DNA of 64,000 bases, taken from contig NZ_SIJH01000007.1 in assembly GCF_004762095.1 (NCBI RefSeq), forward strand, positions 62,001 through 126,000, written 5' to 3'. This document shows, piece after piece, positions 1 through 64,000 of the stretch. The notes beneath the pieces are model-generated. The model searched no databases. It saw nothing but the letters and a program-made list of their open reading frames with translations, and was not told where the DNA came from. Every line of letters begins with the position of its first letter. Position 1 is the stretch's first letter. The position numbers and the translations under genes were made by a program. The DNA comes from Tabrizicola caldifontis (GTDB lineage: Bacteria > Pseudomonadota > Alphaproteobacteria > Rhodobacterales > Rhodobacteraceae).

Positions 1-1130
1 TCGAGGCGATGCGGGCGGGTGCGCATGACTTCCTTGTGAAACCATTCGATGAAAACCGCCTGCTCGGCGCGGTGCAGAACCTGCTCAAAGAACGCGGAGA
101 GCGCCGGGCCGAAGAGTCAGGCATCGTGCCCTCGGTCGAGAGCGCAACCTTGCCCGATACCTCCGGCTTCATCGGCTCTTCCGAGGCGATGAAACGCATC
201 CATGCCACCATCGCCTCGGTCGCGCGCTCCATGGCCACCGTTTTCATCACCGGCGAAAGTGGCACCGGGAAAGAACTTTGCGCTCTGGCCGTCCATGCCA
301 ATTCGGCCCGCGCCTCGGGCCCCTTCATCGCACTCAACTGCGGCGCCATCCCGCAGGACCTGCTGGAAAGTGAAGTATTCGGTCACATGAAGGGCAGCTT
401 CACCGGCGCAATCTCTGACAAGCCGGGCGCGGCGGCGGCGGCCGACGGGGGAACGCTGTTCCTCGACGAGATCTGCGAAATGGCGCCCGCGCTGCAGACC
501 AAGCTCCTGCGTTTCCTGCAGACCTCTACCGTCCAGCCCGTGGGGGCCACCCGGCCCCGCAAGGTGAACGTCCGCATCGTCTGTGCCACCAACCGCGACC
601 CGCTGGATGCCGTCCGCCGCGGCCAGTTCCGCGAGGATCTATACTACCGCCTGTTCGTCGTGCCGATCCACATGCCGCCTCTGCGCGAGCGCGGCCATGA
701 CGTGATCGAAATCGCCGAGGCCGCGCTCCAGCGCTTTGCCGAGGAAGAAGGGCGACGGTTTCATGGCCTGACCCCGGAGACCCGCGCGTTGCTGCTGCAA
801 CTGCCTTGGCCGGGGAACGTGCGGCAACTGCTGAACGTGATCCGCAACGTCGTCGTGCTGAACAGGGGGGGCTGGGTGACGCCCGAGATGCTGCCTCCCG
901 GACTGGCCGACGACCTTCCTGCCCGCGCGACATCCGGTCCGCAGCCGGACCCCGACCTGCCCACGACCGACAGCCTGGTCGGCTTGACCCTGGCCGAGGC
1001 AGAGCGGCTGCTGATCGAGGCAACACTTGCCCGCCACGGCAATTCGATCCCGCGGGCCGCGCGCGTGCTGGATGTCTCGCCCTCCACGCTATACCGGAAG
1101 ATCGAGGGCTGGAAGGCGCGCGCCTCCTGA
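1..1130 (+). CDS. Sigma-54-dependent response regulator (NtrC/LuxO type), 5' end outside window
   Basis: This is the C-terminal part of a bacterial enhancer-binding protein that activates sigma-54 RNA polymerase; the frame is open from base 3, so the gene starts upstream. The first residues are the end of a receiver domain (DFLVKPF, with the conserved Lys-Pro). A AAA+ domain follows, with Walker A GESGTGKE about 90 residues in, a sigma-54 contact loop reading GSFTGA instead of the usual GAFTGA, and Walker B TLFLDEI. The C-terminus is a Fis-type helix-turn-helix (RAARVLDVSPSTLYRKI). The promoters it controls cannot be read from this window. The gene is convergent with the NAD kinase gene. Confidence 0.9.
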   Translation, partial: EAMRAGAHDFLVKPFDENRLLGAVQNLLKERGERRAEESGIVPSVESATLPDTSGFIGSSEAMKRIHATIASVARSMATVFITGESGTGKELCALAVHANSARASGPFIALNCGAIPQDLLESEVFGHMKGSFTGAISDKPGAAAAADGGTLFLDEICEMAPALQTKLLRFLQTSTVQPVGATRPRKVNVRIVCATNRDPLDAVRRGQFREDLYYRLFVVPIHMPPLRERGHDVIEIAEAALQRFAEEEGRRFHGLTPETRALLLQLPWPGNVRQLLNVIRNVVVLNRGGWVTPEMLPPGLADDLPARATSGPQPDPDLPTTDSLVGLTLAEAERLLIEATLARHGNSIPRAARVLDVSPSTLYRKIEGWKARAS

Positions 1131-1202
1131 CGACTGCCTGGCACGTCTTTGGCACACGGGCAGCCAAGATCCGGTCACACAAGCAACGCGCGTGCTACGG
1201 CG

Positions 1203-1961
1203 TCAGGTGAACTGCTCGCCGATCAGGCGTTCCTCCAGTCCGTGGCCCGGATCGAACAGCAGCCTGTGCGTGACCGAAGGCTCGGTCCTGACCTCGACGC
1301 TTGCGACATTGCGCACCGAGGACCGGCTGTCGGCATCCGCCATCACCGGCCGCTTTTCGGCCTCCAGCACCTCGAACCGCACCACGGCGGATGACGGCAA
1401 GAGCGCCCCCCGCCAGCGTCGGGGCCGGAAGGCCGACATCGCCGTCAGCGCCAGCACGTCCGATCCGATGGGCAGGATCGGCCCATGCGCCGAATAATTG
1501 TAGGCGGTGGATCCCGCGGGCGTTGCCACCAACGCCCCGTCGCAGACCAGTTCTTCCAGTCGCACCCGCCCGTCGACCGAGATGCGCAGCTTTGCCGCCT
1601 GCGGCCCCTGGCGCAGAAGCGAGACCTCGTTGATCGCAAGCGCCTCGGTCACCCTGCCCTTTGCATTCACTGCCCGCATCGCCAGAGGATGGATCACCGT
1701 CTCTTCGGCCGCGCGCAGGCGCTCGATCAGGCCGTCTTCGGCATAGGCGTTCATCAGAAAGCCGATCGTGCCACAGTTCATGCCATAGACCGGCAGCCGG
1801 CGCCCATGCGCCGCGTGCAGCGTTTCCAGCATGAAGCCGTCACCGCCCAGCGCCACGATCACCTCGGCCGTCCGGGGCTCGGCCTGGCCATAGCGCGCGG
1901 TCAGCGCCGCCAGCGCCGCCACGGCGGCAGGGGCCCTCGATGCCGTGAACCTGATGCGCAC
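1203..1961 (-). CDS. nadK: NAD kinase
   Basis: Phosphorylates NAD to NADP with ATP in the cytoplasm. The 252-residue product has the family motifs: ALGGDGFML (GGDG, about residues 39-42), [10 protein letters not shown], and the substrate-binding block [19 protein letters not shown] chose the GTG at 1961 because the protein family begins at [11 protein letters not shown] and a purine-rich ribosome site (GGAAGGGGG) lies just upstream. The same frame stays open to 2126, but that extension does not look like protein. It is divergent from glyA, so the start regions share about 200 bp, and it converges on the response regulator. Confidence 0.92.
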
Positions 1962-2167
1962 CCTCGCCCCCCTTCCCGCCCGGCTGTTTCGAACCTTGAC
2001 CCCGCGTGCCGGGAAACTCAAGCCTGCGCCAGCGGAGGCGATGGCCCTTCCTGTTCCGTGCGGCAAGAATATTTCGCCCCCGATCCGGATCATGTCGGAT
2101 TCTTGCCTTTCCCGATGTGCCGCCATGCTCTAGATAGCGCGCACATCCACGCCCGGAGGACCTGACG

Positions 2168-3463
2168 ATGAATGCACCCCACCGCGATACCGGCTTCTTC
2201 ACCGAACCCCTGTCCTCCCGCGACCCGGAGCTGTTCGGGGCCATCACCCAGGAACTGGGCCGCCAGCGGCACGAGATCGAGCTGATCGCCTCGGAAAACA
2301 TCGTGTCCCGCGCGGTGATGGAGGCGCAGGGCTCGGTGATGACCAACAAGTATGCCGAAGGCTACCCGGGCAAGCGTTATTACGGCGGCTGCCAGTATGT
2401 GGACATCGCTGAAAACCTGGCGATCGAGCGCGCCTGCAAGCTGTTCGGGTGCAGCTTCGCCAATGTTCAGCCGAATTCGGGCAGCCAGGCCAATCAGGGC
2501 GTCTTCCAGGCGCTGATCAAGCCCGGTGACACCATCCTCGGCATGTCGCTCGACGCCGGCGGCCACCTCACCCATGGCGCTGCGCCGAACCAGTCGGGCA
2601 AATGGTTCCACGCCGTCCAGTATGGCGTGCGCAAGCAGGACCTCGAACTGAACTACGACCAGGTTCAGGAACTGGCCACCGAACACAAGCCGAAGCTCAT
2701 CATCGCCGGCGGCTCGGCCATTCCCCGCATCATCGACTTCAGGCGGATGCGCGAGATCGCCGACAGCGTGGGCGCCTACCTTCTGGTGGACATGGCGCAT
2801 TTCGCGGGCCTCGTGGCGGCGGGCCTCTACCCCAGCCCCTTCCCGCATGCCCATGTGGCGACCACGACGACGCACAAGACCCTGCGCGGCCCCCGTGGCG
2901 GCATGATCCTCACGAACGACGAGGACATCGCGAAGAAGGTCAACTCGGCGATCTTCCCCGGCATCCAGGGCGGCCCGCTGATGCATGTCATCGCCGCCAA
3001 GGCCGTCGCCTTCGGCGAGGCGCTGCGGCCCGAGTTCAAGACCTACCAGCAGCAGGTGATCGCCAACGCCAAGGCGCTCGCGGACGAGCTGATGAAGGGC
3101 GGGCTCGACATCGTGACGGGCGGCACCGACACGCATCTGATGCTCGTGGACCTGCGCCCCAAGGGCGTGAAGGGTAACGCCACCGAAAAGGCCTTGGGCC
3201 GCGCCCACATCACCTGCAACAAGAACGGCATCCCCTTCGACACCGAAAAGCCGACGATCACCTCCGGCGTCCGCCTTGGCACCCCCGCAGGCACCACCCG
3301 CGGCTTCGGTGAGCCCGAGTTCCGCCAGATCGCCCGCTGGATCATCGAGGTTGTGGATGGTCTGGCAGCCAACGGCGAAGACGGCAACGCGGCGGTGGAG
3401 GCCAAGGTGAAAGCCGAAGTCGAGGCCCTCTGCCAGCGCTTCCCGATCTACCCGGAGCTTTGA
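2168..3463 (+). CDS. glyA: Serine hydroxymethyltransferase
   Basis: PLP enzyme that interconverts serine and glycine while transferring a one-carbon unit to tetrahydrofolate. The 431-residue length is normal. Seen in the sequence: [13 protein letters not shown] near the N-terminus, [13 protein letters not shown], the PLP-lysine motif [14 protein letters not shown] (lysine about residue 237) and the PRIIDF region. A good ribosome site (GGAGG) lies 8 bases before the ATG. It is monocistronic as far as visible. A weak promoter candidate (TTTCCC, 17 bases, TAGATA) ends about 30 bp before the start. Confidence 0.97.
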
Positions 3464-3472
3464 ACGGCGCAG

Positions 3473-3490
3473 GGTGCGCTACAGCGCACC
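3473..3490. repeat. Inverted repeat after glyA, possible terminator
   Basis: GGTGCGC and its complement GCGCACC form a 7-bp stem around a TACA loop, 10 bp after the glyA stop. A second inverted repeat (CCACCGGG with CCCGGTGG) follows at about 3501-3540. There is no T-run, so Rho-independent termination is uncertain. A longer version of the same GGTGCGC palindrome occurs at 55525-55552. Confidence 0.4.
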
Positions 3491-3673
3491 ACGCCGGGCA
3501 CGCCACCGGGGGGCACCCGAGTGCGGGTTCAACCCGGTGGCCCCCTCCCCTTCAGTGCAGGGCTTGAGTGACAACGCCGAACCTCAGGTCATGGCCCTTG
3601 ACGACCAGCAGCAGGCGAGACGGTTGTCCCGCCGGTCCTGGCGGCCGTGACAAGGGGGCCTCGGTCACTCCGA

Positions 3674-4165
3674 TCACTGCAGGCCGAACGCGGGATGATG
3701 GATCAGATCGCCTTGGGGGTAACTGTCATCGAACGGCAGGGCCTGCACGAACCGTGGCGGGACAACGCCCAGCCGCAAGCCTGGAAAAGCCCTGAACGCG
3801 AGCCGGGCATTGTAGTCGGGATCGCCGACAAGGGCCGCCCCCCTGCAGCGTCTCCGCAACAGGAGGATCGCTTCGGCCATGAGGGCGCTTCCGATCCCCT
3901 GGCCGCGCCGCATGGGCAGGACGGTAACAGGACCGATCAGGCCACAGCCCGACACCGCACCGATCCGCGCATCCGAGGCGGCCAGATAACCCACGACCTG
4001 GCCCCGGTCCTCGGCTACGAGCGACAGGCTCAGGGCATTGTCTGCCCTGAGCCTGTCCACGATCGCAGCCTCTGTTCCGGTGGATTGTGGCAATAGCTTC
4101 ATGGCCTCGGTCACGACCGCACGGATCGCCGGGGCATCACTGTCGATTTCATTGCGGATCAACAT
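3674..4165 (-). CDS. yjhQ: GNAT acetyltransferase, YjhQ-like putative antitoxin
   Basis: GNAT-fold N-acetyltransferase of 163 residues. The acetyl-CoA loop is visible as RRGQGIGSALM (about residues 86-96), preceded by IGPVTVLP and followed by LVGDPDYNARLAF, the pattern of the YhbS/YjhQ branch. It starts one base after the stop of the upstream YjhX/TopAI-family gene, so the two are certainly co-transcribed. In E. coli, YjhQ (also GNAT-fold) is reported as the antitoxin of the topoisomerase I inhibitor TopAI (YjhX), and gene order and families match here. The antitoxin role is inferred from that pairing; the acetyl-accepting substrate is unknown. Confidence 0.75.
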   Translation of the reverse strand: MLIRNEIDSDAPAIRAVVTEAMKLLPQSTGTEAAIVDRLRADNALSLSLVAEDRGQVVGYLAASDARIGAVSGCGLIGPVTVLPMRRGQGIGSALMAEAILLLRRRCRGAALVGDPDYNARLAFRAFPGLRLGVVPPRFVQALPFDDSYPQGDLIHHPAFGLQ

Positions 4166-4166
4166 G

Positions 4167-4430
4167 TCATGCTCCCTGATTGTCGAGCTGCGCCCTTACG
4201 GAAAGGCGACCGCGTTTCGAGATGAGATAGGGCCCGCCGGACCGCGATTCGATCAGCCGCTTACGTCGAAGCTTGTTGAAGACAGTCATGTCCAGGTCGG
4301 ACAGGATCATGCCTTCGCGCGTGATGCACATGACAGAGGTGATCTTGGGGCCATTCTCCCGCTCGTGCAGGATACGGCCGCCCAGCGCCAGAACGTGCAG
4401 CGCACGTTGTTCGTTTCTTGAGATGTTCAT
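4167..4430 (-). CDS. topAI: YjhX/TopAI-family toxin (UPF0386)
   Basis: Small basic protein of 87 residues starting MNISRNEQRALHVLALGG, with the family core CITREG and a basic end FNKLRRKRLIESR...YLISKRG that resembles a winged helix. I placed the start at the family start MNIS (4430); an upstream in-frame ATG at 4475 would add 15 residues not seen in relatives. The E. coli homologue TopAI is reported to inhibit DNA topoisomerase I and to be neutralised by YjhQ. The next gene is a GNAT protein of that type, one base downstream. A 10-bp inverted repeat lies 63 bp upstream (4496-4520) and may be an operator. Confidence 0.8.
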   Translation of the reverse strand: MNISRNEQRALHVLALGGRILHERENGPKITSVMCITREGMILSDLDMTVFNKLRRKRLIESRSGGPYLISKRGRLSVRAQLDNQGA

Positions 4431-4894
4431 GGAAGTCTCGTGTGACAATGCAAACCAGGTCAGGCGCAAAGGCACCCGGCGGCCTTGGCCTCACGCGGCT
4501 CTCTGAAACTCAGAGAGCCGTGTCACACAAGCTCTGACATCCAGTCTCCATTGTCCGGGTGAAGAATGTTCTTCGCACCCCGTGTCTCGGGATAGACCAT
4601 TCAGCATCTCATCTCAACCCCGCACGACGGCGCCCGTGCAGGGGTCTGCTGCGCCTGCCGCCAGCCCGGCCAATCGCCGGACCGCCCCAGCCCCGGCAAA
4701 CCACCCGCCCCCCGGCGGCCTGCCGACTGCCGCAGCGTTGCGCGAGGTTGGCGCGTCACGGGCCCGGGAGCACCCGGCTGCTGGGAAGTCGTGCCACGCC
4801 TTCCCGACGAGGTCACAGGACAGGATTCCAACCCCATCCCCTCTCCCGCACAAATGCCCTTCCGGAGACGCCACCCGCGCGCCATAAGCGGGGC
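4431..4894. other. Intergenic region between the toxin-antitoxin pair and hrpB
   Basis: 464 bp with no convincing gene. It holds the inverted repeat at 4496-4520 and a small hairpin (GAAGAA/TTCTTC) near 4562-4575. The frame of hrpB stays open back to 4559, but the translated extension is Pro/Arg-rich and does not look like the helicase family, so it is treated as non-coding. This must contain divergent promoters; I could not pick convincing boxes. Confidence 0.6.
4496..4520. promoter_or_regulatory. Perfect 10-bp inverted repeat, possible toxin-antitoxin operator
   Basis: CGGCTCTCTG and its exact complement are separated by AAACT; pairing extends to 4493/4523 with one mismatch. It lies 63 bp before the toxin start. 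No T-run follows on either strand, so an operator is at least as likely as a terminator. Toxin-antitoxin operons are commonly autoregulated at such palindromes; here that is inference. Confidence 0.4.
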
Positions 4895-7429
4895 ATGTCG
4901 GACCTGCCCGTGACATCGATCCTGCCAGACCTGGCCAACGCCCTTGCCACCCGGGGCATGGCCGTCCTCCAGGCCCCGCCCGGCGCGGGAAAGACCACGG
5001 TCGTGCCGCTTGATCTTCTGGCGCGGGGGCTGGTCACGGGCCGGATGATCATGCTGGAACCCCGTCGCCTGGCCGCCCGGGCAGCGGCCGAGCGGATGGC
5101 GGAAACCCTTGGCGAACGGGTCGGCCAGACGGTTGGCTACCGTATCCGGGGCGAAGCGAAGATTTCGTCCGCCACCCGGATCGAGGTGGTGACCGAAGGC
5201 ATCCTGACCCGGATGATCCAATCGGATCCGGAACTTGCAGGCACGGGCCTCGTCATCTTCGACGAGTTTCACGAACGCAGCCTGAATGCCGATCTCGGCC
5301 TGGCGCTGTGCCTCGAAGTGCGGGGCGCATTGCGCGAGGATCTGAAGCTTCTGGTCATGTCGGCGACGCTGGACGCCGCGCCGGTGGCAGCCCTGATGGG
5401 CGGGGCCCCGGTGGTGACATCCGAGGGGCGCGCCTTTCCGGTGGATACGCGCTGGCTGCCCCGACCGCCCGACCCCTCGATGCGGCTGGAGGCGGTCGTC
5501 GCGGACGCCGTGAAGGCGGCGCTGGCTGAAACGGAAGGCGGGATGCTGGTCTTCCTTCCCGGCGAGGCAGAGATCCGGCGGGTCGAAGCGATGCTTGCGG
5601 GCCTTCCCGGCGTGGCAGTGCGCCCCCTTTTCGGGGCCATGGACTTCACCGCGCAGCGGGCTGCCCTGGCGCCGGTCGAGGGGCGCAAGGTGGTGTTGGC
5701 CACCTCGATCGCCGAAACCTCGCTCACACTGCCCGACATCCGGGTGGTGGTGGACTCGGGGCGCGCGCGCCGGGCGCGGTTCGACCCGAATTCCGGCATG
5801 TCGCGTCTGGTGACCGAGCGGGTGACCAGGGCCGAGGCAGAACAGCGCCGGGGCCGTGCCGGGCGGGTCTGGCCGGGGGTATGCTACCGACTGTGGACGA
5901 AGGGCGAAGAGGGCGGGCTGGCCCCCTTCCCCCCGGCCGAGATCGAGGTGGCCGACCTTGCCGGGCTGGCGTTGGAACTGGCGCTCTGGGGCGGGGCCGA
6001 CCTGCCCTTCCTCACCCCGCCGCCCGCGGGGCCTCTGGCCGAGGCGCGCAGCCTGCTGATGGGGCTGGGGGCGCTGGACGAACGGGGGCACATTACCGCG
6101 CACGGTCGGACGCTGGCCGGCCTGCCCCTGCATCCGCGGTTGGCGCACATGCTGGCAGTGGCAGGGCCGGAGGCGGCTACGCTGGCCGCCCTGCTGGCCG
6201 AACGCGACCCCTTGCGCGGGGCGCCGCCCGATCTGACCTTGCGCATGCAGGCGGTGGCGCGACCGGGGCCCGAAGCCGACCGGGGCGTGATCGAGCGCAT
6301 CCGGGCCGAGGCAAGGCGCCTGGCGGCAGCGGCGCGCTCGATAGAGGGCGCGCCCCCTCGCCCATCCCTTCCTCACGAGGGGGAGGGGAGGCGCGCAATG
6401 GAACGGGGCGGGACAGCGGATCCGGGTGCCTCTCTCCCCCCGCGTGGGGGAGGGACGGAGAGGGGTGGCGATGCCGCAGGCTACAGCCTGGCCGAGATGG
6501 CTGCGCTGGCCTACCCCGACCGCATAGGCCTGCGCCGCAAGGGCGAGGCTCCGCGCTGGGTGCTGTCGGGCGGCAAGGGGGCGGCGATGGCGCCCGGCTT
6601 GCCCCTGTCGGGCGCGCGGCTGATCGTGGCAACCGATCTTGGCGGCGACGCGCGCGAGACAACGATCCGCCAGGCCGTGGCAATTTCCGAGGCCGAGGTC
6701 CGCAGACTTCATGGCGACCGCATCCGATGGGTCGAGGTCTGCGAATGGTCGCGCCGCGAAGGTCGGGTTCTGGCGCGGCGTCAGGAACGACTGGGTGCGC
6801 TGGTGCTGGACGACCGGCCCTGGGATGCGCCCCCCGAAGCCGTGGCAAGGGCGGCGCTCGATGGGGTGCGGCTTCTGGGTCTGCCCTGGACACCGGCCGC
6901 ACGGCGGCTTCGGGCACGCGCCAGGCTTGCCCGCGGTGCCGACTGGCCAGGGGTGGAGGATGCCGACCTACTGGCCAGCGCCGAGGATTGGCTTCTTCCG
7001 CATCTGACCGGCATCAGGACCGAGGCCGATCTCCGGGGGTTCGACCTTCTGCCCGCGCTTCAGGCCCATCTTGGCTGGGACCGGCTGGCCGAGATGGACC
7101 GGCTGGTTCCCGGTCATTTCGAGACACCTCTGGGGCGGAAGATCCCGATCGACTATGAAGGGGAGGTGCCGTCGATCGAGGTCCGGTTGCAGGAAATGTT
7201 CGGGGTGACGGTTCACCCCGCGGTCGGGCAGGACCGGATGCCGCTTCGCATCACGCTTCTGTCCCCGGCGCAGCGCCCGGTGCAAGTGACGACCGACCTG
7301 CCACGCTTCTGGGCAACATCCTATGCCGATGTCAGAAAGGACATGCGCGGCGCCTACCCGCGCCACCCCTGGCCCGAGGATCCGACACAGGCGGAACCCA
7401 CGCTGCGCGCCAAGCCGAGGGGGACATGA
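4895..7429 (+). CDS. hrpB: ATP-dependent helicase HrpB
   Basis: DEAH-box RNA helicase of the HrpA/HrpB group, 844 residues. Seen: Walker A PPGAGKTT (about 28-35), motif II FDEFHER (about 120), SAT motif VMSATLDAA, motif VI EQRRGRAGR, then the helicase-associated and HrpB C-terminal domains (PIDYEGEVPSIEVRLQEMFG). The start MSDLP at 4895 fits the family. Between the winged-helix/ratchet part and LAYPDRIGLRRKG sits an in-frame insertion of about 40 residues (PSLPHEGEGRR...LPPRGGG) encoded by a GC-rich hairpin repeat at 6361-6468, also found twice in the ABC operon at 23.7-24.9 kb. The stop overlaps the next ATG by 4 bp (ATGA). Confidence 0.93.
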   Translation: MSDLPVTSILPDLANALATRGMAVLQAPPGAGKTTVVPLDLLARGLVTGRMIMLEPRRLAARAAAERMAETLGERVGQTVGYRIRGEAKISSATRIEVVTEGILTRMIQSDPELAGTGLVIFDEFHERSLNADLGLALCLEVRGALREDLKLLVMSATLDAAPVAALMGGAPVVTSEGRAFPVDTRWLPRPPDPSMRLEAVVADAVKAALAETEGGMLVFLPGEAEIRRVEAMLAGLPGVAVRPLFGAMDFTAQRAALAPVEGRKVVLATSIAETSLTLPDIRVVVDSGRARRARFDPNSGMSRLVTERVTRAEAEQRRGRAGRVWPGVCYRLWTKGEEGGLAPFPPAEIEVADLAGLALELALWGGADLPFLTPPPAGPLAEARSLLMGLGALDERGHITAHGRTLAGLPLHPRLAHMLAVAGPEAATLAALLAERDPLRGAPPDLTLRMQAVARPGPEADRGVIERIRAEARRLAAAARSIEGAPPRPSLPHEGEGRRAMERGGTADPGASLPPRGGGTERGGDAAGYSLAEMAALAYPDRIGLRRKGEAPRWVLSGGKGAAMAPGLPLSGARLIVATDLGGDARETTIRQAVAISEAEVRRLHGDRIRWVEVCEWSRREGRVLARRQERLGALVLDDRPWDAPPEAVARAALDGVRLLGLPWTPAARRLRARARLARGADWPGVEDADLLASAEDWLLPHLTGIRTEADLRGFDLLPALQAHLGWDRLAEMDRLVPGHFETPLGRKIPIDYEGEVPSIEVRLQEMFGVTVHPAVGQDRMPLRITLLSPAQRPVQVTTDLPRFWATSYADVRKDMRGAYPRHPWPEDPTQAEPTLRAKPRGT
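6361..6468. repeat. GC-rich hairpin repeat, copy A (inside hrpB)
   Basis: Two C-tract/G-tract hairpins: one with a CACGAG-type loop near 6368-6390 and one with CCCCC-CGCGT-GGGGG near 6436-6450, each beside GATGGG/CCCATC-type flanks. The same pattern (CCCTCCCC, 4-5 base loop, GGGGAGGG, then ATGGGG) occurs at 23708-23787 and 24799-24935. Here it is translated in frame within hrpB. Boundaries are approximate. Confidence 0.7.
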
Positions 7430-7698
7430 CCGATCTTTCGCACCTCGCCCAACCGGGGGCGACCTTTGCCGTCCGTGTCACGCCGGGTGCCCGTCGTGCG
7501 GCGCTGGAACTGGCCGAAGGCGTCATCCGCATCAGCGTCACCGCCCCGCCCGAGGATGGCCGGGCAACCGAGGCAGCCCGTGCCGCACTTGCTGACGCGC
7601 TTGGCGTCGCCAAGACGCGGCTCACACTGATCCGGGGAGCGAAGTCGCGCGACAAGCTGTTCCGGCTGGATCAGCCGGGCGAACGCTCCAGCCGGTAG
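7426..7698 (+). CDS. DUF167 (YggU-type) family protein
   Basis: 90-residue conserved protein of the DUF167/UPF0235 family: VRVTPGARR near the start, then ISVTAPPEDGRATEAA and LIRGAKSRDKLFRL, the family's conserved core. The molecular function is not established. It overlaps the hrpB stop by 4 bp, so translation is probably coupled. Its 3' end overlaps the convergent gene at 7671-7913 by 28 bp. Confidence 0.88.
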   Translation: MTDLSHLAQPGATFAVRVTPGARRAALELAEGVIRISVTAPPEDGRATEAARAALADALGVAKTRLTLIRGAKSRDKLFRLDQPGERSSR

Positions 7699-7913
7699 CT
7701 GCCTTCCGGCAGGTTCAGCGCGGCGGCGAGGTCACGCACCTGCCCCATCGACAGGGTGATGCGCATCACCTCGTCGGTGCGGGGATCGAGCTGATCGATC
7801 GTCACGCAATCCTCGAAGGCGGTAATGGTGACGTCCTCGGTCAGGGGCAGATCCTCACCCTCATCGACAAGGGTGATGACGGTCGAGTCGAATTCGTGCT
7901 CGATGGTGAACAT
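7671..7913 (-). CDS. Conserved hypothetical protein, acidic, 80 aa
   Basis: 80-residue acidic protein (MFTIEHEFDSTVITLVDEG, ending GSYRLERSPG) with an alternating strand-like pattern and no membrane segment or known motif. The C-terminal part (RITLSMGQVRDLAAALNLP) could form a helix that packs on a sheet. I recognise it only as a small protein of Rhodobacteraceae type; function unknown. It runs convergent to the DUF167 gene with a 28-bp overlap at their 3' ends. Confidence 0.65.
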   Translation of the reverse strand: MFTIEHEFDSTVITLVDEGEDLPLTEDVTITAFEDCVTIDQLDPRTDEVMRITLSMGQVRDLAAALNLPEGSYRLERSPG

Positions 7914-8050
7914 ACGCTCAGCCTATCCGCAGCCATCGCCCCCGGCAACGGGATTTGCGGCCTGACACATGCGTGATCCGGCCCCAGGGCAGGCTTTCCC
8001 CTGCCCTGCGTTTTGCTACCCTTCGCGGAACCACCCAGCGAGGACCTTCG

Positions 8051-8758
8051 ATGCGCCTGCCCCTTCTTGCCGCCCTGATCCTGTCGCTTGGCGGGTGCGT
8101 CGCGACTGCGCCCACGCCACCACCGGTGCAGACGGTGGCGGCCTCCCCGGCGCAGCCGCCACACGCAGCTGCCGAAACCTTCCTGCGCGTCGTCGCCGCG
8201 GTAGAGCCGGTGGCGGAACAGGTCTGTCGCACGCGGGGCTTCGTTCCGAATTGCGACTTCCGGATCGTGGTGGACGACCGACCGCGCCAGCCGCCGAATG
8301 CCTTCCAGACGCTTGACCGCCAGGGGCGGCCGGTGGTGGGTTTCACGCTGGCACTGATCGCCGATGCCCGCAATGCCGACGAGCTGGCCTTCGTCCTTGG
8401 GCACGAGGCCGCGCATCATATCGCGGGCCACATCCCCCGGCGGCAGGATCAGGCCCTGACCGGGGCCCTGGTGGCCGGCGTGCTGGCCCAGGCCAGTGGC
8501 CTGCCGCCAGATGAGGTGCGCGCCGCACAGAACCTGGGGGCAGAAGTCGCCGCCCGCAGCTACAGCCGAGAGTTCGAATTGGAGGCCGATGCCCTGGGCG
8601 CCGAGATCGCATTGCTTGCCGGCTTCGACCCGATGCTCGGCGCGGGCTTCTTCGATCGCCTTCCCGACCCGGGCGACCGCTTCCTGGGCAGTCACCCGCC
8701 GAACGCACAGCGCAAGGCTGTCGTTGCCGCGACGGTACGGCGCCTGCGCGGCTATTGA
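8051..8758 (+). CDS. M48-family metallopeptidase, lipoprotein
   Basis: Predicted zinc endopeptidase of the M48 family anchored as a lipoprotein. The ATG at 8051 gives a short signal peptide ending in the lipobox LGGC (Cys about residue 17). The zinc motif HEAAHH starts at about residue 118, and the third ligand Glu is probably in REFELEADALG. The protein has 235 residues and ends LRGY. It probably acts on the periplasmic face as a quality-control protease, by analogy to BepA/LoiP; the substrate is unknown. Its stop codon lies within an FNR-type box serving the next gene. Confidence 0.88.
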   Translation: MRLPLLAALILSLGGCVATAPTPPPVQTVAASPAQPPHAAAETFLRVVAAVEPVAEQVCRTRGFVPNCDFRIVVDDRPRQPPNAFQTLDRQGRPVVGFTLALIADARNADELAFVLGHEAAHHIAGHIPRRQDQALTGALVAGVLAQASGLPPDEVRAAQNLGAEVAARSYSREFELEADALGAEIALLAGFDPMLGAGFFDRLPDPGDRFLGSHPPNAQRKAVVAATVRRLRGY

Positions 8759-8768
8759 TCTGCGTCAA
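8755..8768 (+). promoter_or_regulatory. FnrL/FNR-type box
   Basis: TTGATCTGCGTCAA matches the FNR consensus TTGAT-N4-ATCAA at 9 of 10 positions. It lies 57-70 bp before the start of the DUF6455 gene, a normal place for activation by an oxygen-sensing FnrL protein. No regulator gene is in the window. Confidence 0.6.
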
Positions 8769-8824
8769 GGCAGTTGATCGGAGGCTTCTGCATTCTGATT
8801 GTGATGGGTCAGGAGGGCCTGGCG

Positions 8825-9076
8825 ATGATCGGATATGCGGATTCCCCGAAGGCATGGTGGCTGACACGCGGCATGGCGCGTATCAGCGGGGTGAACCTGC
8901 CGCGGGCTGTGGTCGAGGGCTGGTTGCAGCGATCCGAGCTTGAAAGGCTGGTCGCGCGCTGCGCCGCCTGCACCCGTGGCGAACTTTGCGAGACCTGGCT
9001 GATGAAGTCAGGAAACGCCAGGTCGATGCCGGATTTCTGCCCGAACAAGGCCGAGATCGAGGCCCTGAGCGCCTGA
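8825..9076 (+). CDS. DUF6455 family protein
   Basis: 83-residue soluble protein. I chose the ATG at 8825 because AGGAGG is placed 9 bases upstream; longer in-frame starts at 8774 and 8804 lack this. It carries a cysteine cluster CAACTRGELC and a late FCPN, a pattern that could bind a metal or form disulfides. Function unknown. The FNR-type box at 8755 suggests induction at low oxygen, and a strong terminator at 9130-9170 ends the transcript. Confidence 0.75.
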   Translation: MIGYADSPKAWWLTRGMARISGVNLPRAVVEGWLQRSELERLVARCAACTRGELCETWLMKSGNARSMPDFCPNKAEIEALSA

Positions 9077-9129
9077 GCCTTCCCGCGCGCGGAGATCTGG
9101 CCTCTTCCCCTTGGCCCCGCGCTTTCCTG

Positions 9130-9170
9130 CGGCGCCTGACCATCCTCCCGGTCGGGCGCCGTCTTTTTTT
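9130..9170 (+). terminator. Rho-independent terminator after the DUF6455 gene
   Basis: Stem of CGGCGCC plus four further pairs and one G-T pair, loop of about 8 bases, complementary arm ending GGCGCCG at 9161, followed by TCTTTTTTT. This is the clearest intrinsic terminator in the window. Confidence 0.88.
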
Positions 9171-9208
9171 CGCTGCCAAGGGCGCCCGGTCCGTGCGATG
9201 CTGGCGCC

Positions 9209-9592
9209 ATGATCGTTCTGGAAGATGTGCTGCGCGACCGTGGCTCGCGCTATGCTGCCTCGGCCGGCCCGGTGACCACCCGCGCCGGCATCGAGAGCTT
9301 TCTCGCCGAATTGCGCCAGCGCCGCCGCTTTGCCAAGGCCACCCATCACAGCTGGGCTGCCGTGCTTTCGAATGGTGGCCCCCTGAAGGGCGACGATGGC
9401 GAGGCGGGTGCCGGAGCGGTGATTCTGAAGATGCTCGAACGCGAGGGGCTGACTGATCACATCGTTGTCGTCACACGCTGGTATGGCGGAGTGAACCTTG
9501 GGGGTGACCGCTTTGCGCATGTGGTCACCTGCACGCGTGCGGCCCTTGCCGCGCTGCGCGACAGCTTGCAGGCAAAGGGTGCCCGGACATAG
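9209..9592 (+). CDS. YigZ/IMPACT-family protein, short form
   Basis: 127 residues corresponding to the N-terminal domain of the YigZ/UPF0029 (IMPACT) family: FAKATHHSWAAVL, GDDGEAGAG and VVVTRWYGGVNLGG are the conserved blocks. Typical YigZ proteins are about 200 residues and have a second, EF-G-like domain that is absent here. A role in translation-related regulation is only by analogy. The gene starts right after the terminator at 9130-9170 and is probably in its own transcript with the following acetyltransferase gene. Confidence 0.85.
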   Translation: MIVLEDVLRDRGSRYAASAGPVTTRAGIESFLAELRQRRRFAKATHHSWAAVLSNGGPLKGDDGEAGAGAVILKMLEREGLTDHIVVVTRWYGGVNLGGDRFAHVVTCTRAALAALRDSLQAKGART

Positions 9593-9621
9593 CCTCGCAT
9601 GACATCGGCAGGGGGGCAGAA

Positions 9622-10338
9622 GTGAACGATCGGAAACTTGGCAGACCGGTGCCGGACTGGACCCCACCGCCCCGGCCAGACCGCGAAAGGCTGGAAGGCC
9701 GGCTGGTGCGACTGGAACCGCTTGTGGCCGATGCCCATGCCCTGGCGCTGCATGATGCTTTCGAGGGCCACGATGACCTGTGGGATTACATGCCCTACGG
9801 GCCTTTCACCTCGGGCACGGCTTATCATCGCTGGGCCAGGCAGCGCGAAGCGGGCGATGATCCGCAGTTCCTTGTTCTTGTCGATCAGGCAAGCGGGCTG
9901 CCGGGCGGCATCGCCAGCTATCTGCGGATCACGCCAGAGGCCGGTTCGATCGAGGCGGGGCACATCTGCATCGCGCCCCGGATGCAGCGTGGTGCAGCGG
10001 CGACAGAAGCCATGTTCCTGATGATGGACTGGGCATTCCACGCAGGCTATCGGCGCTACGAATGGAAATGCAACGCGCTGAATCTTGCCTCGCGCCGGGC
10101 GGCACAGCGGCTGGGCTTCAGCTTCGAGGGTGTGTTCCGCAACCACCTGATCGTCAAGGGCCGGAACCGCGACACGGCCTGGTTCAGCGTGATCGACAGC
10201 GAATGGCCCGCCCTGCAAGAGGCCTTCCGTGTCTGGCTGGACCCCACGAATTTCGATGCCATGGGACGGCAGCGCGAACGGCTTTCCGATCTGACGCGGC
10301 TGGTGCGTGCCGCAAGCGACCCCGCGCTGGAGAGATGA
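9622..10338 (+). CDS. GNAT acetyltransferase (RimJ/RimL-like)
   Basis: 238-residue acetyltransferase starting at a GTG. It has the RimJ/RimL layout: LVRLEPLVADAHA at the start, SYLRITPEAGSIEAGHI for strands 4-5 and YEWKCNALNLASRRAAQRLGF for the C-terminal core, where Asn and the RLGF segment are conserved. The target amine, possibly a protein N-terminus, an antibiotic or a small metabolite, is unknown. It follows the YigZ-like gene by 29 bp. Confidence 0.87.
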   Translation: MNDRKLGRPVPDWTPPPRPDRERLEGRLVRLEPLVADAHALALHDAFEGHDDLWDYMPYGPFTSGTAYHRWARQREAGDDPQFLVLVDQASGLPGGIASYLRITPEAGSIEAGHICIAPRMQRGAAATEAMFLMMDWAFHAGYRRYEWKCNALNLASRRAAQRLGFSFEGVFRNHLIVKGRNRDTAWFSVIDSEWPALQEAFRVWLDPTNFDAMGRQRERLSDLTRLVRAASDPALER

Positions 10339-11211
10339 GGGCTGCAAATGCCTGCACATGGCCACCGCCGGCTGCGCAATCAGACCACCCGGTGCAGGGC
10401 ACGAAACCGTTCCCCCAGCGTCGCAGCATCGCCGCATGTGCCCGGCGCCCGACCCTGGTTGCTGCAATCGGCGCAGGCTACTCCATCACCTCGTCGCCAG
10501 CCGTCCGGGCAAGACTGCGGGCAAAACCCGTTTCATGGGCAGGATCGGCCACGCCGGCTCTGATCAGGGCTGCCGCCCGGGCCAGATCGTCGCAATGCGC
10601 GATCGGATCACTGCATACGATGGCCGGTTCCGCGCCTTGGGGTTCGGGCCCGACCCCGGCCAGATGTTGCCCGATCCGGTTGCACAATGCCGGCAATCGA
10701 CGGGATCAGTTTATCGAACCGGGCCGGTGCACTGGCACCCGGCGCCGCATCGCCCCCGCAGGATCGTTGCCGATTGCCAGAACCGGCAGGCCCCGGGCGG
10801 CCACTGCCGCAATCAGCGCCTGACCGCGGCCGTCCGGCAGGCCAGCGATCCACGATCACCAGGTTCCGCCGATGGCAGGCCGGAAAAAAAGGCGCGGGGG
10901 CAAGGGTTTCTGCCCGGCGCAGCCGCGCGCCAAAGCGCTGGCAGCTCAGCCTTGGCACCTCGCACACCAGACGGCTGTCTTCCGCCGCAAACCGGGTAAG
11001 CCCGCGCCAGGGCTATGCAGTGCCCTCCGCAACATCGGCAGTCGCCGGGCAGCCATCAGGGAAAGGGCAGGATCGCTCTCCTTCAGCATGGGGCGAACTG
11101 CGCCCGCTCCGGCAAGCGCGCGGCAAACGCCGCTGCGACCGACTGACGCTTGCATGGGGCGCCCCGCCCCCGCATAAGCCGGGTCAGAGAGCTTGCGAGG
11201 GATGAAGCCCC
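10339..11211. pseudogene. 873-bp region without an intact gene; possible decayed gene on the minus strand
   Basis: No frame looks like an intact protein. On the minus strand, protein-like pieces lie in different frames: NLVIVDR near 10845-10870, GRGQALIAAVAARGLPVLAIGN near 10760-10835, and AIVCSDPIAHCDDLARAAAL within 10478-10696. Each is cut by a stop or frame change. The middle piece weakly recalls the ...GRGxxxLIAxALARGIPVL stretch of DUF2478 proteins, but that is a guess. Alternatively it is simply non-coding GC-rich DNA. Confidence 0.3.
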
Positions 11212-11616
11212 ATGATCGGACGCCTGAACCATGTCGCCATCGCCGTGCCCGACCTGACGGCTGCGGCAGAGCAGTATCGCCATGCCCTTGGCGCCAAGGT
11301 CGGAGAGCCCCAACCCGAGCCCGACCACGGCGTGACGGTGGTCTTCATCGAGCTGCCGAACACGAAGATCGAACTTCTGCACCCCTTGGGCGAAAACTCC
11401 CCCATTGCCGGATTCCTGGAAAAGAACCCGGCCGGCGGCATCCACCACATCTGTTATGAGGTTGACGACATCCTTGCCGCACGCGACCACCTGAAGGCGA
11501 CCGGTGCGCGTGTCCTGGGAACGGGCGAACCGAAGATCGGTGCGCATGGCAAGCCGGTTCTGTTCCTGCACCCAAAGGATTTCAACGGCTGTCTCGTGGA
11601 GCTTGAACAGGCATGA
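11212..11616 (+). CDS. mce: Methylmalonyl-CoA epimerase
   Basis: Interconverts (2R)- and (2S)-methylmalonyl-CoA on the route from propionyl-CoA to succinyl-CoA. The 134 residues form the tandem vicinal-oxygen-chelate fold: LNHVAIAVPDL with the first metal His, ELLHPLGENSPIAGFLEKN, GIHHICYEVDD with the second His, and CLVELEQ with the metal Glu. In this lineage it also serves the ethylmalonyl-CoA pathway. The stop overlaps the next ATG by 4 bp. The mutase-associated GTPase gene meaB is in the same window at 50949. Confidence 0.95.
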   Translation: MIGRLNHVAIAVPDLTAAAEQYRHALGAKVGEPQPEPDHGVTVVFIELPNTKIELLHPLGENSPIAGFLEKNPAGGIHHICYEVDDILAARDHLKATGARVLGTGEPKIGAHGKPVLFLHPKDFNGCLVELEQA

Positions 11617-11882
11617 ACATCACCGCCGCCATCGTGATGTATGCAGTCACCTGGTTCATGACCTTCTTTGTCGTGCTGCCGATCCGTACGGTAAGCCAGG
11701 CAGAAAGCAGAAAGGTCGAGCCCGGCACCCCCCCAGGCGCTCCGGCCCAGGAAATCGTCGGTCGCAAGGCCTGGCTGACCACCCTGATCGCCACACCCAT
11801 CTGGGCGGTGATCTGCGGCATCATCCTGTCGGGCTGGATCACGGTGGCCGACCTTGACTGGTTCGGCCGGATGGGGCGCTGA
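11613..11882 (+). CDS. DUF1467 family membrane protein
   Basis: 89-residue inner-membrane protein with two predicted membrane segments, roughly residues 4-24 (AAIVMYAVTWFMTFFVVLPI) and 55-76 (LTTLIATPIWAVICGIILSG), joined by a Pro-rich loop. This is the layout of DUF1467, which in Rhodobacteraceae commonly follows the methylmalonyl-CoA epimerase gene. Function unknown. It overlaps the epimerase stop by 4 bp. Confidence 0.87.
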   Translation: MNITAAIVMYAVTWFMTFFVVLPIRTVSQAESRKVEPGTPPGAPAQEIVGRKAWLTTLIATPIWAVICGIILSGWITVADLDWFGRMGR

Positions 11883-11889
11883 CAAAGAA

Positions 11890-11904
11890 GGGGGCCCTGC
11901 CCCC
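11890..11904. terminator. Hairpin between convergent DUF1467 and gcrA genes
   Basis: GGGGGC and GCCCCC form a 6-bp stem around CCT, followed on the plus strand by a moderately T-rich stretch (ACCTTGTCTTGT). It sits between two convergent genes and could terminate both. Confidence 0.45.
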
Positions 11905-11935
11905 CACCTTGTCTTGTCGGACCGTTTGTCCCGCC

Positions 11936-12532
11936 TCAGCGGCGGCGGTCGCGACGGGCGCTCATCGGCTGGAAAGCCACGCCGACATGGGCCTCGCAAT
12001 AGGGTTTGCCGGGCAGAGACGGCAGGCCGCAGAACCAGAAGTCGTCCGTCGCCGGGTCGCCGATCGGCCATTTGCAGGTGCGTTCGGTCAGCTCCATCAG
12101 GGTCAGCTTGCGGGCGCGCTTTTCCACCTCGCGCACCGAAGCCAGGGCCTCGGGGCTGATCTCGTTCAGGCTGGGCTGCGGCGGCAGCGGCTGACCAGCC
12201 GGGATGATCGCCTTGCGCACCGGAAGGGGCGTCACGTTCGTCGCCGGCGCCGCACCGGCCGGTGCGGCAGGACGCTGCGCCTCGCTCCGCGGTGCGGCGG
12301 GTGCGGGTTCGGGGCGGGCGGCAGGTTCGGCGCGGGGCGGGGCAGCAGCCGGCGCGGGTGCCTCGTCCTCGTCATCCTTGCCGCCGACACGGTTTGACAG
12401 ACCCAGCCGATGGACCTTGCCGATCACCGCGTTACGGGTGACCCCGCCCAGCTCCTTGGCGATCTGGCTGGCCGACTGGCCCTCGCTCCACATGCGCTTG
12501 AGCGTTTCGACGCGCTCGTCGGTCCAGGACAT
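11936..12532 (-). CDS. gcrA: GcrA cell cycle regulator
   Basis: Alphaproteobacterial transcription factor that works with sigma-70 RNA polymerase at promoters carrying methylated GANTC. The N-terminal helix-turn-helix begins MSWTDERVETLKRMW and continues SASQIAKELGGVTRNAVIGKVHRLGL. A long Ala/Pro-rich linker follows. The conserved end CKWPIGDP...FCGLPSLPGKPYCEAH holds four cysteines. The start at 12532 is supported by GGTGGAG upstream and by the family start MSWT; a start at 12544 would add four residues. It is transcribed toward the DUF1467 gene. Confidence 0.95.
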   Translation of the reverse strand: MSWTDERVETLKRMWSEGQSASQIAKELGGVTRNAVIGKVHRLGLSNRVGGKDDEDEAPAPAAAPPRAEPAARPEPAPAAPRSEAQRPAAPAGAAPATNVTPLPVRKAIIPAGQPLPPQPSLNEISPEALASVREVEKRARKLTLMELTERTCKWPIGDPATDDFWFCGLPSLPGKPYCEAHVGVAFQPMSARRDRRR

Positions 12533-12609
12533 CCCGTTCTCCACCTGTCATGTTGACGGGCCATTCTATCCGCGCCAGGCCGGTGGCTGCAAGGGCAGCC
12601 ACGCAAGGC

Positions 12610-13707
12610 TCATCCGGGAAGGGCAAGCATACGTGCTTCTGCCGGCCCAACGATCGGGAAGGCCGCCCTTCGGCGTTCCAGGGGCATGTGCGGAAAGAGC
12701 GCCGCGATCTCCTGCCGCTGGGCAGCATCCAGCGCCAAAAGGCCGGCCTTGCCCGGATGGAAGCTTTCGAACAGCGCACCCTCGGCCAGGATCACCTCAT
12801 GCCGGTCGAACAGCAGGTGGCAGAAGGTCACCTGCGCCTGCGCCTGCGGCACCACCTGGCGGATCGTATTGCCGTTCACCAGCGCCTTCGCTGCAATCAG
12901 GACCTGTTCCTCGCCGAAGAAGACTTCGGCCCGCCAGTCGTGCAACAGCATCCGGTGGCCCGGCAAGACCAGAAGCGGCCGGATGTTGCCGCAGGCCGCG
13001 GCCTCGAAAAGCACGGGCCGAAGTTCGGGCCGGTGCAGGAAGACCTCCCTCGGGATGGCACGGCTTCCGATCCAGCGCAGCGGCTGCGAGCCGTTGTCCA
13101 GCGTCGTGACCAGATCGCCCACCCGCAGCTCCTCGATCTTGCGCGGGCCGTCCGGCGTGTCGATCAGCGTGCCCTGGGCGAGACCGAACAGGCTTGCCCA
13201 GCCAGCCGGGCCGACGGGCGCATCATCTGGCGCGATCGGGCCGTTCAATCCAAGAAGCCGCAGGGCATCGCCGGGCAGCGGGTCGATGGCCGCGACGATC
13301 GTGTAGTGCAGGTCCGGGTCGGGCGGGATCTCGCCGATCACGCCGACCTTCACATCGTCGATGCTGACCATGTGGAAGACATGGTCCTGATCCGGCACCC
13401 GGTTCGACCGCGCGATGATCCGGCAGTCCAGACCGACGCGGGCGCCCGACGTGCCGAACGGGCTTGCGGCAGCGACCACCGGCTGCACCCGGCCATCGTC
13501 GGCCGCGGCATGGGTCATGGCGGGCTCACCATGCCGCACCCAGACGGTCGTTGTTGCCGGGCCTCCGGGGTTAAGCCAGAACCGCGCGCCCGGGACGCAG
13601 AAGCCCCGGGCCGCGCCAGCCCCGACCCGTTCAACCCCGGACTGACCTGTGTCGTCGGCAAAACTGAACTGGTCGAAGGCAAGGAATCCGAACTGGTAGA
13701 CCGGCAC
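12610..13707 (-). CDS. Hint-domain protein lacking the usual catalytic cysteine
   Basis: About 365 residues. The C-terminal half is a Hint (hedgehog/intein) module of the Rhodobacteraceae type: QGTLIDTPDGPRKIEELRVGD, then WIGSRAI and a late LPGHRMLL with the conserved His. Such modules normally begin with a cysteine in a CFTPGTLI-like motif; here the aligned residues are GLAQGTLI, so the nucleophile is missing. The N-terminal half (starting VPVYQFGFLAFDQFSF) is not recognised; relatives are often secreted or surface proteins. I prefer the GTG at 13707 (AAGGA upstream); the frame extends to 13977. Function unknown. Confidence 0.78.
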   Translation of the reverse strand: MPVYQFGFLAFDQFSFADDTGQSGVERVGAGAARGFCVPGARFWLNPGGPATTTVWVRHGEPAMTHAAADDGRVQPVVAAASPFGTSGARVGLDCRIIARSNRVPDQDHVFHMVSIDDVKVGVIGEIPPDPDLHYTIVAAIDPLPGDALRLLGLNGPIAPDDAPVGPAGWASLFGLAQGTLIDTPDGPRKIEELRVGDLVTTLDNGSQPLRWIGSRAIPREVFLHRPELRPVLFEAAACGNIRPLLVLPGHRMLLHDWRAEVFFGEEQVLIAAKALVNGNTIRQVVPQAQAQVTFCHLLFDRHEVILAEGALFESFHPGKAGLLALDAAQRQEIAALFPHMPLERRRAAFPIVGPAEARMLALPG

Positions 13708-14093
13708 TGCTGCTCTGTCCTTGTCTTCCCGGGCATTCGGCACGCACCGCGGCCTTCTTGAAGGTTCCATAGAAGATCGCACAAGCGGTTCACAAGCGCG
13801 ATGCCAAACCTTCCGGCACGGGTGGCACCCGATCTCTGCTGCGAATCCGGCAGCAGGGCGAACGCACCGGGCAGATTCCGGTTTACCCGGATGCGCCTGC
13901 GCGCTAATCGGGCAACCATGACCGCAGGAACACGCCCGCTTCTCGCCACGCACCGACGCCGCTGCGTCTGAACCCATCCTGCCGTCGCCGGATGGCCTTT
14001 CTGCATGTGCGCCCTCCGGTCAAACCTCCAGAGACGTTGACTAGGCCACCGCCCTCGGGCACCCATTGGCCTTGCATTGCAAAGGACCCTGCC
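13708..14093. other. Divergent intergenic region, Hint gene / argD
   Basis: 386 bp with no convincing gene (apart from alternative upstream starts for the Hint-domain gene). A good -35-like box TTGACT lies at 14037-14042 before argD, but the -10 at the right spacing is poor. Nothing else stands out. Confidence 0.5.
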
Positions 14094-15284
14094 ATGATCC
14101 CGTCCGTTCTGCCGACCTACAACCGCGCTCCCCTGGCCTTTGTCCGGGGTGCGGGAAGCTGGCTCGAGGCCGAGGACGGGCGCCGATATCTCGATCTCGG
14201 CGCCGGGATTGCGGTGAACGCCCTGGGCCACGCCCATCCCGACCTTGTCAGGACGCTGACGGACCAGGCCGCCAGGCTCTGGCACGTCTCGAACGTCTAC
14301 CGCATCCCGGAACAGGAACGGCTGGCCGATCTTCTGGTGGAGCGCACCTTCGCCGATACCGTCTTCTTCACCAATTCCGGCACCGAGACGACCGAGCTTG
14401 CCATCAAGATGGCACGCAAGTTCCATTACGAGAACGGCCACCCGGAACGGGTGGAGATCGTGGCCTTCGAAGGTGCCTTCCACGGCCGGTCGACCGGCGC
14501 GATCGCGGCGGCCGGATCGGAAAAGATGGTCAAGGGCTACGGTCCGCTGATGCCCGGCTTCGTCCACCTCAAATGGCCTGCGGGCGAGGCCGACCACGCT
14601 GCCATCCGCGCCGCCATCACCGAACGGACCTGCGCCGTCATCATCGAACCGATCCAGGGCGAGGGCGGCATCCGTGTCGTGCCCGATCAGTGCCTCAAGG
14701 GCCTGCGCGACCTGTGCGACGCGACCGGCACGCTTCTTGTCTTCGACGAGGTACAGTGCGGCATGGGTCGCACCGGGCGCCTTTTCGCACATGAATGGGC
14801 CGGCATGACCCCGGACATCATGCTCGTCGCCAAAGGCATCGGTGGCGGCTTCCCGCTGGGCGCGGTGCTGGCCACCGAACGCGCGGCCAGCGGAATGACC
14901 GCAGGCACGCACGGCTCTACCTACGGCGGCAATCCGCTGGCCTGTGCGGTGGGAGCAAAGGTCGTTGAGCTGGTCTCCGACCCTGCCTTCCTTTCCGAGG
15001 TCGCCCGCAAGGGCGCCATGTTCCGGCAGGGTCTCGAAAGCCTGGTCGCGTGCCATCCGTCCGTGTTCGAGGCCGTCCGCGGCGAGGGCCTGATGCTTGG
15101 CCTCAAGTGCAGGGTTGCGCCTGCGGACGTGGTGAAGGCGGGCTACGATGCAGGCGTCCTGACGGTAGCTGCGGCCGATAATGTCCTGCGCATCCTGCCA
15201 GCGCTGAACATCCCCGATGAAGACATCGCCGAGGCGCTCATCCGCCTCGACCAGGCGGCCGGCTATTTCGAGAAAGCCGCCTGA
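14094..15284 (+). CDS. argD: Acetylornithine aminotransferase
   Basis: PLP aminotransferase of arginine biosynthesis that converts N-acetylglutamate semialdehyde to N-acetylornithine; may also act on succinyldiaminopimelate. 396 residues. Motifs: [49 protein letters not shown] and the PLP lysine in [14 protein letters not shown]. The ATG at 14094 begins the family-typical [11 protein letters not shown]. It is followed 77 bp later by argF, the next step but one in the pathway, and very likely forms an operon with it. Confidence 0.95.
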
Positions 15285-15293
15285 CTTACTCTT

Positions 15294-15316
15294 TTCCCAA
15301 ATACTCACGGGGGTCC
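15294..15316. repeat. Short interspersed motif, copy 1 (argD-argF gap)
   Basis: TTTCCCAAATACTC, then AC and GGGGGTCCG. A second copy (TTTCCAAAAATACTC, TTC, GGGGGTCCG) is at about 63287-63313 between aspS and the pabC-like gene. Intergenic in both places; I recall similar ATACTC/GGGGGTCC motifs as common between genes in Rhodobacteraceae. Confidence 0.5.
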
Positions 15317-15361
15317 GGGGGTGTGAACCCTCCGGCACCCGGGTCCAACAAGCGAAATGAC

Positions 15362-16288
15362 ATGAACCACTTCCTCGACATCCACAAGACCTCCCCCGCC
15401 GATCTGCGGGCAATGATCGACAACGCGCGGGCGATGAAGGCCGCCAGGAACGGACGCCCGAAAGGGGCGCCCGACGACCATCAGCCGCTGAAAGGCCACA
15501 TGGTTGCGCTGATCTTCGAGAAACCTTCGACCCGCACCCGCGTCTCTTTCGACGTGGGTGTGCGGCAGATGGGCGGCGAGACCATGGTGCTGTCGGGCAA
15601 GGAAATGCAGCTTGGCCATGGCGAGACCATCGCCGATACGGCCCGGGTTCTCAGCCGCTATGTCGATCTCATCATGATCCGCACCTTCGAGGAGGCGACG
15701 CTCCTCGAGATGGCCGAACATGCCACCGTTCCGGTGATCAACGGGCTTACGAACCGCACCCATCCCTGTCAGATCATGGCCGACGTGATGACCTACGAGG
15801 AACACCGCGGGCCCATCGCCGGAAAGAAGGTCGTCTGGTGCGGCGACGGCAACAACGTGTGCGCCAGTTTCCTTCATGCCGCGGGACAGTTCGGCTTCGA
15901 CTTCACCTTCACCGGGCCGGAAACACTGGACCCGGAAGAGAAGTTCATCCAGTTCGCCCGTGACAAGGGATCCAGGGTCACCATCCAGCGCGACCCCTTC
16001 ACCGCGGTCGAGGGTGCCGATCTGGTGGTGACGGATACCTGGGTCAGCATGCACGATCCCGAATCCGCCAAGGAGCGCCGCCACAACCAGTTGCGACCAT
16101 ATCAGGTCAACGAACAGCTGATGTCGCGCGCCAAGCCCGACGCACTGTTCATGCACTGCCTGCCCGCGCACCGCAACGACGAGGCAACCAGCGCGGTGAT
16201 GGACGGCCCGCATTCGGTGATCTTCGACGAGGCCGAGAACCGCCTGCACGCCCAGAAGGCCATCATGCGCTGGTGCCTTGGCGTATGA
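15362..16288 (+). CDS. argF: Ornithine carbamoyltransferase
   Basis: Makes citrulline from ornithine and carbamoyl phosphate. 308 residues, the normal length. Carbamoyl-phosphate motif [11 protein letters not shown], then [12 protein letters not shown] and the ornithine/catalytic motif [14 protein letters not shown]. The ATG at 15362 (MNHFLDIHK) is the family start. Second gene of the argD-argF operon. Confidence 0.96.
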
Positions 16289-16429
16289 CTTTGGGCGCGC
16301 CATGGCGCGTTCCGGTCTGCGTTGCGGCAAAGGGGCCGGGATTCCTTCCGAATTCCGGTGCCCTGCCCCGGCCCGTGGCTTGACAGTCTGCCCGCGCCGC
16401 CCGACCCTGAATCCGAAAGGAGACCCGCC

Positions 16430-16924
16430 ATGCATCGCCGTTCCGTCGCTGTCTTCGACCGCTTCCTTGCCGCCCTGTCCGCCATCCTCGCCAAGGCCGA
16501 GGCGCATTGCGAGGCGCGGAAGATCAAGCCCGAAGTCATCCTGTCGGCCCGCCTGTTTCCCGACATGTTCCCGCTTGTGAAACAGGTGCAGCTGGCGTGC
16601 GACTTCGCTGCCCGCGGCACCGCCCGCCTTGCCGGAGCCGAGCCGAAGTGCTTCCCCGACACCGAGACCACCTTCCCCGAACTGAAGGACCGCATCGCCG
16701 CTGCGCGGGGCTACATGGGCGGCTTCCAGCCCGAGGACTTCGCCCATGCCGCCGAGCGGGAGATTCACTTCAAGGCCGGGGGCCATGACATGGTGCTGAA
16801 GGGCGAGGATTTCCTGTCCTTCTACGCCCTGCCGCAATTCTTTTTCCACGTCGCCACCGCCTACGACATCCTGCGCCATAACGGAGTGGAACTGGGCAAA
16901 CGCGACTACATGGGTGGGCCCTGA
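16430..16924 (+). CDS. DUF1993 family protein
   Basis: 164-residue soluble protein of the DUF1993 family, a predicted four-helix (DinB-like) fold. Seen: VFDRFLAALSAILAKAEAH at the start, then ARLFPDMFPLVKQVQLACDFA and a C-terminal FYALPQFFFHVATAYDILRHNGVELGK. An AAAGGAG ribosome site precedes the ATG. Function unknown. A paralogue with the same ends (LPNFFFHLTMGYAALRAAGVPLGK) is at 60920-61393. Confidence 0.85.
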   Translation: MHRRSVAVFDRFLAALSAILAKAEAHCEARKIKPEVILSARLFPDMFPLVKQVQLACDFAARGTARLAGAEPKCFPDTETTFPELKDRIAAARGYMGGFQPEDFAHAAEREIHFKAGGHDMVLKGEDFLSFYALPQFFFHVATAYDILRHNGVELGKRDYMGGP

Positions 16925-17020
16925 TCGGCAGCGCCCGCGCGATTCGGATCTGGCCGCGCGGATCGGACCACAGCGGCACCTCGATGGAGCGCATTGTGCC
17001 CCGTGCCGCCGCGCTGAATT

Positions 17021-18217
17021 TCAGGCGGGCCTGGCTTCGGCGGGCGGTAGGCGGCGCGCACCGTCGGCATCGGCCGCCCGCGCGGCCAGAAGGGCCACGA
17101 TCACCAACAGAACCGACAGGCCCGCATAGGTCGGTCTGAAGCCTGCATGTTCGGCCAGGAAGCCGATCGTCGAGGGCGCGACCAGGATGCCGCAATAGCC
17201 GACCATGGTGACGATGGAAATCGCACTGGCCGAGGGCAGTCGCGGATGATTGCCGGCGGCCGAAAACAGGATCGGCACCATGTTGGCGATGCCCAAACCT
17301 GTCACCGCGAAGCTGGCGATCGCCAGCCAGTCCCAGGGCGCCAGGGCCCCGCCCATCATCCCGGCCGCGCCCAGCAGGCCGGAAACCCGCAGGGTCCGCA
17401 CCGCGCCGAAACGGTTGCGTACGCCGTCGCCGGCAAAGCGCATCACCGCCATCGCGCCTGCGAAGAAGGCGAAGCCCAGTCCCGAGACGAAGACATCGGA
17501 ACCCAGCTCCTTCTGCAGATAGATTGCCGCCCAATCCAGCACCGCGCCCTCCGGCACCATGGCGAACAGCGCAAGGAAGCCCAACAGCCAGACATGGACA
17601 TCCTTCGGAAACAGCCGCGGACCTTTCGGCGCGTTCGCAGGAATCCGCGCAGCCCGATCAGAGGGCAGCAGGAAGGGCATCGCACCGAATACGATCACCG
17701 CAACCACGGCGGCCGTCAGCAACGACTGCTCATCGGACCCGCGATGCGCGATGACCCAGGCCCCGGCCGAGCCGCCGAAGAAACCGCCAAGGCTCCAGAA
17801 TCCGTGGCTGGACGACATGATCGCGCGGTTCAGGCGGCGTTCTATCTCGACCGCCTGGGCGTTCATCGCCACATCCATGCAGCCGACCATCGCGCCGAAG
17901 ATCGCCATGAAGGCGGCCAGCAGCCAAAGATTTGGCGAAAAGACCACCATCGGCAGAACCGGGATCAGTGCGAGCGAAAAGACCGATAGCACCAGCCGCC
18001 CCCCGAAACGCGCAATAAGCCTGCCGGCGAACAGCATCGCTGTGACAGCCCCCAGGCCAAGGACCAGAATCAGCAGGCCCAGAACCGATTCAGTCACATT
18101 ATGGCGCGGCATCAGCAGTGGAATCTGTGGTGCCCAGGCGCCCATGACGAAGCCGTTCGCCAGGAACATCGCCGCCACCGCCCAGCGCGCCCGCGCCGCC
18201 TGCCTGTCTGTCCGCAT
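17021..18217 (-). CDS. MFS transporter
   Basis: 398-residue major facilitator with about 12 membrane segments; the first (AVAAMFLANGFVMGAWAPQIP) and the sequence of small-residue helices resemble the YbjJ-like group. The MFS loop signature between helices 2 and 3 appears as GRLIARFGGR. A central cytoplasmic linker is visible around PSDRAARIPANAPKGPR. Substrate unknown. It is convergent with the DUF1993 gene and divergent from nothing obvious; the CbiX-like gene lies upstream on the same strand, 105 bp away. Confidence 0.85.
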   Translation of the reverse strand: MRTDRQAARARWAVAAMFLANGFVMGAWAPQIPLLMPRHNVTESVLGLLILVLGLGAVTAMLFAGRLIARFGGRLVLSVFSLALIPVLPMVVFSPNLWLLAAFMAIFGAMVGCMDVAMNAQAVEIERRLNRAIMSSSHGFWSLGGFFGGSAGAWVIAHRGSDEQSLLTAAVVAVIVFGAMPFLLPSDRAARIPANAPKGPRLFPKDVHVWLLGFLALFAMVPEGAVLDWAAIYLQKELGSDVFVSGLGFAFFAGAMAVMRFAGDGVRNRFGAVRTLRVSGLLGAAGMMGGALAPWDWLAIASFAVTGLGIANMVPILFSAAGNHPRLPSASAISIVTMVGYCGILVAPSTIGFLAEHAGFRPTYAGLSVLLVIVALLAARAADADGARRLPPAEARPA

Positions 18218-18322
18218 GACCTGCCCCTTCGGATGTTAGCGCCTGTCATATGCCTGCGCACATCCGGGCGTAAGGGGTGCCGGGTCACATCGGGTTACAG
18301 GGTTGCAACGGAAGGCAGGCGA

Positions 18323-19036
18323 TCAGCCCGCCGGACGCGCCCATCGGCAGGATCGGGCGCAGACCGGGGTGCAGCGCATCAGCGCCGCAGCAATGATGCC
18401 CGGAACGCGCGGATCGACCCCCACGGGTGGAAGGATACGGCCTCGGAACCCGGCGGCATCAAGCGCGGCGGGAATGTCATCGGCAACATGCCCGCCTTCG
18501 GCGGCAAAGAAGGGCAGGCAGATGTCGCCGAAGCCGGCAAGCGTGGACAGCTGCGGCGCCTGGTCGATGAAACCGGCGCGGACCCGAGCGCCGGTTTCCT
18601 GTGCGATGCGGTCAGCCACGTGACAGGCGATGTCGGATGGCGCCGAGGACTTGAACGACCCGTGTGCGGCAAGGATCACCTCTTCCCCGCCGGCCTCCTG
18701 CACCAGCCGGACGCAAAGATCGTGGACCGCCGGATCGCAACCGAAGGGCTCCAGCACCGTCCAGCCCCCCGGACCGACCTTCGCGCCAGCCTCGGCCAGC
18801 TTTCCCGGAATGTTGACCCGGGTGAACCACCCCCCGGCCATGAACAGCGGGAAGACCAGCCCTGCGGCGGAGCCTTCGACCGCCCGCGACAGGGCGCCCG
18901 GTTCGGCAAGCGTCGCCGAGCTGATCTGCCAGCCCGGAAGCAGCCCCGCCACACGCCGGGCCAGCCCCTCCAGCGTACGGGCGGCAGGGCCGGGGTCGGA
19001 GGGCTGGCCATGGGCGACGATCAGGGCGTTCTGCAT
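18323..19036 (-). CDS. CbiX/SirB-type protein (sirohydrochlorin chelatase-like)
   Basis: 237 residues with two chelatase half-motifs: ALIVAHGQPSDPGPAA at the start and ILAAHGSFKSSAPSD in the middle, each offering a metal-binding His, followed by FIDQAPQLS and LPFFAAEGGHVADDIP. This is the CbiX layout, a type II chelatase inserting cobalt or iron into sirohydrochlorin. No cobalamin or siroheme genes are nearby, so the metal and pathway are unresolved. Confidence 0.8.
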   Translation of the reverse strand: MQNALIVAHGQPSDPGPAARTLEGLARRVAGLLPGWQISSATLAEPGALSRAVEGSAAGLVFPLFMAGGWFTRVNIPGKLAEAGAKVGPGGWTVLEPFGCDPAVHDLCVRLVQEAGGEEVILAAHGSFKSSAPSDIACHVADRIAQETGARVRAGFIDQAPQLSTLAGFGDICLPFFAAEGGHVADDIPAALDAAGFRGRILPPVGVDPRVPGIIAAALMRCTPVCARSCRWARPAG

Positions 19037-19129
19037 GGGCCAAGGGTGAACCGCCGCGCCCTGCCGTCAAGACCGGGCGCAACAGATTTCCGCGCAGGCA
19101 TTGGCCGGAATTGTCTGATTCCCTGCCGC

Positions 19130-20278
19130 TCAGGGCATCCGCGAGGCGATGTATCGCGCAAATTCGAAATTCGGCCGTTCCAGATGGCTCAGCGCACCCG
19201 GAGCCGACATGTTGGCGCACAATCCGCGATAGACCCGTTCGACGCAGCCCTTGTCCTCGATGTTGACCTCATCGAGCAGCGCCTTGAGCGCGGCCAGATG
19301 CTTTTCGGCCTCGGGGTCGGCGCACCAGTCGGCACTCATCCCGCCACCGAAAAGCACGTTGACCGAACCGGGGCCATCGGGCGTCAGGCTGAGATACCAG
19401 AAATAGCCCGGCGTCAGCGTGATCAGCAGCGCCGGATAGATCGACAACAGCCAGGTGATGCGGCGCTGGTCGCCCTGCAGCGTGGTGTTCGACGGGTGCG
19501 CCAGCGACAAAGGCAGCGTGTCGTTCTTGACGATGTAGTGATAGTTGAAGCTGGGATAGCCTTCCGGGCAGGTCATCTTCAGAAGATCCACCGTGCCACC
19601 GATTGTGCCCTGATGGCAGACGGGAAGGTGGTAGCTTTCCATGAAGTTCTCGGCCAGCACCTTCCAGTTCGTCGCCCAGCGGAATTCCTCGCGGAAGGTT
19701 TCGCGGTAACTGGCCATGTCAAGATAACCGACAAGGCTTTCGACATCCTTGAGCGCCTCGTGCGGGCTTGGCGCGTCCGGGTTCAGCGTGACCATGATCC
19801 AGCCAAGCCAGTCCTCGACGCGCACCGTCGGCAACCTGACGTCTTCCTTGCAGAAGCCTTCGTTCAGCGCCATCGCAGGCGCCCCGCGCAAGGATCCGTC
19901 AAGATTGTAGGTCCAGGCATGGTAGGGGCAGACGATGCTGCGCACGTTGCCCCGCCCTTCCAGAAGCGTGCTCATCCGGTGGCGGCAGACATTCGACATG
20001 GCGCGCAGCGTGCCGTCCCGGTCACGCAGGATGATGATCGGCTCGCCCGAGATATCCATCGTCAGATAATCACCGGGGTTGGCCAGAGCATCTGCCCGGC
20101 CCGCACACAGCCATTCCTTCGCGAAGATGTGGCGCTGTTCGGCCTCGGCGAATTCGGACGAGGTATAGACCGATTTCGGCATGGCATGAGCGCGCTCGAA
20201 CGGCACGGAGACATTCGCGCGCAACTCGGACAGGGCAGAGAGGGCGGGGGCGGACAAGGCGGGGTCGTGGCGGGTCAT
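19130..20278 (-). CDS. Rieske non-heme iron oxygenase, alpha subunit
   Basis: 382-residue ring-hydroxylating-type oxygenase. The Rieske [2Fe-2S] ligands are in CRHRM and CPYHAWTYNLDGSL (C-x-H...C-x2-H). The catalytic domain carries NWKVLAENFMESYHLPVCH, giving the mononuclear-iron histidines, with the second Asp/Glu ligand farther on. The single-subunit type and sequence resemble enzymes that demethylate quaternary amines (glycine betaine or stachydrine), but the substrate is not certain. No reductase gene is adjacent. The SGNH hydrolase lies 61 bp upstream on the same strand. Confidence 0.88.
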   Translation of the reverse strand: MTRHDPALSAPALSALSELRANVSVPFERAHAMPKSVYTSSEFAEAEQRHIFAKEWLCAGRADALANPGDYLTMDISGEPIIILRDRDGTLRAMSNVCRHRMSTLLEGRGNVRSIVCPYHAWTYNLDGSLRGAPAMALNEGFCKEDVRLPTVRVEDWLGWIMVTLNPDAPSPHEALKDVESLVGYLDMASYRETFREEFRWATNWKVLAENFMESYHLPVCHQGTIGGTVDLLKMTCPEGYPSFNYHYIVKNDTLPLSLAHPSNTTLQGDQRRITWLLSIYPALLITLTPGYFWYLSLTPDGPGSVNVLFGGGMSADWCADPEAEKHLAALKALLDEVNIEDKGCVERVYRGLCANMSAPGALSHLERPNFEFARYIASRMP

Positions 20279-20339
20279 GGGAACACCTTTTCAGTCATCC
20301 TGCAACGGGCGCGGCAGGCCGGAAAGCGGGAAGTCGACA

Positions 20340-20981
20340 TCAGGCGGGAAAATTCCGCCGGATCGCCTCGGCAAAGGCTTCGGCCAGGGGGGCATTCGCG
20401 CCGGCCTCGTAATGGATGCCGTCCACGGGCGAGACGCGCACCACCTGACCGGCATCAAGGAAGGGCACATCCAGCCGCTGTGCCGCGGCCTCGATCTCTC
20501 GGGCCAGCGCCCGCGACTTGGCTGCACCTCCGGCGAACATGCCGGCAAGGCACCCGGCCTCCTCGATCGGCGGCGGCGCGACCAGAAGCACCCCCGGCGC
20601 GGACCCTTCGGGCCCGCAGCCCGAGGCCCGGATCACGCGCACCAGCCGCTCCAGCGACAGCGCGATGTCGCCCGCATTGACCGAAAAGCGTTCCTTCAGG
20701 TCATTGGTTCCCAGCATCAGCAGAACCACATCCACCGGCCGGTGGCTTTCCAGGATCGCGGGCAACACCGTAAGGCCGTTACGGTGCGCGCCTTCCACCG
20801 GGTCATCGTGCACCGTCGTCCGGCCTGGCTGACCTTCGGCAATCACTTCCCAGTCGGGCAGAAGCCGCGCCAGCCGCCCCGTCCAGCGTTCTTCCCGGCT
20901 GTAGCGGGCGGTGAAGCCCAGATAGGGCGCGGGCAGCGTGCCGTGGGTATTGCTATCGCCGTAACAAAGCAGGGTGCGCAT
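20340..20981 (-). CDS. SGNH/GDSL hydrolase
   Basis: 213-residue esterase-type hydrolase. Block I is CYGDSNTHG with the nucleophile Ser at about residue 10, block III is LGTNDLKE, and block V is DGIHYE with the catalytic Asp and His. No signal peptide, so probably cytoplasmic. Similar to arylesterase/acylhydrolase proteins; substrate unknown. It is divergent from the LacI-family regulator at 21131 and probably co-transcribed with the downstream oxygenase. Confidence 0.88.
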   Translation of the reverse strand: MRTLLCYGDSNTHGTLPAPYLGFTARYSREERWTGRLARLLPDWEVIAEGQPGRTTVHDDPVEGAHRNGLTVLPAILESHRPVDVVLLMLGTNDLKERFSVNAGDIALSLERLVRVIRASGCGPEGSAPGVLLVAPPPIEEAGCLAGMFAGGAAKSRALAREIEAAAQRLDVPFLDAGQVVRVSPVDGIHYEAGANAPLAEAFAEAIRRNFPA

Positions 20982-21072
20982 GGGATCCTCCGGTTTCGGG
21001 CTGGGTGTATCCCATGTGACGGGGAATTGCAGCGGAATCCGCAGCCGGCGCGGATGCTCTGCACGGAAATCG

Positions 21073-21088
21073 TGATTGACGTACCTCA
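21073..21088. promoter_or_regulatory. LacI-type operator overlapping the regulator promoter
   Basis: TGATTGACGTACCTCA; the right half GTACCTCA is the exact complement of the left half of the operator at 22240-22255. It covers the -35 box of the regulator gene, so autorepression is likely. Confidence 0.6.
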
Positions 21089-21104
21089 GGCCGCGCCCGA
21101 TAGT
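21076..21104 (+). promoter_or_regulatory. Sigma-70-type promoter of the LacI-family regulator
   Basis: TTGACG, 17 bases, GATAGT; 27 bp before the GTG start of the regulator. The -35 box lies within the operator at 21073-21088. Confidence 0.6.
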
Positions 21105-21130
21105 CGGGGAAAGGGTTTCGGGAGCAGTCC

Positions 21131-22198
21131 GTGCGACCTACCGTGAATGACATCGCGCGCGAAGCGGGCGTCAGCCTTGCCACCGTGGACCGGGTTCTCA
21201 ACGCGCGCCCCGGCGTGCGGGAAAAGACGATCAGGGCAGTGAACGAAGCCATCGCCCGGCTGGGCTATGTTCGGGATCTCACCGCAGCCAATCTGGCGCG
21301 AAGCCGCAGTTACCGCATGGCGGTGCTGCTGCCAGATACGGAAAGCCAATTTGTTCAAAGCCTTGCCGATGCGCTGATCGAGGCCGGCTCGCAGGCGGCG
21401 ACCGCCAGGATCGAACTGAAGTTGCTGCGTTTTCCGGCCGAAGATCCGCACGCGCTGGCGGCGCTACTGGCGGGCCTGCCAGGGCGCGGCTACGCCGGGG
21501 TCGCGCTGATGGCGCCGGAAACCCCGGTCCTGCGCGATGCGGTGCGTGGCTTGCGCGTCAGGGGACTGCCGGTCGTGGCACTGGTCTCGGACCTGCCGAA
21601 TACAGGCCGTGATCACTTTGTCGGCATCGACAACCGCGCCGCAGGCCGGACGGCCGGTGTGCTGATGGGCCGGTTCCTGGGTGGAGGGCCGGCCCAGGTC
21701 ATGGTGATCGGCCAGTCGCTGCTGGCCCGCGACATGATCGAACGCCGCCGCGGCTTTGACGAGGTGATGCTGCGCGATTTTCCGGCCATCGAGGTGCTGC
21801 CTTCGCTGGAAACCCACGGATCGGAACGGCTTCTGCGGCAGGTCGTGGCAGAAACGCTGCTCCATGCGCCGGATGTGCGCGGCATCTACGCCATGGGAAA
21901 CGGTCATCGTTCTCTGACCCAGATTGTTGAAGAAATGGGGCTCTCCGGCCGGTTGACCGTCATCTGCCACGAACTGACACCACACATGCGGGGGGCGCTG
22001 GAGGCCGGAACGGTCACAGCCGTCATCACGCAGAACCTAGGCCACCTTGCGCGCTCGACCCTGCGCGTGCTGCGCGCCAAGGCCGACAATCTGCCGCTGG
22101 ACGAGGGGCAGGAACAGATCCGCATCGAGATCGTCCTGCGCGAGAACCTGCCGCCGGCCCCCGATTCGGTCCGCCAGAACCCGGCCGCCGCTGCCTGA
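21131..22198 (+). CDS. LacI-family transcriptional regulator
   Basis: 355 residues starting at a GTG with GGGAG upstream. The N-terminal DNA-binding domain reads TVNDIAREAGVSLATVDRVL (residues 4-23), followed by the hinge NLARSRSYRMAVLLPD and a periplasmic-binding-protein-like effector domain. It heads an island with an ABC importer and a dihydroxyacetone kinase, so its effector is probably the imported sugar or its phosphate. Related palindromes precede this gene (21073) and the transporter (22240), supporting control of both. The last residues (PPAPDSVRQNPAAAA) look unstructured. Confidence 0.93.
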   Translation: MRPTVNDIAREAGVSLATVDRVLNARPGVREKTIRAVNEAIARLGYVRDLTAANLARSRSYRMAVLLPDTESQFVQSLADALIEAGSQAATARIELKLLRFPAEDPHALAALLAGLPGRGYAGVALMAPETPVLRDAVRGLRVRGLPVVALVSDLPNTGRDHFVGIDNRAAGRTAGVLMGRFLGGGPAQVMVIGQSLLARDMIERRRGFDEVMLRDFPAIEVLPSLETHGSERLLRQVVAETLLHAPDVRGIYAMGNGHRSLTQIVEEMGLSGRLTVICHELTPHMRGALEAGTVTAVITQNLGHLARSTLRVLRAKADNLPLDEGQEQIRIEIVLRENLPPAPDSVRQNPAAAA

Positions 22199-22239
22199 CA
22201 CGCCCTCGGATCGTTCCGGCCGAATCCTGCGCGACAAAA

Positions 22240-22255
22240 TGAGGTACGTTCCTCA
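22240..22255. promoter_or_regulatory. LacI-type operator before the ABC importer
   Basis: TGAGGTACGTTCCTCA is a 16-bp palindrome with one mismatched pair and a central CG, as usual for LacI-family operators. It lies just upstream of a promoter candidate. Its half-site recurs before the regulator gene at 21081-21088. Confidence 0.7.
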
Positions 22256-22263
22256 AAAATGCT

Positions 22264-22292
22264 TTACAGAAGGCCTGCCCCGTGCCTATCGT
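22264..22292 (+). promoter_or_regulatory. Promoter candidate of the ABC importer operon
   Basis: TTACAG, 17 bases, TATCGT, ending 65 bp before the binding-protein ATG and starting 9 bp after the operator at 22240-22255. Confidence 0.45.
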
Positions 22293-22357
22293 CACGTCAA
22301 TCCAAAGAAGGCCCGGCATCCGCACGGGCACGCCACAACCTTGATCGGGAGGATTGC

Positions 22358-23674
22358 ATGAAACGGACCACTCTTGCCGCCTCGGCGGCCCTTGCCTTGG
22401 CATGGGCGGCACAGGCCAATGCGCAGGCCAACGAACTGACGCTTTGCTGGGCCGCCTGGGATCCGGCAAACGCGCTGGTCGAGCTGTCGAAGGACTTCGA
22501 GGCCCAGTCCGGCATCAAGATGAAGTTCGAATTCGTGCCCTGGCCGAACTTCGCCGACCGCATCCTGAACGAGCTGAACTCCGGCGGCCAGCTCTGCGAC
22601 CTCTTGATCGGCGACAGCCAGTGGATCGGGGGCGCGGCCGAGAACGGCTGGTATGTCAAGCTGAACGACTTCTTCGACAAGGAAGGCATCAGCATGGACG
22701 ACTTCGCCCCGGCGACCGTCTATGCCTATTCGACCTGGCCGAAGGGTACGCCGAACTACTACGCGCTGCCTGCCATGGGTGATGCGAACGGCTGGTTCTA
22801 TCGCAAGGACTGGTTCAACCGCGACGACATCAAGGCCGCCTACAAGGAGGCCACCGGCCAGGACCTGCGCGAACCGCAAAGCCAGAAGGAGCTTCTCCAG
22901 ATCGCCCAGTTCTTCCAGGGCCGCGAGATCGACGGCAAGACGGTCTATGGCGCCTCGATCTTCACCGAGCGCGGCTCGGAAGGCATCACCATGGGCGCGA
23001 CTGGCGCGCTCTATGCCTGGGGCTTCAAGTATGAAAACACCCCAGGCAGCTATGACATGGAAGGTGCGGTGAACAGCCCCGAGGCGGTGGAAGCCCTTGA
23101 ATTCTACAAGGAGCTTTACAAGACCGCGACACCTCCGGGTTATGACAACGCCTACATGGAACAGTCGCTGGATGCCTTCAAGTCGGGCCAGGTCGCGATG
23201 GCGATGAACTGGTTCGCCTTCTTCCCCGGCCTCTATGCCGATCCGAACGTGGGCGGCGACAAGATCGACTTCTTCGTGAACCCGCCGCAGAATGTGGCCG
23301 CCTCCACCCTGGGCGGCCAGGGCATCAGCGTGGTGGCCAACACCGACAACATGGATGGTGCGCTGGCCTACATCAAATGGTTCGCCGACCCGGAAGTGCA
23401 GAAGAAATGGTGGGCGGCGGGTGGCTATTCCTGCCACAAGGCGGTGCTGGAGGATCCGAACTTCGTCAACACCGCACCCTTCGCGGGCGACTTCCTCGAG
23501 GCGATGAACGGCGTGCAGGACTTCTGGCAGGAACCGGCCTATGCCCAGCTCCTGCTGGCCATGCAGGCCAGGCTGCACAATTACATCGTCGCCGACCAGG
23601 GCACTGCGAAAGAGGCCCTGGACGGCCTGATCGCCGACTGGACCGAAGTCTTCCAGGACGAAGGCAAGCTCTAG
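22358..23674 (+). CDS. ABC transporter substrate-binding protein (family 1 sugar binding)
   Basis: 438-residue periplasmic binding protein. The start at 22358 has GGGAGG upstream and gives a signal peptide (KRTTLAASAALALAWAAQA, cleavage about NAQA/NEL). The mature protein begins LTLCWAAWDPANALVELSKDFEAQSG, typical of extracellular solute-binding family 1. It captures the ligand for the permeases encoded downstream. The dihydroxyacetone kinase at the operon's end suggests a short ketose, but the ligand is inference. It is separated from the first permease by 159 bp holding hairpin repeat copy B, which could help keep binding protein more abundant than permease. Confidence 0.92.
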   Translation: MKRTTLAASAALALAWAAQANAQANELTLCWAAWDPANALVELSKDFEAQSGIKMKFEFVPWPNFADRILNELNSGGQLCDLLIGDSQWIGGAAENGWYVKLNDFFDKEGISMDDFAPATVYAYSTWPKGTPNYYALPAMGDANGWFYRKDWFNRDDIKAAYKEATGQDLREPQSQKELLQIAQFFQGREIDGKTVYGASIFTERGSEGITMGATGALYAWGFKYENTPGSYDMEGAVNSPEAVEALEFYKELYKTATPPGYDNAYMEQSLDAFKSGQVAMAMNWFAFFPGLYADPNVGGDKIDFFVNPPQNVAASTLGGQGISVVANTDNMDGALAYIKWFADPEVQKKWWAAGGYSCHKAVLEDPNFVNTAPFAGDFLEAMNGVQDFWQEPAYAQLLLAMQARLHNYIVADQGTAKEALDGLIADWTEVFQDEGKL

Positions 23675-23707
23675 TCCGCCACTGCGCGACGCCTCCCGCC
23701 CGGCTGC

Positions 23708-23787
23708 TCCCCTCCCCCTCGTGGGGAGGGGATGGGGGCGGGGGGCACCCCCTCCCTCTCCCTCCCCCATGCAGGGGAAGGGGAAGC
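23708..23787. repeat. GC-rich hairpin repeat, copy B
   Basis: A perfect 10-bp stem TCCCCTCCCC / GGGGAGGGGA around CTCGT (23708-23732), then TGGGGGCGGGGGGCACCCC, then a second hairpin with an ATGCA loop (about 23760-23782). Same family as copies A (in hrpB) and C (24799-24935). It lies within the operon between binding-protein and permease genes. Confidence 0.75.
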
Positions 23788-23833
23788 GCGCAGCCGCCCC
23801 GTTGCGCCAACATTTTCTGCACCGGATCACCCG

Positions 23834-24778
23834 ATGACCAACCCCATCGAAGCCGCTGCCCGGGCCACGCCCGCCCCCATAGCCCGCCGTGTCCGGGGCT
23901 TGTCCGACCGCACCATCGCCTGGCTCTTCGTAGCGCCCACGATCTTCCTGCTCCTGGCAATCAACATCTTCCCGCTGATCTGGACGGTGCGGCTTTCCTT
24001 CACGAACTACGCCGCCAACCGCCCGAACCGCGAGGTGGAATGGGTCGGCCTGCGCAACTACACCCGGATCCTGACCGACGACGGCATCTGGGCCAACATG
24101 CAGACCACGGCGCATTTCCTGGTCTGGACCATCTTCTTGCAGGTGGTGATCGGCTTCACCCTGGCCTGGCTGATCAACCGGAAATTCAGGGGCAACGACC
24201 TTCTGACTACGCTGATCGTGCTGCCGATGATGCTGTCGCCCGCTGTGGTCGGCAACTTCTGGACCTTCCTCTACCAGCCGCAGATCGGGCTGGTGAACTA
24301 TGCGGTAGAGCTGGTTACCGGCATTCCGGCCTCCAGCTTTTCCATGCTTGGCCCTGGCGGGCTGGCGAAATGGTCGATCATCATCGTCGACACCTGGATG
24401 TGGACGCCCTTCGTGATGCTGATCTGCCTTGCCGGCCTGCGGTCGATTCCCGATTACATATATGAAGCGGCCGAAGTGGACCGTGCCTCGAAATGGCGGC
24501 AGTTCTGGACGATCACCGTGCCGATGGTGCTGCCGTTCCTGATGCTGGCGGTGCTTTTCCGTGGCATCGAGAACTTCAAGATGTTCGACATGGTGGTGCT
24601 GCTGACCGGCGGCGGGCCGGGGAACGAGACACTGCTCGCCTCGATCGACCTGAAACGCGAGGCCTTCGAGAAATGGCGCACCGGCTATTCCAGCGCCTAT
24701 GCGATCATCCTGTTCGTCACGGTCTTCGGCCTGGCCTCGATCTACGTCAAGGCCCTGAACAAGGTGAAGGAGCGGTGA
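23834..24778 (+). CDS. ABC sugar transporter permease (MalF-like)
   Basis: 314-residue inner-membrane permease with about six membrane segments, the first at about residues 28-50 (IAWLFVAPTIFLLLAINIFPLIWTV). The coupling (EAA) motif is visible as YEAAEVDRASKWRQFWTITVPMVLP. Pairs with the next permease to form the channel. The frame is open upstream to 23732, but that part is the repeat, and the ATG at 23834 is the family start. No strong ribosome site is visible before it. Confidence 0.92.
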   Translation: MTNPIEAAARATPAPIARRVRGLSDRTIAWLFVAPTIFLLLAINIFPLIWTVRLSFTNYAANRPNREVEWVGLRNYTRILTDDGIWANMQTTAHFLVWTIFLQVVIGFTLAWLINRKFRGNDLLTTLIVLPMMLSPAVVGNFWTFLYQPQIGLVNYAVELVTGIPASSFSMLGPGGLAKWSIIIVDTWMWTPFVMLICLAGLRSIPDYIYEAAEVDRASKWRQFWTITVPMVLPFLMLAVLFRGIENFKMFDMVVLLTGGGPGNETLLASIDLKREAFEKWRTGYSSAYAIILFVTVFGLASIYVKALNKVKER

Positions 24779-24798
24779 CGCCCATGGTCACACCAGTG

Positions 24799-24935
24799 CC
24801 CCAGCCCCCCCACCCCCATCCCCTCCCCGCCAGGGGGAGGGGAGCCGCCCGGCCCGGCCGTGTCGCGCCAGCGCATCCATCCCGCGCCTCCCTCCCCCCT
24901 AAGTGGGGGAGGGATGGGGTGGGGGGGCACCCCGT
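24799..24935. repeat. GC-rich hairpin repeat, copy C
   Basis: Two hairpins in the 175-bp gap between the permease genes: ATCCCCTCCCC / GGGGGAGGGGA around GCCA (about 24818-24844) and CCTCCCCCC / GGGGGAGGG around TAAGT (about 24889-24913). The second ends in GATGGGGTGGGGGGGCACCCC, nearly the same tail as copy B. Confidence 0.75.
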
Positions 24936-24953
24936 CAGATCAGGAGCGCATCG

Positions 24954-25895
24954 ATGAGCGCCTATTCCGTCACCGAACCTTCGAAGGCTTCGAAATGGCT
25001 CGCCGGCCTGCTGGTTGCCCTTTACACGCTCATCACGCTGCTGCCGCTGGTCTGGATCATCTCCACCAGCTTCAAGACCGGACCGGACAGCATCTCCTAC
25101 CCGCCGAAGGTGATCTTCGAACCTTCGCTCGAAGGCTACGTCAACCTCTTCACCACCCGCACCCGCATCGCGGCCGAGGATTTTGCCGCCCTGCCCCCGC
25201 CCGAGACCTGGTATGACCGGATCGTCCGCGACCAGGGCATGGTCATCGCCGGGCAGTCGCGGTTTGGCGAAAGGTTCATGAACTCGGTCATCATCGGGTT
25301 TGGCTCCACGTTTCTGTCGATCTTCCTCGGCACGCTGGCGGCCTATGCCTTCAGCCGGTTCAAGGTGCCGCTGAAGGATGACCTTCTGTTCTTCATCCTC
25401 TCGACCCGGATGATGCCCCCCATCGCCGTCGCGATCCCGATCTACCTGATGTATCGGGAACTTGGGCTATCCGACACGCATCTGGGGATGATCCTGCTCT
25501 ACACGGCGGTGAACATTTCGCTCGCCGTCTGGCTGCTGAAGGGGTTCATCGACGAGATCCCGCGCGAATATGAAGAGGCCGCGCTGATCGACGGCTACAC
25601 CCGCTTCCAGGCCTTCCGGAAGGTCGTCCTGCCCCAGGCAGCAACCGGCATCGCCTCGACCGCGATCTTCTGCCTGATCTTCGCCTGGAACGAATACGCC
25701 TTCGCCGTGCTCCTGACCTCGGGCAACGCCCAGACCGCGCCGCCATTCATTCCCACGATCATCGGCGTCGGCGGCCAGGATTGGCCCGCCGTGGCTGCCG
25801 GGGCGACCCTGTTCCTGTTGCCGGTGATGATCTTCACCATCCTGCTGCGCAAGCACCTGCTGCGCGGGATCACTTTCGGAGCCGTGCGCAAATGA
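24954..25895 (+). CDS. ABC sugar transporter permease (MalG-like)
   Basis: 313-residue permease; start at 24954 with CAGGAG upstream. First membrane segment about residues 15-37 (GLLVALYTLITLLPLVWIIS). A periplasmic insert of about 70 residues follows. The EAA motif reads YEEAALIDGYTRFQAFRKVVLPQ. Partner of the permease at 23834. Its stop overlaps the next start (ATGA). Confidence 0.92.
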   Translation: MSAYSVTEPSKASKWLAGLLVALYTLITLLPLVWIISTSFKTGPDSISYPPKVIFEPSLEGYVNLFTTRTRIAAEDFAALPPPETWYDRIVRDQGMVIAGQSRFGERFMNSVIIGFGSTFLSIFLGTLAAYAFSRFKVPLKDDLLFFILSTRMMPPIAVAIPIYLMYRELGLSDTHLGMILLYTAVNISLAVWLLKGFIDEIPREYEEAALIDGYTRFQAFRKVVLPQAATGIASTAIFCLIFAWNEYAFAVLLTSGNAQTAPPFIPTIIGVGGQDWPAVAAGATLFLLPVMIFTILLRKHLLRGITFGAVRK

Positions 25896-26080
25896 CCGCC
25901 TTCCTCTCCGGCCTTCTGCGCCTGCGTCGCGGCCCCTGGGAGATGCTGGCCACGATCCTGATCGCGCTGGGCGTGGTGATGCTGATGCAGCCCTTCTTCC
26001 TGTGGGCCTATACCTGGTCCTTCCTCGTGACGCTGGTCGGGACGGTGATGTTCATCATCGTCTCGCATTTCCCGGAGTAA
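25892..26080 (+). CDS. Small two-segment membrane protein of the ABC island
   Basis: 62 residues starting at an ATG that overlaps the permease stop by 4 bp. Two hydrophobic segments are seen, about residues 18-38 (MLATILIALGVVMLMQPFFL) and 41-58 (TWSFLVTLVGTVMFIIV). The tight coupling on both sides (3 bp to the ATPase) says it belongs to the transporter. The glycerol importer has a larger small-membrane gene (glpU) at the corresponding place, after its two permeases. Function unknown; it may be an accessory subunit. Confidence 0.7.
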   Translation: MTAFLSGLLRLRRGPWEMLATILIALGVVMLMQPFFLWAYTWSFLVTLVGTVMFIIVSHFPE

Positions 26081-26083
26081 GCC

Positions 26084-27178
26084 TTGTCCGAGATCGTCAT
26101 CAAGAACCTCCGCAAGGAATTCGGCGCCTTCACCGCGGTGCAGGGCTCGACCTTCACCATCCGGGATGGCGAATTCTTCATGCTGCTCGGCCCCTCGGGC
26201 TGCGGCAAGACCACGACCCTGCGCATGATCGCAGGGCTGGAGCTGCCGACCAGCGGCCAGATCCTGATCGACGGCGAGGATGTCAGCCAGAAGCCCGCCA
26301 GCCAGCGCGACATCGCCATGGTGTTCCAGATGTTCGCGCTCTATCCGCACATGAACGTGCGCAAGAACATCGCCTATCCGCTGGTCAGCCAGGGGGTGCC
26401 AAAGGCCGAGGTTCAGCGCAAGGTGGCTGAAGTCGCCCGCATTCTGCGGATCGAGCACCTGCTCGACAAAGGCGTGGGCGGGCTTTCCGGCGGCGACCGC
26501 CAGCGTGTCGCCCTGGGCCGCGCGATCGTCAGGAACCCCAAGGCCTTCATGATGGACGAACCGCTTGGCGCGCTGGACGCCGAGTTCCGCGAGATCATGG
26601 CCGAGGAGCTGCGCGCGCTGCACGACCGGATGGGGGCGACCACCGTCTATGTCACCCACGACCAGCTGGAGGCGATGCAGATGGGCGACAAGATCGTGGT
26701 GATGAACCACGGCGTCGTCGAACAGTTCGGCACGCCGCAAGAAATCTACGACCATCCCGCCACGCTGTTCGTGGCCGATTTCATCGGCAGCCCGGCGATG
26801 AACTTCCTGCGCTTCGAAGGGGCGGTGGCTGCGGGCGGCACAACGGTCACGCTGGGCGATACGCCCATCGACCTGCCCGCCCTTCAGGAGGATGCGGCAG
26901 GCAAGCTGGTGCTTGGCGTGCGGCCCGAACATGTCACGCTGTCGGACGTTGCACCTCTGCGGGCCCGCATCGAGGCGGTAGAATACCTGGGCACAACCCA
27001 GATCGTCACGCTTTCCACGCCGCATGGCACTGTGAAGGCGCGCACACCCTCGACCCTGCCGGCGAGGGTCGGCGACCTGACCGGCCTTGCCCTTAACACG
27101 CCGCGCCTCTCGCTTTTCGACGCCACCAGCGGCCGCGCCTTCCGTACCGCCGCCAATGCCGGGGTGTTTCATGGCTGA
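26084..27178 (+). CDS. ABC transporter ATPase (MalK/UgpC type), first copy
   Basis: 364 residues starting at a TTG preceded by GGAG. All ATP-site motifs are intact: Walker A GPSGCGKTTT (about 38-47), Q-loop VFQMFALYPHM, signature LSGGDRQRV, Walker B MMDEPLGALD and H-loop VTHDQLEA. A C-terminal OB/TOBE regulatory part begins around FIGSPAMNFL and contains LGVRPEHV. It energises uptake with the permeases at 23834 and 24954. The next ATPase gene starts within its last codons. Confidence 0.93.
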   Translation: MSEIVIKNLRKEFGAFTAVQGSTFTIRDGEFFMLLGPSGCGKTTTLRMIAGLELPTSGQILIDGEDVSQKPASQRDIAMVFQMFALYPHMNVRKNIAYPLVSQGVPKAEVQRKVAEVARILRIEHLLDKGVGGLSGGDRQRVALGRAIVRNPKAFMMDEPLGALDAEFREIMAEELRALHDRMGATTVYVTHDQLEAMQMGDKIVVMNHGVVEQFGTPQEIYDHPATLFVADFIGSPAMNFLRFEGAVAAGGTTVTLGDTPIDLPALQEDAAGKLVLGVRPEHVTLSDVAPLRARIEAVEYLGTTQIVTLSTPHGTVKARTPSTLPARVGDLTGLALNTPRLSLFDATSGRAFRTAANAGVFHG

Positions 27179-28163
27179 GGTCACGCTTTCCGACCTGTCA
27201 AAATCCTTCGGCGCAACACAGGCGCTGAGGGGTGTCTCGATGACCATTCCCGATGGCGCCTTTGTCGTGCTCCTCGGACCTACCGGCGCGGGCAAGACCA
27301 CGACGCTGCGACTGATCGCGGGGCTGGAGAAACCTGACACCGGAGATGTCCGCATCGCCGGCGCGTCTGTGGTCAACGACACCCCCGCCCAGCGCGACGT
27401 GGCGATGGTCTTCCAGCAGTATTCGCTCTACCCCCATCTCAGCGTGCGCGACAACCTGGCCTTCCCGCTCCGCTCGCCCATGATCCGCATGCCCGAGGAC
27501 CAGATCGCCCGCCGTGTGCGGGAAGTGGCCGAGGTGCTGAGGATACCGCACAAGCTGGACAACAGGGCCACCGCGCTTTCTGGCGGCGAGATGCAGCGCG
27601 TCTCGATCGGCCGCGCGCTGGTGCGCAACCCCCGCATCTACCTGATGGACGAACCGCTTTCGTCGCTGGACGCCAAGCTGCGCGCCGATCTGCGGGTGGA
27701 GCTGAAGCGCATCCACCAGGATCTGGGCGCAACCTTCCTTTACGTCACCCACGACCAGATCGAGGCGATGACCATGGCGACCCATGTCGGCGTTCTCGAC
27801 CAAGGCCGCGTCGTCCAGTTCGGAACGCCCCGCGAAATCTACGAAAACCCCGTCTCGACCTATGTCGCCTCACGCCTTGGCCAGCCGCACATCAACCTGT
27901 TGCCCGCTGATGCCTTCCCCGGCGCACCACATGGCGCCGCGACGATCGGCTTGCGCCCGGAACACATCATCACCGGCGAGGGCAAGGCGGCCATCATCCA
28001 GCGCATCGAACATCTGGGCGATCAGACCCGCCTGCACCTGACACTTGGCCCCCATGCGCTGGTGACGCTGACCGACCCGCACAGCACCCTGACCCCGGGC
28101 GAAACCCTGCACATCCGCCCGCTGAGCCCCCTCTGGTTCGACCGCGACGGCAACCGCATCTGA
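27171..28163 (+). CDS. ABC transporter ATPase (MalK/UgpC type), second copy
   Basis: 330 residues; its ATG overlaps the end of the first ATPase gene by 8 bp. Motifs are complete: Walker A GPTGAGKTTT, Q-loop VFQQYSLYPHL, signature LSGGEMQRV, Walker B LMDEPLSSLD, H-loop VTHDQIEA, then a shorter TOBE part (IGLRPEHI). Two different ATPase genes in one operon suggest a heterodimeric motor. Both partners keep all catalytic residues here, unlike GlpS/GlpT. Confidence 0.93.
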   Translation: MAEVTLSDLSKSFGATQALRGVSMTIPDGAFVVLLGPTGAGKTTTLRLIAGLEKPDTGDVRIAGASVVNDTPAQRDVAMVFQQYSLYPHLSVRDNLAFPLRSPMIRMPEDQIARRVREVAEVLRIPHKLDNRATALSGGEMQRVSIGRALVRNPRIYLMDEPLSSLDAKLRADLRVELKRIHQDLGATFLYVTHDQIEAMTMATHVGVLDQGRVVQFGTPREIYENPVSTYVASRLGQPHINLLPADAFPGAPHGAATIGLRPEHIITGEGKAAIIQRIEHLGDQTRLHLTLGPHALVTLTDPHSTLTPGETLHIRPLSPLWFDRDGNRI

Positions 28164-28175
28164 AAGGCCGCAGCC

Positions 28176-29798
28176 ATGAAGCAGTTCATCAACTCCCGCG
28201 ACACGCTTGTAACCGAGGCCATCGACGGCCTTCTGCGCACCTCCGGCGGCAAGCTGGCGCGGCTCGACGGGTACCCGCATATCAAGGTCGTTGTCCGCAC
28301 CGACTGGGACCGGTCGAAGGTGGCGCTGGTCTCGGGTGGCGGGTCGGGGCATGAACCTAGCCACGCCGGTTTCGTCGGGCAGGGGATGCTCACGGCCGCG
28401 GTATGCGGCGATGTCTTCGCCTCGCCTTCGGTGGATGCCGTGCTGGCGGGCATTCTTGCGGTCACCGGTAAGGCCGGCTGCCTGCTGATCGTCAAGAACT
28501 ACACCGGCGACAGGCTGAACTTTGGCCTGGCCGCCGAACGCGCCCGGGCCTTCGGGCTGAAGGTTTCCATGGTCATCGTCGATGACGACGTGGCGCTGCC
28601 CGACCTGCCCCAGGCGCGCGGGGTCGCCGGCACGCTTTTCGTCCACAAGATCGCCGGTGCCATGGCCGAATCCGGCGCAGACCTCGACACGATCACCGAG
28701 GCCGCCCAGACGGTGATCAAGGGCGCCATCTCCATCGGCATGTCGCTAGACACCTGTACCGTCCCCGGCTCGCCGAAAGAAGAGCGCATCGGCGCCGGCA
28801 AGGCCGAGCTGGGCCTTGGCATCCATGGCGAGGCCGGGATCGAACAGGTCGATTTCGACGGTGCGCGTTCGGCCATGCAGATGGTGACCGAGAAGCTGCT
28901 GCCCCATACCGGGCCGGGCGACCATGTGGCGCTTCTGAACAACCTCGGCTCCACCACGCCCCTGGAAATGTCGGTCCTGGCCGAGGAACTTGCCCGTTCG
29001 CCCCTGGGCGCCAAGGTCAAGTGGATGATCGGCCCCGCGCCGCTGATGACCTCGCTCGACATGCACGGCTTCTCGGTCTCGCTGCTGCCGGTGGACCACG
29101 CACAGGTCACCAGTCTTGCTGCGCCCGTGGCCCCTCATGCCTGGCCGGGCCTTTCCCCGTTCGGGCAGGTCGCCGTGCGCCCCCTGCCCGACGGGCTTGC
29201 CCCGATCCAGCCAGTGCCCTCCGCCCACCCCGCCCGCCGGGCGCTGATCGAGCGGTGCTGCAAGGCGCTCATCGCCTGCGAGGCCGACCTGAACCAGCTG
29301 GATGCCAAGTCCGGCGACGGTGACACAGGCAGCACCCTTGCCGGGGCCGCAAGGGCGCTTCTGGCGGCCTTGGACCGCCTGCCCCTGGCCGACCCCACGC
29401 AGCTTTACCGTGCCATCGGCATGGAACTGTCGCAGACGATGGGCGGCTCGTCCGGCGTCCTGCTTGCGATCTTCTTCGCCGCAGCGGGCGATGCCTCGGC
29501 CTCGGGCAAGCCCTGGATCGGCGCCCTGTCCGCGGGACTTGACCGCGTGATGCAGGTGGGCGGCGCCGCCCCCGGCCACCGCACGATGATCGACGCGCTT
29601 GCCCCGGCGCTGGCGGCCATGCCGGACGGACTGGCCGCTGCGGCAAGGGCAGCGCGTGAAGGGGCCAACGCCACAGCCGCAATGACCCGCGCCAAGGCGG
29701 GCCGGGCAAGCTATCTGGCGGCCGACAAGCTGAAGGGTCACAACGACCCCGGCGCAGAAGGCGTGGCGCGTCTGTTCGAGGATCTGGCAAAGGGGTGA
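28176..29798 (+). CDS. Dihydroxyacetone kinase, fused DhaK-DhaL
   Basis: 540-residue ATP-dependent kinase. The DhaK part has GGGSGHEPSHAGFVGQGML (about 53-72) and GIHGEAG with His217, the residue that covalently binds the substrate carbonyl. The DhaL part begins about residue 355 with DAKSGDGDTGSTLAGAA, the ADP-Mg loop, and MGGSSGVLL. Phosphorylates dihydroxyacetone, making a glycolytic triose phosphate; relatives act on erythrulose or glyceraldehyde. Last gene of the LacI island, 12 bp after the ATPase, so it probably acts on the imported sugar. Confidence 0.92.
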   Translation: MKQFINSRDTLVTEAIDGLLRTSGGKLARLDGYPHIKVVVRTDWDRSKVALVSGGGSGHEPSHAGFVGQGMLTAAVCGDVFASPSVDAVLAGILAVTGKAGCLLIVKNYTGDRLNFGLAAERARAFGLKVSMVIVDDDVALPDLPQARGVAGTLFVHKIAGAMAESGADLDTITEAAQTVIKGAISIGMSLDTCTVPGSPKEERIGAGKAELGLGIHGEAGIEQVDFDGARSAMQMVTEKLLPHTGPGDHVALLNNLGSTTPLEMSVLAEELARSPLGAKVKWMIGPAPLMTSLDMHGFSVSLLPVDHAQVTSLAAPVAPHAWPGLSPFGQVAVRPLPDGLAPIQPVPSAHPARRALIERCCKALIACEADLNQLDAKSGDGDTGSTLAGAARALLAALDRLPLADPTQLYRAIGMELSQTMGGSSGVLLAIFFAAAGDASASGKPWIGALSAGLDRVMQVGGAAPGHRTMIDALAPALAAMPDGLAAAARAAREGANATAAMTRAKAGRASYLAADKLKGHNDPGAEGVARLFEDLAKG

Positions 29799-29799
29799 C

Positions 29800-29816
29800 T
29801 TAACCGGCTGTTAACC
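29800..29816 (+). promoter_or_regulatory. CtrA-type box
   Basis: TTAACCGGCTGTTAACC contains TTAA-N7-TTAAC, the full alphaproteobacterial CtrA binding pattern, 22-38 bp before the start of the small lipoprotein gene and right after the kinase stop. Confidence 0.55.
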
Positions 29817-29837
29817 AGTCCCGTCCATGCTGGCGGC

Positions 29838-30131
29838 ATGAGATGGACCTTTCCAATGATGTTCCTTGCCGCCTGCGGCGCCTCACCGGCGGTAGAGTTC
29901 ATGGGGGCGACCCCCACCGATGTCACGGTGGCGGGGCGCAACTACACCGTCTTTCAGAAGGGTGAACGGGTCGAGGTCATCCGCCTTGGCCATGCCCGGC
30001 GTGGGGAACATCAGGCAATCCGTGCCACCATGATCGAACTGATCCCGCGTGTCACCGGATGTCGCCTGCTTGAACACAGCCTCAGGGGCGACAGCGGCGA
30101 AATGCGCGGCAGCCTCGACTGCCCGGCTTGA
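29838..30131 (+). CDS. Small predicted lipoprotein
   Basis: 97 residues with a short leader MRWTFPMMFLAACG holding a lipobox (LAAC, Cys about residue 13). The mature part has GATPTDVTVAGRNYTVF and two further cysteines (GCRLLEHSL, LDCPA) that could form a disulfide. Not assigned to a known function. A full CtrA-type box sits directly upstream, suggesting cell-cycle-linked control; this is inference. Confidence 0.6.
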   Translation: MRWTFPMMFLAACGASPAVEFMGATPTDVTVAGRNYTVFQKGERVEVIRLGHARRGEHQAIRATMIELIPRVTGCRLLEHSLRGDSGEMRGSLDCPA

Positions 30132-30180
30132 CTTGGGGGCGTGAAAGCCCAAGAAGCAGGCAGCTTACCGGGGGCCTGCC

Positions 30181-31149
30181 ATGCCGAAGATCGACCTTTC
30201 CCGCCGCTTGCCCGAAGCGCGGATCCCCGAATTGCCGAACCCCTATTACGGCAAGGTGCGCGACTGCTACGACCTGCCTGACGGCACGCGCCTTCTGATC
30301 TCGTCCGACCGGATTTCCGCCTTTGACCGCATCCTTGCGGTGATACCGTGGAAGGGCCAGGTCCTGACCCAGCTTGCGCGCTACTGGTTCGACCGGACCG
30401 CCGACATCGCCCCGAACCACGTCATCGGCTACCCCGACCCGAACGTGGTGCACTGCAAGCGGGTGACGATCCTGCCGGTGGAAATCGTCGTGCGCGGCTA
30501 TCTGGCCGGCACCACCTCGACCTCCATCCTGACGCAATACCGGGCAGGCAAGCGCGAGATGTATGGCCACCGCCTGCCCGACGGGCTGCGCGACAACGAG
30601 GCCCTGCCGCAGCCGATCATCACTCCCACCTCCAAGGCCTTCGACGGCGGCCACGACGAGCCGCTGACGGCGGCAGAGATCGTCGGAACAGGTCTGCTGA
30701 CGCAGGCGCAGTGGAACGAGGTCAGCGCAAAGGCGCTGGCGCTGTTCGCGCGCGGCCAGCAGATGGCGGCCGAACGCGGGTTGATCCTTGTGGACACAAA
30801 ATACGAATTTGGCACCGATGCCCAGGGCAACATCCTGCTGGCCGATGAGATCCACACCCCTGATTCGAGCCGCTACTGGATCGCCGAGGGCTATGCCAAG
30901 GCGTTCGAGGCCGGCACCCGCCCGCCCAGCTTCGACAAGGACGTGATCCGCTCATGGGTGGTGGCGCGCTGCGATCCCTACCGCGACCCGATTCCCGCGA
31001 TTCCCGAGGAGATGATCGAAAAGACCGCGATGGTCTATATCGACGCCTACGAACGCATCACCGGCCAACCCTTCATCCCCGATGCAAGCGGGGAAACCCC
31101 GCTTGCCCGGGTGAGGGCCAATCTTGCCCGGTTCTTCAGCCCTTCGTGA
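30181..31149 (+). CDS. purC: SAICAR synthetase (long form)
   Basis: Purine biosynthesis: joins aspartate to CAIR with ATP to make SAICAR. 322 residues, i.e. the longer eukaryote-like form (about 300) rather than the usual bacterial one of about 240. Motifs: [46 protein letters not shown] and [14 protein letters not shown]. The ATG at 30181 is preceded by a GGGGG-rich stretch. It overlaps the convergent hsp20 gene by 14 bp. Confidence 0.95.
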
Positions 31150-31549
31150 TCGGCACGCGCGCGGCGGCCTTCTTCTCGGGCTTCTTGGGGACGGTCACGG
31201 TCAGGACTCCATCCTTCATCTCGGCCTTCACACCGGCCGAATCTGCATCGGACGGCAGGCGGAAGCTGCGGCTGAAGCTGCCGAACTGGCGTTCCGAGAA
31301 ATACCAGGTATCGCCCTTTTCTTCGCGTTCGCTCTTCTTTTCGCCCTTCACCTGCAGGACGCCATCCTCGACCGTCACCTGGACATCGTCCTCGCCCACA
31401 CCCGGCAGCTCCATCGCGATCCTGTAGCTGTCGCCGCTCTGGCTGGCTTCGGCGGCAAGCGACAGCCAGTCTGCCAGACGGGAGCCCATCATGCGGAACG
31501 GCTCGTAAAGGCTGGGCCAGAAGCTGCCCGGTGCTGACTTCTCTACCAT
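31136..31549 (-). CDS. Small heat shock protein (Hsp20/alpha-crystallin)
   Basis: 137-residue ATP-independent chaperone. The alpha-crystallin domain starts near [29 protein letters not shown] and ends with the conserved [11 protein letters not shown] linker with RSFRLPSD is typical. The C-terminal I/V-x-I anchor is VPI. Upstream is a 12-bp palindrome CCTTGATCAAGG (31613-31624) that might be a control site. The 3' end overlaps purC. Confidence 0.93.
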
Positions 31550-31739
31550 GGAATCCTCCCATTCTTTTGCTGAATGCGGGCATTCTGGTGCGTTGACCGG
31601 CTTGCGCCATGACCTTGATCAAGGCGAAAAGCTTCTGGCATCAGGGAATCACGAACGCTATGTGCAACCGGGGCTTCGGCACGCTGTTTGCGCTAACGGC
31701 CACGGCACCCTATCCTGCCGAGGGCCAAGGGAGGGGACG

Positions 31740-32663
31740 ATGATTCTGAGTTGCGGCGAAGCCCTGATCGACATGCTGCCCCGGACATCGACCGAGGGCG
31801 AGGCCTGCTTTGCCCCTTACGCCGGGGGCGCCGTGTTCAACACGGCCATCGCGCTTGGGCGGCTTGGGGCGCCGTCGGCGTTCTTTTCCGGTGTCTCGAC
31901 CGACATGCTTGGCGAAATCCTGGCGGATGCGCTGGTCGCCTCGAAGGTGGATACCCGTTTCCTCGCGCGGTCGGACCGCCCCACGACCGTGGCCTTCGTC
32001 AAGCTGGTGAACGGTCAGGCAACCTATGCGTTCTATGACGAGGCGACGGCGGGCAGGATGCTTTCCACCGCCGATCTGCCCGACCTTCCGCCCGATGTGC
32101 AGGCCCTGTTCTTCGGAGGCATCAGCCTGGTGAACGACCCGGCCGCCTCGACCTACGAAGCGTTCCAGGCGCGCGAATGCGGCACCCGTGTAACCATGAT
32201 CGACCCCAACATCCGCCCCGGCTTCATCGCCGGCAAGGAAGCCGCCTACCGCGACCGCATCGGGCGGATGATCGCTCGGGCCGATATCGTGAAGCTTTCG
32301 GACGAGGACCTGCACTGGCTGGAAGGCCCGGGAGACCCAACGGAGCTTGCGCGCGGCATCCTGTCAAGGGGTCCGAAAGTCGTGTTCGTCACCGAAGGTG
32401 CAAGGGGCGCGCGCGCGGTGACTGCAACACAGACCCGGTTTGTGGCGGCCCAGAAGGTTGCGGTCGTAGATACGGTCGGCGCGGGCGATACGTTCAACGC
32501 GGGCGTGCTTGCGGCCCTGCATCGCGCCCGGGTGCTGACGAAAGCCGGGGTGGCAGCTTTGCCGGATGCCACGCTGGATGCGGCTCTTGACCTTGGCACG
32601 CGGGCGGCTGCGGTCACGGTCAGCCGTGCGGGGGCCAATCCCCCCTGGGAGGTAGAACTGTGA
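31740..32663 (+). CDS. PfkB-family carbohydrate kinase (fructokinase-like)
   Basis: 307-residue ribokinase-family enzyme. Motifs: [18 protein letters not shown] near the N-terminus and the catalytic signature [12 protein letters not shown] with the base Asp. The ATG at 31740 has GGGAGGGG upstream. The best guess is fructokinase, but sugar specificity cannot be read. It overlaps dtd by 4 bp and probably shares its transcript. Confidence 0.88.
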
Positions 32664-33103
32664 GGGCGGTTCTCCAGCGCGTCACCCATGCCGAGGTGCG
32701 TGTGGACGGCGAGCTGGTCGGCGCGACTGGCACGGGGTTCCTGATCCTTGTCTGCGCCATGGCCGGCGACACCGAGGCGCAGGCGGAACGGCTGGCGGCA
32801 AAGGTCGCGAAGCTGCGGGTGTTCCGGGACGAATTCGGCAAGATGAACCTCTCCATCCGTGACATCGGCGGCGGCGCGCTGGTTGTCAGCCAGTTCACGC
32901 TTGCCGCCGACCTGCGCGGCAACCGGCCAGGCTTTTCCACCGCCGCACCGCCCGATCTGGGCGAGCGGCTCTATCACCATTTCAGCGACAGGCTGCGGGC
33001 CGAGGGTGTGCCCGTCGCCAATGGCCGATTCGGCGCCGACATGGCCGTAAGTCTTGTGAACGACGGGCCGGTGACCATCTGGATGGACACCGACCAGCTT
33101 TAG
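32660..33103 (+). CDS. dtd: D-aminoacyl-tRNA deacylase
   Basis: Removes D-amino acids and glycine mischarged on tRNA. 147 residues with the hallmark SQFTLAAD and the Gly-Pro motif in NDGPVTIW. It starts at a GTG that overlaps the stop of the PfkB kinase gene by 4 bp. Confidence 0.96.
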
Positions 33104-33107
33104 GCCG

Positions 33108-33632
33108 TCAGTTGAACGGGTTGCCCGGCGTCTGCCGCTGGATCACGTTGCCGCATTCGACAAGCGCATCAATCGAAGCCCGCGATCCGGCCAGCGAATA
33201 GTTCTGCACATCCGAACCGGCGGCCGTGCGCAGATACAGCCGGTTGCCTCTGGCGACCTCGACAATGAAATCGACCCCCGCCTTGTCATCCGGAAGAAAG
33301 AACAGAACCGAATTCTTGTAAAGCTCGGCATTGGTCAGGTTCCACGGCGCGCGGCGGTCGATCTGAACCTGCAGGTCGGCCCTGTCCCCCTCGCCGAACT
33401 GCCAGGCGGTCGAATAGAACTGCAGCTGCACCGACCCATCCGGGAAGGTCCAGATCGAGAAACTTTCGCCGGGCGCCGAGACCTGGGCCACGCAGCCCAG
33501 TGACCCGTCATCCCAGCCGACGATTTCGACCTGCCAATGCTTGTGGGAAAACAGGACCTCGGATTGCTGTGCCGAGGCAGCCCCCCCGACAACCGCCAGC
33601 GCCGCGGCGGCAGCGAACATGTGCAGTCCCAT
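33108..33632 (-). CDS. Secreted hypothetical protein
   Basis: 174 residues. The start at 33632 (GGGA upstream) gives a signal peptide MGLHMFAAAAALAVVGGAASA with cleavage before QQSEVL. The mature part is mixed beta, with a repeated W/Y-rich pattern (HWQVEIVGWDD, SIWTFPDGS, YSTAWQFGEG) and late Cys (ECGNVI). Probably periplasmic. No known family recognised. It is convergent with dtd, 4 bp apart. Confidence 0.72.
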   Translation of the reverse strand: MGLHMFAAAAALAVVGGAASAQQSEVLFSHKHWQVEIVGWDDGSLGCVAQVSAPGESFSIWTFPDGSVQLQFYSTAWQFGEGDRADLQVQIDRRAPWNLTNAELYKNSVLFFLPDDKAGVDFIVEVARGNRLYLRTAAGSDVQNYSLAGSRASIDALVECGNVIQRQTPGNPFN

Positions 33633-33764
33633 CTTTCCCGTCCCGTCTGTTTCGTTCCCAGATCGCTTTTCGCCCCTGGTCACGATTCAGGCAAATGAAT
33701 CTTTTAGTCATCTTCGGGGCAGGTCTCGGGAGAGTTCGGGACAACCCCAGATCAGGGGGGCGGG

Positions 33765-35657
33765 TCAGGAATTCCATTCCCACGGGTTGCTGAACTGGCC
33801 CAGAACGGCTGCTACTGCCGCATCCTCGACCGGGGCGAGGCGATCCAGCCTGGCGACAAGGCCGCGCTTCTTGTCCTCGACGACCACGCCCACGCGGGCG
33901 GGGATCCCTGCCTCGGACAGTGCCGCATCGAATACGCGCGCGATCGCCAGCCGCCGCAGATCAGGCTTGAAGACCTTGCCGACAGCTGTCTTGGGCAGTT
34001 CGCGCAGCACCTCCAGATACTTGGGCAGGGCTGCGCGTTCGTGGATGTGCTGGCTGGCATAGGCCATCAGATCGTCAACCGTGGCCGAGGCCCCCTTGAC
34101 CAGTTCGACATAGACGCAGGGCAGTTCGCCCGCGTGGGCATCGGGCTGGCCGACCGCACCGACGAAGGCCACCGCCTCATGCCCCATCAGCGCCTCTTCG
34201 ATAACCGCCGGGTCGATGTTGTGCCCGCCCCGGATGATCAGATCCTTCGCCCGTCCGGTGATGAACAGATAGCCGTCGGCGTCGATCCGGCCCAGGTCGC
34301 CGGTGCGCAGGAAACGGCCTTCGGCGAACAATTCGTGGTTCTTGTCGGCCTCGGTATAGGTCGAGCCCTCGTAGACGCCGGGGTTCGAAATGCAGATCTC
34401 GCCCACCTCGTCAACCGCGCATTCGCGAAAGCCGATGGCGCCCTGACTGGTCAGGATGCGGACATGGGTATAGGGAAACGGCAGGCCGACGGACCCGATC
34501 TTCTTCACGCCCTCTGGCGGGTTGATCGAGACAAGGCAGGTCGCTTCGGTCAGGCCGTAGCCTTCGACGATCTCGATACCGGTTTCCTTCCTGAAGCGGT
34601 TGTAAAGCTCGACCGGCAGGGGCGAGGAACCGGAGAAGGCGTTCTTAAGGCTGGAGATGTCGGCATTGACCGGGCGCTGCATCAGCGCGGCAAGCGCCGT
34701 CGGGACGGTGATGAGGTAGGTCACGCGATAGCGTTCGATCAGCTTCCACAGGTTGTCGAACACCCCCTCGCCCCGATAGCCCTGCGGGGTGGGAAAGACC
34801 ACATGCGCACCGCTGGCGATCATCGACATCAGGATCGGATAGCAGGCGAAGACGTGGAACAGGGGCAGAGGGCACATCACCACGTCGGTCGGCTTGAACA
34901 GCAGGCTGGCCCCAAGCCAGCCATTGTAGACCATGCCGGAAACCTTGTGCTGCGCGACCTTGGGCATGCCGGTGGTGCCGCCGGTGTGGAAATAGGCGGC
35001 AACGCGGTCATGGTGGCTGTCCCTGAAGGTCAGCCGGTCGGCCGGCATTTTCGCCATCTCGACGGCGAAATCCTTGATGTTGGCAGTATGCTGCGGCGGA
35101 TTCTTCGGCCGGATCCAGGGCACGATGACCTTCTTCAGCCCGGACAGATAGGGCACCAGGTCCACCTCCAGCACCGTCCGCACGTTCGGCGCGAACTGGA
35201 CCGCTTCCGAAACCTTCTGGGGCAGGTCGGTCTTGGGGAAGGCCTTCAGCGTGACCACGACCTTGGCATTCGTCTCGCGCAGGATGGCGCTTATCTTTTC
35301 CGGTTCAAGCAAGGGGTTGATCGGATTCACGATCCCCGCCACCGCCCCCCCCAACAGGGTGACGGCAGTCTCCGGCGCATTTGGCAGGATGTAGGCGACC
35401 ACGTCCTTTTCCCCCACACCGAGAGATCGGAACAGGTTCGCAGCCCGAGTGACCTGGCCATGCAGTTCCGACCATGTCAGCGTGACCTTCTTCGTCCCCG
35501 GCCCCGAAAGTAGCTGATAGCTGATCGCCGGCCGGTCGCCATGGGCATCCCGTGCGCGGCTCAGGAATTCGTACATGCTGCGCGCCTGGCCGCGGTCTTC
35601 CCAGGCGGCCTCGGCCTCAATGGCCTTTACATCCGCGGGCGTTGCGAATCTGGTCAT
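33765..35657 (-). CDS. Acyl-CoA synthetase (AMP-binding)
   Basis: 630-residue ligase of the ANL superfamily that activates a carboxylic acid to acyl-AMP then acyl-CoA. Motifs: FHTGGTTGMPKVAQH (P-loop), VEGYGLTEATCL, FLRTGDLGRID and the C-terminal GRAKDLIIRGG; the catalytic lysine is in KTAVGKVFKP. Chain length of the substrate is unknown. It has a C-terminal extension beyond GKVFKP. Probably monocistronic. Confidence 0.93.
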   Translation of the reverse strand: MTRFATPADVKAIEAEAAWEDRGQARSMYEFLSRARDAHGDRPAISYQLLSGPGTKKVTLTWSELHGQVTRAANLFRSLGVGEKDVVAYILPNAPETAVTLLGGAVAGIVNPINPLLEPEKISAILRETNAKVVVTLKAFPKTDLPQKVSEAVQFAPNVRTVLEVDLVPYLSGLKKVIVPWIRPKNPPQHTANIKDFAVEMAKMPADRLTFRDSHHDRVAAYFHTGGTTGMPKVAQHKVSGMVYNGWLGASLLFKPTDVVMCPLPLFHVFACYPILMSMIASGAHVVFPTPQGYRGEGVFDNLWKLIERYRVTYLITVPTALAALMQRPVNADISSLKNAFSGSSPLPVELYNRFRKETGIEIVEGYGLTEATCLVSINPPEGVKKIGSVGLPFPYTHVRILTSQGAIGFRECAVDEVGEICISNPGVYEGSTYTEADKNHELFAEGRFLRTGDLGRIDADGYLFITGRAKDLIIRGGHNIDPAVIEEALMGHEAVAFVGAVGQPDAHAGELPCVYVELVKGASATVDDLMAYASQHIHERAALPKYLEVLRELPKTAVGKVFKPDLRRLAIARVFDAALSEAGIPARVGVVVEDKKRGLVARLDRLAPVEDAAVAAVLGQFSNPWEWNS

Positions 35658-35771
35658 CGGTTCCTCCCCTGTGCTGCCCGCTGTTGATCCGCAGGCTGCA
35701 GGGCAGGTTGCGGGAACGGGGCGGGTTTGTGAAGCTGCTTTGTCCCCGCTTCCCGGCCGGGAAACGCAACG

Positions 35772-37556
35772 TCAGGCCGCGCCGTCGGTGAACTGAAGCC
35801 GCGCCAGCCGCGCGTAAAGCCCGCCTTCGGCTACCAGGGCGTCATGCGTGCCCTGGGCCACGATACGGCCGCCCTCGAAGACCACGATCCGGTCTGCCCG
35901 CTTGACCGTGGCAAGCCGGTGCGCCACCACCAGCGTCGTCCTGCCTTCGGAAAGTCTTTCGACCGCCGCCTGCACCAGGCGTTCGCTTTCCGCATCCAGG
36001 GCGCTGGTCGCCTCGTCCAGAAGCAGGATCGGCGCGTCGCGCAGGATGGCGCGGGCGATGGCCACCCGCTGCTTCTGCCCGCCCGAAAGCATCACGCCGC
36101 GTTCGCCCAGCCAGGTGTCATAGCCCTGCGGCAGCGCGGTCAGGAAGTCATGCGCAGCGGCGGCGCGGGCGGCGGCCTCGACCTCGGCATCCGTGGCATC
36201 GGGACGGCCGAAGCGGATGTTCTCGCGCGCCGACGCGGCAAAGATCACCGGGTCCTGCGGCACCAGCGCGATGGCCTGGCGGAAATCGGCGCGGGCCAAG
36301 TCGGTCAGGGGTATGCCGTCCAGCGTGATCTGGCCCGACTGCGGATCGTAGAACCGCATCAGCAATTGCAGGATCGTGGTCTTGCCAGCCCCGGAAGGCC
36401 CGACCAGCGCGACCGTCTCGCCCGGGCGCACATGCAGGCTGACCCCGTTCAGCGCGCTGGCCTCGGGCCGGGCGGGATAGCGGAAAGTCACATCCTGAAA
36501 GGCGATCTCGCCGCGCACCGGCCGGGGCAAAGGCACCGGGCGCACCGGATCGCGCACGGTGTCCTCGGCGTTCAGCAATTCGACAAGGCGTTCCGTCGCA
36601 CCCGCCGCCCGCTGCAATTCGCCCCAGATTTCCGACAGTGCCCCCACGGCACCGGCCACCATCACCGCGTAGATCACGAACTGGATCAGCTCGCCCACGC
36701 TCATGGCCCCGGCCCGGACGTCGCGCGCACCGACCCACAGGACACCGACGATTCCCGCAAAGGTCAGGAAGATCACGATCACAGTCATCACCGCGCGTGT
36801 CCTGATCCGCGTCTTCGCGCTCACGAAGCTTTTTTCGGTCACATCGGCGAAGGTGGCCCGGGTGGGCCCCTCATGGGTGAAGGCCTGCACCGTCTGCACC
36901 GACAGAAGCGCCTCGGAAGCCGCGCCCGAAGAGTTGGCGATCCAGTCCTGGTTTTCGCGCGACAGCCGGCGCAGCCGGCGGCCCAGCACGATGATCGGCA
37001 CCACGATCGCCGGCACGATCAGCAGGACCAGCCCCGTCAGCTTGGCCGAGGTCAGGAACAGCAGGACCAGCCCGCCGATCAGGATCAGCAGGTTGCGCAA
37101 GGCGACCGAGACGGAAGAACCGATGACCGACAGGATCAGCGTGGTGTCGGTGGTGATCCGGCTCAGCACCTCGCCGGTCAGGATGCGTTCGAAGAAGGCG
37201 GGCGACATGCCCAGCACCCGATCGAACAGCGCCTTGCGGATGTCGGCCACCACCCGTTCACCCAGCCGCGTGACCAGGTAGTAGCGCAGCCCCGTTCCCA
37301 GCGCGAGAAGCGCCGCAATGACCAGCGCGGCGCCGAAATACTGGTCCAGCAGGGCGGCATCGCCGTCGTTGAACCCGTCCACCACCCGGCGCACGGCCAG
37401 GGGCAGGATCAGGCTGATCGCCGCCGTCAGGATCAGCGCGACCACGGCCAGCGCCGCCAGCCCGCGATAGGGCCGCAGGAAGGGGGCCAACCCCCGCAAC
37501 GCGCCCAGCCGCTTCGACTTCGGCCGTTCCTCGACCGCTTGCGAGGTATCAGTCAT
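35772..37556 (-). CDS. ABC transporter, fused permease-ATPase (exporter type)
   Basis: 594 residues: six membrane segments in the first half (RPYRGLAALAVVALILTAAISL onward) and a nucleotide-binding domain with Walker A GPSGAGKTT, Q-loop VPQDPVIFAASARENI, signature LSGGQKQRV, Walker B LLLDEATSALD and H-loop VAHRLATV. This is a homodimeric MsbA/lipid-A-exporter-like half-transporter. I prefer the ATG at 37556 (MTDTSQ) over a GTG at 37598. The substrate, lipid or drug, is not clear. Confidence 0.92.
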   Translation of the reverse strand: MTDTSQAVEERPKSKRLGALRGLAPFLRPYRGLAALAVVALILTAAISLILPLAVRRVVDGFNDGDAALLDQYFGAALVIAALLALGTGLRYYLVTRLGERVVADIRKALFDRVLGMSPAFFERILTGEVLSRITTDTTLILSVIGSSVSVALRNLLILIGGLVLLFLTSAKLTGLVLLIVPAIVVPIIVLGRRLRRLSRENQDWIANSSGAASEALLSVQTVQAFTHEGPTRATFADVTEKSFVSAKTRIRTRAVMTVIVIFLTFAGIVGVLWVGARDVRAGAMSVGELIQFVIYAVMVAGAVGALSEIWGELQRAAGATERLVELLNAEDTVRDPVRPVPLPRPVRGEIAFQDVTFRYPARPEASALNGVSLHVRPGETVALVGPSGAGKTTILQLLMRFYDPQSGQITLDGIPLTDLARADFRQAIALVPQDPVIFAASARENIRFGRPDATDAEVEAAARAAAAHDFLTALPQGYDTWLGERGVMLSGGQKQRVAIARAILRDAPILLLDEATSALDAESERLVQAAVERLSEGRTTLVVAHRLATVKRADRIVVFEGGRIVAQGTHDALVAEGGLYARLARLQFTDGAA

Positions 37557-37626
37557 CCACCCGCCTCTTGCCGTTTCGGCAACGGGTTTAGTCCGCACCG
37601 CCGCCGCCTACAAGCATGAGGGGGCT

Positions 37627-38388
37627 TCAGCCGGCAACCTGAACCTCGGTTCCCCAGGCTTCGCACTTGCGCATGAGGTCCTGCGGCAGGGGCTGGTCGG
37701 TGAACAGCGTGGTGATTTCCGACAGGGATGCCAGCCGCGCAGGGGCGGACCGGTCCAGCTTGGAATGATCCGCCACCAGAAACACCTTGCGCGATTGTCG
37801 GATGATCGCCTTCGAGACCCTTACCTCGGCCAGGTCGAAATCCAGCAGGTCGCCGTCACGGTCCAGGGCCGACACCCCGATGACGGCATAATCGACCTTG
37901 AACTGTTCGAAGAACTGGGTGGTCAGCTCGCCCACCAGCCCGCCATCAGTGCGCCGCAGCGCACCGCCTGCCACAACGATCTCGCAGCCCGGATTGGCGA
38001 CCAGCGTGTTCGCCACGTTCATGTTGTTGGTGATGACGGTAATGTTGCGATGGCTCAGCAGCTCACGCGCCACCGCCTCGGTCGTGGTGCCGAGGTTCAG
38101 GATCAGGCTGCAATTGTCCGGGATCGCCGCCGCGCAGGCCTTGGCAATGGCGGCCTTGGCGCCCTCGTTCATCCGCCGCCGCGCCTCGTAGCCGATGTTC
38201 GCCACGCCCGTTCGCAGCACCGCCCCGCCATGCACCCGGTCCAGATGCCCCGCATCGGCCAGGTCGGACAGATCGCGCCGGATGGTCTGCAAGGTCACAT
38301 CAAAGCGCTGGGCAAGATCCTCGACCATGACGCGCCCCTCGGCCCGGGCGAGTTCCAGGATTTCCGTCTGACGGAAGTTGAGAGCCAC
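37627..38388 (-). CDS. glpR: DeoR-family regulator of glycerol genes
   Basis: 253-residue repressor. The DeoR helix-turn-helix is at the start: LNFRQTEILELARAEGRVMVEDLAQRFDVTLQTIRRDLSDL. The effector domain has LNLGTTTEAVAREL and VIGVSALDRDGDLLDFD; its ligand in GlpR is glycerol-3-phosphate. The GTG at 38388 has GGGAAGGGAA upstream. It is divergent from glpD, and the space between has TTTCGTTT-type repeats. Confidence 0.92.
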   Translation of the reverse strand: MALNFRQTEILELARAEGRVMVEDLAQRFDVTLQTIRRDLSDLADAGHLDRVHGGAVLRTGVANIGYEARRRMNEGAKAAIAKACAAAIPDNCSLILNLGTTTEAVARELLSHRNITVITNNMNVANTLVANPGCEIVVAGGALRRTDGGLVGELTTQFFEQFKVDYAVIGVSALDRDGDLLDFDLAEVRVSKAIIRQSRKVFLVADHSKLDRSAPARLASLSEITTLFTDQPLPQDLMRKCEAWGTEVQVAG

Positions 38389-38469
38389 GTTCCCTTCCCT
38401 TCGTATCCCGCGCTTTTGCTTTCTGCCACGTCCCGGCGCACCTGTCAGCGGCTTTGTTGGGCTGCGACA

Positions 38470-38579
38470 TTTTCGTTTTCTTGCGTTTGCAGAAGAATCT
38501 CGCTGCACTTGCAGCATTTTCCACAATAGTTTGCGCGTAGATGTTCGTTTTGGAAAAAAGCGCGCGTAAACGAAAAATT
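38470..38579. promoter_or_regulatory. GlpR-type operator repeats in the glpR-glpD gap
   Basis: Direct repeats TTTTCGTTTTC (38470-38480) and TTGCGTTTGC (38481-38490), then GTTCGTTTTGG (38543-38553) and, inverted, TAAACGAAAAATT (38567-38579). DeoR-type repressors often bind repeated TTCGTTT elements. A TTGACG box (possible -35) lies at 38585-38590, without a good -10. Confidence 0.5.
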
Positions 38580-38634
38580 CTGGGTTGACGGAATCGTGAC
38601 GATCGGCACAGGTTGTGCCCGGGGAGGAACCCAC

Positions 38635-40239
38635 GTGACAGACGTATCGGCAGGGGTCGCAAGCGATCTCTTCATCATCGGGGGCGGAATCAACGGCTGC
38701 GGCATCGCGCGCGACGCGACTGGCCGCGGGTTGACGGTGACGTTGGCCGAACAGGGTGATCTGGCCCAGGGCACCTCTTCTGCTTCGACCAAGCTTTTCC
38801 ACGGGGGCCTGCGCTATCTGGAATATTTCGAGTTCCGCCTGGTGCGCGAGGCGCTGGAGGAACGCGAGACGCTGCTGGTCGCCATGCCGCACATCAGCTG
38901 GCCCATGCGCTTCGTCCTGCCCCTGTCGCCGGACATGCGCTTCGACAGCGACACGCCTACATCGCGGCTTCTGGGCTGGGTGATGCCCTGGGCCAGGGGG
39001 CGTCGGCCCGACTGGCTGATCCGGCTGGGGCTCTTCCTCTACGACACGATGGGCGGACGGAAGATCCTGCCACCGACCCGCACGCTGGACCTGACGCGGG
39101 ATCCGGCCGGCAGGCCCCTGAAACCCGGGTTTCGCAAGGCGTTCGAATATTCCGACTGCTGGGTGGAGGATTCGCGCCTTGTTGTGCTGAACGCCCGCGA
39201 CGCGGCCATGCGTGGGGCGCGGATCCTGACCCGGACCCGCGTGGTCAGCGCGGAACGCCGGGACGATCTGTGGCACGTCACCACCGAAGGCCCGCACGGT
39301 CGGCAGGAGCACATGGCGCGCGTCCTGGTCAATGCCGGCGGGCCGTGGGTCGAAGAGGTGATCCGCAATGTTGCCCGGATCAATTCGTCGGAAGGCGTAC
39401 GGCTGGTGCGCGGCTCGCACATCGTGACGCGCCGGCTTTTCGACCATGACCGCTGCTATTTTTTCCAGGGAACCGACGGGCGGATCATCTTTGCCATCCC
39501 CTACGAGCAGGACTTCACCCTGATCGGCACGACCGACAAGGACCATCAGGGCGCGCCCGGGGATGCCCGCTGCACCGACGAAGAGCGCGACTACCTTCTG
39601 GCCTTCGCCAGCCAGTACTTCGCCAATCCCGTGACGAAGGAGGATGTGGTCTGGACCTATTCCGGTGTCCGACCGCTGTACAACGACGGGGCCAAATCGG
39701 CCACCGCGGCCACGCGCGACTATGTGCTCAGCCTCGACCGCAACGGCGCGCCCCTTCTGAACGTGTTCGGCGGCAAGATCACCACATACCGCCGTCTGGC
39801 CGAATCTGCCCTGGCGAAGCTTGCACCCTTCTTCCCGAAGGCGACTTCCGCCTGGACCGCCCGCATGGCGCTTCCGGGCGGCGATTTTCCGCATGACGGG
39901 GTGGCCGCACTGACCGCAAAGCTGAAGGGGCGGTATCCGTTCCTGACCGATTACTGGGCAGGCCGGATGATCCGTGCCTACGGGACCGAAGCCTTCACCA
40001 TCCTGGGCAACGCGGGCAGCGCCGAGGCGCTGGGCCGGGATTTCGGCGCCACCCTGACCGAAGCCGAGGTTCGATGGCTGATGGCGCAGGAATGGGCGGT
40101 GACCGCCGCCGACGTCGTCTGGCGCCGCTCGAAGCTGGGGCTGCGGATGACGGCCGAACAGATCGAAGAACTCGACCGTTTCATGGCCGGACAGGTCGGG
40201 GCGGACGCGGGCCGGGCAGTCAGCCCGGCGGCGGAATAG
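38635..40239 (+). CDS. glpD: Glycerol-3-phosphate dehydrogenase (aerobic, FAD)
   Basis: Oxidises glycerol-3-phosphate to dihydroxyacetone phosphate, passing electrons to quinone at the membrane. 534 residues. FAD motif LFIIGGGINGCGIARDA at the N-terminus, then TSSASTKLFHGGLRYLEYFEF and LVNAGGPW and TTYRRLAE. The GTG at 38635 is well placed after GGGGAGGAA. First gene of glpDSTPQUV, divergent from glpR, and 9 bp from glpS. Confidence 0.95.
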   Translation: MTDVSAGVASDLFIIGGGINGCGIARDATGRGLTVTLAEQGDLAQGTSSASTKLFHGGLRYLEYFEFRLVREALEERETLLVAMPHISWPMRFVLPLSPDMRFDSDTPTSRLLGWVMPWARGRRPDWLIRLGLFLYDTMGGRKILPPTRTLDLTRDPAGRPLKPGFRKAFEYSDCWVEDSRLVVLNARDAAMRGARILTRTRVVSAERRDDLWHVTTEGPHGRQEHMARVLVNAGGPWVEEVIRNVARINSSEGVRLVRGSHIVTRRLFDHDRCYFFQGTDGRIIFAIPYEQDFTLIGTTDKDHQGAPGDARCTDEERDYLLAFASQYFANPVTKEDVVWTYSGVRPLYNDGAKSATAATRDYVLSLDRNGAPLLNVFGGKITTYRRLAESALAKLAPFFPKATSAWTARMALPGGDFPHDGVAALTAKLKGRYPFLTDYWAGRMIRAYGTEAFTILGNAGSAEALGRDFGATLTEAEVRWLMAQEWAVTAADVVWRRSKLGLRMTAEQIEELDRFMAGQVGADAGRAVSPAAE

Positions 40240-40248
40240 GGGACTGGA

Positions 40249-41337
40249 ATGACGCTTGAACTGAAAGGGGTCTCACGGTCGGTGGCGGGCAGGGTGCATA
40301 TCCACCCGACCGATCTGACCCTGCAGAACGGCACGATGAACGTGCTGCTTGGTCCGACCCTGTCCGGCAAGACCAGCCTGATGCGGCTGATGGCCGGGCT
40401 CGACCAGCCGACCACGGGACGTGTCCACTGGGAAGGCCGCGACGTGACCGGCGTGCGCGTGCAAGACCGCAAGGTGGCGATGGTTTACCAGCAGTTCATC
40501 AACTATCCGGCGATGACGGTCTACGACAACATAGCCTCGCCCCTGCGGCTGATGGGCCGGCCCAAGGACCAGATCGACCGCGCGGTGCGCGAAACGGCGG
40601 AAATGCTGCGCCTGACCCCCATGCTGACCCGCAAGCCGCTGGAACTGTCCGGGGGCCAGCAACAACGCTGCGCCCTGGCGCGGGCGCTGGTCAAGGGCGC
40701 GGGTCTGGTGCTGCTGGATGAACCACTGGCGAACCTGGACTACAAGCTGCGCGAGGAACTGCGGGTCGAGATCCCGCGCATCTTCGAGGCCTCGGGCGCG
40801 ATCTTCGTCTATGCCACGACCGAGCCGGAAGAAGCGCTGCTCCTTGGCGGCAACACCGCCACCCTTTGGGAAGGCCGGGTCACACAGTTCGGGCCGACGC
40901 CGCAGGTCTACAGGCTGCCGGGCGATTCCACCACGGCGCGCGTCTTCAGCGACCCACCCATGAACTTCGTCTCCTGCCGGAAGGAAGCCTCCCGCCTGAC
41001 CTTTGGCGAGACTGCCCATGCCCCGGCCACAGGTGCCGCGCGTGACCTTGCCGACGGCAGCTATCTGGCCGGCTTCCGGGCGAACCATGTCACGCTGAAC
41101 CGCCATTCCGGCGACGCGGTGGAATTCCGCTGCACGATCGGCGCAACCGAGATCACCGGGTCCGAAACCTTCCTGCATCTGGACCATGGCGCGGACCGCT
41201 GGGTCGGGCTTGTGCACGGAGTGCATCCGATGGACGCAGGCACCCGGGCCTCGGTCTATGTCGATCCGGCGCATGTCTATCTGTTCGACCAAACGGGCCG
41301 CCTTGCGGCGCCAGCCCCTTACGCGATGGCGGTGTGA
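40249..41337 (+). CDS. glpS: Glycerol ABC importer ATPase GlpS
   Basis: 362 residues. Signature LSGGQQQRC and Walker B LLDEPLANLD are intact, Q-loop is VYQQFINYPAM. Walker A is atypical (GPTLSGKTS), and the H-loop reads YATTEPEEALLL, so the catalytic histidine (normally in THDQ) is replaced by Thr. Its intact signature would complete the ATP site of GlpT, while its own site would face GlpT's altered signature. It forms part of the glycerol importer described as glpSTPQV in Rhizobium leguminosarum. Confidence 0.92.
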   Translation: MTLELKGVSRSVAGRVHIHPTDLTLQNGTMNVLLGPTLSGKTSLMRLMAGLDQPTTGRVHWEGRDVTGVRVQDRKVAMVYQQFINYPAMTVYDNIASPLRLMGRPKDQIDRAVRETAEMLRLTPMLTRKPLELSGGQQQRCALARALVKGAGLVLLDEPLANLDYKLREELRVEIPRIFEASGAIFVYATTEPEEALLLGGNTATLWEGRVTQFGPTPQVYRLPGDSTTARVFSDPPMNFVSCRKEASRLTFGETAHAPATGAARDLADGSYLAGFRANHVTLNRHSGDAVEFRCTIGATEITGSETFLHLDHGADRWVGLVHGVHPMDAGTRASVYVDPAHVYLFDQTGRLAAPAPYAMAV

Positions 41338-41338
41338 C

Positions 41339-42409
<1,071 letters not shown>

Positions 42410-42412
42410 GCC

Positions 42413-43284
42413 ATGGAAAAGACCCAGAACAACAAGGCCTGGCTCCTCGTCCTGCCGGTGCTGGTGCTGGTCGCGTTCTCGGCCGTGCTGCCGCTGATGA
42501 CGGTGGTCAACTATGCCTTCAACGACACGTTCGGAAACAACCAGTTCTTCTGGACCGGCATCGAATGGTTCGATGACATGATCCATTCCGAACGCCTGCG
42601 CGCGGCGCTGGGCCGGCAGGTGATGTTCTCGCTCATCATCCTGGCGATCGAGGTGCCCCTTGGCATCTTCATCGCCCTGAACATGCCGAAGAAGGGCTTC
42701 TGGGCCAGCCTCTGCCTCGTCCTGATGGCCCTGCCGCTTCTGATCCCGTTCAACGTGGTCGGCACGATCTGGCAGATCTTCGGCCGGGTGGACATCGGCC
42801 TTCTCGGGCGGGCGCTGCAAGGCATGGGCATCGACTACAACTACACCAATGACCCGCTGGATGCCTGGATCACCGTCATCGTGATGGATGTCTGGCACTG
42901 GACCTCGCTGGTGGCGCTTCTGGCCTATGCCGGGCTGCAGTCGATTCCGCAGGCCTATTATCAGGCCGCCAGGATCGACCAGGCCACCCGCTGGTCCGTG
43001 TTCCGCTACATCGAGCTGCCGAAGATGAAGGGCGTCCTGCTCATCGCCATCCTGTTGCGCTTCATGGACAGTTTCATGATCTACACCGAGCCCTTCGTCG
43101 TCACCGGTGGCGGTCCGGGCAACTCGACCACCTTCCTGTCGATCGACTTGGCGAAGATGGCCACAGGCCAGTTCGACCTGGGCCCCGCCGCCGCCTTCTC
43201 GATCATGTACTTCCTGGTCATCCTGCTGATCTCGTGGGTTTTCTACACCGTGATGACCAACCTCGACCGCGAGGAGGCCCGCTG

Positions 43285-43285
<1 letters not shown>
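42413..43285 (+). CDS. glpP: Glycerol ABC importer permease GlpP
   Basis: 290 residues, about six membrane segments (first WLLVLPVLVLVAFSAVLPLM). EAA motif YQAARIDQATRWSVFRYIELP. Stop overlaps the next start by one base. Pairs with GlpQ. Confidence 0.92.
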
Positions 43286-44088
<803 letters not shown>

Positions 44089-44090
44089 CC

Positions 44091-44495
44091 ATGACCGCAT
44101 CCCGCTGGACTGTGATCTACCTTGTCATCGCGGCGATCATGCTGGCCATCCTTGCTGTGCTCTATGCCGCCGTGCCAGTGAAGGACGGGGCGAAGGAATG
44201 GACCGGCCAGCTGATCCCCGGCTTCTGGATGGCCTGGACCTTTCCGGTCGCCCTCTTCTTCTGGTGCATCGCGGCGCTGCTGATCGTGATGACGCTGCTT
44301 GCCATCCGCTTTCCGGAAACCCCGCGTGTCGGCATCCTGCGGATCGAGACAACGCGCGGCGACCGGCTGTTCATCACGCTTCTGGGTTCGGCCTTCATCC
44401 ATCTTGGCTGGCTCTACGTTGCGGGCCCCGACGCACTGTGGGGCGCGCTCATCCTCTGCCTCGCCTATGCCGCAGCGGTTTTCCGCTGGGTCTAG
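44091..44495 (+). CDS. glpU: DUF2160 membrane protein GlpU
   Basis: 134 residues with about four hydrophobic segments (VIYLVIAAIMLAILAVLYAA; FWMAWTFPVALFFWCIAALL; FITLLGSAFIHLGWLYVAG; ALILCLAYAAAVF). Two bp from glpQ and 85 bp before glpV. The family (DUF2160) is usually found in glycerol importer operons; its role is unknown. The start at 44091 directly follows GGGTGTGACC. Confidence 0.88.
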   Translation: MTASRWTVIYLVIAAIMLAILAVLYAAVPVKDGAKEWTGQLIPGFWMAWTFPVALFFWCIAALLIVMTLLAIRFPETPRVGILRIETTRGDRLFITLLGSAFIHLGWLYVAGPDALWGALILCLAYAAAVFRWV

Positions 44496-44580
44496 TGGGG
44501 AAAGCAAGACCCTCGGGCGGAGGAGACAGAATCGCCCGGGGCCACAACCGAAACGTCTCAACATTCTGGGAGGAATCACG

Positions 44581-46302
44581 ATGAGACTTCGCACAACCGC
44601 AACGGCCATGGCGCTTGCGCTCATGGCCATGCAGGCCCCCGCCTGGGCCGACATGGAGGCGGCGAAAGCCTTCCTCGATGCCGAGATCGGCGATCTGTCC
44701 AGCCTTTCCCGCGCCGAACAGGAAGCGGAGATGCAGTGGTTCATCGACGCCGCCAAGCCCTATGCGGGCATGGAGATCAAGGTGGTCTCGGAGACCATCA
44801 CCACCCACGAATACGAATCCAAGGTGCTGGCCCCGGCCTTCACCGCGATCACCGGGATCAAGGTCACCCATGACCTGATCGGCGAAGGCGACGTGGTGGA
44901 AAAACTGCAGACGCAGATGCAGTCGGGCGAGAACATCTATGACGCCTACATCAACGACAGCGACCTGATCGGCACCCACTGGCGCTATCAGCAGGCCTAC
45001 AACCTGACCGACTGGATGGCGAACGAGGGCAAGGCCGTCACCAACCCCAACCTCGACATCAACGACTTCATCGGCATCAAGTTCACCACCGGGCCGGACG
45101 GCAAGATCTACCAGCTGCCCGACCAGCAGTTCGCAAACCTCTACTGGTTCCGCTACGACTGGTTCACCGACCCCAAGACCATGGAGGACTTCAAGGCCAA
45201 GTATGGCTATGACCTTGGCGTGCCGCTGAACTGGTCGGCCTATGAGGACATCGCCGAATTCTTCACCGGCCGCGACATGTCCTACATCGGCGGTCCGGCG
45301 ACCGGCGTCTATGGCAACATGGACTACGGCAAGAAGGATCCCAGCCTCGGCTGGCGCTACACCGATGCCTGGATGTCGATGGCCGGCATGGGCGACATCG
45401 GCGAGCCGAACGGCCTGCCGGTCGATGAATGGGGCATCCGCGTGGACGAGAATTCGCGTCCCGTCGGCTCCTGCGTGGCCCGCGGCGGCGCGACCAACGA
45501 CGCGGCGGCGGTCTATGCCGTGACCAAGGCGATCGAGTGGCTGCAGAAGTACTCGCCGCCGGAAGCGCAAGGCATGACCTTCGGCGAGGCCGGTCCGGTT
45601 CCGGCGCAGGGCTCGATCGCGCAGCAGATGTTCTGGTACACCGCCTTCACCGCCGACATGGTCAAGCCCGGCCTGCCGGTGATGAACGAGGACGGCACGC
45701 CCAAGTGGCGCATGGCCCCCTCGCCGCATGGCGTGTACTGGAAGGAAGGCATGAAGGTCGGCTATCAGGACGCCGGGTCCTGGACCCTGCTCAAGTCCAC
45801 CCCGGTGGACCGCGCCCAGGCGGCCTGGCTTTACGCCCAGTTCGTCACCTCGAAGACCGTGGACGTGAAGAAGTCCCATGTCGGCCTGACCTTCATCCGC
45901 GAATCGACCATCCAGCACCAGAGCTTCACCGACCGCGCACCACAGCTTGGCGGTCTGATCGAGTTCTACCGCTCTCCCGACCGGGTGCGCTGGTCGCCGA
46001 CCGGGACGAACGTGCCGGACTATCCGAAGCTGGCCCAGCTGTGGTGGCAGAACATCGGCGACGCCATGTCGGGGGCCAAGACCCCGCAAGAGGCGCTGGA
46101 TGCGCTCTGCGCCGAGCAGGAGAAGGTGCTGGAACGTCTGGAACGCTCTGGCGTGCAGGGCGACATCGGCCCGAAGCTGAACGAGCCGCAGGATCCGCAG
46201 GTCTGGCTTGATGCTCCCGGCGCCCCGGTCGCGAAGCTCGAGAACGAGGACGAAGAGCCCAAGACCATCAGCTATGACGAGCTGATCAAGTCCTGGCAGT
46301 AA
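44581..46302 (+). CDS. glpV: Glycerol ABC importer binding protein GlpV
   Basis: 573-residue periplasmic binding protein, larger than most (about 430). Signal peptide ends MALMAMQAPAWA/DMEAAK. Mature part has ETITTHEYESKVLAPAFTAITGIKVTHDL. Aromatic-rich segments (LYWFRYDWF, FWYTAF) could line the glycerol site. Start with GGGAGGAA upstream. It closes the glpD-V operon; hairpins follow. Confidence 0.93.
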   Translation: MRLRTTATAMALALMAMQAPAWADMEAAKAFLDAEIGDLSSLSRAEQEAEMQWFIDAAKPYAGMEIKVVSETITTHEYESKVLAPAFTAITGIKVTHDLIGEGDVVEKLQTQMQSGENIYDAYINDSDLIGTHWRYQQAYNLTDWMANEGKAVTNPNLDINDFIGIKFTTGPDGKIYQLPDQQFANLYWFRYDWFTDPKTMEDFKAKYGYDLGVPLNWSAYEDIAEFFTGRDMSYIGGPATGVYGNMDYGKKDPSLGWRYTDAWMSMAGMGDIGEPNGLPVDEWGIRVDENSRPVGSCVARGGATNDAAAVYAVTKAIEWLQKYSPPEAQGMTFGEAGPVPAQGSIAQQMFWYTAFTADMVKPGLPVMNEDGTPKWRMAPSPHGVYWKEGMKVGYQDAGSWTLLKSTPVDRAQAAWLYAQFVTSKTVDVKKSHVGLTFIRESTIQHQSFTDRAPQLGGLIEFYRSPDRVRWSPTGTNVPDYPKLAQLWWQNIGDAMSGAKTPQEALDALCAEQEKVLERLERSGVQGDIGPKLNEPQDPQVWLDAPGAPVAKLENEDEEPKTISYDELIKSWQ

Positions 46303-46314
46303 GCCTTCCGGGGC

Positions 46315-46338
46315 GGGCGGTGCCGCATGGCGCCGCCC
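46315..46338 (+). terminator. Hairpin after glpV
   Basis: GGGCGGTGCC and GGCGCCGCCC form a 10-bp stem with one G-T pair around GCAT, 13 bp after the glpV stop. The following sequence is only modestly T-rich, so partial termination or an RNA-stability role is possible. Confidence 0.5.
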
Positions 46339-46346
46339 GCGCCAAG

Positions 46347-46384
46347 TTTCTTGCAAGAAATTTGGCAGGAATTTTCGAAAATTC
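46347..46384. repeat. Two perfect palindromes between glpV and glpK
   Basis: TTTCTTGCAAGAAA (46347-46360) and GAATTTTCGAAAATTC (46369-46384), joined by 8 bp; AT-rich in a GC-rich context. Could be operators or a dispersed repeat. Confidence 0.55.
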
Positions 46385-46513
46385 TTGCCCAGGGCGCTGG
46401 CGCCGGGCATCGGAGAGCCGTTAAGGTTTTCTCGCTGCTTACGGGCAAGCGCTTGAAATCTCTGACCCGATCTGTCTGTCCCGCGTGGACGCTGCTTTCC
46501 GCAGGCTCGCCCC

Positions 46514-47994
<1,481 letters not shown>

Positions 47995-47998
<4 letters not shown>

Positions 47999-49122
47999 CC
48001 CCCTTCGGCATCACAGCGCCCGGTCGCATCCTCTTTGGCCGGGGCGAGGCAGCGAAGGCCCCGAACCTGATCCGCGCCCTAGGCGCGCGCGTTCTGGTGA
48101 TCCATGGCGCAAACCCTGCCCGGGCGGCCTGGCTGGTGACGGCCCTGGGGCCGGATACGCTGGCCCTGCCTTGTGCGGGCGAACCCACGCTGGCCGACCT
48201 TCAGACCGCCCTTGCCACCGCGCGCGCGCACCGGCCGGATTGTGTGGTCGCGCTGGGGGGCGGGGCGGCGCTGGACCTCGGCAAGGCGCTGGCGGCGCTG
48301 ATCCCCGCCCCCGACGGGCCGATGGAGCATCTTGAGGTTGTGGGCAAGGGCCTGCCGCTGACCGCCAACCCCTTGCCCTACGTCGCGCTGCCTACCACGG
48401 CTGGAACCGGAGCCGAGGTAACGAAGAACGCGGTCATCGGCTTGCCTGATCTGGGCCGCAAGGTCAGCCTCCGCGACGACCGGATGGTGGCGCGGCTGGC
48501 CATCGTCGATCCGGCGCTGACGGACGGTTGCCCGCGGACGGTGACTCTGGCCTCGGGCCTCGACGCCGTGACGCAGGTTATCGAGCCCTATGTCTCGCTC
48601 AAGGCCACACCCTACACCGATGCGTTGGCGCGGCCCGCCATCGCCACCGGGATGCAGGCGCTGATGCGCCTGATGCGGGGCGAAGAGGCCGAGGCGCGGG
48701 ATCGCATGGCTTGGGTCAGCTTGTGCGGCGGGCTGGCGCTGGCCAATGCAGGGCTGGGCGCGGTGCACGGGCTGGCGGGCGTGATCGGCGGGATGACCGG
48801 CGCAGCCCATGGCGTGATCTGCGGCGCGCTGCTTGGCCCGGTCCTGGCCGCGAACCGGGCAGCGGCAACGGGCGCGGCCCGGGCGCGGCTGGACGAGGTC
48901 TGTTCCATCATTGCCACGCAACTTGGCTGCTCGGTCGAGGCCGCGCCCCTTGCGCTTCAGTCCTGGGCGCGGGGAGCCGGCTTGCCCGGCCTTGCCGAGC
49001 TGGGCCTCGCCGCAAGCGACCATGCCCGGGTTGCCGAGGCGGCCTGCTCGGCCTCGTCGATGAAGGGAAACCCAGTCCCGCTGTCGCCAGAGGCACTGTG
49101 CATGGTGCTGGCGACCGCCTGA
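47995..49122 (+). CDS. Iron-containing alcohol dehydrogenase family protein
   Basis: 375 residues of the group III (iron-type) alcohol dehydrogenase/maleylacetate reductase fold. NAD-binding [23 protein letters not shown], and metal ligands D in [13 protein letters not shown] in VHGLA and H 14 residues later in AHGV. The position of the usual ligand His (DAxxH) is Gln here. Its start overlaps glpK, so it is likely a glycerol- or triol-related dehydrogenase, but the substrate is not known. Confidence 0.88.
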
Positions 49123-49162
49123 CGGCGATGTGCCGCACGAGGGGGCACCTCCTCGCGGAAAC

Positions 49163-49176
49163 TTGATCGGGATCAA
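49163..49176 (+). promoter_or_regulatory. FnrL/FNR-type box
   Basis: TTGATCGGGATCAA matches TTGAT-N4-ATCAA exactly, 62-75 bp before the small membrane protein gene. Confidence 0.65.
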
Positions 49177-49237
49177 GGCATGCCTGACCGGGCCCCGCCA
49201 GTTTCGGCACAGGCATCAATCGCAGAAGGGTTCCGCA

Positions 49238-49414
49238 ATGCGCCTGATGATGATCCTGTTTTCCATGATTGGCGTGGCGATGGCCGGGTCAGGGGTCATA
49301 CTGGTCCTGTCCCTTGGCTACGTCACGCTATGGCCAATCGTCGGGGCAGCGGCGGCGGGGGCGATCCTCGCCTTGCCGGTCAGCTGGTTCGTCGCCCGGC
49401 TGATCCAGACCTGA
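49238..49414 (+). CDS. Small membrane protein, two segments
   Basis: 58 residues with two hydrophobic segments (MMILFSMIGVAMAGSGVILVL and WPIVGAAAAGAILALPVSWFV) and a short tail ARLIQT. This resembles small Rhodobacteraceae proteins often mislabelled CTP synthetase. A perfect FNR-type box upstream suggests induction under low oxygen. Function unknown. Confidence 0.75.
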   Translation: MRLMMILFSMIGVAMAGSGVILVLSLGYVTLWPIVGAAAAGAILALPVSWFVARLIQT

Positions 49415-49572
49415 GCCGGCCCTAGGCAAGGCGTAGCAGCGGCCAAAAGGTGCATTCCCCACTCCGTCAGGAACGGAGAGAGGGGGCAGCGGCCCGTCTC
49501 ATTCTGCCCTGCTGCCCGCATCACGCGAGCTGGCGGGCGCCTGCTACGCTATGCAGGCGGTTCGGCGCAGTT

Positions 49573-50343
49573 CTAGGTGTCCAGGAAGACCCTGACGGTT
49601 TCCTCGAATTCACGCGGCTTCTCGGCGTGCAGCCAGTGCCCTGCGCCGGGGATCCTTGCAAAACGCGCCTTTGGGAACAGGGCCCGGATCGTCTCGCGGT
49701 GCTCGGGGCGGACATAGGGGCTTTCCGCCCCGGTCAGGAACAGCACGGGTCCGTCGAAGCGCCCCTGTGTGCCGGGCCAGCCGACGATCTTCGGCATCTC
49801 GGCTTCCAGAACTTCCAGGTTCAGCTTCCAGCGCGGCGGGTGCTGGCGCAGATCCAGCGATTGCAGGAAGAAGGCCCGCAGCGCCGGATCCCCCACCCCC
49901 GCCGCGGCAAGTGCGGCATCGGCCTCGGCGCGCGAGGTGATGCGTGTCAGATCCAGAGAGGCCATGGCGCGGGCATGGCGCGTCTGGTCATGTTCGTAGG
50001 CCACCGGGGCGATATCGGCGACGATCAGCCGCCGGATCAGCCCCGGCTGCGTCAGCGCCAGCTGCATTGCCGCTTTCCCCCCCATCGAATGCCCCAGCAG
50101 ATCGACAGGTGCGCCAATGGCCCTTATGACTTCTGCCAGGTCGGCTGCCATCTCGGGATAGCCATGCACCGGAAAGCGCGGGCTGTCGCCGTGGTTGCGC
50201 ATGTCCACTGCCACGACATCCCGGCGGTCGGCCAGCCGGCGCGCGATCACCCCCCAGTTCCGCCCCGAACCGTACAGGCCATGGGCAATCACCAGGGTCG
50301 GGGCAAGGGACGCAGCGGCCGGATGGCGGATCGTGGCAAGCAT
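49573..50343 (-). CDS. Alpha/beta hydrolase (YbfF-like)
   Basis: 256-residue hydrolase: oxyanion region LVIAHGLYGSGRNWG, VDMRNHGDS, nucleophile elbow LLGHSMGGKAA and catalytic His in IPGAGHWLHAE. The closest type is the YbfF/ABHD11 esterase group; substrate unknown. It is divergent from the gene at 50439. Confidence 0.92.
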   Translation of the reverse strand: MLATIRHPAAASLAPTLVIAHGLYGSGRNWGVIARRLADRRDVVAVDMRNHGDSPRFPVHGYPEMAADLAEVIRAIGAPVDLLGHSMGGKAAMQLALTQPGLIRRLIVADIAPVAYEHDQTRHARAMASLDLTRITSRAEADAALAAAGVGDPALRAFFLQSLDLRQHPPRWKLNLEVLEAEMPKIVGWPGTQGRFDGPVLFLTGAESPYVRPEHRETIRALFPKARFARIPGAGHWLHAEKPREFEETVRVFLDT

Positions 50344-50438
50344 GGCGACTGTCTAGCCCTGTTGGTGCGGCGTGACCAGACCGGTTGAATAGCGCCTGCC
50401 TTGGCCTTAGCTTCACAACCGAACCAGGAGGGTCAGGC

Positions 50439-50810
50439 ATGAGCGCGGTTGCGATCCAGCAGATGGCCGATCGGGTGGCGCAGCTTCTTGAAGAGCGCCT
50501 GGCCGTGAGCGGGCGCGATCTGGCGGCGAAACTGCGCCGCGGCGGGCGGCTGCTGCCCAGGCGAGTGCGCGAGGGGGCCGAACTTCTGGCTGTTTCGGCC
50601 GAACGGGCGCAGAACCCAAAGCTTCTGGGCCAGATCGACATGGGCGCGGTAGCTGAAGCCTATGACGCTTGCGTGCGCCACCTGACCGCCATCGACCCCG
50701 CCAGTCGCCGGAAGGAAACGATTGCCGGCATGGTGGGCTTTGTCGGCTACGGCATCCTGTTCCTGATCGTCGCGGTCATCGCCGTGCTGGTCTGGCGCGG
50801 ATTTCTGTAG
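50439..50810 (+). CDS. Hypothetical protein with C-terminal membrane anchor
   Basis: 123 residues. The N-terminal 95 are helical and charged (MADRVAQLLEERLAVSGRDLAAKLRRGG...LGQIDMGAVAEAYDACVRHL), the last 25 a membrane segment (GYGILFLIVAVIAVLVW). AGGAGG precedes the ATG. It looks like a tail-anchored inner-membrane protein; function unknown. Confidence 0.72.
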   Translation: MSAVAIQQMADRVAQLLEERLAVSGRDLAAKLRRGGRLLPRRVREGAELLAVSAERAQNPKLLGQIDMGAVAEAYDACVRHLTAIDPASRRKETIAGMVGFVGYGILFLIVAVIAVLVWRGFL

Positions 50811-50948
50811 CCCCGCCGCTGAGGGTGGCAGAGCGGGCCCACCGGCGCATCCTGCGGCAAGGCAAGACCCTGTTGCCACAGCCATTCGACGCAAAAAAAC
50901 TTCTGGCCGCCCCTCGCCAAGTCTGGTCCGATCCGGCACAAAGCCGGC

Positions 50949-51923
50949 ATGGACACCGCAGACTGCGCCCGACTGATCCGTAACGGCGACCGCCGGGCGC
51001 TTGCCCGTGCGATCACGCTGGTCGAAAGCGCCCGCCCCGACCACAGGGCACAGGCGCTGGCGCTGCTGGGCGCGCTGCGCGAACCGAGGCGCGAGGCGCT
51101 GCGCATCGGGCTGTCCGGCACGCCGGGCGTCGGCAAGTCCACCTTCATCGAAACCTTCGGCCTGATGCTGACCGGGCAGGGCCTCAAGGTCGCCGTGCTG
51201 GCGGTCGATCCCTCCTCGGCGCGCTCCGGCGGCTCGATCCTCGGCGACAAGACGCGAATGGAACGGCTCTCGCGCGACCCGCGCGCCTTCATCCGCCCCT
51301 CGCCCAGCCAAAGCCAACTCGGCGGCGTCGCACGCCGCACGCGCGAGGCGGTGGCCTTGTGCGAGGCCGCGGGCTTCGACGTGGTGCTGATCGAGACGGT
51401 GGGCGTCGGCCAGTCGGAAACCGTGGTGGCGGAACTCTCCGACCTCTTCCTCCTCCTCCTCGCCCCGGCGGGCGGGGACGAGTTGCAGGGCGTGAAACGC
51501 GGGATCATGGAGATGGCCGACCTGATCCTGGTGAACAAGGCCGACGGCGACCTGAAACCCGCCGCGCTGCGCACCGTAGCGGACTATGCCGGGGCGCTGC
51601 AACTCCTGCGCCGCCGCCCGCAGGATCCACCGGGCTTCCCCAAGGCGCTGCCGGTCTCGGCTCTGGCCGACGACGGGCTGGACGCCGCCTGGGAGGCGAT
51701 GCAGACGCTGGTGGCCTGGCGCAAGGAACACGGCCACTGGGACCGCACCCGCGCCGCCCAGGCCCGCCACTGGTTCGAGGAAGAGGTGCGCCAGGGCCTT
51801 CTGGCCGCGCTTTCGCGCGAGCCGCAAAAGGGTCTGATGGCCAGCCTCGGCGATCGGGTGGCCGAGGGCGCGCTTACCCCCGAGGTCGCGGCGGCAGAGA
51901 TGCTTCGGCTGCTTGGGCGCTAA
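50949..51923 (+). CDS. meaB: Methylmalonyl-CoA mutase-associated GTPase MeaB
   Basis: 324-residue G3E-family GTPase (MeaB/ArgK) that loads and protects the B12-dependent methylmalonyl-CoA mutase. Walker A SGTPGVGKST (about 56-65), VDPSSARSGGSILGDKTRM, ETVGVGQSE (switch) and NKADGD. Works with mce (11212) in the same pathway; no mutase gene is in the window. Confidence 0.95.
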   Translation: MDTADCARLIRNGDRRALARAITLVESARPDHRAQALALLGALREPRREALRIGLSGTPGVGKSTFIETFGLMLTGQGLKVAVLAVDPSSARSGGSILGDKTRMERLSRDPRAFIRPSPSQSQLGGVARRTREAVALCEAAGFDVVLIETVGVGQSETVVAELSDLFLLLLAPAGGDELQGVKRGIMEMADLILVNKADGDLKPAALRTVADYAGALQLLRRRPQDPPGFPKALPVSALADDGLDAAWEAMQTLVAWRKEHGHWDRTRAAQARHWFEEEVRQGLLAALSREPQKGLMASLGDRVAEGALTPEVAAAEMLRLLGR

Positions 51924-51956
51924 GCTCAGGACCGGCCGGATCGCGCGCCTTCCCGC

Positions 51957-51985
51957 TTGACCTTGGCGCGCGTTCCCCGTAAACG
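51957..51985 (+). promoter_or_regulatory. Promoter candidate of rpmB
   Basis: TTGACC, 17 bases, TAAACG, 71 bp before the rpmB ATG. Confidence 0.45.
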
Positions 51986-52056
51986 CCCCCAATCGCATTC
52001 GAGGGCCGGGGATTCCCCGCCTTCCCCCGCTTTTGACGAATCGAAGGAACACCGCA

Positions 52057-52344
52057 ATGTCGCGCGTCTGCGAACTCACCGGCAAGGGACCGATGACGGG
52101 CAACACCGTCTCCCACGCCAACAACAAGTCCCGCCGCCGGTTCCTGCCGAACCTGAACGAGGTTACGCTGATCTCGGACGTGCTGGGGCAGTCGTTCAAG
52201 CTGCGTGTTTCGGCAGCCGGCCTGCGCTCGGTCGATCACCGGGGCGGTCTTGACGCTTATCTGGCCAAGGCCAGGGACGAGGATCTTTCGCCCGCCGCGC
52301 TGAAGATCAAGAAAGAGATCGCCAAGGCCCAGGCTGGCGCCTGA
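52057..52344 (+). CDS. rpmB: Ribosomal protein bL28
   Basis: 95-residue large-subunit protein: [25 protein letters not shown], then RRRFLPNL and [23 protein letters not shown]. Its ATG is preceded by GAAGGAA. Monocistronic, with a promoter candidate upstream and a terminator downstream. Confidence 0.96.
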
Positions 52345-52761
52345 GCCATCGCAATCACGTAATAGGGCCCCGTCTTCCGGTCGAAGGCGGGGCCCTTTCG
52401 CATGGGCGGCTTCGCGCCCTCCGGAGACCAAAGGCGCACTTCCCGGTTGACTGTGCGGGAATCACGGCCGCCCCTTCCCGTCATGTCGCCTTGATAAGGA
52501 AGCAAGCAGCGTCCTTGTCCCGTCGGTGATCTTTGGTACACACCTGACCCGTGCCCAGAGGTGCAACCCGAACCATGCCGGCATCTGCGTTCCGGAAGCC
52601 CCTGACGCCGATTGCGCCGAAGGATCGGGAACGGCCCGATCCATGTCACGGACCCGATCCATGCGATCGGCACCGATATCCATGAACTGGGCACTCACGG
52701 CGATCGGCTTGCCTGCAAGCCGAAGAAGTGGCGCGCGCGGTCTTCCCGCCTGCCAGCGGGT
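52345..52761. other. Intergenic region rpmB to the secreted protein gene
   Basis: 417 bp. Holds the terminator, then nothing gene-like. CCCGATCCATG occurs twice in tandem around 52637-52663. No function assigned. Confidence 0.55.
52364..52398 (+). terminator. Rho-independent terminator after rpmB
   Basis: AGGGCCCCG and CGGGGCCCT pair perfectly (9 bp), extended by CTTC/GAAG around a short loop, then TTTC. 20 bp after the stop. Confidence 0.8.
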
Positions 52762-53070
52762 TCAGCGGCCGCAATAGGCCTCGGCTGTCTGGCCGAAGGT
52801 CTTGTAACGCTCCCAGAAGGCATCGTCCGCCTTGGTCTGCGACACCCAAGTCGCATGGGCAAGATCGGGATCGCGGAAGAACTTCGCCGCCCGCCGTTGA
52901 TCGGCACCCGACAATGTCATGTCCGCCGCCTGCTGGATGCAGCTGCAAAGGGCCCTGTTGCCGCCGCGGTCTGATGCCATGCAGGCCCGCTGGATCGGAC
53001 CGGCCCATACGGCGGCGGACATCATCGAGACGCTGGTCGCCACCGCGACTGCAAGGATATGGATCTTCAT
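52762..53070 (-). CDS. Small secreted protein of Rhodobacteraceae type
   Basis: 102 residues. Signal peptide [23 protein letters not shown] before GPIQRAC. Mature part has four cysteines (QRAC, RALCSC, AEAYC) and [17 protein letters not shown]...FWERYKTFG. Such proteins are sometimes labelled arginine transporter without evidence. Start at 53070; the frame extends to 53364 but that part is not protein-like. Confidence 0.75.
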
Positions 53071-53425
53071 ATGCTCTGCCTCTGTTGCCGAGCCGAAAGA
53101 CGGGCAAGCCCCCCTCCGCTCCGGTCGTTTTCCTATGGAAACTATGACCGCACCAAGACTTTTTTTCAACCTTGCCATGGGCTTGGCGAAAACCGGCCGA
53201 TCGGCGCAATTCCTCGCGGACCCGAGCGGCCCCTGCCACAACATCCGGTGCCCCGGGGGCCGGAAGCATCCTGGCCCACACGAAAACGTGAGACACTCTG
53301 CCGCATCGGTCGGCATTTCCCCTTCCTGCCGGCACCTCAGCCGGCGCGCCCGCTGGGACGACAAGCCGAAACCGCATGAGGAGCCCCCCCTTTCGCGGCA
53401 CCTCGGCTCAGGCTATACGCGCCCC
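53071..53425. other. Intergenic region before lepA
   Basis: 355 bp. The lepA frame is open through it, but the translation is not GTPase-like. A hairpin (GGTC, GTTTTCC / GGAAAC, GACC; 53123-53148) is followed 11 bp later by seven Ts (53160-53166). Promoters for both neighbours must lie here; none is convincing. Confidence 0.5.
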
Positions 53426-55225
53426 ATGATCGAGCTCGACCGCATCCGCAACTTCTCCATCGTGGCGCATATCGACCACGGCAAATCCACGCTGGCCGAC
53501 CGCCTGATCCAGATGACGGGCACGGTGGCCGAACGCGACATGAAGGCCCAGCTGCTGGACTCGATGGACATCGAGCGCGAACGCGGCATCACGATCAAGG
53601 CCAACACCGTCCGCATCGAATACCCGGCCAAGGACGGCAAGACCTATATCCTGAACCTGATCGACACCCCCGGCCATGTGGATTTTGCCTACGAGGTCTC
53701 CCGCTCCATGCGCGCAGTCGAGGGATCGCTGCTGGTCGTGGACGCCTCCCAGGGCGTCGAGGCACAGACGCTGGCCAACGTCTATCAGGCGCTGGACGCG
53801 GGGCACGAGATCGTCCCCGTCCTGAACAAGATCGACCTGCCGGCGGCCGAACCCGAGCGGGTCAAACAGAACATCGAGGACGTGATCGGCCTCGACGCCA
53901 GTGACGCGATCCCGATCTCGGCCAAGACCGGTCTCGGCATCCCCGACGTGCTGGAAGCCATCGTCCACCGCCTGCCGCCGCCGAAGGGTGATGCCAACGC
54001 GCCCCTCAAGGCCATGCTGGTGGACAGCTGGTATGACGCCTACCTCGGCGTCGTCGTGATGATCCGCGTGGTGGACGGCGTGATCCGCAAGGGCGACCGC
54101 ATCAAGATGATGCAGACCGGCGCGGTCTATGGCATCGACAAGCTGGCCGTGCTGAAACCACAGATGGTGGACATCGAGGAGCTTGGCCCCGGCGAAATCG
54201 GCGTCTTCACCGCCTCGATCAAGCAGGTCCGCGACACGCGCGTGGGCGACACGATCACGCACGAGAAGCGGCCCTGCGACGCGCCGCTTCCCGGCTTCAA
54301 ACCCTCGGTCCCGGTCGTCTTCTGCGGTCTCTTTCCGGTGGACGCCAACGACTTCGAGGCGCTGCGCGACGCCATCGAGAAGCTGGCGCTGAACGACGCC
54401 TCCTTCACCTACGAGATGGAGACTTCGGCCGCCCTGGGCTTCGGCTTCCGCATGGGCTTCCTCGGCCTTCTCCACCTCGAGGTCGTCCGCGACCGGCTGG
54501 AACGCGAATACGACCTTGACCTCATCACCACCGCGCCTTCGGTGGTCTTCAAGCTGCACATGAAGGACGGCGAGGTCCGCGACCTCCACAACCCCGCCGA
54601 CATGCCCGACCTGACCTACGTGGACCATATCGAGGAGCCGCGGATCAAGGCCACGATCATGGTGCCAGACGAATATCTGGGCGACATCCTGAAGCTTTGT
54701 CAGGACCGCCGCGGCATCCAGCTGAACCTGACCTATGCGGGCAACCGGGCGATGGTGGAATACGACCTGCCGCTCGCCGAAGTGGTCTTCGACTTCTACG
54801 ACCGGCTGAAATCGGTAACCAAGGGCTACGCGAGCTTCGACTACCAGATCAGCGGCTACCGCGAGGACAATCTGGTGAAGATGTCGATCCTGGTGAACGA
54901 CGAACCCGTGGATGCGCTGGCGATGATGGTCCACCGCGACCGGGCCGAAGCCCGCGGCCGGTCGATGGTCGAGAAGCTGAAGGACCTGATCCCGCGCCAT
55001 ATGTTCAAAATCCCGATCCAGGCGGCCATCGGCGGACGGGTGATCGCGCGCGAGACCATTTCAGCGATGCGCAAGGACGTGACGGCGAAGTGCTATGGCG
55101 GTGATGCGACCCGGAAGAAGAAGCTTCTGGAGAAGCAGAAGGCCGGCAAGAAGAAGATGCGCCAGTTCGGGAAGGTGGAGATCCCGCAGGAGGCGTTCAT
55201 CTCGGCTTTGAAGATGGATGGGTGA
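53426..55225 (+). CDS. lepA: Elongation factor 4 (back-translocase)
   Basis: 599 residues, exactly the family length. GTPase motifs [22 protein letters not shown] and [10 protein letters not shown], effector loop [10 protein letters not shown]. Domains II-V follow and the LepA-specific C-terminus has [17 protein letters not shown]. It acts on stalled ribosomes. Start [16 protein letters not shown] at 53426. Confidence 0.97.
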
Positions 55226-55232
55226 GGCGCGG

Positions 55233-55307
55233 CCCCGGCTTCCGCCGGGGAGAAAACGCTCCAGTGGAGCGTTTCTGCGCCGAACGCCCGCGAACGCTTT
55301 CGCGGGC
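55233..55307. repeat. Three successive hairpins after lepA
   Basis: CCCCGGC/GCCGGGG with loop TTCC (55233-55250); AAACGCTCCA/TGGAGCGTTT with a single central G (55254-55274); GCCCGCGAA/TTCGCGGGC with loop CGCT (55286-55307). All stems are perfect. Together they may terminate or protect the lepA mRNA. Confidence 0.6.
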
Positions 55308-55524
55308 GGACCTCTTCAGGCTCCCAACCAGATTGAACGCTTGCTTTGCTTTCCATGGCCTGAAAACTTTTCCAAGCGTTTGGTGAAAATCCGCGCCAAG
55401 AACTCTGATTTCATCGCACATTCCCGCCTGAGCCTCCTTCGCCTCTACGCTGATCGCCTACCCGACGTTTTTCCCACGTCCTGGCCGGCGCCGTTCATGG
55501 TCTCGCGGGCGGTCTGGCCCAGAT

Positions 55525-55552
55525 CGTAGGGTGCGATGTAGCGCACCCTACG
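55525..55552. repeat. 11-bp-arm palindrome, GTAGGGTGCG type
   Basis: CGTAGGGTGCG and CGCACCCTACG around ATGTAG. Shares the GGTGCG/CGCACC core with the repeat after glyA at 3473-3490. Downstream of convergent lepA and the BrnA-like gene. Confidence 0.6.
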
Positions 55553-55629
55553 ACGTTCCTCCCCGACCGCGCCGCATCCGCCCCCCTCCGCTCATATTCC
55601 CGTAGATCGGGTTTAAGACCGCCAACCCC

Positions 55630-56063
55630 TCACCGCACCCAAGGCCGCAACGCCTCCGGCAGCGCCAGCCGATCCGCCTCGCCCCCCTTCCCCTCCTCCC
55701 CCTCGAACCCCGGCTTCGGCCCCTCATGGGCCCCCCGATTCTGATAGTGTGATATCGTCTCCGCCCCCCCCGGATCACCCCCGCCAGCCGGGCGTGCATG
55801 TAGCTGCGCAGGACATCATTGATCCGCGGCCCATAGTCCGGCCCCATCGACCGGAAGAACTTCAGCACATCCGCCTCCAGCCGCAGCGTCACCTTCTCCT
55901 TCCCGCTTGTCGGCCGCTTCTGCGCGATCTCGTGCCACTCCGCCGGGATGCGGCCCGTCATCTCGATGGAGTTGTGCAGGTCCCATTTCGGGTGCCGCAT
56001 CACGTCCATCATGTAGGTCATCTGGGCGGCCTGGCGCGGGGTCAGTTTCCGAAGGTCGGGCAT
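55630..56063 (-). pseudogene. BrnA-like antitoxin family gene with a frameshift
   Basis: The first part reads as a COG3514/BrnA-type protein: PDLRKLTPRQAAQM, then KRPTSGKEKVTLRLEADVLKFFRSMGPDYGPRINDVLRSYM and ARLAGVIRG. It then enters an 8-base G run (8 Cs at about 55764-55771 on the plus strand). In the read frame the rest is Arg-rich nonsense up to 55548. Shifting frame in the run gives a plausible end (GAETISHYQNRGAHEGPKP...PEALRPWVR) with a stop at 55630. No BrnT toxin gene is next to it. It may be a real frameshift, a variable tract or a sequencing error. Confidence 0.7.
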
Positions 56064-56193
56064 GGGCGGTCTCCTGTGCGGCCGCCATCCTGCGACGAAA
56101 AGGTTAACGCCCGCGAAAGCCAGCTACCTGCCAGACAGATGCCAGACGGAAGCTGGCAGGGGGGGCGAGCCGTTCGTTAACGCCCAAGGGCGT

Positions 56194-58185
56194 TCAGTTC
56201 CCGTTCAGGATCTCTTCCAGCGCGCGGCGTGCCTCGTCTTCCAGGGCTTCCTGCGCGCGGCGGATGGCGGCGTCTGCGGCCGATTCGCCCGGGGCGATCT
56301 CGACGCCCAGCTCCTGTTTCAGGCGGGCTTCCAGTTCGGCACGGGCGCGTTCTTCCGCGGCCTTTGCTGCCGCCCTGGCACGTTCCTCTGCCGCCTTTGC
56401 CTCGGCCTCCATCCGCTCGCGCGCGATGCTTTCCAGATCAAGCCGATAGCTCGGGTCGGACCAGGGCCCGGTGATCAAGAGGGGCACCATCACTCCGCCC
56501 GTCCCGTCCTCGGCTGCCAAGGCCGTGGGCCGGATGCGATAATCCAGCTCACGCGCGCCCAGCCCGATCTTGCCCGCGCCCGATGCGGTAAGGTAGGGCG
56601 CCACCAGCTTCAGGTCGCTGTTCGACAGGACACCGCCCTCGATGGTGAAGGTGCCGGCCAGAGCATCGAAGATCGTCCGCTGGCCTTCGCCCACATACCC
56701 CGCGTCCAGCGTCCGCAGCATCCCCGCAATATCAAGGCCCCGGAGTTCACCCTTGCCCAGTTCCAGCGCCCCCTCGCCCTTGAGCCCTGCCATGATCTCG
56801 GCGACAGAGTTGCCGACGCCCAGGAATTGCAGCTGCACATCCCCGGTCGCGATCAGCCGGTCCCACCCGGCAAGATCGGACAGAAGCGGCTGGATCTGCA
56901 TCCCGGCAAGCGAGAGCCGGCCGCCGACCGACAATCCGCCGCGCCCGTTCACCACGAAATCGCCGGTCACCTGACCGCCGTACGCTACCATCTGCCGGAT
57001 CTCGAACACGGCGCGGGACCGATCCACGGTGACGCGGCCGCGGGTCTCGCCCAGATTCAGGGCACCCAGATCCAGAGATGGTGCCGAAAACGCGACATCG
57101 GCATCCAGCAGGCCAAGGGCGCTGACATCGATCCTGTCCTCGGGCCAACCCGGCGTCTGCGCCCCCTCCGGCGCTGCGTCCCTGACGGCGCCGATCATGA
57201 TCGGCCCGGCAGTCAGCGTGCCCGAGAGCTTTGGCCGTGCCTCGCCAGGCCGCAGGTCAAGGTCACCGGTGATACGGTTCCGGTCTGCCACGATCTCGGC
57301 CTCGCGCAGGAAGGCCGCGCCGGTGCCGTCCAGCGTCAGCTGGCCCGTGACCGTCAGCCGGTCCTGTCCCAGCCCCGGCCCGGGGCGCGACAGGTCGCTG
57401 CCGATCAGCTGCCCCAGGGCAGGAAGGTCTGCCAGGTTCGCCGTCAGCGCTCCATCTGCGGCCAGTGGGGCAAGACCGGCACGCCCCTCGAAACCGATCC
57501 TGGTGCTTCCTGCGGTCAGGCCCAGCGTGACCGGCACCACCCGCCCTGCGGCGAAGGCCGAGAAGACCCCGCCCTTCAGGTCCAGCCCCACCGCCTGACC
57601 GCCCGACAGTGCGCTGAGGGTCAATGTGAAGGGGCCGGCATAATCGGGGACGTTCAGCACCGCATCGACATCATCCAGTGCCACCAACCGGCCCGACTGC
57701 CGGTCGGCAAACCGCAGGCTGCCGTTGCGAACCGTGCCACGATCCAGGGTGAAGCCCGTCGCCGGGGCAGGCACCGCGCCGGCCCCGGCAGCCTCGCCGC
57801 CACCGAAGACCCAGTTCTCACGCCCGTCAGGCGCGCGCTCCAGGTTGATCTCGGGCCGCTCGGCCACCAGTCCGGTGATCCGAACCTCCCCCCCCAGCAG
57901 CGCCGAAAGGTTCACCTCGACCGCCAGGCTTTCAGCACGGAAAAGCGGCGCCGCGCCTTCGGCCCAGTCGGCATTGGCAATGCTGACCGGGCCGGTCGTC
58001 ACCCCCAGCACCGGCCAGAGGCGCGGGCGGATCTCGCCCTCCAGCACCAGCTTGCGGCCCGTCATGCCCTCGAATTGCGCCGACAGCGCGGCGGCGACCC
58101 GTTCCGAAGGCACCATGGCCATGAGACCCAGCGCCAGCAGGACCAGAACCGCCAGCCCGGCTCCTATGCGGATGATCCAGCGCAT
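56194..58185 (-). CDS. AsmA-family protein
   Basis: 663 residues. One membrane segment at the N-terminus (IIRIGAGLAVLVLLALGLMAMV), then a long beta-rich AsmA-like periplasmic part (LEGEIRPRLWPVLGVTTGPVSIAN) and a charged coiled-coil end (EAEAKAAEERARAAAKAAEE). AsmA-type proteins are thought to act in outer-membrane lipid transport and assembly. The ATG at 58185 has AGGAGG upstream; an earlier ATG at 58218 is less well placed. Divergent from rimO. Confidence 0.9.
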   Translation of the reverse strand: MRWIIRIGAGLAVLVLLALGLMAMVPSERVAAALSAQFEGMTGRKLVLEGEIRPRLWPVLGVTTGPVSIANADWAEGAAPLFRAESLAVEVNLSALLGGEVRITGLVAERPEINLERAPDGRENWVFGGGEAAGAGAVPAPATGFTLDRGTVRNGSLRFADRQSGRLVALDDVDAVLNVPDYAGPFTLTLSALSGGQAVGLDLKGGVFSAFAAGRVVPVTLGLTAGSTRIGFEGRAGLAPLAADGALTANLADLPALGQLIGSDLSRPGPGLGQDRLTVTGQLTLDGTGAAFLREAEIVADRNRITGDLDLRPGEARPKLSGTLTAGPIMIGAVRDAAPEGAQTPGWPEDRIDVSALGLLDADVAFSAPSLDLGALNLGETRGRVTVDRSRAVFEIRQMVAYGGQVTGDFVVNGRGGLSVGGRLSLAGMQIQPLLSDLAGWDRLIATGDVQLQFLGVGNSVAEIMAGLKGEGALELGKGELRGLDIAGMLRTLDAGYVGEGQRTIFDALAGTFTIEGGVLSNSDLKLVAPYLTASGAGKIGLGARELDYRIRPTALAAEDGTGGVMVPLLITGPWSDPSYRLDLESIARERMEAEAKAAEERARAAAKAAEERARAELEARLKQELGVEIAPGESAADAAIRRAQEALEDEARRALEEILNGN

Positions 58186-58349
58186 GCCCGCCTCCTGGAT
58201 TTTATGGTTTTGCTTCAAAGTTTATGCCCCACCGCACCCTGCTGCCAAGCCGGACCTCACCCCACGGCATCAAATGGCCGAGAGCCGTTCGCCCCCCCTG
58301 GCGCTCTGGCACCTTTCCACGGTAGCGCCTGCACCGTATAAGGCGGCCC

Positions 58350-59744
58350 ATGTCACAAAACCCGCCCCTCCTTCGCCCCGACCTGGCCCGCGCCCAGGTG
58401 CCCGACACCCGCCGCACCAGATCTGACGGAACGGCCCAGCCGACCATCGGCATGGTCAGCCTCGGCTGCCCCAAGGCGCTGGTGGACAGCGAGCGTATCC
58501 TGACCCGGCTGCGCGCGGAAGGCTATGCGATCAGCCCCGATTATCAGGGCGCGGATGCGGTGATCGTGAACACCTGCGGCTTCCTCGACAGCGCCAAGGC
58601 GGAAAGCCTGGAGGCGATCGGCGAGGCCCTGCAGGAAAACGGCCGGGTGATCGTGACCGGCTGTCTGGGGGCGGAACCCGAGTATATCACCGGGGCGCAT
58701 CCGAAGGTGCTGGCCGTGACCGGCCCGCATCAGTACGAGGCGGTGCTGGATGCCGTCCATGCCGCCGTGCCCCCCGCACCGGACCCGTTCATCGACCTCC
58801 TGCCCGCCTCGGGCGTGAAGCTGACGCCGCGCCATTACAGCTATCTGAAGATTTCCGAAGGCTGCAATCACAAGTGCCGCTTCTGCATCATCCCCGACAT
58901 GCGCGGCCGTCTGGTCAGCCGCCCGGCCCATGCCGTGCTGCGCGAGGCGGAAAAGCTGGTCGAGGCAGGTGTGAAAGAGCTTCTGGTCATCAGCCAGGAC
59001 ACCTCGGCCTATGGGGTGGACCGCAAGCACGACCTGTCGCCGTGGAAGGGCGGCGAGGTCCGCGCGCACATCACCGACCTCGCGCGCGAGATGGGCAAGC
59101 TCGGCGCCTGGGTGCGGCTGCACTACGTTTATCCCTACCCCCATGTGCGTGACCTGATCCCGCTGATGGCGGAAGGGCTGGTGCTGCCCTACCTCGACAT
59201 CCCCTTCCAGCACGCCCATCCCGACACGCTGAAACGCATGGCCCGCCCGGCGGCGGCGGCGCGGACGCTGGACGAGATCGCCGCGTGGCGCGCCATCTGC
59301 CCCGAGCTGACGCTGCGGTCCACCTTCATCGTCGGCTATCCGGGCGAGACCGAGGAAGAGTTCCAGACTCTGCTGGACTGGCTGGACGAGGCGCAGCTCG
59401 ACCGGGTCGGCTGCTTCCAGTACGAGAACGTGAAGGGCGCGCGGTCGAACGACCTGCCGGACCATGTGGCCCCCGAAGTGAAGCAGGAGCGATTTGATCG
59501 CTTCATGGAAAAGGCGCAGGCAATTTCGGCGGCGAAACTTGCCGCGAAGGTTGGCAAAGTGCTATCTGTGATCGTGGACGAGGTGGACGACGAAGGCGCC
59601 ACCTGCCGCACGATGGCCGACGCTCCCGAGATCGACGGCAACCTTTTCATCGACGAGGGCTTCGACGGCCTCGCCCCGGGCGACATCGTGACCGTCGAGG
59701 TGGACGAGGCCGGCGACTATGACCTCTGGGGCCGACTGGTATAG
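58350..59744 (+). CDS. rimO: Ribosomal protein uS12 methylthiotransferase
   Basis: Radical-SAM enzyme that methylthiolates an Asp of S12. 464 residues. N-terminal domain cysteines in [21 protein letters not shown] and TGCLG; radical-SAM motif [12 protein letters not shown] domain at the end. The N-terminus has an extension of about 30 residues. A CDGSH iron-sulfur protein gene follows by 64 bp. Confidence 0.96.
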
Positions 59745-59808
59745 ACCCATTGACAGGCGGGGGCCACGGCCCATCTTGCTGCCCAGCAAAACCCAGCAGG
59801 AGCGCCAC

Positions 59809-60051
59809 ATGCCCAGCACCCCGATTGTCGCCGCAACCACCCCCTTCAAGGTCGAGGTCGAGGAAGGCAAGTCCTACTTCTGGTGCGCCTGCGGCAGATC
59901 GGCGCGTCAGCCCTTCTGCGACGGCAGTCACAAGGATACGGGCATTTCGCCGTTAAAGTGGACGGCCGATGCCTCCCGTACGGTGTTCTTCTGCGGCTGC
60001 AAGCAATCGGCCAAGGCCCCGATGTGCGACGGGTCGCACAAGTCCCTCTGA
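59809..60051 (+). CDS. Double CDGSH iron-sulfur protein
   Basis: 80 residues with two CDGSH [2Fe-2S] sites: CACGRSARQPFCDGSH and CGCKQSAKAPMCDGSH, each C-x-C-x(8)-CDGSH. Prokaryotic tandem mitoNEET-like proteins may hold or pass clusters. Start at 59809 with CAGGAG upstream. It may assist rimO, which needs two clusters; this is inference from position. Confidence 0.92.
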   Translation: MPSTPIVAATTPFKVEVEEGKSYFWCACGRSARQPFCDGSHKDTGISPLKWTADASRTVFFCGCKQSAKAPMCDGSHKSL

Positions 60052-60123
60052 CCCCCGACCGGTCGCTTGGCCCGGATGCGTGACCCACTGTCGCAGGCTC
60101 TGGCCGGCGTACCCCGCAGGGCC

Positions 60124-60501
60124 ATGTCCCAGCCCATGACCGATGAAACCCGTGTTCTCTACAATCAGGATTGCCCTATCTGCCGGTTCGAGATCGAGGC
60201 CTATCGCCGGCGCGCCGGGTCTCTGGGATTGCCGATCCGGTTCGAGGGTCTCGACCAGGCCGAGGACTGGGGCCTGACCCCCGACCAGGCTGCCGGGCAA
60301 CTGCACGTCCGGCAGAATGGCCGCGTCCTGTCTGGGATTGAGGCATTCCGGGCACTCTGGTCGGCCCTGCCGGGCTGGCGCTGGCTTTCGCGGGTCTGTG
60401 GCTGGCCCGTGATCCGCCCCTTTTCTGAGGTGCTTTATGCGCGGATCGTCGCGCCGGCCCTTTACCACGCGCATCTGCGCCGGCAGCGACGGCGCCGCTA
60501 G
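60124..60501 (+). CDS. DCC-family thiol-disulfide oxidoreductase-like protein (DUF393)
   Basis: 125 residues. The DxxCxxC-type motif is seen as YNQDCPICRFEI near the start, followed by the family's RFEGLDQ and GIEAFRALWSALPGWRWLSR. Earlier in-frame starts exist (TTG at 60067); I prefer ATG 60124 (or 60136). Function unknown. Its 3' end overlaps the convergent dgkA by 4 bp. Confidence 0.85.
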   Translation: MSQPMTDETRVLYNQDCPICRFEIEAYRRRAGSLGLPIRFEGLDQAEDWGLTPDQAAGQLHVRQNGRVLSGIEAFRALWSALPGWRWLSRVCGWPVIRPFSEVLYARIVAPALYHAHLRRQRRRR

Positions 60502-60860
60502 CCCACCAGCACCACCCCCCAGGCCACCCCTGCCGCGATGGCCGCCAACGCCACGCAGGCCGAGCCGCAGTCCTTGGCCTTCTTGGCCTTGGGGTGCACC
60601 TCGGCCGAGACGAGATCCACAACCTCTTCGACGGCGGTGTTCACCAGTTCCGCCGCCAGCACCAGCAGCCCCAACGCCAGGACCAGCGCCCGCTCGCCCG
60701 GCGTCAGGTCGAGGGAAAACGCTGCCGCCGCGGAAAGCACATTGGCCAAAGTCCATTGCCGCAGCGTCTTTTCCGTTGACCAGGCGGCGCTGAAGCCTTG
60801 CCATGACCAGAGCACCGTATTCGACAGCCGCCGCAGTTCGCCGCGGATAAGATCGCGCAT
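60498..60860 (-). CDS. dgkA: Diacylglycerol kinase (prokaryotic type)
   Basis: 120-residue inner-membrane kinase with three membrane helices. The family motif is LAAELVNTAVEEVVDLVS. Recycles diacylglycerol to phosphatidic acid. I prefer the ATG at 60860 (AGGGGGATC upstream); a GTG at 60875 is possible. Confidence 0.93.
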   Translation of the reverse strand: MRDLIRGELRRLSNTVLWSWQGFSAAWSTEKTLRQWTLANVLSAAAAFSLDLTPGERALVLALGLLVLAAELVNTAVEEVVDLVSAEVHPKAKKAKDCGSACVALAAIAAGVAWGVVLVG

Positions 60861-60919
60861 GAGATCCCCCTTCACCCCGGCGGCAGCCTAGGCCGCTGGC
60901 CCTGCAGGGCGCAACCGGA

Positions 60920-61393
60920 TCAGCCCTGGAAAGCGAAGCCCGGCGGATAGCTGTGGAAGCCGTCGAAATCCGCCTTGCCCAGCGGCACCCCTGCCGCGCG
61001 CAAGGCCGCATAGCCCATCGTCAGATGAAAGAAGAAGTTTGGCAGACCGTAAAGATACAGGAATTCGGTCCCGGTCTGCTGCAATTCGGCAAAGCCTGCG
61101 GTGTGGCGGATGATCCTGTCCTCGGCTCCCGCGAACTCGGCGGGACTCATGGCGCCCAGCATGGCGCGGGCTACTGCCAGCCTTGGCCCCAGCGCCTGCG
61201 GCAGGTCGGGCACCTCGCGCCCGGCCAGGGGGCAGGCGATGCGCAAGCTGAAACCCGCGGCCGTGGCGAACTGCTGGCTGGCCGGGAAGGCATCGGCGAT
61301 GCGCGCCTCCAGCGCCTCGGGCCCTGCCTTCTCGACCATCGCGGCCACGCGGGCCAGGTAGTGCCGGAAGACGGGGACCGAGGCGTGATACAT
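60920..61393 (-). CDS. DUF1993 family protein (second copy)
   Basis: 157 residues, [42 protein letters not shown] and GLPNFFFHLTMGYAALRAAGVPLGK. AAGGAGG lies before its ATG, which shares a base with the aspS stop (TGATG), so it is translated with aspS. Paralogue of 16430-16924. Function unknown. Confidence 0.87.
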   Translation of the reverse strand: MYHASVPVFRHYLARVAAMVEKAGPEALEARIADAFPASQQFATAAGFSLRIACPLAGREVPDLPQALGPRLAVARAMLGAMSPAEFAGAEDRIIRHTAGFAELQQTGTEFLYLYGLPNFFFHLTMGYAALRAAGVPLGKADFDGFHSYPPGFAFQG

Positions 61394-63189
61394 CACGCCT
61401 CCTTCGGCAGGACGCGCAGGCGCAATTCACGCAGCTGTTCGTTGGTCGGCTCGGATGGCGCGCCCATCATCAGATCCTCGGCGCGCTGGTTCATCGGGAA
61501 CATGATGACCTCGCGGATGTTCTGCGTATCGGCCAAAAGCATCACAAGCCGGTCAATCCCCGCCGCGCAACCACCATGCGGGGGCGCGCCATACTTGAAA
61601 GCCTTGACCATGCCGCCAAAGCGCTTTTCCACCTCGTCCCGGCCATAACCCGCGATTTCGAAGGCGCGATACATGATTTCGAGCTTGTGGTTGCGGATCC
61701 CACCCGAAATCACCTCGTAGCCGTTGCAGGCCAGGTCATACTGGAAGGCCAGCACCTTCAGCGGATCGCCGTTCAGCGCCTCGAGCCCGCCCTGAGGCAT
61801 CGAGAAGGGGTTGTGGCTGAAGTCGATCTTCCCTTCGTCGGTCTTTTCATACATCGGGAAATCGACGATCCACGCAAAGCGGAAGCAGTCCTTCTCGGTC
61901 AGCCCCAGCTCCTCGCCGATCACGTTCCGCGCCTTGCCGGCGATGCCCTCGAAAGCCTCGGGCTTGCCGCCCAGGAAGAAGGCCGCATCGCCCTTCTCCA
62001 GCCCCAGTTGCAGCCGGATCGCCTCGGTCCGCTCCGGCCCGATATTCTTGGCCAGGGGGCCAGCAGCCTCCATGCCGCTGCCATCCTCGGCCTCGCGCCA
62101 GAAGATGTAGCCCATCCCCGGCAAGCCCTGCTGTTGCGCGAATGCGTTCATCCGGTCGCAGAACTTGCGGCCCACGGGCTCGCCCGACGGCCCCTTGGGC
62201 GCGGGGATCGCGCGGACCTCGTTGCCCTCCTGCTCCAGCAGTTTGGCGAAGATCGCAAAGCCCGAGCCGCGGAAATGCTCGCTCACGTCCTGCATGCGGA
62301 TCGGGTTGCGCAGGTCGGGCTTGTCGCTGCCATACCACTTCAGCGCATCCCGATAGGCGATGCGCGGCCAGTCGGAATAGACCTTCCGGCCCTTGCCGAA
62401 GGTCTCGAACAGGCCCTGGATCACCGGCTGGACGGCCGCGAAGACGTCGTCCTGCGTGACGAAGCTCATCTCGATGTCCAGCTGGTAGAAGTCGGTCGGC
62501 GATCGGTCGGCGCGCGGGTCCTCGTCGCGAAAACAGGGGGCGATCTGGAAATAGCGGTCGAAACCAGCCACCTGGATCAGCTGCTTGAACTGCTGCGGCG
62601 CCTGCGGCAGGGCGTAGAACTTGCCCGGATGCAGGCGCGACGGCACCAGGAAGTCGCGCGCGCCTTCGGGCGATGAGGCGGTGATGATCGGTGTCTGGAA
62701 CTCGGTGAAGCCCTGGTCCCACATCGCATTGCGCAGCCAGCGCACCACGTTCGACCGCAGCATCATGTTCTGGTGCATGCTGTCCCGGCGCAGGTCGAGG
62801 AAGCGGTAGGTCAGCCGCGTCTCCTCGGGGTATTCGGTGTCGCCGAAGACCGGCAGCGGCAGTTCTTCGGCCGGGCCCAGGACTTCGAGGTCGGTCACAT
62901 AGACCTCGATCTCGCCGGTCGGGATCTTGGGGTTCACCAGGGCGGCGTCGCGCGCCTTGACCCGACCATCGACGCGGATCACCCATTCGGCCCGCACCTT
63001 TTCAAGTGCGGCGAACGCCGGGCTGTCGCCATCGCACAGGATCTGGGTAATCCCGTAATGGTCGCGCAGGTCGATGAACAGCACGCCGCCATGATCGCGC
63101 ACCCGGTGGACCCAGCCCGACAGGCGGACGGTTTCGCCCACATGGGCCTTGTTCAGCGCGGCGCAGGTGTGGCTGCGATAGGCATGCAT
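61393..63189 (-). CDS. aspS: Aspartate--tRNA ligase
   Basis: Class II synthetase, 598 residues. OB-fold tRNA anticodon domain ([23 protein letters not shown]), motif 2 [20 protein letters not shown], bacterial insertion (GAD) domain and motif 3 GIDRLVML. Start [13 protein letters not shown] at 63189, with AAAGGGG upstream. Many alphaproteobacterial forms also charge tRNA-Asn; that is not decidable here. Confidence 0.97.
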
Positions 63190-63287
63190 CGTCGTTCCCC
63201 TTTCCAGGGCCACCAATTCCATCGCGCCGATACACCCTGCCCCGCGCCGCAAGTCAACCCCGCCGCTCCGGCCCCGCTGCCTGCCAT

Positions 63288-63313
63288 TTCCAAAAATACT
63301 CTTCGGGGGTCCG
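63288..63313. repeat. Short interspersed motif, copy 2
   Basis: TTCCAAAAATACTC, TTC, GGGGGTCCG; matches the motif in the argD-argF gap (15294-15316). Confidence 0.5.
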
Positions 63314-63337
63314 TAGCGCGATGTACCCCCTGCGGTC

Positions 63338-63946
63338 TCACCCGGGAAACCGGGCTGGAACAAGCCCCCGCAGCGCGTTGCCAACCCAGAGCCGCACCTT
63401 CGGCAGATCGTCTGCCAGCAGCACCTCCTCCGGGACGCCAAGCTCGGCGCGCAGCACCCCGGGCAGCAGGCCGCAGGCCACCGGCGGCGTGCGCATCCCC
63501 TGCCCGCGGTCGAAGAAGATGGTCGTGATCGTGCCCTCGCAGACCTCGCCGCGCTCGTTCAGGAACAGCACTTCATCCACGCCTTCGGGCAGGGCGGCGC
63601 GGGCCGCGTCATAGACCGCGCGCCGGGTCGATTTCACCCGCAGCCAGGGATCGTCCGACCGCAGCCGCGCCCTGGCCAGCCCCAGCCGCCAGTCCGGTTT
63701 CGCCGGCGGCAGAGCGGACACCTGCCATTCCACCCGCCCCGCCCGGTCAAGCGTCAGCCGCAAGCGCGCAGGATGATCCGGGCCAGAGGGCGCCACGTCC
63801 GGGCAATCCCAGCCCAGAAGCGCCGCCGACCGCTGCAGCCGCGCCAGATGCAGTGGCCAGCGCGGGGCACGCAGCCCGTCCCACAGCACAGTCTCGATCA
63901 GCTTCAGTCCGGGCGCACCGCCGCCTTCACGAAGCGCGCCTTCCAC
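63338..63946 (-). CDS. Class IV aminotransferase-like protein (PabC/aminodeoxychorismate lyase)
   Basis: 202 residues of the fold-type IV PLP family: [11 protein letters not shown], then the PLP lysine in [10 protein letters not shown] and [18 protein letters not shown]. Placed right after pabB, so probably converts aminodeoxychorismate to 4-aminobenzoate for folate. The GTG at 63946 (GGGAGGAGG upstream) overlaps the end of pabB by 43 bp. Confidence 0.85.
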
Positions 63947-64000
63947 AGCGCCTCCTCCCATTCGCCTTCGGCGGTGGAGCCATGCGTCAGCCCCCCGCCC
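63904..64000 (-). CDS. pabB: Aminodeoxychorismate synthase component I, C-terminal end only
   Basis: The last 31 codons of an upstream gene: [18 protein letters not shown], then [13 protein letters not shown] and stop. GGGLT...S...E..E is the conserved end of the chorismate-binding enzymes PabB/TrpE; the neighbour PabC-like gene favours PabB. The rest is outside the window. Confidence 0.75.
   Translation of the reverse strand, partial: GGGLTHGSTAEGEWEEALWKARFVKAAVRPD

What the first reader, a model, noticed from the sequence alone, without database searches (positions are those of the whole stretch)
21131..29798. LacI-controlled ABC importer plus fused dihydroxyacetone kinase: candidate ketotriose uptake module
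Seen: LacI regulator, binding protein, two permeases, 62-aa membrane protein, two intact ATPases and a DhaK-DhaL fusion in tight order. The kinase implies that the imported ligand is dihydroxyacetone or a close ketose (erythrulose). I do not know a well-characterised dedicated ABC importer for dihydroxyacetone. Ligand is inference.
Basis: partly seen in the sequence, partly recalled or inferred. Interest (0 to 1): 0.75.

Follow-up and report, generated by a model that had tools for sequence, protein, structure and literature searches.

The report
Sugar importer coupled to dihydroxyacetone kinase
A bacterial operon pairs a repressor-controlled nutrient importer with an enzyme that phosphorylates the three-carbon sugar dihydroxyacetone, and because the pairing recurs in many bacteria it probably feeds on dihydroxyacetone or something that releases it, although the imported molecule is not yet proven.

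Summary
The cassette holds LacI, a CUT1-type binding protein, two permeases, a 62-aa membrane protein, two intact ATPases and an ATP-type DhaK-DhaL fusion, all on one strand. A LacI-type operator, TGAGGTACGTTCCTCA, lies at 22240-22255; it is the only perfect match to the family motif in this genome.

Of 108 neighbourhoods of the binding-protein gene, 89 had at least 6.6 kb downstream. In 86 the DhaK-DhaL fusion follows; the other three carry split or PTS-type DHA-kinase genes. This replacement of one kinase type by another is the strongest hint that the imported carbon becomes DHA.

Ligand identity remains inference. For DHA: no RpiB homologue was found in the 108 loci, and the closest solved kinase is C. 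freundii DHA kinase. Against free DHA: the binding protein's structural neighbours bind larger sugars or glycosides, and in 41 of 108 loci homologues of 3-keto-glucose enzymes sit alongside.

A similarly ordered Bradyrhizobium cluster (blr3566-blr3577) is in print as co-expressed; the passages I saw name no ligand (PMC5017801), and I compared its order only, not its sequence. My searches found no dedicated DHA ABC importer.

The parts
21131..22198 (+). LacI-family repressor, 355 aa (GTG start)
   Evidence: PF00356 + PF13407; a member of its cluster in 74 of 90 loci, upstream, divergent or downstream of the cassette
22240..22255 (.). LacI-type operator TGAGGTACGTTCCTCA
   Evidence: 7 of 8 symmetric pairs; 92 sites of TGAGGNNCGNNCCTCA in 64 of 90 loci (1.72 Mb), all 92 lying 146-365 b before the position of SBP residue 26; only perfect match in the own genome
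22358..23674 (+). Solute-binding protein, CUT1/MalE-like, 438 aa from the likely start (ORF opens at 22259)
   Evidence: PF01547, PF13416; solved relatives 5iai, 1eu8; model pLDDT 66.7; structural neighbours
23834..24778 (+). ABC permease 1 (ORF opens at 23732)
   Evidence: PF00528
24954..25895 (+). ABC permease 2 (ORF opens at 24903)
   Evidence: PF00528
25892..26080 (+). 62-aa membrane protein of unknown role, conserved at this place
   Evidence: no family match; aligned with six homologues at 55-82% identity to it, 21 invariant columns
26084..27178 (+). ABC ATPase 1 with TOBE domain
   Evidence: PF00005, PF08402; best NCBIfam UgpC, 396.6 bits, below the 432 cut-off
27171..28163 (+). ABC ATPase 2 with TOBE domain (ORF opens at 27087)
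   Evidence: PF00005, PF08402; best NCBIfam UgpC, 342.6 bits, below the cut-off
28176..29798 (+). DhaK-DhaL fusion, ATP-type dihydroxyacetone kinase, 540 aa
   Evidence: PF02733, PF02734; TIGR02361 500.8 bits, below the 574.95 cut-off; C. freundii DHA kinase 1un9 488.5 bits; D112, H217, D376, D381, D383 in 92 of 92 aligned sequences (window included) and H59 in 91, one gap

Best explanation
A LacI-repressed operon for taking up and phosphorylating a triose ketose, most likely dihydroxyacetone (DHA). The repressor sits on the operator at 22240-22255 until an inducer (DHA or a derivative) releases it. The periplasmic binding protein captures the ligand, the two permeases and two ATPases import it, and DhaK-DhaL uses ATP to make DHA phosphate, which enters glycolysis without further dedicated enzymes. 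Shown here: gene order, intact catalytic motifs, a conserved operator-like site, and DHA-kinase genes in 89 of 89 testable loci. Inferred: that LacI binds this site, that the ligand is DHA and not a conjugate, the order of events, and any role of the 62-aa protein.
For: Of 108 loci of the binding-protein gene, 89 had at least 6.6 kb after it: 86 carry the DhaKL fusion; L042 has DhaL- and DhaK-like genes apart, L156 and L157 PTS-type sets with HPr and EI. Among 198 family genomes the binding protein and DhaKL occur together in 51, one without the other in 4 and 5. In Bradyrhizobium a similarly ordered cluster with importer and PTS-type DHA kinase genes is induced and repressed together (PMC5017801, passages). 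No RpiB homologue in 108 loci, but one in the own genome's other DhaK/DhaL locus. Closest solved kinase is C. freundii DHA kinase, catalytic residues kept. Where the operator was found in a genome it was at one place, mostly at this gene.
Against: The structures nearest the binding-protein model bind oligosaccharides, disaccharides or sulfoquinovosyl compounds (titles; tagatose for 5ci5 and ribitol for 5iai are recalled, the titles being cut), and the model is mediocre (pLDDT 66.7), so no pocket could be judged. 41 of 108 loci also hold homologues of the 3-keto-glucal hydratase and a Gfo-type reductase; in the family sample 27 of 28 genomes with a binding protein of 80% or more identity have the hydratase somewhere, against 13 of 24 in the 62-67% group and 0 of 3 in the 71-72% group. 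Three family genomes (G126, G133, G188) have a 70-74% DhaKL without this binding protein, one of them (G126, L166) beside an RpiB homologue. The kinase falls below the NCBIfam glycerone-kinase cut-off. ATP-type DHA kinases can act on other short sugars (recalled).
Confidence: 0.52

Rival explanations
1. The importer takes up a larger molecule, such as a glucoside of glycerol or DHA, or a polyol. Enzymes encoded elsewhere or in the extended operon (3-keto-glucal hydratase, Gfo-type reductase) handle the sugar half, and DhaKL handles the triose half.
For: Hydratase and reductase homologues next to the cassette in 41 of 108 loci, 30 of them as SBP...DhaKL-LacI-HYD-RED with short gaps; hydratase in 27 of 28 genomes of the window's clade; own genome holds both at G000:C13:22030-24318; structural neighbours of the binding protein include glycoside binders.
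Against: 11 of 24 genomes of the second clade and all 3 of the 71-72% clade lack a hydratase match at 1e-100 although they have the binding protein. The hydratase-reductase pair also lies beside other ABC importer genes without DhaKL (L168, L169), and behind it in four loci comes an ORF that looks like an FGGY sugar kinase and in one (L081) like xylose isomerase (by eye), so it may be a general or xylose-linked accessory. No glycosidase or 3-dehydrogenase was seen to recur directly beside the cassette (judged without a family search).
Confidence: 0.25
2. The ligand is a tetrulose such as erythrulose, and DhaKL is an erythrulose kinase.
For: DHA-kinase-family enzymes that phosphorylate erythrulose are known (recalled: mycobacterial tetritol pathways). 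A cassette-less DhaKL relative (73% identical) in L166 lies beside an RpiB homologue.
Against: No RpiB homologue in any of 108 cassette loci (one query, E 1e-5), while one lies near the own genome's other DhaK/DhaL genes; an isomerase encoded elsewhere is not excluded, since the own genome has this one RpiB. The PTS-type genes in related cassettes match DhaL and PTS IIA families (on L036).
Confidence: 0.12
3. The importer serves an unrelated sugar and the kinase scavenges or detoxifies DHA made as a by-product.
For: DhaKL relatives occur apart from this importer in G126, G133 and G188.
Against: DHA-kinase genes are present in 89 of 89 testable loci, of another type where the fusion is absent.
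Confidence: 0.08

Closest known systems
Bradyrhizobium diazoefficiens USDA110 cluster blr3566-blr3577 (PMC5017801; passages seen)
   Same: By its published gene names: binding protein, two permeases, small hypothetical protein (bsr3569), two ATPases, then DHA kinase genes; expression changes together
   Different: Kinase is PTS-type (DhaL, IIA, HPr, EI, DhaK) instead of the ATP-type fusion; no ligand assigned in the passages seen. Its sequence was not compared here
Glycerol ABC importer GlpSTPQ/DUF2160/GlpV (named from recall; a copy in this window at about 40249-46302)
   Same: Two ATPases, two permeases, a small membrane protein and a binding protein
   Different: 22-38% identity to the subunits here; sits with GlpD and GlpK; its small protein is DUF2160, a model the 62-aa protein does not match
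Citrobacter freundii ATP-dependent DHA kinase (PDB 1un8, 1un9; organism recalled)
   Same: Same fused DhaK-DhaL domains and catalytic residues, 488.5 bits
   Different: Pairing with a dedicated importer is what is special here
E. coli DHA use (PMC6643234; passages seen)
   Same: DHA taken up and phosphorylated by a DHA kinase
   Different: The passage gives the channel GlpF a putative role in entry; no dedicated importer is named in the passages seen

Membership tests
CUT1-type ABC importer | MalE-like binding protein, two BPD_transp_1 permeases, ATPase with TOBE domain | tested here: met
ATP-type dihydroxyacetone kinase | DhaK and DhaL domains fused, with catalytic His, Asp and the three DhaL Asp residues | tested here: met
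   (residue roles recalled)
ATP-type dihydroxyacetone kinase | Score above the curated NCBIfam cut-off for glycerone kinase (TIGR02361, 574.95 bits) | tested here: not met
   500.8 bits; Pfam cut-offs for both domains are met
ATP-type dihydroxyacetone kinase | Phosphorylates DHA with ATP | not testable with these tools
   needs an enzyme assay
LacI-repressed operon | LacI gene plus a palindromic site before the first gene, conserved in relatives | tested here: met
LacI-repressed operon | The repressor binds the site and an inducer releases it | not testable with these tools
   needs a binding assay
Glycerol ABC importer (Glp type) | DUF2160 small protein | tested here: not met
   62-aa protein has no Pfam match; 22-38% identity between the other subunits of the two importers
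DHA importer | Binding protein binds DHA | not testable with these tools
   no pocket analysis possible at pLDDT 66.7

The most novel reading that the evidence does not exclude
A widespread, repressor-controlled, high-affinity ABC importer dedicated to dihydroxyacetone, in alpha-, beta- and gammaproteobacteria, in which ATP-driven and PTS-driven DHA kinases have replaced each other. It would make DHA a regularly scavenged nutrient in water and on plants.
Probability: 0.42. Interest if true: 0.72.

Novelty: new variant of a known kind. Interest (0 to 1): 0.5.

Why it matters
DHA is usually treated as an intracellular intermediate that enters cells by channels or diffusion (recalled; PMC6643234 gives GlpF a putative role). 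A dedicated importer would show that bacteria compete for DHA outside the cell, and would give a ligand to a large group of binding proteins annotated in the records I read only as 'extracellular solute-binding protein' or 'ABC transporter substrate-binding protein'. The sharp operator gives a direct handle for finding the inducer.

Tried and rejected
A structure model of the binding protein was too weak for pocket analysis; I ran no second job because the more distant relatives came from loci outside the allowed list. The idea that the 3-keto-glucose pair defines the substrate was dropped as a firm claim after the pair turned up beside other importers. Linkage to the glycerol locus was not general: its DUF2160 gene is about 22 kb from the binding-protein gene here and glycerol genes lie directly before the cassette in L114, but no other locus of the 107 searched gave a match above 45% identity, and in the family sample the two are mostly on different contigs or far apart (nearest others seen about 41 kb in G121, 79 kb in G043, 84 kb in G101). 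Co-occurrence is modest (39 of 55 against 66 of 143).

Limits of the counts. One search used a wrong start (27172) for ATPase 2, so its ATP2 percentages are meaningless; corrected to 27171 from then on. My ORF finder missed the 62-aa gene in many loci, so its 'False' entries are not absences. Nineteen of 108 loci were left out of the kinase count for short contigs; 9 of these still show DhaKL. Loci are not independent (several from one genus), and the Fisher tests ignore ancestry. In one search the backwards control gave one match on each strand at up to one mismatch, against four for the motif. Two of 11 genomes with the stricter motif had no binding-protein gene within 1.5 kb (L186, L189). 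Beside the hydratase-reductase pair, ORFs directly adjoining the cassette recur in at most 6 of 108 loci (a response-regulator-like ORF in 6; three groups of 4, one of them FGGY-kinase-like; all judged by eye). No structural family absence is claimed.
Full report
Observation. The described genes are all present and intact on the + strand. Most likely starts differ from the longest ORFs for the binding protein (22358), permease 1 (23834), permease 2 (24954) and ATPase 2 (27171). The binding protein, permeases and ATPases are of the CUT1 sugar-importer type; the best NCBIfam model for both ATPases is UgpC, below its cut-off. The kinase matches both DHA-kinase domains; its best solved relative is the DHA kinase 1un9, 488.5 bits, but it scores below the NCBIfam glycerone-kinase cut-off.

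Context. The upstream + strand ORF 20277-21146 has no family match; the opposite strand there encodes a GDSL hydrolase (20340-20981) and a Rieske-type oxygenase (19130-20278). Downstream are PurC (30181-31149) and a PfkB kinase (31548-32663). A glycerol locus lies at about 38.6-49.1 kb: GlpD and GlpK pass their curated cut-offs and the small protein is DUF2160; its permeases and binding protein are named from similarity and position.

Relatives. tblastn of the binding protein against plasmids gave 167 records at 1e-40. Seven annotated stretches read by me show the same order ending in a DHA kinase: Ruegeria, Phyllobacterium, Rhizobium T136, Alloyangia, Agrobacterium vitis, Rhizobium rosettiformans and Rhizobium L51/94 (hit); two more carry no annotation in the stretch. 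Proteins about 40% identical in Rhizobium leguminosarum and Sinorhizobium meliloti lie among other enzymes with no DhaKL match, so the link is specific to the closer family.

Kinase link. In 108 loci (the window, 9 plasmid loci, 80 contig loci and 18 stretches from unnamed family genomes), 89 have at least 6.6 kb after the binding protein; 86 carry DhaKL. L042 has DhaL- and DhaK-like genes apart (38% and 46% to my references); L156 and L157 carry PTS-type sets with HPr and EI. The 18 family stretches were chosen from hits, among them genomes lacking DhaKL or the hydratase, so they are not a random sample. In L036, L037 and L041 both kinase types follow one another. Across 198 family genomes, 51 have both the binding protein and DhaKL, 4 only the binding protein, 5 only DhaKL.

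Operator. A 16-base palindrome lies at 22240-22255. TGAGGNNCGNNCCTCA occurs 92 times in 1.72 Mb of 90 loci, in 64 of the 90; all 92 sites lie 146-365 bases before the position of residue 26 of the binding protein, often as two sites about 30 bases apart; 26 loci have none. In the own genome it is the single perfect match; three further places have one mismatch, and the backwards control gave one place. In 149 genomes (drawn as 'order', all but the own printed as same family, some of them searched before) 11 have the stricter TGAGGTNCGNACCTCA, each at one place; the backwards control was zero in the rows printed; 9 of the 11 are beside the binding-protein gene. The window's own site does not fit the stricter pattern.

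Accessory enzymes. In 41 of 108 loci a TIM-barrel protein and a Gfo/Idh/MocA oxidoreductase lie beside the cassette, 30 of them as SBP...DhaKL-LacI-HYD-RED. Their best solved relatives are 2-hydroxy-3-keto-glucal hydratase 8ro4 (608 bits) and an oxidoreductase 3v5n (636 bits). PMC10628242 (section 7 read) reports preliminary evidence for such a hydratase and a Gfo reductase in glucoside breakdown by Agrobacterium. The own genome holds both genes elsewhere, behind another LacI-like gene judged by eye. The pair also lies beside other ABC importer genes without DhaKL (L168, L169), and a few cassettes run on behind it into FGGY-kinase- or xylose-isomerase-like ORFs (by eye), while Ruegeria conchae has xylose genes just upstream. 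I treat the pair as accessory, but it keeps the conjugate hypothesis alive.

Triose or tetrulose. The product of an erythrulose kinase would need an isomerase such as RpiB (recalled). No RpiB homologue was found in the 108 loci (one query, E 1e-5); one lies near the own genome's second DhaK/DhaL locus and one beside the cassette-less DhaKL of L166. This favours a triose but does not exclude an isomerase encoded elsewhere. The binding protein's fold argues for caution, since its structural neighbours mostly bind larger sugars.

Literature. I saw listings, section 7 of PMC10628242, and passages of PMC5017801, PMC6643234, PMC9007349, PMC10628242, PMC13273386 and PMC5496347. None of what I saw names a dedicated DHA ABC importer; PMC5496347 calls the archaeal DhaKLM a DHA uptake system. 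Subscription journals are mostly not covered.

Verdict. A well-conserved, regulated importer-kinase unit of ordinary parts in an unusual and unassigned pairing. DHA is the best single guess for the ligand, at about even odds.

Noticed in passing
window 38596-49122: Glycerol locus: GlpD, two ATPases, two permeases, DUF2160 protein, a binding-protein ORF, GlpK and an iron-containing alcohol dehydrogenase-like protein. In L114 the matching genes, from a permease to the alcohol dehydrogenase, lie directly upstream of the DHA cassette.
   Followed up: partly
window 23690-23790 and 24804-24936: G+C-rich inverted repeats in the SBP-TM1 and TM1-TM2 gaps; as RNA these stretches fold better than all 200 shuffles (z -4.0 and -5.6). 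Similar palindromes at 6366-6455. Possibly repeat elements that affect mRNA.
   Followed up: partly
G000:C5:19000-38000 (L141): Second own-genome locus with two DhaK-like and two DhaL-like genes, an ABC importer of another type (by eye) and an RpiB homologue: may be a tetrulose or related pathway.
   Followed up: partly
L036:20231-20641; also L037, L041, L156, L157: Conserved 136-aa protein without Pfam or NCBIfam match, next to the PTS-type DHA kinase genes in all five loci where I saw those genes with EI.
   Followed up: no
L168, L169, L170: The hydratase and reductase pair beside other ABC importer genes without DhaKL; in L168 with ORFs that look like xylose isomerase and an FGGY kinase (by eye).
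   Followed up: partly
L167 (G133:C209:1-16000): DhaKL relative (71%) with extra DhaL- and DhaK-like genes, divergent from a LacI-hydratase-reductase cluster with another ABC importer.
   Followed up: no
L186, L189: Perfect LacI operator matches without the binding-protein gene within 1.5 kb.
   Followed up: no
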